A stretch of DNA of 22,202 nt. Origin: a virus. This document shows, in pieces, positions 1 to 22,202 of the stretch (position 1 is the stretch's first letter; each line of letters begins with the position of its first letter). Both the position numbers and the translations under genes were made by a program. The notes under the pieces are model-generated. The model saw only the letters and a program-made list of their open reading frames with translations. It had not been told where the DNA came from and did not search any database. The DNA is taken from positions 1-22,202 of IMG/VR virus record IMGVR_UViG_3300013126_000276; one strand, given 5' to 3'.

Positions 1-161
1 GTGAATCCATTGTATAATAAAGAGAAAGTATGATTATTTTGATTATGACACGTTTTAAGTATCAATGTTTTAATCATCTCTAATGTTTCTGGATCGTTAC
101 ATTGTTCTGCGCCTAAACGAAGATATGCTGGACCAGATATAACATATTCAAAAATTTTCAT
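1..161 (-). CDS. Start of an unidentified gene, cut by the left window edge
   Basis: An ATG at 161-159 opens a frame that runs without a stop to base 1, giving 53 visible residues that begin MKIFEYVISGPAYLRLGAEQ. The start overlaps the stop of the upstream glycosyltransferase gene in an ATGA arrangement, the same coupling seen elsewhere in this operon, which supports it as a real gene. The visible part has two cysteines (residues 21 and 38) and a His/Asn-rich stretch around residues 38-44, with no signal peptide or membrane segment. I do not recognise the family. A perfect sigma-70 promoter about 90 bases upstream, inside the preceding gene, suggests it is also transcribed separately from the rest of the cassette. 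Confidence 0.75.
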   Translation of the reverse strand, partial: MKIFEYVISGPAYLRLGAEQCNDPETLEMIKTLILKTCHNQNNHTFSLLYNGF

Positions 162-1528
162 GCAAACAAGTCCTCGAGACTATTATTAGATAGTTTTTCA
201 TTAGGTATAAAATTCTTATCTTTAGACAGATAAGTGTGTTCATCAGTATAGATTATATTATACTTATGCTTGTTTGTCAATACACTTTTAATATCCTCGA
301 TAGCCAAACTTTTTCTTTTTAATGCAAATATAAAATCTAGATATTTTATTGTATCATATTCATTAATTTTGGCAGCATCTGATTTGGACATCGTTGAGGG
401 AACAAAACTATGGAGGAAGTCTACCCATTTTTGTTCAGTGCCACTATCCAAATGCTTTACATAATCTAAAGCGCCCTCATTGTACCAACTCTTTGGATCC
501 ATATTATCATAGGCTTTTTGAACAAAGTCTGCAGCTTTATCCATAGATACTCTACCATAAAATTTCTTATCAAAATTTGTTACCCATTCAGATTTATCAA
601 TTACAATGCTTGGCATATGTCCCATACATTCAAAGAATGTAAAAGGATAATTTTCTCTTAATGAAGGATTGAAATGAATTTTGGCAGATTTAATAAAATC
701 AACTTTCTCTTGCCCCACGATACCAGCTTTCATTTCATAGTCAATTATTCCTAATTCTAAAAGTCTTGCTTCAAATTTTTTCTTACCATTACTGTTAGTA
801 ATAATTTTGGCAGGTAATCCTGTCTTTTTAATTACTTCAAGAAAAGCCTCAGGATTTTTTCTTTCTTCCCATCTACCTATATACAATACACCTTTTCTTT
901 CTTTATAGTTAGGTGTGAGTAATTCTCTCTCAGACATTGGCATAGGCAATAAGGTAGCATGGTTACTACCATTAATTTTTAATTCATCTACATTTCTTTG
1001 AGATTGAGTACCAACAAAAGCATGTTCTACAGTCATGAGTCTGTTGAAAAACTCATTACAACTTTCAGTAAAAACACCTTTAAATTTTCTAGTATCTCTA
1101 AATACCATTGACTCTTCGTGAGTATAAAATACTACAGGAATATTTCTTCCAAGATCTAATGCCAACGCGGCTGGCATTGATTCCATTGAATTACAAATAA
1201 TCATATCATATAGATTTTTAGAAAAAGCATACATTAATGCTCGCCTAAAATTTATAATCTTTTCAAAATTTACTGAATCTGAGAAGGCAAAAGTGCCAGT
1301 ATGTTCTGAATAAGAGTTGGAAGTGATTGGATAAACTAATGATGCGCCAAAGCCTTCTACAATAGAACTGAAGCCCCCGGTGGGAGCTTTATCCATGATA
1401 ATATCTACCTTCCATCTTAGTCTATTCGCCATTTCAGTAAAACCTTTGGCAAATTGACCTATACCGCCATGAGGGACTAGATGTTGATCACTAATACAAA
1501 ATGCTATTCTTTTATTATATAGTTTCAT
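158..1528 (-). CDS. GT-B fold glycosyltransferase (GT4-like), 456 aa
   Basis: This is a sugar transferase of the two-domain GT-B type. The N-terminal domain carries a glycine-rich loop (PHGGIGQF, residues 19-26) typical of GT4 enzymes. The C-terminal domain has the IGRWEERKNP segment (217-226), where many GT4 proteins read G-R-x-x-x-x-K-x, and an E-x7-E pair at E292 and E300 (ENYPFTFFE), the usual nucleotide-sugar contact. Residues after about 375 form a charged C-terminal extension not needed for the fold. The start overlaps the folE stop as ATGA and the stop overlaps the next gene as ATGA, so it is translationally coupled on both sides. The acceptor is unknown: DNA base, virion protein or host envelope sugar are all possible. 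There is no membrane segment, so it should act in the cytoplasm. Confidence 0.85.
   Translation of the reverse strand: MKLYNKRIAFCISDQHLVPHGGIGQFAKGFTEMANRLRWKVDIIMDKAPTGGFSSIVEGFGASLVYPITSNSYSEHTGTFAFSDSVNFEKIINFRRALMYAFSKNLYDMIICNSMESMPAALALDLGRNIPVVFYTHEESMVFRDTRKFKGVFTESCNEFFNRLMTVEHAFVGTQSQRNVDELKINGSNHATLLPMPMSERELLTPNYKERKGVLYIGRWEERKNPEAFLEVIKKTGLPAKIITNSNGKKKFEARLLELGIIDYEMKAGIVGQEKVDFIKSAKIHFNPSLRENYPFTFFECMGHMPSIVIDKSEWVTNFDKKFYGRVSMDKAADFVQKAYDNMDPKSWYNEGALDYVKHLDSGTEQKWVDFLHSFVPSTMSKSDAAKINEYDTIKYLDFIFALKRKSLAIEDIKSVLTNKHKYNIIYTDEHTYLSKDKNFIPNEKLSNNSLEDLFA
252..280 (-). promoter_or_regulatory. Perfect sigma-70 promoter inside the glycosyltransferase gene
   Basis: On the minus strand TTGACA (280-275) is followed after exactly 17 bases by TATAAT (257-252). 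A second, overlapping TATAAT at 262-257 has only a 12-base spacer and is unlikely to be used. Both hexamers match the bacterial housekeeping consensus at every position. Transcription would start near base 245 and read into the gene beginning at 161. It lies within codons for the C-terminal extension of the glycosyltransferase, where sequence constraint is probably weak. Confidence 0.7.
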
Positions 1529-2277
1529 TTCATTTTATGAATAATATTAAAGAACTCTTGTTTTAAATGCGTATGTTCTCTGAATGCGCCTCGCATTACA
1601 GATGTTGTCATATCTGATTCATGTTCCTTTACGCCTCGATGAGTCATACAATGATGTTCAGCTTGTACTAATACAGCAACACCTTCAGCCTCAGTTTCTT
1701 GTTGAATAGCGTCAGCAATCTGTACTGTCATTTCTTCCTGAATCTGCGGGCGAGAAGCGATCCAATCCGCGATACGATTAAACTTACTAAGGCCGATAAC
1801 ATTCTTGCCCGGAAATACGCCAATATATGCTTTACCAACAATGTTTTGAAAATGATGGGCACATGTACTCCTTATAGTAATTGGGCCTGTTACATACAGT
1901 TCATCATATTCCGTTACATTAGGAAATGCTGTTACTTTAGGGGGATTAGCATATCGCCCTCTAAATGTTTCTTTAACAAACATCTTAGCAACACGCCTTG
2001 CTGTATCTTGAGTATTATGGTCGTTACTGGTATCTATAATCAATGAATGTAGAACTTGTTGAAACTTATCTGCCACTTCGTCAACTAAAAGATCAATTTC
2101 ATTTTCGTTATGAATATAAGGCGAAATATTATCGTTGGCGAAAAATCTTGCTTGCCCTTCCTTGATACGTTCGCGGATGACCTGACTCATAGGACGACCA
2201 AATACAGCACCTTCATAACCAGGATGGTAGGGGGCTGCTTCAATTAATGATTGATGATCTTCTTGTTTATTGCTCAT
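1525..2277 (-). CDS. folE: GTP cyclohydrolase I (FolE)
   Basis: FolE opens the imidazole ring of GTP to give 7,8-dihydroneopterin triphosphate, the first step of both folate and 7-deazaguanine (preQ0/queuosine) synthesis. The family signatures are intact: STCAHH (137-142), GLSKFNR (162-168), SRPQIQE (175-181) and HHCMTHRGV (208-216). By alignment to the bacterial enzyme the zinc ligands would be C139, H142 and C210, with H141 the catalytic histidine, so it should be active. At 250 aa it is longer than many bacterial FolE proteins because of about 55 extra N-terminal residues. It overlaps the 68-aa gene by 11 bases and the downstream glycosyltransferase by ATGA. With queE in the same operon the likely role is deazaguanine synthesis rather than folate. 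Confidence 0.95.
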   Translation of the reverse strand: MSNKQEDHQSLIEAAPYHPGYEGAVFGRPMSQVIRERIKEGQARFFANDNISPYIHNENEIDLLVDEVADKFQQVLHSLIIDTSNDHNTQDTARRVAKMFVKETFRGRYANPPKVTAFPNVTEYDELYVTGPITIRSTCAHHFQNIVGKAYIGVFPGKNVIGLSKFNRIADWIASRPQIQEEMTVQIADAIQQETEAEGVAVLVQAEHHCMTHRGVKEHESDMTTSVMRGAFREHTHLKQEFFNIIHKMK

Positions 2278-2473
2278 CTTGTAATAAAATCCTTGCCAAA
2301 TGTTGGAGTTTGTCTTTTTCTATGAAAAATTCATAACTACTAAGCGTAGTTGCCTTTCCATTCTCATCATATAATTCTTTAGTTAAATATACTGCTTTTA
2401 TATTATTGGGTAGTTTGAGATTTTTTATATCTATACTTAATCTATAATCTTGACGATCATCTAGATAATACAT
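2267..2473 (-). CDS. Unidentified small protein, 68 aa
   Basis: A short gene between a glycosyltransferase and folE. It overlaps the upstream gene by 17 bases and folE by 11 bases, and an AGGAAG Shine-Dalgarno stands about eight bases before its ATG, so it looks translated. The protein is soluble and charged, with alternating hydrophobic residues in the first half (beta strands likely) and a helix near the end (KDKLQHLARILL, residues 53-64). No cysteines and no catalytic motif are visible. I do not recognise the family. Its place inside the folE/queE/glycosyltransferase cassette makes an accessory role there possible, but nothing in the sequence shows it. Confidence 0.65.
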   Translation of the reverse strand: MYYLDDRQDYRLSIDIKNLKLPNNIKAVYLTKELYDENGKATTLSSYEFFIEKDKLQHLARILLQDEQ

Positions 2474-3407
2474 TTAATTTTCTTCCTATCTGAATAAAGG
2501 AAGATATAATACTAGAATTTGATTTTTCTAAACTATAAAAATTTCTAAGATAATTTAGATAATCCTCATGATCAATTGACCACTCGTCTAATTCAGAAAT
2601 TACATCATCCAATTTGTAAGCAAAATCGTTATAATCATAAAAGGGGACTGAAGTAAATAATGGATGCCTAAAAAATTCTTTACCACCGTCGCCATCAAAT
2701 CCCAAAACTTTACAACCACAAAATGCTGCTTCTAAGGGAGGCATCCCAAATCCTTCAGGTCCACCAAATGATAAAAATAATTTTGCCCTACGCATAATTT
2801 TGGCAGCAACATCTTTTGTAACATTATTCATCGGAACAATATTTAAATGCTTGTAGTTGCCCTTTATATATGTTTTGAAAAAGGCACTAAAATAACAATT
2901 CTTCCCCGAATAATACGTTATTATATTTTCTTTTGGTTCAGGATAAAATAGTTTATCGTCTATGCCTATTCTAAAACGAAATATTTTATTAGATGAGACT
3001 TCAAAAAATAATTTGACCCCATTGTAAGTATGATTAGAATTAACTATAACACCTGCCGCCTTATCATAAACTTCTACGTGTTCCTCATAACTTTTTTCAG
3101 AAAAGAATGCAGAATTCACACCTTGATTCAATACAACATAGTTAATATTATTAGGTATATAATGGTCATGAGCTACCCATATAAATTCTTCTGAAACCAC
3201 AAAAATATCATTAGGTTTTGCATCGTTAACATGTACTAATGGGAAATCTATAAAAGGTTCATTAAGAGCATTCGTAGTATCGAATGGTATTAAAAATTTT
3301 CCAACCTCAAATCCTGCATTTTTTAATGCATACATCTGTTGCTTTATAACTTGCAACCCACCTGATGACATTTTTAAAAGACCCATCAGATTAAAAACTA
3401 TACGCAT
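2457..3407 (-). CDS. GT-B fold glycosyltransferase (group 1), 316 aa
   Basis: A second GT-B type sugar transferase. The clearest mark is the C-terminal nucleotide-sugar motif EGFGMPPLEA (218-227), with the E-x7-E pair E218 and E226 followed by AAFCGCKVLGFDGDGG; this is the classic group 1 signature. The N-terminal domain begins with a beta strand and a glycine-containing loop (MRIVFNLMG and SSGGLQV, residues 1-20). It is shorter than a typical GT4 enzyme. The ATG directly abuts the queE stop (TAAATG), so it is expected to be coupled to queE translation. It is only distantly like the 456-aa enzyme downstream, so the two are unlikely to be a recent duplication. Substrate and acceptor cannot be told from sequence. 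Confidence 0.85.
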   Translation of the reverse strand: MRIVFNLMGLLKMSSGGLQVIKQQMYALKNAGFEVGKFLIPFDTTNALNEPFIDFPLVHVNDAKPNDIFVVSEEFIWVAHDHYIPNNINYVVLNQGVNSAFFSEKSYEEHVEVYDKAAGVIVNSNHTYNGVKLFFEVSSNKIFRFRIGIDDKLFYPEPKENIITYYSGKNCYFSAFFKTYIKGNYKHLNIVPMNNVTKDVAAKIMRRAKLFLSFGGPEGFGMPPLEAAFCGCKVLGFDGDGGKEFFRHPLFTSVPFYDYNDFAYKLDDVISELDEWSIDHEDYLNYLRNFYSLEKSNSSIISSFIQIGRKLNVLSR

Positions 3408-4253
3408 TTAGGTTCCCCATTCATTTTTGAATAATGGCACTTGAAGTCTATCACTATAGCGCCAACCTTTTTTCATTGCCATCAATGCAACATTTTTATT
3501 ATTCATGGCATATACCGATTCTACACCACCCACTGGCATTAAATACACTGGTCCAGTAAATCCTGCATTAGTATATTCTTTTACAGCTTGTTCAGCTTCA
3601 ACAACATCGTCTTCGGTAGCTACTACAAACTTTAGATATACAAAACCATGTTCCTGATACTGCATAATAATTTCTGGCTTAATTGCCTCGGACCATTTTT
3701 CACCACTAACACTCAATTTAGGACTGACGCTAAAAGTCAATCGATCCCAACCCTTGCGCCAATGTGTTTTAAGGTATTCAGAGAATTGAGGAGTTAGTGC
3801 TTGCGTTCCGTTTGTTTCGAACGTAAGTTCCTCCAAGTTGACCATATCGGGATGCGAGAGGAGAACAGGATACGCTCTTTGCCACCCAAGGAGTGGTTCA
3901 CCTCCTGTAATAACCAAATGCTCACTTGTCCACTTACCATGAGGTAGCATACGTAAAATGGCATCAACAATACCATCAACAGACAGCAAAGGGCTAAGAT
4001 GCTTAAACCTAACATCCCAGCTAGCGTAACTATCACACCCTGTAGTAACAAGAGGCAGAGATTTATAATCTTTGTACTGGTCCGCATGTTGTGCAATAAT
4101 TTTTCGTTCGTCACTCTTTTCTCCTTTGGGCATTCCAAAGCCATCGCAGGTAAAGTTGCAGCCAAAGGTTCTTAAGAAAACGCTGGGCACTCCCATGAAA
4201 CGACCTTCACCCTGGATCGAATAAAACAATTCAGATATTTTAATTTTAGACAT
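3408..4253 (-). CDS. queE: 7-carboxy-7-deazaguanine synthase-like radical SAM protein (QueE)
   Basis: QueE converts 6-carboxytetrahydropterin to 7-carboxy-7-deazaguanine using SAM and a [4Fe-4S] cluster. Family marks are the start SELFYSIQGEGRFMGVPSVF (7-26), FLRTFGCNFTC (26-36), TGGEPLL (116-122), ETNGT (146-150) and FSVSPKLS (174-181). The cluster motif is unusual. C32 and C36 have the normal C-x3-C spacing, but position 39 is Phe rather than Cys. The only other cysteine in the protein is C73, in CDSYASWD, which resembles the CDSAFTWD stretch that holds the third ligand in Bacillus-type QueE. I infer that C73 is the displaced third ligand, after an insert of 36 residues. A strong GAGGTG Shine-Dalgarno precedes the ATG. 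It is the first gene after an exact sigma-70 promoter. Confidence 0.9.
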   Translation of the reverse strand: MSKIKISELFYSIQGEGRFMGVPSVFLRTFGCNFTCDGFGMPKGEKSDERKIIAQHADQYKDYKSLPLVTTGCDSYASWDVRFKHLSPLLSVDGIVDAILRMLPHGKWTSEHLVITGGEPLLGWQRAYPVLLSHPDMVNLEELTFETNGTQALTPQFSEYLKTHWRKGWDRLTFSVSPKLSVSGEKWSEAIKPEIIMQYQEHGFVYLKFVVATEDDVVEAEQAVKEYTNAGFTGPVYLMPVGGVESVYAMNNKNVALMAMKKGWRYSDRLQVPLFKNEWGT

Positions 4254-4273
4254 TTTTCACCTCGTAATAATAT

Positions 4274-4303
4274 ATTATATAGTGTTCTTTTATTCTGTGT
4301 CAA
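4274..4303 (-). promoter_or_regulatory. Perfect sigma-70 (early-type) promoter for the queE cassette
   Basis: On the minus strand TTGACA (4303-4298) and TATAAT (4279-4274) are separated by 18 bases. Both match the housekeeping consensus fully. The -35 box is built from the last codons of gp55 and the -10 box sits in the 36-base gap before queE. Transcription should start near 4267, leaving a leader of about 13 bases that contains the GAGGTG ribosome site. This separates the queE-GT-folE-GT cassette from the gp55 transcript and suggests early, host-polymerase-driven expression. Confidence 0.8.
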
Positions 4304-4898
4304 CAGTAGTTTTTACATCTTCTTCAGCTAATTTGTTCTTTTTTGGTAATACAACTACCCGTTTATCAATATCAACCTGGTCTAATTGTTTTTTCAAATA
4401 GTCTATAAATTGATTTGAAAATTCTCCACTATCATGTTCTTGGGTTATAATTGAATCAATATCCATATTTTCAATAATTTTATATTTTGTTGCTTGCTGC
4501 TTCTTTTCTTTTTGTATTCGCCTAATGAAGGCAAAGTATACAATCTGTGTGTAATACGCAAAAGGATTAGATGATTTACTCGGATCAAATTTTGCAACAG
4601 CTGTTAGGCAATTTTCTATACCATCACTTATCATATCATCTTTAAAGGTGTAGTTAATAAAATTAGATTTGTATGATAAATGTGTGGCAATCTTAATAAA
4701 GCAATCGCCTATATAGTTAGGCACTTGGGGTTGTATCTCACCTCGTTCAGCTGCCGCATCAATTTGTTTTCTGTATTCTACAAGTGCCGCATAGAATTTT
4801 TTATTATCAATATAGTGAGAAGTTGTGGGCAAACTTTCAGTGGATAGTTCTGTTTCCGGAGACGCAGAACTTGTTTGAGTTTTCTTCTTGGCTTTCAT
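4290..4898 (-). CDS. 55: Late-transcription sigma factor gp55
   Basis: gp55 is the T4-family sigma factor that directs host RNA polymerase to late promoters (TATAAATA). The conserved core spans about residues 57-134: PNYIGDCFIKIATHL, then DDMISDGIENCL (87-98), AVAKFDPSKSSNPFAYYTQ (100-118) and the basic FIRRIQKEKKQ (124-134), which matches the region 2-like DNA and core-binding part. At 202 aa it is slightly longer than T4 gp55. The first 27 residues are Ser/Thr/Lys-rich and lack a good Shine-Dalgarno; the start overlaps the upstream gene by 62 bases, so the true start is less certain than the body. The C-terminus is charged and shows no obvious hydrophobic clamp-binding tail. Its presumed targets occur four times in this window. 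Confidence 0.95.
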   Translation of the reverse strand: MKAKKKTQTSSASPETELSTESLPTTSHYIDNKKFYAALVEYRKQIDAAAERGEIQPQVPNYIGDCFIKIATHLSYKSNFINYTFKDDMISDGIENCLTAVAKFDPSKSSNPFAYYTQIVYFAFIRRIQKEKKQQATKYKIIENMDIDSIITQEHDSGEFSNQFIDYLKKQLDQVDIDKRVVVLPKKNKLAEEDVKTTVDTE

Positions 4899-5289
4899 TT
4901 TGATTTTCCGTTTTAATTTTCTTTAAAAGTTGAAGTAGTGGATTATTTTCTAATTCTTCTTCAACCACAAGGTCATCTAGATAATTCTTTTTTCGCTGTT
5001 CTACAAACTCCTCATAATTTTTTCTAGCATTATCTGTTATCTCGGATATTGTTAATATATGGGATGTAGGTATTTTAAAATCTGTAGATTCGGAAAATCC
5101 TACCCAAGGCATTAACACATAAGATTCAACCATTAAAGAACCTCTCGGAATTCGCACCGATGCTATCACAACAGGATCAATTACTTTTATTATCTTTTTA
5201 CTAAAAACACTTTCTTCGTTTTCTTCAAGTTTACAAATAATATTATCGCCTGTAGATAATTTTAAAAGCCTATAGTTCAGGTCATTCAT
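4837..5289 (-). CDS. Small Sm-like fold protein between uvsW and gp55, 150 aa
   Basis: The first ~95 residues have the pattern I associate with a conserved Sm-like small protein of marine T4-like phages: a strand with KLSTGDNIICKLEE (10-23), a middle DPVVIA strand, then VLMPWVGFSESTDFKIP and a last strand before a helix NYEEFVEQRKKN. The tail from about residue 105 is acidic and low complexity, and its last 20 residues are simply the overlap with the start of gp55 in another frame. The start overlaps the uvsW stop as ATGA. The position between a recombination helicase and the late sigma factor suggests a role in replication or late transcription, for example RNA or polymerase binding, but that is inference only. 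Confidence 0.7.
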   Translation of the reverse strand: MNDLNYRLLKLSTGDNIICKLEENEESVFSKKIIKVIDPVVIASVRIPRGSLMVESYVLMPWVGFSESTDFKIPTSHILTISEITDNARKNYEEFVEQRKKNYLDDLVVEEELENNPLLQLLKKIKTENQNESQEENSNKFCVSGNRTIH

Positions 5290-6773
5290 TTTATTTCAAC
5301 CTTTACTAATTTGTAATCGAAGTGTTCGTCGTTATAAATTTTAATTCTTTCAATCATATGTAATAATGTATAATTTTTTTTAGATTTCCAAGTTAGATCG
5401 TCACCTATGTCATAAAGATTACAAGAATTTTTAGTTTCACTTGTTCTAAGTCCTCGCCCTATAGATTGTAGATTTCTGATTCTAGACTTGGACGGAGAAG
5501 CAAATATGATGTTATGTAAATTTTTTATATTTATCCCCGTACTAAAGGTGCCATACGAAGCAACAATAATAGCATTATTTTCTTTTTCAGTCAATTGCCG
5601 TATCTGCTCTCTTTGATCAGTATCGGTACCACCATATACAAAAAACACTTGTCTATCTTGGCACTTTGTCCATATCATATCATATAATTGTTTACCATGT
5701 TTTTCTACAAACTGAAACAATACTAAAGTATTTCCCTTTTGATCTATAGCTAAATTTCTAATAAACTTATTTCTGCCTGGATGTGAAACTAAAAAATCCA
5801 TTTCTTCTTGATACTGCAGTCCCTTAGTACTTTTTTTAATTTCATCCGGGTAATTTAAAATTATAGAAAATATTTTTAAATCAGCTAGAGTATTATCATT
5901 AATAAGTTTTTTGGTAGTTGTTACTTTATATACAGGACCAAACAATCCTTCTAAAACTAATTTATGAGTTTTGGTTCCATCTAAAGTACCAGTTGTTCCG
6001 ACTCTAAACGGTGTAGTCGTACATTTGTTAAGTATGCTGGTAAGTGATTTGGCCTTAAAGAGATGGGCTTCGTCGCCATAAATAACGTGAAATTCGGAGA
6101 AGAAACTCTTGGGAAGCTTGTAAATTGACTGCCAAGTACTAATAACAACGTTGTAAAGATTAGACTTCTCATGACCACCATATATCCTATGACAATTTTC
6201 GCTTGCGCGCCACTCATTTAATCCAGAGTAATCTTGGAAATCTGAGTACATTTGTTCCACAAGGCTTGTTGTAGGGACAAGTATAAGTTGTCGTCTCCCA
6301 TATTTTTCATGCCATCGTAATAAGCAGTAAATAATAAGAGATTTTCCCGAACCAGTTGGCGATAATAATAAGCGTCTTCCGTTGATAATTGCTTGATATA
6401 TTGCATCGATTTGATAATCTCGTATAGTTAAGAGTTGGCCTTTAGATGCAAGTTTTAAACTATTACAAAAATCTTTTACTTCATCCAATGTAACTTCATC
6501 ATAAGATTTTTTATAGTTTGAATCATCTATAACATATTCACGTTCTTTTGCAAAATGTTCGAGATATTCTTTTAGACCAATGTAAAGTTCTTTGGTGAAC
6601 ATAGAGAATAAACGAACTTTTCCATCCCACATGCGAGATTTATATAAAGGATGGAATTTTGCCCCAGGTACTTCAAATGAAAAATGATCGTTTAATTCTT
6701 GAGCAACAGATGGATCACTATCCACAATTAAATGTACTTCGTTTTTCTTTCTAATAGAAATATCAGACATCAC
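5286..6773 (-). CDS. uvsW: UvsW-type SF2 DNA helicase
   Basis: UvsW is the T4-family superfamily 2 helicase that remodels branched DNA and R-loops, moving replication from origin-driven to recombination-driven initiation. All main motifs are present: Walker A SPTGSGKS (138-145), DEAH (234-237), GTTGTL (259-264) and motif VI QSIGRGLR (436-443). The N-terminal ~110 residues correspond to the small UvsW-specific domain, with LYKSRMWDGKVRLF (43-56) as its typical sequence. At 495 aa it is close to T4 UvsW. The frame can start at GTG (6773) or at the next codon, ATG (6770). The ATG gives a TGATG junction with the uvsY stop and is the more usual start, so residue 1 may not exist. Confidence 0.95.
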   Translation of the reverse strand: MMSDISIRKKNEVHLIVDSDPSVAQELNDHFSFEVPGAKFHPLYKSRMWDGKVRLFSMFTKELYIGLKEYLEHFAKEREYVIDDSNYKKSYDEVTLDEVKDFCNSLKLASKGQLLTIRDYQIDAIYQAIINGRRLLLSPTGSGKSLIIYCLLRWHEKYGRRQLILVPTTSLVEQMYSDFQDYSGLNEWRASENCHRIYGGHEKSNLYNVVISTWQSIYKLPKSFFSEFHVIYGDEAHLFKAKSLTSILNKCTTTPFRVGTTGTLDGTKTHKLVLEGLFGPVYKVTTTKKLINDNTLADLKIFSIILNYPDEIKKSTKGLQYQEEMDFLVSHPGRNKFIRNLAIDQKGNTLVLFQFVEKHGKQLYDMIWTKCQDRQVFFVYGGTDTDQREQIRQLTEKENNAIIVASYGTFSTGINIKNLHNIIFASPSKSRIRNLQSIGRGLRTSETKNSCNLYDIGDDLTWKSKKNYTLLHMIERIKIYNDEHFDYKLVKVEIK

Positions 6774-7210
6774 ATTAAACCATTAGTAAATTTTGACCAT
6801 TCTATACTAGATTTAATATCCCATGTTCTAGAATTTATAGAACGAATTATTTGTTCAAGTTGATAAAGAACAGTTTTAAAATACTCAACTTTATCTTGTA
6901 ATTTTAATAGATCGGAGTCTCCCTGTAAGAATTCATCAATTTCATTTTTGAGGGGTTTGGCTCCTTGCCATTGTTGCCACCCCTCTTCTGTTAATTCATC
7001 ACGAGACATTTCACCTCTATAATAACGATATTTTTTTCTTCTAGTATTTAAATAATCTGATTCTGCTTTACGAAGATTTAATCTTGTTGATGAGAGTAGA
7101 TTAATATATTTAGCATGAAGAATAGGAACTCGAGCAGATTCTTTGCCTAGATTTGTTTCATCAATCTTACAGTCTTCTGCCCACATTTCCTGCAGGTCAG
7201 ATAGTTTCAT
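6770..7210 (-). CDS. uvsY: UvsY-like recombination mediator
   Basis: UvsY helps load the UvsX recombinase on single-stranded DNA covered by gp32. The protein has T4 UvsY features: start MKLSDLQEMWAED, then a conserved DETNLGKESARVPILHAKY region, a basic RRKKYRYYRGE segment (57-67), and a C-terminal half of KLQDKVEYFKTVLYQLEQIIRSINSR type, which pairs with an all-helical fold and ends in the INSRTWDIK region. At 146 aa it is close to the T4 protein (137 aa). Its ATG abuts the stop of the glycosyltransferase gene (TAAATG) and its stop overlaps uvsW, so the recombination pair is made together. It is the expected neighbour of uvsW in this phage group. Confidence 0.9.
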   Translation of the reverse strand: MKLSDLQEMWAEDCKIDETNLGKESARVPILHAKYINLLSSTRLNLRKAESDYLNTRRKKYRYYRGEMSRDELTEEGWQQWQGAKPLKNEIDEFLQGDSDLLKLQDKVEYFKTVLYQLEQIIRSINSRTWDIKSSIEWSKFTNGLM

Positions 7211-8098
7211 TTAATTGATTTGAATAATTTGAGCAGGATTACCTTGGAAATTATATGATCCAAAATGATTAAGTGAGATAGTAGGATCTAACCAGATATC
7301 TCCACCGATATCTTGCCAACGTCGACAGAATGTATAATCCTCTGACAAATATCTTTTATCCACCGGATCCAGCATAGTATCAAATAGTGCATAAAAATAA
7401 TCTTGTAAATCTGAACCAGTATTAAGATCATTATTATATTTGAGTTCTGGATATGCTGCTAGAAGTTTATCAATAGCTGTTCGTTTAATAAGCATAAAAC
7501 CTGTGCCAGCATCATGCAAACGAATAAGCCCATTTTCGATTGCTATTTGTTTTAAATCACGATTGACGAATTTGAAATTAATAGCATAATCACTACCGAG
7601 AGCAGCAATCTGTTGATCAGAAAGTTGTTTGCCTTGAACGCCCTCACGAATTCTTTGCCAATTTACACCCTTTTTAGGATAAGCACCAACTACTACTTCC
7701 TTATCATGAGCAATCAACTTTAGAATGTCTTCAGTTTGAAACTCAATATCTGCATCAATAAACAAAAGGTGAGAAAACCCAGATTGAATAAAATATGCTA
7801 AAAGAACATTACGTGCTCTTGTAACTAATGATTCATTGGCAATAGTGCCAAAAGCTAATGAAATACCATGTTGATTAAAAAATGTTAACGCTCGAATCAC
7901 CGAACGAAAATACGCTTCATGAATCAAACCACCATATGCAGGAGTACCTACGAAAATTTTATGTTTTCTTAGGTCATCTACCTTAATTTGTAATTGTTTA
8001 GTACCTGGTACTGAAGGTGTCTCGATAGGAGGAATGCCTTCTGTAGGTGCTTGCAAAGTTTGCGGTTTGATTTTTGATGGATTCAATTTAATTGCCAT
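7211..8098 (-). CDS. GT-A fold glycosyltransferase-like protein, 295 aa
   Basis: After a Pro-rich N-terminus (~35 residues) comes a GT-A type nucleotide-sugar transferase domain. It has the strand KIFVGTPAYGG (47-57), a helix with LVTRARNVL (91-99), and the metal/nucleotide-binding DxD in FIDADIEF (113-120; D115, D117). Later, GTGFMLIKR (198-206) and SEDYTFCRRW (252-261, acceptor-side acidic pair) precede LDPTISLNHFGSYNFQGN. Proteins like this are common in large phages and are annotated as family A glycosyltransferases. It sits between a tail-tube-like gene and uvsY, which is an odd place for a sugar enzyme; the gap to the upstream gene is 14 bases. It might act on virion proteins made from the same late transcript. 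The acceptor is not known. Confidence 0.85.
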   Translation of the reverse strand: MAIKLNPSKIKPQTLQAPTEGIPPIETPSVPGTKQLQIKVDDLRKHKIFVGTPAYGGLIHEAYFRSVIRALTFFNQHGISLAFGTIANESLVTRARNVLLAYFIQSGFSHLLFIDADIEFQTEDILKLIAHDKEVVVGAYPKKGVNWQRIREGVQGKQLSDQQIAALGSDYAINFKFVNRDLKQIAIENGLIRLHDAGTGFMLIKRTAIDKLLAAYPELKYNNDLNTGSDLQDYFYALFDTMLDPVDKRYLSEDYTFCRRWQDIGGDIWLDPTISLNHFGSYNFQGNPAQIIQIN

Positions 8099-8112
8099 TC
8101 TAACTCCAAAGT

Positions 8113-8700
8113 TTAAATAATTTCTATATCAAATACTTTATATCTGAAGGATGCGATTGCTGTAAAATACTGGACATCTTGAGAAACAACATCAAAATCT
8201 AAAGCTTCTATAGATATTGGGAACAACTCTTTGAATATTATATTTACTTTAGGATTGTTTGTCGAGTCTAAAATAGTTAATGTGCCATCTGAGTAAGCCA
8301 AAACAGCTAGATTGTTTTGTTTATCACGTATAAAAGGAAAAGCGGTTGGTCTGTTTTGCACAAAAGATTCAAATTGGGTGTAATTGTTTGGAAACCCCAA
8401 AGCATTTATCCAATTGTAAATTTCCAAATAATTAGACATGTCCTCAGAAATCAAAAATCTTATTGTGAAATCACCATAAAGAATTTTATCTCCAATTACT
8501 GGTATATCTGTAAAAGGAGTAGGTTGGACTGCATTACCTATGTTTAATGAAGGTAAATTTGCCGATTGACAAGTAAATGAAGTATTTGGCAAATCTTTTA
8601 TTTGAAATCTAAAAGCATTAGGGCGCAAAAAATCATAAGTAGTAGGTCTACTAGATTCATAACTATTTACTAATACGTTTGAATTTGCGATATAAGCCAT
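8113..8700 (-). CDS. Tail-tube-fold protein, gp19 paralogue
   Basis: This 195-aa protein is the same length as gp19 and follows it along much of its length: both have an R-P-(N)-F start of the first strand, a strand with LP and P(F/V)(F/T) about 45-60 residues in, a GD(K/R)-(I/V) motif, an SD/ED element before a helix with (M/N)-W-(M/I)N, and a final KELFP/QDVFP followed by a beta hairpin ending in (A/G)-(S/T)F-(R/Q)-Y-K/Q. I read this as a second tube-type protein, such as a tube initiator, terminator or baseplate-hub ring rather than the main tube. It has its own late promoter and a strong GGGAGGTG ribosome site, so it is probably made in quantity. It occupies the place where T4-like marine phages often have a gene named gp3, which may be the same protein under another name. 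Confidence 0.75.
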   Translation of the reverse strand: MAYIANSNVLVNSYESSRPTTYDFLRPNAFRFQIKDLPNTSFTCQSANLPSLNIGNAVQPTPFTDIPVIGDKILYGDFTIRFLISEDMSNYLEIYNWINALGFPNNYTQFESFVQNRPTAFPFIRDKQNNLAVLAYSDGTLTILDSTNNPKVNIIFKELFPISIEALDFDVVSQDVQYFTAIASFRYKVFDIEII

Positions 8701-8715
8701 TTATCACCTCCCTAT

Positions 8716-8723
8716 TATTTATA
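8716..8723 (-). promoter_or_regulatory. Late promoter (TATAAATA) of the tube paralogue
   Basis: The minus strand has an exact T4 late box TATAAATA at 8723-8716. With normal spacing the transcript begins near 8710, so the leader would be only about ten bases, essentially the GAGGTGATAA ribosome site before the ATG at 8700. It lies directly downstream of the gp23 terminator. Confidence 0.85.
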
Positions 8724-8728
8724 AAGAC

Positions 8729-8754
8729 AAAAAAAGGGATCCGAAGATCCCTTT
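8729..8754 (-). terminator. Intrinsic terminator after gp23
   Basis: Read on the minus strand the RNA forms a perfect 9-bp stem, AAAGGGAUC with GAUCCCUUU, closed by a UUCG tetraloop on a C-G pair, followed by a run of U (seven Us, three of them in the stem). It starts 20 bases after the gp23 stop. This is the only clear intrinsic terminator in the window. Confidence 0.93.
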
Positions 8755-8774
8755 AAGATCGCTCTTAACGGCGA

Positions 8775-10076
8775 TTACATCAAATTAATAACCTTAGTAC
8801 GACGATAGTACTGGTTACGATCTGCTGTAAATGTAGCACCATCTAAATCAGATACGCTTGATGTAGATGTTACATATGGATTGGCAATTAGACCATAACG
8901 TGTCTTAAAGCCAATCTTTGGTTGGAAGCTGTTAGGATCAACAGCACGAACCATTTGCAGAGGAACATATGGGCAATAGAATAAACCAGCATCATATGGG
9001 CTAGCACCTTTGTACCCTACCATATAGAACTGATTTGCATCATTTAGATTTGCTGAATATGGATCGATATAAACACGATAGCGACCATTTAAAACACCAG
9101 CAAATGTATTGCCTGTATCGTCAACTGTTAGATTTGTACTTAATGCTGGGGCGTAATCTAAAACACCAGACATAGCTAAAGCACTTGCAACGTCTGCAGA
9201 GCAAACGATGAAGTTACCTTTACCACGACGAGTATCTTGAGCAATAGCATTAGCATCGCGCTCTATATTAAATAGAAGACCTTTGAAACGCTCTACAGAC
9301 CAACGACCGTTGGAATCAACGTCTAAATCAAAAGTACCAGCAGTAGCTGTAGCAGGAGAACCTGGCTTAGCAACTTTGTAAATTAAACGTACGATTTCAC
9401 GATTAATTTCAAACATAAATTCTTGGCTAAGAATGTTGCTTAGTTCTGATTCTGCATCCAATCCATGGATTGCTTTCAAATCTTGAGCAAGTTCTACTGT
9501 ATATTCAGCTTTAAGCGCACGGCTCTTAGCAGTTACAGAAGTCTTGTCAATAGCGAAAGACATTTCATTAAATGCTTGTCCGCCTGATGTACCCATAGCT
9601 TCAGCAGTTGCTGTTGTTACACCAGCGCCTGTTGTATATGTACCATCAACTGGATTAGAACCTGCATGTCCGCTTGCGTTGCCAGAGAATGAAGTATTAG
9701 CTTCATTGTATAATGCTTCTACACGAGTAGAAGTATTAGCACGCTCTGTACCATAGATTGATCTCATAGCAAAGATCAATCCTGTTGGACCTGTCATTGG
9801 CTGAACACCGCAAATATCATATGCCATCAAATTAGGCATAGAACGACGTACTAAGCCAATAAGAATTGGGTCATACTTTTCAATACCGTTTGTTGCGCTA
9901 ATGTTATTTGTTGGTGCTGCTTCAAAAAGAGCGCTACGCTCTTCACGTAATGCTCTCTCCTGATTTTCTAAAAGAACTGCAGTAACAGCTCTTTTATAGG
10001 AATCCTTGATTTCTGGAAGATCAGGATGAGCAATGATTGCTCCCCATTTTTCTTGTAATTGTTCTGCTAAAAACAT
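8775..10076 (-). CDS. 23: Major capsid protein gp23
   Basis: gp23 forms the icosahedral prohead shell (HK97 fold) and is trimmed by gp21. The N-terminal helical prosequence ends at ALFEAAPTN (49-57), where LFE then Ala fits the T4 protease rule, so cleavage between E52 and A53 is likely. Recognisable family segments are EKYDPILIGLVRRSMPNLMA (66-85), CGVQPMTGPTGLIFAMRSIY (89-108) and a C-terminal GFKTRYGLIANPY. At 433 aa it is shorter than T4 gp23 (521 aa), as in other marine T4-like phages. An AAGGAG Shine-Dalgarno precedes the ATG. It has no exact late box in the short gap from gp22 and is probably read from the gp22 late promoter. Codon use looks like its neighbours. No gp24 vertex gene follows. 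Confidence 0.97.
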   Translation of the reverse strand: MFLAEQLQEKWGAIIAHPDLPEIKDSYKRAVTAVLLENQERALREERSALFEAAPTNNISATNGIEKYDPILIGLVRRSMPNLMAYDICGVQPMTGPTGLIFAMRSIYGTERANTSTRVEALYNEANTSFSGNASGHAGSNPVDGTYTTGAGVTTATAEAMGTSGGQAFNEMSFAIDKTSVTAKSRALKAEYTVELAQDLKAIHGLDAESELSNILSQEFMFEINREIVRLIYKVAKPGSPATATAGTFDLDVDSNGRWSVERFKGLLFNIERDANAIAQDTRRGKGNFIVCSADVASALAMSGVLDYAPALSTNLTVDDTGNTFAGVLNGRYRVYIDPYSANLNDANQFYMVGYKGASPYDAGLFYCPYVPLQMVRAVDPNSFQPKIGFKTRYGLIANPYVTSTSSVSDLDGATFTADRNQYYRRTKVINLM

Positions 10077-10108
10077 TTTGTTCTCCTTACGAACCTAAAT
10101 AATTATTT

Positions 10109-11242
10109 TCAAGCACGTTTAACTGTTCTTGAAAGTGCCCTAGCATAAGCTGCTACTGTTGTGCTGCTTTCCACAATAGATGTGTCAGTAGCTTCAGATG
10201 CATCCTCAACTAAAGTTTGGGACTGTTTAATATTAACGGTAGAAGTAGATTTAGGGAAGTAATTTTCCTTAATCACTGAGACTTTATCTCTAAATAAAGT
10301 TTCATCATCGTAGTTAACACCTTCTACTAACTTTCTTAACTTAGCTGCTTCTGTATCAGCTAAATCCTTAGACATTTCATCAAGAATTAAATCTTTTCTT
10401 AATACAGTTACTTCTGTACTAAGTTCAACATTTGTCTTGATTGCTTCATCCAACTTAGCTTCTAAATCTTCAGCCTTAGTTTGTAGCTCACCAATTACAT
10501 CGTATTTTTCTTCAGGAACTTCTACATAGTGTTCCTTAAATAAATTCTTAAGTCCATTGATAAAATCTTCAGCTATTTCGGTACGAAGACCATTTTCAAT
10601 AGCTAGTTTATTATCATCCATCCATTGTTCTACAACATAGTTTAGATAGGAGTCAACCTTTTCTACCATGTTATCTCTTAGTTCAATGAAATCTTCTTCA
10701 AATTTTTCTTCAAGTGAAGTAGTAACTTTTTCCATTTCATAATTTACGCGAGCAATAACTGCTGCCTCAAAAATGGAAGTAGCTTTTTCTTTGAACTCTT
10801 CGGACAAATCTGCACCAAATATCGGAGATAGATCTATAGCTTCAGGTTCAGATACTGCTTCTACTTCAGTAACTTCTTCTTCTTCAGTTTCTTCTTCCTC
10901 ACTCATTGGTTTATTACCAGATGAGGCAGACATATTTACTACTTTCTGAAGATCCATAGTAGTAGAGAAATTAGGAGTAGCACCAGGACCAGATGCTGTT
11001 AGATTATTTTTATTGATACCTTTGCTAACCTTGGCTCCTTGGTTCTCTTCTTTCTCATCTCGTGTTTCATAAGATGCGTCTTCAGAGTCGCCTTGTTTTG
11101 GGCTAGAAGCATCGCCTGAGTTAGCAGGCTTGATAGTTGTATCTTTGCTAACAGTACCTGCACCCATTTGATCAGCTTCGTCAAGATTTGCTTTGGCCTC
11201 TAGACGACCAAGCAACTCTTTAATTTTGCTTTCTACTGACAT
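10109..11242 (-). CDS. 22: Prohead scaffold core protein gp22
   Basis: gp22 is the main component of the internal core around which gp23 assembles; it is then degraded by gp21. The sequence is highly acidic, helical and low in cysteine, as expected of a scaffold. A Glu/Thr/Val-rich acidic stretch covers about residues 117-138 and a long predicted coiled-coil runs from about 170 to 310. The segment TSIFEAAVIARVNYEME (about 159-175) matches the conserved part of T4 gp22 and contains an IFE-Ala protease site. At 377 aa it is longer than T4 gp22 (269 aa); the N-terminal 110 residues form a Gly/Ser/Lys-rich linker. It has its own late promoter 30 bases upstream and an AGGAGA ribosome site. Confidence 0.9.
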   Translation of the reverse strand: MSVESKIKELLGRLEAKANLDEADQMGAGTVSKDTTIKPANSGDASSPKQGDSEDASYETRDEKEENQGAKVSKGINKNNLTASGPGATPNFSTTMDLQKVVNMSASSGNKPMSEEEETEEEEVTEVEAVSEPEAIDLSPIFGADLSEEFKEKATSIFEAAVIARVNYEMEKVTTSLEEKFEEDFIELRDNMVEKVDSYLNYVVEQWMDDNKLAIENGLRTEIAEDFINGLKNLFKEHYVEVPEEKYDVIGELQTKAEDLEAKLDEAIKTNVELSTEVTVLRKDLILDEMSKDLADTEAAKLRKLVEGVNYDDETLFRDKVSVIKENYFPKSTSTVNIKQSQTLVEDASEATDTSIVESSTTVAAYARALSRTVKRA

Positions 11243-11271
11243 TATTGTCTCCTAATGGAAATTTACTCAAT

Positions 11272-11279
11272 TATTTATA
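11272..11279 (-). promoter_or_regulatory. Late promoter (TATAAATA) of gp22-gp23
   Basis: The minus strand reads TATAAATA at 11279-11272 in the 38-base gap between gp21 and gp22. The gp22 ATG is 30 bases downstream, with AGGAGA in between. Scaffold and major capsid protein share this promoter, and the transcript should end at the terminator after gp23. Confidence 0.85.
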
Positions 11280-11280
11280 A

Positions 11281-11934
11281 TTATGGCTTTCTAGACAAAG
11301 ACGCCATAAATTCTTCAAAGATTTTGATTTTAGTTGCATCTAAATCTTTTGATTTAGTTTCTTTAATTTGTTTTTGTGCTTTTTCTATTTGACTAGCTTT
11401 CCACACACCGTTCTCACATATCCATTCTACATTTTCCATAATGCCTTGAACAAAGGCTTCCGGAGCTGATGGGTCAGCTACTATATCAACAGTAGCTAAA
11501 TGGAAATCATCTTGTACTTCCATAACACCATTTTTTTCTTTTAGTGAACCTAACCCTCTAGATGATACACCAAGCATTACACCTTCTTCTATAAAATTTT
11601 TAGCAATCTTACCCATAGGTGTATCTAATATTTTTGCACGACCTATTACATTGTTTTCTTTAAAATGCAATTGTGTTATTAGATGTGAAACTTGATTCAA
11701 ATTAATCTGAGGATTTGGTGGATGACCTAATTCACCTAAAGATCTTTTTTGCTCAATAAGAGCTTGATATCTTCCAAGCTCTTTTTCCATAATACTTTTA
11801 CCATACATTCTACCATTTTTATTCTTAACCTCAGTTTGCATAAAGATGCCTTCAATGAAGACATTCTTTTTACCATTGCCGGCATCCTCGGTAATGTATT
11901 GTACATCTTGAGTTACTTCAGTAAATAATTTCAT
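11281..11934 (-). CDS. 21: Prohead core protease gp21
   Basis: gp21 is the serine protease in the prohead core that trims gp23 and destroys the scaffold before packaging. The catalytic regions are clear: ELGHP (68-72) with H71, and GVMLGVSSRG (118-127), where Ser124 or Ser125 would be the nucleophile. RMYG (42-45) and DIVADPSAPEAF (about 152-163) are further family marks. At 217 aa it is similar to T4 gp21 (212 aa). The gene is one base from the end of the upstream small protein. Its TAA stop lies right beside the gp22 late promoter. Confidence 0.95.
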   Translation of the reverse strand: MKLFTEVTQDVQYITEDAGNGKKNVFIEGIFMQTEVKNKNGRMYGKSIMEKELGRYQALIEQKRSLGELGHPPNPQINLNQVSHLITQLHFKENNVIGRAKILDTPMGKIAKNFIEEGVMLGVSSRGLGSLKEKNGVMEVQDDFHLATVDIVADPSAPEAFVQGIMENVEWICENGVWKASQIEKAQKQIKETKSKDLDATKIKIFEEFMASLSRKP

Positions 11935-11935
11935 C

Positions 11936-12337
11936 TTAGTCGTACTTACTATAAAGAATTTGTTGATTTGGTAATTGATAGCCTTGTGTCTTAGATAAAT
12001 TTAAAATAGCAGTGCCACCAGAACCCGATAAAGTAACAGTAATATTGGCATTATTATTTTGTGTATCTACAAAACCCCACTGCTGATTAAATGACCAATT
12101 ATCATTACTATAAATTACTATAGTATTTGTAGAAGCTCTGGTTAATGTAAGAGAATCTGATCCGCCTAAGCTCCAAAGTAATCCGGCAACATTGACATTG
12201 GCATTTGCATAACCTAAAAAGGTTTCATCAGCAGTTTTTAGATCTGCATTCAAATCTATATTAGCAGTACCTGCCCCCACTAATTTAACTATAGCAGTTT
12301 GCGGTGTCTTTTTTAAAACTGTTTTAACAACTGGCAT
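11936..12337 (-). CDS. Beta-rich small virion protein, possible head decoration
   Basis: A 133-aa protein between the gp68-like gene and gp21. It is rich in Asn, Thr, Ala and Val, has no cysteine, and shows alternating hydrophobic strands over its entire length, for example QTAIVKLVG (13-21), SLTLTRAS and ANITVTLSG, with a Trp-containing centre (LLWSLGG; NWSFNQQWGF). That fits an all-beta sandwich. I recall similar proteins annotated only as structural proteins in marine T4-like phages. The position in the head operon suggests a head-surface (decoration) or connector protein. It is not homologous to anything I can name in T4, where gp67 and gp68 occupy this interval. One base separates it from gp21. 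Confidence 0.7.
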   Translation of the reverse strand: MPVVKTVLKKTPQTAIVKLVGAGTANIDLNADLKTADETFLGYANANVNVAGLLWSLGGSDSLTLTRASTNTIVIYSNDNWSFNQQWGFVDTQNNNANITVTLSGSGGTAILNLSKTQGYQLPNQQILYSKYD

Positions 12338-12349
12338 TTTTAATCCTTA

Positions 12350-12670
12350 TTAATCCTGCTCTTCTTCTCTCATCACAGCCTTTGCAATTTTATGGGCTTT
12401 TTTGATAGTAGATTTTTCTAAAGGAGGTTTATCGCCTGTAGATTTCATAGCACTTGCCATACCTATAGCATAAGGACTTCTAGAAGCTTCTGCAACAACA
12501 GGCTCATCTTCTGTTGGATTGTATATACTTTTAGCAACTGCAGTTTTCTTATCTTCTATAGCAGCTGCTATTTTAAAACGCATCAATTCATTAAAACGTT
12601 CTACAGCATCATTTGATTTGTCAGATACTATATTATCTAACATAGATTTTATAACTGCTGATTGTTCCAT
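12350..12670 (-). CDS. Small prohead core-type protein (gp67/gp68-like position)
   Basis: At 106 aa, directly downstream of the portal gene, it takes the place of T4 gp67 and gp68, small prohead core proteins. Residues 25-51 have the pattern F-N-E-L-(M)-x-x-K-I-A-A-A-I-E-D-K-K-x-x-V-A-K-S-I-Y, a helix widely seen in T4-like core and scaffold proteins. The remainder is charged and rich in Lys and Glu with a basic C-terminal helix (IKKAHKIAKAVM, 88-99). No enzyme motif is visible. I infer a role inside the prohead, possibly as a gp21 substrate, though an LxE-type site is not obvious. A good GGAGAT ribosome site precedes it, nine bases after gp20. Confidence 0.65.
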   Translation of the reverse strand: MEQSAVIKSMLDNIVSDKSNDAVERFNELMRFKIAAAIEDKKTAVAKSIYNPTEDEPVVAEASRSPYAIGMASAMKSTGDKPPLEKSTIKKAHKIAKAVMREEEQD

Positions 12671-12679
12671 AATATCTCC

Positions 12680-14197
12680 TTACTGTTGTTGCGGCGCAGG
12701 TGGAAGGCCCATTTGTGGCATAGGCTGATCCCCGCTCATTTGTTCTTCCATTTTTTCTATTTCTTCATCTGATAATCTTAAAACTTTTTTCATAACATAT
12801 TGCTTACTAAAAAATGTGCCTATAAAGGGTGCCATAGTTGTCAAAACATCCATCCTATTTCTAAGATTCTCAGCATCCTTCATTTCAGCATAATACTGAT
12901 CCTGAGCATACCTATATTTTATACTTTGTTTAAAGGTATTCCAATCTGCATCAGTAATAATATTTTTTAATATTAAATTAGTTCTAAGTAAATCATCAAA
13001 CAAAGTGTTAAATTTTTTTCTTAATCTATCTACGAATTTGGCGAATTTTATTTCGTCTCTACTTATTTCTGCAGCACGGCCAAAATTAAAACCAGATTGT
13101 TGCTGAAGTCTAGATAAAGGAACGTTCAATGCTTGATATAATTTATTTTGAAAATAATTTATATCATCAATCTGCCCCAAATTTTCACCACCAGGTAAAG
13201 TGGTTATTTCAGTGCCTCTACCACCTTCACGTCTTGGTAACCAAAAATCCTCAAGCATAGACATAAACTTTCTATCGTCTCTAATCTCACCTGTTTGAGA
13301 ATCATATACAATTTTATTTCTATATCTAGCCATTATATCTTTTAGATATTGTTCAGCTTTTATCTTAGGCAAATTACCTACATCAATATAAAAAATTCTT
13401 CTTTCAGGGGCCCTAGCTAGTCTATAAATTACTAAAGCATCTTCCATCATCTTTAATTGATTTACAGGTTTAATTGCTTTATGCAAATAACTAAGAACAA
13501 CATTATTTTGTAAATCATTAATACCAGATGGAACGAAAGTAATACTATCAGGCATGATTTTTATACTACCATTATTTACAGTAGTAGAAAAAGTGGCATT
13601 GTATGTCAAACCCTTATCATTATAGATATAGAATTCTTCATTTTTTACAATTAATTCTATGCCAGTCTTAGTATCTTTTTGTTTTTTGATGTCTCGTACC
13701 TTTTTAATTTTACGAGGATCGATTTGTCTAAGAGATACTATACCTTTTTTAGGAGCCTCGGTGTCTATTACTTTTTGATAGTATAATCTACCATCTATGT
13801 ACCAACGCCTAAAAATGTCATAAGCTTTTTTATTAAAATCTAAAAGTTTAATGATATTATTAAATTCTGCCCTAATGGTTAACTTAATTTTATCGTCTAC
13901 ATCTAAATCATCTAAATCTATATCAACTGGATTTTCATCGTCTATTCCAGCTATTGCTTCAGTGACGATTTCATCTACAGCAGAAGAGCAATCAACATAC
14001 ATTGCTGCTTCTCTATATCTAGTAACTAATTCTGATTCAGATTTAGTTGTGGCATCTAATTCTACGTAAGTTCCAAAATAACCGCCACCTTCAACCGTCG
14101 CCACCCCATCATCAGGTACAGGAGTGATAAAGTCCTGAGATTTGGAAACTTTATTCTCCTGTTTGGCAATGGTATACCCAAATAAATTAACCGCCAT
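12680..14197 (-). CDS. 20: Portal vertex protein gp20
   Basis: gp20 forms the dodecameric ring at the unique capsid vertex through which DNA enters. The 505-aa sequence shows T4 portal features: AMYVDCSSAVDEIVTEAI (65-82), the NFGRAAEISRDEIKFAKFV stretch near the C-terminal third, the RIFYIDVGNLPK segment and WLPRREGGRGTEI. The C-terminus ends in a Met/Pro/Gln-rich tail (QPMPQMGLPPAPQQQ). Length is close to T4 gp20 (524 aa). The ribosome site before the ATG is weak (GAGTG). It is 16 bases from the gp19 stop and is probably read through from the gp18 promoter, since no late box was found between. Confidence 0.97.
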   Translation of the reverse strand: MAVNLFGYTIAKQENKVSKSQDFITPVPDDGVATVEGGGYFGTYVELDATTKSESELVTRYREAAMYVDCSSAVDEIVTEAIAGIDDENPVDIDLDDLDVDDKIKLTIRAEFNNIIKLLDFNKKAYDIFRRWYIDGRLYYQKVIDTEAPKKGIVSLRQIDPRKIKKVRDIKKQKDTKTGIELIVKNEEFYIYNDKGLTYNATFSTTVNNGSIKIMPDSITFVPSGINDLQNNVVLSYLHKAIKPVNQLKMMEDALVIYRLARAPERRIFYIDVGNLPKIKAEQYLKDIMARYRNKIVYDSQTGEIRDDRKFMSMLEDFWLPRREGGRGTEITTLPGGENLGQIDDINYFQNKLYQALNVPLSRLQQQSGFNFGRAAEISRDEIKFAKFVDRLRKKFNTLFDDLLRTNLILKNIITDADWNTFKQSIKYRYAQDQYYAEMKDAENLRNRMDVLTTMAPFIGTFFSKQYVMKKVLRLSDEEIEKMEEQMSGDQPMPQMGLPPAPQQQ

Positions 14198-14213
14198 AAT
14201 TAAACACTCTCAA

Positions 14214-14801
14214 TTATTGTACTGGGGCAAAATTAGCAGCAGTGTTAACTATCTGAGCGCCAGGATTAGGCGCAACAGTAAACGTCTGATACTGAAATGT
14301 GGCTCCAAAAGATGAAATTTGATCATTCAACGAAAAGTCTAACTGAACATCACCCACGTCTGTAGGAAACACGTCCTGCAAATTGTATACTTTCAATTCA
14401 TTACCATTACGATCCAATTGTGTGATTTGCATATTACACATATATTCAGAAGGACGTAACTTACCTACTTTTGTAAGTAAATTATCCATACCATTCATCC
14501 AAGATTCTAAAGCTGACCTGATAGTAAAATCAGAATCATTTAGAATCAATAATTGAATAGGTGCAAAAACTCTATCCCCTGCGTATTTTATTTCTCTACC
14601 TCTGTAGAATACAGGGGCAATACCTATAACTTGACCCGGTAAAGATGCCTGAGTTACTAAAAAAGGCACCTTTTGCCCTGCAAGAGAAGCGTTAGGAACG
14701 AACCCTGCAGGAAAAGTCATTGTTACTGCAAACTGATTAGGTCTAGCACCACCATTAGTAAGTGCTGACTTAAACTGATTTACGTTAAATCTAATTGCCA
14801 T
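14214..14801 (-). CDS. 19: Tail tube protein gp19
   Basis: gp19 builds the inner tube of the contractile tail. The 195-aa sequence has the gp19 pattern: RPNQFAVTMTFP start strand (21-32), QASLPGQVIG (52-61), VFYRGREIKYAGDRVF (64-79), ILNDSDFTIRSALESWMN (86-103) and the end hairpin VFPTDVGDVQLDFS. It is longer than T4 gp19 (163 aa), mostly through a C-terminal Asn/Ala/Pro-rich tail after about residue 178. It follows gp18 with a ten-base gap and shares that transcript. A related protein of the same length is encoded at 8113-8700. Confidence 0.97.
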   Translation of the reverse strand: MAIRFNVNQFKSALTNGGARPNQFAVTMTFPAGFVPNASLAGQKVPFLVTQASLPGQVIGIAPVFYRGREIKYAGDRVFAPIQLLILNDSDFTIRSALESWMNGMDNLLTKVGKLRPSEYMCNMQITQLDRNGNELKVYNLQDVFPTDVGDVQLDFSLNDQISSFGATFQYQTFTVAPNPGAQIVNTAANFAPVQ

Positions 14802-14811
14802 TTATTACCCC

Positions 14812-16860
14812 TTATGCGCCTACTTCTTCAAAACTGATACCTGAACGAGTCGCAATAAAGTTCAATTGAATGTAATTAATTGATCTTGCAGGTTTGATGA
14901 ATATATCCGCAATAAATTCGTTACGATCAACTACTTCAGCAGTATTATTAGTTTCATCGCAAACAACTTTGAAATCATTAATACCTCTGCGGCCCTGTAC
15001 ATCTCTAAGGAAAGGCTCAACTAGATTTCTAAACTGTGCTCTTGTGAACGCATCATTAAATTCAAACAACTGAAACTTGGCAGCTGTTGCTATAGCTTTT
15101 TCTAAAACAATGAATAATCTTCTTACATTTATTCTATCAAAAGCGCTTGGTCTAGACAACATAGTTTTATCGCCAAATAATATTGTACCTTGCCCAGGGA
15201 AAGATACAACAGGATTTATTTCAGCTTTATATAATGTATCTCTATCAGTTTTTGAAGGTGAATATGCTAATTTAACCACATTCTTTATTTGGCCTCTACT
15301 AAATCCTGCAGGTGAAAACCATGGATCATTAGTGAAATCTGTTCTAGCACACAAACCCGCGGTATCACCGTTTAAAGGAACCCAACGATAAACATCGTTA
15401 TAACGATCATACTGATATTTCCATCCACTATCCATAACTGCAAAAGATGAATTAATATTTGTATCGTTTCTATAGGTTACTGTATTTGTAGCAGGTGCAC
15501 TGTTATAAACTACGTTTGATTGATCTGGAGATAAGAATACTAAACAGTCTCTTCTTACATCCACAACATTGTCTAAAACCCATTTAGAATCTGCGGAATT
15601 AGCATCACCCATAGGAATTAAACTAACGTCATACAACTCATCATTCTTAAATATTTCGTACGCAGCTCTTAAATTGCCTGAGGATGGAACACCTTGAGCG
15701 CCATCTTGCAAATCCATTTGCCTAATACCATTTGGAAACCCACCAGATGATATAGCAGACAACCTTGTAAAGGTATTACTTTTTGCGGTGCTACCCCAAT
15801 TAGAAATACCAGTATAATTAGGATGAGCTAACCAACGAATATATTCTGATCTTTGATTAATTACATCTTTGTAATAGTTAGTAGAACCATCTGCATTTTT
15901 AGCATCAGCAGCTTTGGATACATACGCATACTTTTCTATTACTGTGCCTGCTGCACCAGAAATTCTACCGTCAACATCTATAACAGCAACATGCAATTCA
16001 TCACCTGTGCCACCTAATGTGCTTACATAGGACGATGTGCCAGGAACAGATCTAAAACTATTACTATATGTCCATGCACTAAAATCTGAAGTGCTAGTGG
16101 AATCGAATAAGGATACTCTAATTGAATTACCTAACTCGCCAGGATATTTGGCAGCAAATTCTCCAAAAGTACTATTACCTGAAGAATGGTTATTTAGATA
16201 ATCGTCATCGTTGTAAACTATTTTATCATTAGTTAAAACTATATTACTAGTAGCTGTAACATTTGCATATACGTTACAAGAATCTCTGCCGGTAAACAAT
16301 CCACCGCCAGTAATATTATCAATAAGATAAATTTCAATTCTTGGTGGGTTTACATAACCATCGCCCGCATTTGCCAATGTAAATCCTGTAATAGCATTAC
16401 CAGAAACAATAACGCCTACATTGGCTACGGTAGCCTCTAAATTGTAAGTAGAGGATTCGGGCAATGTAACTAATGCTGCAATATTAGCATTACTACTACC
16501 GCTAGGACCAGCAACCCCCGGAGGCAACGCAATACTAAAAACTTCGGATTCTAATGCGGAACTTACTTTTCTTAGAGCAACTGCGTTTCTAGCAACGCCT
16601 TTATTGGCAGCGCGAACAACTTGTAAATTGTTACCATAACCTAGGAAATTAGCAGCAGTAAAAAATGATTTATATGTAGTATCGTTTGGTCCACCAAACT
16701 TTTTATATAGATTATTTTCAGAATCAATTGTGATTACTTCTTCCACAGGTCCCCATTGAAAGGTTCCGGCAAATGCTCCGGCCGTTGTAGCAACTGCAGG
16801 GACAATTGATGTCAAATCCTTTTCAGTTACTAAAACTCCAGGTGAAAGCTGAAATGCCAT
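14812..16860 (-). CDS. 18: Contractile tail sheath protein gp18
   Basis: gp18 subunits form the sheath that contracts on infection. The N-terminus (SPGVLVTEKDLTSIVPAVAT, 6-25) and QWGPVEEVITIDSE (35-48) are typical, as is the conserved C-terminal domain with DRINVRRLFIVLEKAI (about 577-592) and the FNDAFTRAQFRNLVEPFL region that follows. Residues about 110-370 are Asn/Ser/Thr-rich and form the variable protruding domain, which differs among phages. 682 aa compares with 659 in T4. An AAGGAGAA ribosome site precedes the ATG. A late promoter at 16913-16920 serves it, and a small hairpin lies in its leader. Confidence 0.97.
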   Translation of the reverse strand: MAFQLSPGVLVTEKDLTSIVPAVATTAGAFAGTFQWGPVEEVITIDSENNLYKKFGGPNDTTYKSFFTAANFLGYGNNLQVVRAANKGVARNAVALRKVSSALESEVFSIALPPGVAGPSGSSNANIAALVTLPESSTYNLEATVANVGVIVSGNAITGFTLANAGDGYVNPPRIEIYLIDNITGGGLFTGRDSCNVYANVTATSNIVLTNDKIVYNDDDYLNNHSSGNSTFGEFAAKYPGELGNSIRVSLFDSTSTSDFSAWTYSNSFRSVPGTSSYVSTLGGTGDELHVAVIDVDGRISGAAGTVIEKYAYVSKAADAKNADGSTNYYKDVINQRSEYIRWLAHPNYTGISNWGSTAKSNTFTRLSAISSGGFPNGIRQMDLQDGAQGVPSSGNLRAAYEIFKNDELYDVSLIPMGDANSADSKWVLDNVVDVRRDCLVFLSPDQSNVVYNSAPATNTVTYRNDTNINSSFAVMDSGWKYQYDRYNDVYRWVPLNGDTAGLCARTDFTNDPWFSPAGFSRGQIKNVVKLAYSPSKTDRDTLYKAEINPVVSFPGQGTILFGDKTMLSRPSAFDRINVRRLFIVLEKAIATAAKFQLFEFNDAFTRAQFRNLVEPFLRDVQGRRGINDFKVVCDETNNTAEVVDRNEFIADIFIKPARSINYIQLNFIATRSGISFEEVGA

Positions 16861-16883
16861 CTTGTTCTCCTTAAATTTTATAG

Positions 16884-16902
16884 ATAGTTGTCTTTCAACT
16901 AT
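16884..16902 (-). promoter_or_regulatory. Hairpin in the gp18 leader
   Basis: Minus-strand RNA has ATAGTTG pairing with CAACTAT around an AAAGA loop, a 7-bp AT-rich stem. It lies between the late box and the AAGGAG ribosome site of gp18. There is no U-run after it, so it is not an intrinsic terminator. It may be a leader structure affecting stability or translation of a highly expressed mRNA, or chance in AT-rich DNA. Confidence 0.4.
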
Positions 16903-16912
16903 GAATACTATT

Positions 16913-16920
16913 TATTTATA
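16913..16920 (-). promoter_or_regulatory. Late promoter (TATAAATA) of gp18, part of a palindrome
   Basis: Minus strand TATAAATA at 16920-16913, 53 bases before the gp18 ATG and just after the gp17 stop. It lies in the 12-base palindrome TATTTATAAATA (16913-16924), so the plus strand also reads TATAAATA at 16917-16924, pointing back into gp17. Confidence 0.85.
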
Positions 16921-16931
16921 AATACCAAAGT

Positions 16932-18641
16932 TTAGACACTTTCCATCCATTTTGTTTTAAGTTTTTGCATTTCTTTTTCAGGATCAGAATTGAACCATAT
17001 ATCATCCCCAATTCTTTCTGGAGGAGATTCTTTTAATTCCCCAATATCTAATATCCCAAATGGGGTCAAATCTTCTTCTATGTACTTAAACTGTTCTTCA
17101 TATAGAATAGTTCTAAGATTAATATTAGTCAATTCTTTGAAAAATGAATTATTAGCAGCCCAACCTAGTAAAACTAATGTCATTACCAAATCATCATGAT
17201 AACCTGCATCTGCAGCAAATGAATTTCTTACTTCTATAAAAGTAGATATTTCGTGGATTATATCTGGATCATGAATTAATAATTTATTAGTTTCAACTAA
17301 ACTCTTAAAATTTGTACAACCTAAAGATTTGACTTGCTTTGTAGTTCTAACCCCTAGAGTAGCACCAGATTGAAATCCTGCTGAGATAAATTGCCCAGAT
17401 TTTGAACTATGTCCCACAAAGAAAACGTTTTCATATTCTAATTCAGAATACAATGCGTCTGCAACTTGTTGTCCATTATCATTTATTTCTACTAAACAAA
17501 ATGCGTTATTATAATCTTTAGCAACCTTATGAATAATATTCGGATACATTAAAGGGCTTATTCGATTACTTCTATACTTCGCAACAACTTTATATGGAAA
17601 TGAGGTTATATCTGTTACAGTAAAGGCGCAATGATCTCCACCGACTCCCCTAGACGTATCTGCAACTAAAACATAAGTATGATTTTCGCCTTCAATTTTG
17701 CCATCATCATTTCTAGTTGCTCTTATTGGTTCTTCTAATATATCTAAATTGTCTTTAGAAAACACAAACCTTTTTGCTGACATTCTAGAAATCGTATCTG
17801 GATTAATTAAAGTATTTGAAGAACCTAAAAATCTACATAATACTTCTTGATTAAATTTTAGATCGCCAAGTAAGGCACGCTGTTGTTCTGCCCATTCCTC
17901 GGTTCTACCTGGAATTTTACTGTAATGTATATAGTGATGAATAAATCCATTTAAACCCTGTTCAGCCTCATTCCAGAATTTCCAAAAATGATTATAACCT
18001 AAAGGAGTGGATGTCAATAATATTTTTGTAGTTTCACCTGAAGAAATTGTAGGATAAACTGAAGTAAAAAATTCATCAGCCAAAGTATTAGGAATAATAG
18101 CAGCTTCGTCAATGTATAACCAATTTACAGATTTACCGCGAATACCAGAACTAGAAGTAGCTGATGTAAAAATTCTGCATCCATTTTCTAATTCTATGTC
18201 ACCCTTATTCCAAGTTTTCAATCCTTGTTGCATCCACAAAGGTAAAAATTCATACATTAACTGATATCTATAAAGCACTTCTCTTGCAGCAGACGATTTA
18301 TTAGCTAGTATTGCTACAGTTTTATTTTCTTGAAATAAAGTATACCATAAAATACAAGCAGCTGCTGTAATAGTTTTACCTTGTTGCCTACCCTCCATTA
18401 ATATAACTTTACGATTGTTAAGTATAATATCTACTTTTTCTTTTTGACAATCGTACAATTTAAATGGCACTAGGCCTTTATCTAAAGAAACTATAAAACA
18501 ATAGTTTTCAATAAAATAAATAGGATCCTTAGCACACTTTAAGATTTCCTTAACATTATCCTCAGTGTACTGAATTGGAAATCCAATTTGTTTTAAATTT
18601 TGATTTCCATTATAAGAATTTTTTACACTACTTGTTGTCAT
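16932..18641 (-). CDS. 17: Terminase large subunit gp17
   Basis: gp17 is the packaging motor: an N-terminal ATPase pumps DNA into the prohead and a C-terminal RNase H-fold nuclease cuts the concatemer. The Walker A motif is GRQQGKT (84-90), Walker B is WLYIDEA (174-180, catalytic E179) and the coupling motif is TSTP (210-213). In the nuclease domain D328 (VADTSRG), E385 (LVEIND) and D483 (YHDDLVMT) match the T4 metal-binding acidic residues. 569 aa compares with 610 in T4, so all parts are present. It overlaps gp16 by 14 bases. Late promoters downstream separate it from gp18; no terminator lies between. Confidence 0.98.
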   Translation of the reverse strand: MTTSSVKNSYNGNQNLKQIGFPIQYTEDNVKEILKCAKDPIYFIENYCFIVSLDKGLVPFKLYDCQKEKVDIILNNRKVILMEGRQQGKTITAAACILWYTLFQENKTVAILANKSSAAREVLYRYQLMYEFLPLWMQQGLKTWNKGDIELENGCRIFTSATSSSGIRGKSVNWLYIDEAAIIPNTLADEFFTSVYPTISSGETTKILLTSTPLGYNHFWKFWNEAEQGLNGFIHHYIHYSKIPGRTEEWAEQQRALLGDLKFNQEVLCRFLGSSNTLINPDTISRMSAKRFVFSKDNLDILEEPIRATRNDDGKIEGENHTYVLVADTSRGVGGDHCAFTVTDITSFPYKVVAKYRSNRISPLMYPNIIHKVAKDYNNAFCLVEINDNGQQVADALYSELEYENVFFVGHSSKSGQFISAGFQSGATLGVRTTKQVKSLGCTNFKSLVETNKLLIHDPDIIHEISTFIEVRNSFAADAGYHDDLVMTLVLLGWAANNSFFKELTNINLRTILYEEQFKYIEEDLTPFGILDIGELKESPPERIGDDIWFNSDPEKEMQKLKTKWMESV

Positions 18642-19050
18642 TCTGATTCTTTAATAACTTCAATAATTCTGTAGTAGAACCGGCAAATACAATATTATTT
18701 TGAGTACCAATACTATTAGTTTTAATTGCTGGATCTTCTATATCTAATTCTTTTACTTTCTTCTGTAAATCTAATAAATCTTTAGTCATATCAGACATAG
18801 TTTTCATTAATTGTCCTGCAACTTCAAATGATCTTGGATGCTCAGAATTTCTAGCCAAGTTAATCATGTCATCTAATGTAGAATCACCTTTCATAATTAA
18901 ACTACGTAATGTCCTGCGAGCTAATTGATAATCATCCTCAGTATCTTCTCTTTTATTAGAAGATACTACGGGCAAATAATCTTTACTTATATTTGATTCG
19001 GGTAAAGGTGTCAAATCAAAAATTTTATTCAATTCATCAATATTTTTCAT
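18628..19050 (-). CDS. 16: Terminase small subunit gp16
   Basis: gp16 oligomerises, binds DNA and regulates gp17. The central part has the conserved pattern of T4-like gp16: DDYQLARRTLRSLI (38-51), then MINLARNSEHPRSFEVAGQL (62-81) and a coiled-coil helix to about residue 106 (MSDMTKDLLDLQKKVKELD). The termini are disordered and polar. At 140 aa it is a little shorter than T4 gp16 (164 aa). Start and gp15 stop share a base (TAATG), and the end overlaps gp17 by 14 bases, so gp16 and gp17 should be translationally coupled. Confidence 0.93.
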   Translation of the reverse strand: MKNIDELNKIFDLTPLPESNISKDYLPVVSSNKREDTEDDYQLARRTLRSLIMKGDSTLDDMINLARNSEHPRSFEVAGQLMKTMSDMTKDLLDLQKKVKELDIEDPAIKTNSIGTQNNIVFAGSTTELLKLLKNQNDNK

Positions 19051-19802
19051 TAGAAATCTTCAAATGTTTCAATAAAATCGATACTATCCCCAGGTTTGGC
19101 TGTATTTGGTTCCACCTGAACTGTGTATTGTTGTTTTCTATCAGTTAAATCTGAGTTATCAAAAGTGTTGGCTATTACCTTTCTAATAATACCCTGTCTA
19201 TTAATAGGACCATAAAAATTAAGTTTCATTATAAATGATAGTGTCCAAATAATAGAACGTCTAGAAGCAAAGTCCCCTTCATAATTATCTTCAAATGATA
19301 AATTTTCTAATAGAATAGGTAAATCATTTTTTATATTTAAGGCGGGAATTGCCTTTAAAGTTAAATTATAATCTGGATTAAAATAGGGTAAAATCTGTTC
19401 AACAATTTGTAAACCATCATCTTGATTCTTAGAATAGATATACAAATTTATATTAATGTTATAAGGCGAAGGAGCATATTGCATATTCAATGTGGTGGTA
19501 CTAGTATTCAAACCTCTGTTTTGTTGGATAGGAGATATTTTTCTTGCAGGGTCGTACTGAATACCAGACATTTCAAATGACATTCTAGGCAAAATAATTT
19601 GAAAGCTTTTTTGCTCTACATCCGGCTGCTGTTCAATTCTGGCTAAAAATTTCTGTTTAGGAGCATATGCTAATGGCACTCTTAAGGATTCTATCACCTC
19701 TCCCGCAGAATTTTTTCTGTCTATAGTAATTTGATTAAACATATTTCCAAAAGCAATTATAGCTTTTCGAATTGTGCCCCAATAAAATTTCTCATCTAAC
19801 AT
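19050..19802 (-). CDS. 15: Tail completion and sheath stabiliser gp15
   Basis: gp15 caps the tail end that joins the head. Marks include the start MLDEKFYWGTIRKAIIAFGN (1-20), RVPLAYAPKQKFLARI (41-56), ILPRMSFEMSGIQYDPARKI (69-88) and YNININLYIYSKNQDDGLQIVEQILPYF with YNLTL after it. 250 aa compares with 272 in T4. The start shares a base with the gp14 stop (TAATG) and the stop shares a base with gp16. It is one of the most conserved neck-tail genes in this group. Confidence 0.95.
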   Translation of the reverse strand: MLDEKFYWGTIRKAIIAFGNMFNQITIDRKNSAGEVIESLRVPLAYAPKQKFLARIEQQPDVEQKSFQIILPRMSFEMSGIQYDPARKISPIQQNRGLNTSTTTLNMQYAPSPYNININLYIYSKNQDDGLQIVEQILPYFNPDYNLTLKAIPALNIKNDLPILLENLSFEDNYEGDFASRRSIIWTLSFIMKLNFYGPINRQGIIRKVIANTFDNSDLTDRKQQYTVQVEPNTAKPGDSIDFIETFEDF

Positions 19803-20548
19803 TATTTGAATACCTCACCGAATGGATTTCTTTCTGTGAAATCTAAAATATCATCAATATTGGTATCAAAATCATCATTTCTAATATTAGATTCTTCTTC
19901 TAAATCATTATATGTTTCTAAAATTAGACTTGTAGCTGAAAATTCTTCCAATAAAAAACTATCTCCATTTTCCTGAAGTAATTCATAATTGGTAATATCC
20001 ATATCTTTTTCATCAGCTATATCATCTATTTCCTCTATACCGGTATCTATATTTTCACTAGAATACTGATACAATTCACACTGTAATGTAAATACAAATA
20101 TTTTACCTATTTGGAAAAATGGTGTTTCGTTTTCAACTTTTCTTATTTCAAAAAAAGATTTAGTTAAAGGAAAATATAGAAGATCGCCTTCAGCGGGTCT
20201 GGTATCTAATATTTGATTTCCTGTTCTACCAACAGTTTCAAGCCATCTTTTTCTTGAAACTATAAAATTAGCAGTGTCTCTAATTTCCAAACCAAACTTT
20301 GTCATTAGTTCGCCGTCACCTTCAAACCCACCCACATTCTGTAAATACATTTCCAAAGGATAAGCATGTTCAAAAGAATTTAAAGGATCCTCACCTAAAA
20401 TTCTATCCTTATTATAAGCCTTGCGAGGAATGTAATAGATATCAAAACCATAAATCTTCAGACACTCTATAATTAAATCCTCATAGAGATTCTGCTCCGA
20501 TCTACGTCCCATCGGTATACCGGATTGAAAATAATGATTTGTAGGCAT
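19802..20548 (-). CDS. 14: Neck protein gp14
   Basis: gp14 joins gp13 to complete the head neck. The N-terminus (NHYFQSGIPMGRRSEQNLYE, 4-23), YGFDIYYIPRKAYNKDRILGED and the FGLEIRDTANFIVSRKRW segment are characteristic. The last ~100 residues are acidic and less conserved, ending in FTERNPFGEVFK. Length 248 aa is close to T4 gp14 (256 aa). It is set apart from gp13 by 63 bases, the largest gap in this block other than the gp18 leader, and has no strong Shine-Dalgarno before the ATG (GAAAAGAACAA). Confidence 0.95.
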   Translation of the reverse strand: MPTNHYFQSGIPMGRRSEQNLYEDLIIECLKIYGFDIYYIPRKAYNKDRILGEDPLNSFEHAYPLEMYLQNVGGFEGDGELMTKFGLEIRDTANFIVSRKRWLETVGRTGNQILDTRPAEGDLLYFPLTKSFFEIRKVENETPFFQIGKIFVFTLQCELYQYSSENIDTGIEEIDDIADEKDMDITNYELLQENGDSFLLEEFSATSLILETYNDLEEESNIRNDDFDTNIDDILDFTERNPFGEVFK

Positions 20549-20611
20549 TTGTTCTTTTCTATTGACTTTCTATAGACAAGGCTATATACTTCTCTATGAA
20601 GCTAGATGATA
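20549..20611. other. 63-base spacer between gp13 and gp14
   Basis: AT-rich non-coding DNA. It holds a short inverted repeat, TATAG and CTATA around CCTTGT (20571-20586, minus strand), and no late box, U-run terminator or consensus sigma-70 promoter. Its function is not apparent. Confidence 0.4.
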
Positions 20612-21355
20612 TTAGCCTGTAAAAAAGTCCACAGGTAATTCGAATCGAAGTTGTATTTCATCTTCAATAACCTTTATTTCATCAATAGCTTCTTGATATA
20701 TTTTATCACCGTTTAATACTACACCACCGGGTAATTGTACTCCATCAAACTTCTTGATGTTTTCACCCCATTGCCTTTTAAATAACGCAGTGCAATATCG
20801 TTTTAAAAACATATCATTATAAACATCGGTATACGTATCCGGATCAAGTATTCTATAGCATTCGATAATAATATAATCGCCGGCTACAGCATCAGCTGCC
20901 CAATCCATATCTAAATACAATTTATTCATATGCCTATTAAAACGAATAGGTTTAATACCTACTAGTAATTGATTAATTAATTCTATATGTTGTTTTACTT
21001 GGGCATAGTAAATTAAATCTGTAGACATTAAACTATAAAGATCATTTATTAGTATTTGGTATCTAATATCAAAAATATTAATACCAGAACTTCTATTACT
21101 AAAAGGCATAACTCTATTTACGCCCACTATATTATCATTTAATTCTACTGATTGGCTACTAATATTGTTAGCGGTTAACTGGTGCTTTAAGTACACCATT
21201 TCAACTGCATCATAATGATACTCTCTATAGAATTGAAAAGCATCATCTATTCTGTCCTCAATTTGATCTTCATCAATATTGATTTCAATTACAGGTTGCC
21301 CTAATCTACGTAAACAATAATCTTTGAGTGCCTCTCTTGATGTTACAGATGCCAT
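20612..21355 (-). CDS. 13: Neck protein gp13
   Basis: gp13 binds the portal after packaging and seals the head. Recognisable parts are the start with SREALKDYCLRRLGQPVIEI (5-24), the acidic DEDQIEDRIDDAFQFYREYHYDA region (28-50), PIRFNRHMNKLYLDMDW (136-152) and the C-terminal DPDTYTDVYNDMFLKRY and ALFKRQWGENIKKF segments. 247 aa is shorter than T4 gp13 (309 aa) but typical of marine relatives. Start and upstream stop share a base (TAATG). A late-promoter box lies 158 bases upstream, inside the preceding gene. Confidence 0.95.
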   Translation of the reverse strand: MASVTSREALKDYCLRRLGQPVIEINIDEDQIEDRIDDAFQFYREYHYDAVEMVYLKHQLTANNISSQSVELNDNIVGVNRVMPFSNRSSGINIFDIRYQILINDLYSLMSTDLIYYAQVKQHIELINQLLVGIKPIRFNRHMNKLYLDMDWAADAVAGDYIIIECYRILDPDTYTDVYNDMFLKRYCTALFKRQWGENIKKFDGVQLPGGVVLNGDKIYQEAIDEIKVIEDEIQLRFELPVDFFTG

Positions 21356-21687
21356 TATTTTGTTACCTCAGGTAAAACAGTTATAGCGCCTTCTTGTATT
21401 CTATAAACCAAATTAGAGTCATACAGTTCAACATCATAGACGTATCTGCCCGCTTTTAGGTTTGCGGTTTCGCCATAATTTAATGATATCGTGATATTAC
21501 CTGCAGCATTACTATTTATACTTGTCGTAAATGTTGTCGCATTCGCTGAATAATACGACCTACGCATTTTTGCTCTTGGGGACAATCCAGTTATATCTAT
21601 AGCAGATTTGGCTTTATCTTGATAAAGTACGTATTCTACAAAAGTAGCACCTTGGTCAACTACTAAATCTTTATATCTTTTTACCAT
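21355..21687 (-). CDS. Small Ig-like/BppU-N-type virion protein, 110 aa
   Basis: A beta-rich domain of the kind found at the N-terminus of phage baseplate upper proteins and in many small tail-associated proteins. The pattern is VDQGATF (10-16), DITGLSPRAKMRRS (31-44), then GNITISLNYGETANLKAGRYVYDVEL and a last strand with RIQEGAITVLPEV, where the G-(R/K)-Y-x-YD-(V/L)E piece is most typical. It has no cysteine or enzyme motif. Adjacent to gp13, it probably forms part of the baseplate, fibres or neck region. The start is one base from the end of the upstream gene, and its own coding sequence contains a late-promoter box. Confidence 0.75.
   Translation of the reverse strand: MVKRYKDLVVDQGATFVEYVLYQDKAKSAIDITGLSPRAKMRRSYYSANATTFTTSINSNAAGNITISLNYGETANLKAGRYVYDVELYDSNLVYRIQEGAITVLPEVTK
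21513..21520 (-). promoter_or_regulatory. Late-promoter box (TATAAATA) inside the gene before gp13
   Basis: An exact TATAAATA on the minus strand at 21520-21513, within codons for SINSN of the 110-aa protein. It points towards gp13 (ATG 158 bases downstream). T4 late promoters can lie inside genes, but an intragenic octamer in AT-rich DNA is weaker evidence than the three intergenic ones. Confidence 0.5.
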
Positions 21688-21688
21688 T

Positions 21689-22202
21689 TTAAGATTCTAT
21701 TTGTAATACTGATAGTTGTATTTGTATAGATTTAGAAGTACCACTAGTATTAGTTACCTTACAATAAATATAACCCGTAGTATTAGCATCAAATCCTGTT
21801 ATAGCTGGTGTATATACCTCAGTTTGTGCTGCAGGAGTTTGTAAATCTAATAAAATACCTGCATTTGCTGAATAAGATGTACCGTACGCTCTAGCAGCAT
21901 CTGCTGTTCTTGCATCAGAACTTATATAACATTGCACTCTTGATTGAGAATTGGTAACAAGCTTGCCTATAAAATAAGAACTATAACCTGTTACATTAAA
22001 GCTTTCTGAGGCACCAGATGCTAAAGTGGCAGTATTTGCTGTTAATGTTGTTCTTGTGCTAAGACCAGATCCACCACCTATTAGACTAGTACCATTAAAA
22101 CTTATGGTGCCCGCATTAGTAATTACCAAACCAGTTTGACCATCTACAGCTAAACCTACACTATTAACGCCCGAATGATATAAACCACTTCTTCTAGCAT
22201 TA
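21689..22202 (-). CDS. C-terminal part of a beta-rich structural/fibre protein, cut by the right edge
   Basis: The frame is open from the stop at 21689 right to the window edge, so the start lies beyond 22202. A TTG at 22129 could be taken as a start, but upstream codons continue without a stop in the same style (SGLYHSGVNSVGLAVDGQTG), so it is only an internal codon. The sequence has Gly/Asn/Thr-rich strands, then a C-terminal beta domain with SESFNVTGYSSYFIGKLV, RVQCYISSDARTADAARAY and KSIQIQLSVLQIES. It fits a tail-fibre or virion surface protein. It sits upstream of the small Ig-like gene and gp13, in the stretch where marine T4-like phages keep baseplate and fibre genes. Confidence 0.75.
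   Translation of the reverse strand, partial: NARRSGLYHSGVNSVGLAVDGQTGLVITNAGTISFNGTSLIGGGSGLSTRTTLTANTATLASGASESFNVTGYSSYFIGKLVTNSQSRVQCYISSDARTADAARAYGTSYSANAGILLDLQTPAAQTEVYTPAITGFDANTTGYIYCKVTNTSGTSKSIQIQLSVLQIES

Follow-up and report, generated by a model that had tools for sequence, protein, structure and literature searches.

The gene behind gp23 in an uncultured T4-type phage is most likely gene 3, encoding the tail-tube terminator

Identification and neighbourhood of the gene

The gene directly behind the major capsid gene in the virus record IMGVR_UViG_3300013126_000276 (IMG/VR) is most likely gene 3, which encodes the tail-tube terminator of a contractile phage of the T4 type (cyanophage/pelagiphage-like). 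We give this reading a probability of about 0.94. The whole stretch of 22,202 nucleotides was analyzed and is called the window in the following. The gene (positions 8113-8700, minus strand) starts with ATG, encodes 195 amino acids and was assigned as that of the tube-cap ring protein by profile searches, tblastn, tree and predicted fold. An earlier note on this DNA had described the product as a divergent relative of the tail-tube protein gp19, equal to it in length and encoded about 6 kb away behind gp23. The reading frame is as described: gp19 (14214-14801, minus strand), a paralogue, also has 195 amino acids, the two genes lie about 6.1 kb apart, and gp23 (8775-10076, minus strand; PF07068, E 1.3e-142) is located directly upstream.

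The gene belongs to a T4-type structural module on the minus strand. This module comprises gp13 (neck/head-tail adaptor; 20612-21355; phrog_211, 1.1e-44), gp14 (neck protein; 19802-20548; PF11649, 4e-31), gp15 (tail terminator/sheath stabiliser; 19050-19802; PF16724, 1.6e-78), the small and large terminase, gp18, gp19, gp20, gp21, gp22, gp23 and gp3. For the large terminase (16932-18641), gp20 and gp22 the names follow from the order of genes as in P-SSM2 and not from a family search. Past gp3 the module continues with a glycosyltransferase-like gene (7211-8098, minus strand; phrog_1574, function unknown), uvsY (6770-7210, minus strand; PF11056, 2.1e-31), uvsW, a small gene labelled 'methylamine' and the gene of the late sigma factor gp55.

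The order gp23, gp3, uvsY, uvsW is that of marine gp3 genes. In P-SSM2 it reads gp23-oxygenase-gp3-uvsY-...-uvsW and in Mosig gp23-gp3-uvsY-oxygenase-uvsW, both followed by the 'methylamine' gene and gp55 as in the window. The insertions differ: the window carries the glycosyltransferase-like gene between gp3 and uvsY, whereas the oxygenase precedes gp3 in P-SSM2 and follows uvsY in Mosig. T4 itself has a different arrangement, with gene 3 between genes 1 and 2. Among 309 gp3 loci, for which some contigs were entered more than once, the nearest of the sought window genes before gp3 was gp23 in 271; in the other 38 none was found in the fetched upstream stretch. The next sought gene after gp3 was the phrog_1574 glycosyltransferase-like gene in 135 loci and uvsY in 165, with none in 9.

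Orthology to T4 gp3

The single sequence fails to separate T4 gp3 from T4 gp19, so a family profile was needed for the link to T4. In pairwise comparison the window protein scored 66 with T4 gp3, no better than the 69 obtained with T4 gp19, and a phmmer search against solved structures listed gp19 (0.095), with gp3 absent from the listing. The scores with the marine relatives were 365 for P-SSM2 gp3 and 358 for Mosig gp3 versus 64 and 79 for the gp19 proteins of these phages.

For the family profile two alignments were used. The first (A2) was built from 57 gp3 representatives, of which L185, L198 and L210 were omitted and to which L003 and L004 were added; locus L061, with an early stop in the extracted frame (50 amino acids), was left out of the alignments. 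One row of A2 (L330) was 100% identical to T4 gp3, and for this reason the hit of A2 on the structure of T4 gp3 is circular and was not used. Removal of L330 gave A4, which consists of the window sequence and 55 loci; 7 of its 56 rows (L333-L342) had been found with T4 gp3 as seed.

A search of solved structures with the A4 profile, free of T4 gp3, yielded six matches in all. T4 gp3 ranked first with an E value of 2.9e-15, followed at a distance by T4 gp19 (5.7e-4) and gp54 (4.2e-3). Direct alignment of the gp3 family to T4 gp3 by hhalign gave 5.2e-14 across 135 columns. A profile of the window's own clade only (A1, 20 sequences) also ranked T4 gp3 first, weakly (0.04), with gp19 at 0.9. By profile the window family is thus closest to T4 gp3, ahead of gp19, gp54 and gp15. 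The window protein and T4 gp3 are about 19% identical. Of the comparisons proposed in the earlier note, the profile search and the Foldseek search described below ranked T4 gp3 first, and no chain named gp48 occurred among the six profile matches.

These results bear on the possibility that the protein initiates the tube at the baseplate, as do gp48 and gp54. Such a role would fit the presence of gp54 among the profile matches and of a baseplate subunit, 9f4a_BQ of phage KP1 variant Lilla1, among the fold matches of the model described below (VIA-align Z 12.0). However, gp3 is by far the better profile match, the chains named gp54 are 320-321 amino acids long, and the gene order is that of marine gp3. 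On the profile ranking we rejected an initiator of this kind, which we regard as very improbable. The earlier suggestion that the protein belongs to the class of special tail rings was borne out in the form of the terminator, not of the initiator.

Assignment to gp3 was further supported by tblastn. The window protein matched 490 phage records, 483 of them over at least 80% of the query and all with less than 60% identity. Among the best 60 of these 490 records, 42 bore one of the annotations gp3, tail completion and head-proximal tip (ACG-2014b isolates made up 21 of the 42), 5 were called tail tube and 7 hypothetical or predicted protein, and 6 had no annotation. The orthologues PSSM2_137 of P-SSM2 (41.4% identity over 87% of the query) and Mosig_00035 (35.1% over 98%) lie in similar neighbourhoods. 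By these annotations and by gene order, the window gene is indeed the one that the earlier note supposed to be labelled gp3 in marine relatives. NCBIfam, searched up to E 1, listed no family for either the window protein or T4 gp3. A Pfam match of gp3 to HTH_47 (E 0.013, below the cut-off) was taken as chance.

Kinship with gp19

As far as sequence comparison can tell, the kinship of gp3 and gp19 is weak by single sequence and firm by profile. The Smith-Waterman score of the two window proteins was 65, compared with a maximum of 60 over 1000 shuffles. Against the Pfam gp19 family (PF06841) the window gp3 reached E 0.021 and the window gp19 7.3e-5, and both values stay below the cut-off. In contrast, hhalign of the gp3 family with the gp19 family gave 1.9e-12 across 154 columns, and the 'tail tube' family phrog_45 was matched by gp3 (1.2e-35) as well as by gp19 (1.3e-54). 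A profile search with the window gp19 returned tail tube proteins as the best solved matches, T4 gp19 being second. The earlier note was therefore right about a divergent relative of gp19. The equal length, which it had stressed, is a coincidence within this lineage: gp3 and gp19 have 195 and 195 amino acids in the window, 176 and 163 in T4, 177 and 195 in P-SSM2, and 208 and 175 in Mosig.

The same note had suggested that the label gp3 may hide a tube-fold protein. As a novelty this did not hold, and the label does not really conceal a kinship that can already be seen in the databases. T4 gp3 scores 48 bits with the Pfam gp19 family at a gathering cut-off of 28.2, phrog_45 is common to T4 gp3 and gp19, solved structures (PDB 9mkb, 9mof, 9x3p) contain T4 gp3 under the name 'tube terminator protein', and the gp3 gene of Mosig, like the 5 records mentioned above, is already annotated as a (putative) tail tube protein. 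The misleading wording in cyanophage records is 'sheath stabilizer'. In the passages at hand of PMC8718954, PMC3004832, PMC2984593, PMC3037559 and PMC2988020 the kinship of gp3 and gp19 was not found expressed in words.

A maximum-likelihood tree was calculated from 24 gp3 loci (23 of the 57 representatives and L004), 15 of the 21 listed gp19 loci and 8 named or window rows. It separated all 28 gp3 rows from all 19 gp19 rows with a support of 100/99. The window gp3 grouped with gp3 of T4, P-SSM2 and Mosig, apart from gp19, and the window gp19 grouped with the three corresponding gp19 proteins. The program flagged the T4 branches as long and gave a further warning that long branches come together at the gp3/gp19 split; these branches were kept. 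A constraint that joined gp3 and gp19 of the window lineage was rejected with p-AU 4.8e-58, the constrained group having been chosen after the tree was known.

The tree speaks against a second major tube protein, that is, a duplicate of gp19 made in many copies for a tube of two proteins. The tube fold, the length equal to that of gp19 and the promoter motif in front of the gene would all suit such a duplicate. However, the split is deep and the gp3 proteins of T4, P-SSM2 and Mosig fall on the side of the window gp3, a lineage-specific duplication is rejected by the constrained comparison, and the promoter motif precedes a stretch of several genes. A duplicate of gp19 is accordingly very unlikely and was rejected on the tree and the constraint. 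Window gp19 and T4 gp19 share the tube fold and a detectable common ancestry with the window gp3, but they form a separate deep branch. For this group of phages the window gp3 is thus an unremarkable gene, and the special-ring relative is a long-known cap. The gp3/gp19 pairs of aquatic phages form a set in which the features that distinguish a growing ring from a capping one can be traced.

Predicted fold

The structure of gp3 was predicted with AlphaFold2 from alignment A2, so that the row identical to T4 gp3 was included (1 of 57). The confidence of the model was middling (pLDDT 70.7, pTM 0.59). Foldseek returned T4 gp3 first (9mkb_AC, E 2.2e-9) and T4 gp19 next (5w5f_A, 1.1e-8). The superposition on T4 gp3 was loose (TM 0.52/0.57, rmsd 10.6), and the Foldseek superpositions on T4 gp3 and T4 gp19 had TM 0.50-0.59 with rmsd >10 for both. 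In VIA-align the Z scores for gp3 (12.1), gp19 (11.7) and Hcp (12.7) were tied, with injection-system tube proteins close by. A control model of the window gp19 (pLDDT 66.6) scored highest with 9f4a_BQ (15.3), with chain 5iv5_BG of the T4 baseplate complex (14.1) and with proteins of the tail tube (14.0 and 13.6); its score with gp3 was 12.6.

The predicted structure of gp3 clearly has a tube fold like that of gp19. Because the VIA-align scores for gp3, gp19 and Hcp are tied, the fold cannot tell a terminator from a tube protein, and the terminator role is derived from orthology, not from the fold. A fold unlike gp19, which the earlier note had set against its proposal, was not seen. The other case it raised, a match to a 'gpU/gp3 terminator fold', mixes two things: the tube-fold models agree with the solved structure of T4 gp3. 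The name gpU did not appear among the 50 rows each of Foldseek and VIA-align, and absence from such a list excludes no fold.

It is gp15 that is the gpU-like terminator. A terminator or sheath stabiliser of the gpU/gp15 type behind gp23 could be suspected from 'tail completion + sheath stabilizer', an old label of cyanophage entries. However, gp15 is a separate gene of the window (PF16724, see above), PF16724 gave no match in the window gp3 up to E 1, hhalign of the gp3 family to the single window gp15 protein gave a probability of 0.2%, and the model matches tube proteins. On PF16724 and hhalign a protein of the gp15 type was rejected; we consider it extremely unlikely.

Proposed role in tail assembly

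According to two reviews (PMC8718954 and PMC3004832), T4 gp3 forms a hexameric ring at which the gp19 tube ends; gp15 next attaches both to gp3 and to the final ring of the sheath, and the tail joins the gp13/gp14 neck. In the window gp13, gp14, gp15, gp18 and gp19 are all present, and the expected partner gp15 is thus encoded by the same phage as gp3.

For this uncultured phage we infer the hexamer, the position of the ring and the order of assembly from T4 by orthology. Six copies of the gp19-fold protein gp3 would assemble into a ring and dock on the terminal gp19 ring once the tube is as long as the tape-measure protein dictates. The gp3 ring would stop growth of the tube and would then receive the gp15 ring, which in turn would lock the sheath and present the tail to the gp13/gp14 neck.

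Late promoter and hairpin upstream of gp3

A T4-type late promoter element, TATAAATA, is found at 8716-8723 (minus strand), 15 bases upstream of the ATG of gp3. Between gp23 and gp3 an intrinsic terminator-like hairpin of 9 pairs followed by a T run is located at 8733-8754 (minus strand). The number of TATAAATA copies in the window is at chance level (5 found, 5.5 expected). The position before gp3 was kept in all 79 loci with enough upstream sequence (80 fetched, many of them near-identical). The 120 bases before gp3 in T4, P-SSM2 and Mosig contained no exact copy of the element; ATAAATA, which is shorter, is present upstream of gp3 in P-SSM2 and Mosig and absent in T4. For cyanophage S-PM2, NATAAATA has been reported as the late promoter (PMC2984593).

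Upstream regions were counted as distinct 80-base sequences and scored for the 7-mer ATAAATA (in a column headed NATAAATA). The motif preceded gp3 in 81 of 115 distinct sequences, compared with 6.2 after shuffling. By set these were 47/47 in the window's clade, 14/18 among Mosig-seeded, 5/7 among T4-seeded and 15/43 among P-SSM2-seeded sequences; because of the last value the gp3 promoter is not universal. Other genes carrying the motif were gp22 (23/23), gp18 (4/4) and gp23 (20/77). It was rare before gp55 (1/30), gp21 (1/35), gp19 (1/29) and gp20 (2/32), and for the genes downstream of gp3 the counts were 0/41 for the glycosyltransferase, 0/149 for uvsY and 2/51 for uvsW. The terminator-like hairpin was detected before gp3 in 70 of the 115 distinct sequences and in 0.0 of the shuffles. 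In the window TATAAATA also stands directly before gp22 (11272-11279, minus strand). At gathering scores Rfam gave no matches in the window.

Given the frequent hairpin behind gp23 and the scarcity or absence of the motif before the following genes, transcription of the capsid gene probably often ends after gp23, with the next late unit starting at gp3. The glycosyltransferase, uvsY and uvsW would then be read from the gp3 promoter as one transcript, and early promoters may exist for these genes too. From the motif counts, the promoter would act as a restart of transcription after gp23 that serves the genes behind gp3 too, not the ring alone. The late promoter claimed in the earlier note is thus there and conserved in position, but a dedication to gp3 found no support: it heads a stretch of several genes, and similar sites precede gp22 and gp18. 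A strong promoter had seemed odd for a ring used once per tail. With the gene identified, and with the promoter standing behind a hairpin and ahead of several genes, this oddity largely disappears.

Enlarged stretch after the main helix

Between the columns of W97 and L144 the window gp3 has 48 residues, and all 56 non-T4 rows of A2 have 38-64. The matching stretch is shorter in T4 gp3 (28 residues) and in gp19 (28-29 residues in 22/22 rows). One might tentatively see in this enlargement in marine and freshwater T4-type gp3 a terminator-specific surface which blocks the next tube ring or grips gp15 or the sheath, and hence a capping contact absent in T4. From the alignment lengths we regard this as possible, though rather unlikely.

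Other genes of the window

An open reading frame of 133 amino acids near gp21 (11936-12337, minus strand) had no match in Pfam (E up to 0.01) or PHROG (E up to 0.001). The protein of 110 amino acids adjoining gp13 (21355-21687, minus strand) matched phrog_1084 (unknown) and phrog_3304 (L-shaped tail fiber protein assembly). The small protein encoded at 4837-5289 (minus strand) matched phrog_471, 'methylamine utilization', and weakly DUF6561 and Sm_like; in P-SSM2 and Mosig, too, uvsW and gp55 are separated by a gene with this label. The label looks doubtful. At one end of the window a GTP cyclohydrolase I (1525-2277, minus strand; PF01227, 4.4e-50) and a QueE-like radical SAM protein (3408-4253, minus strand; phrog_2076, 2.2e-50) are encoded near two glycosyltransferase-like genes with weak Pfam matches (158-1528 and 2457-3407). 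The cyclohydrolase and the QueE-like protein possibly serve 7-deazaguanine synthesis for the modification of DNA or tRNA.
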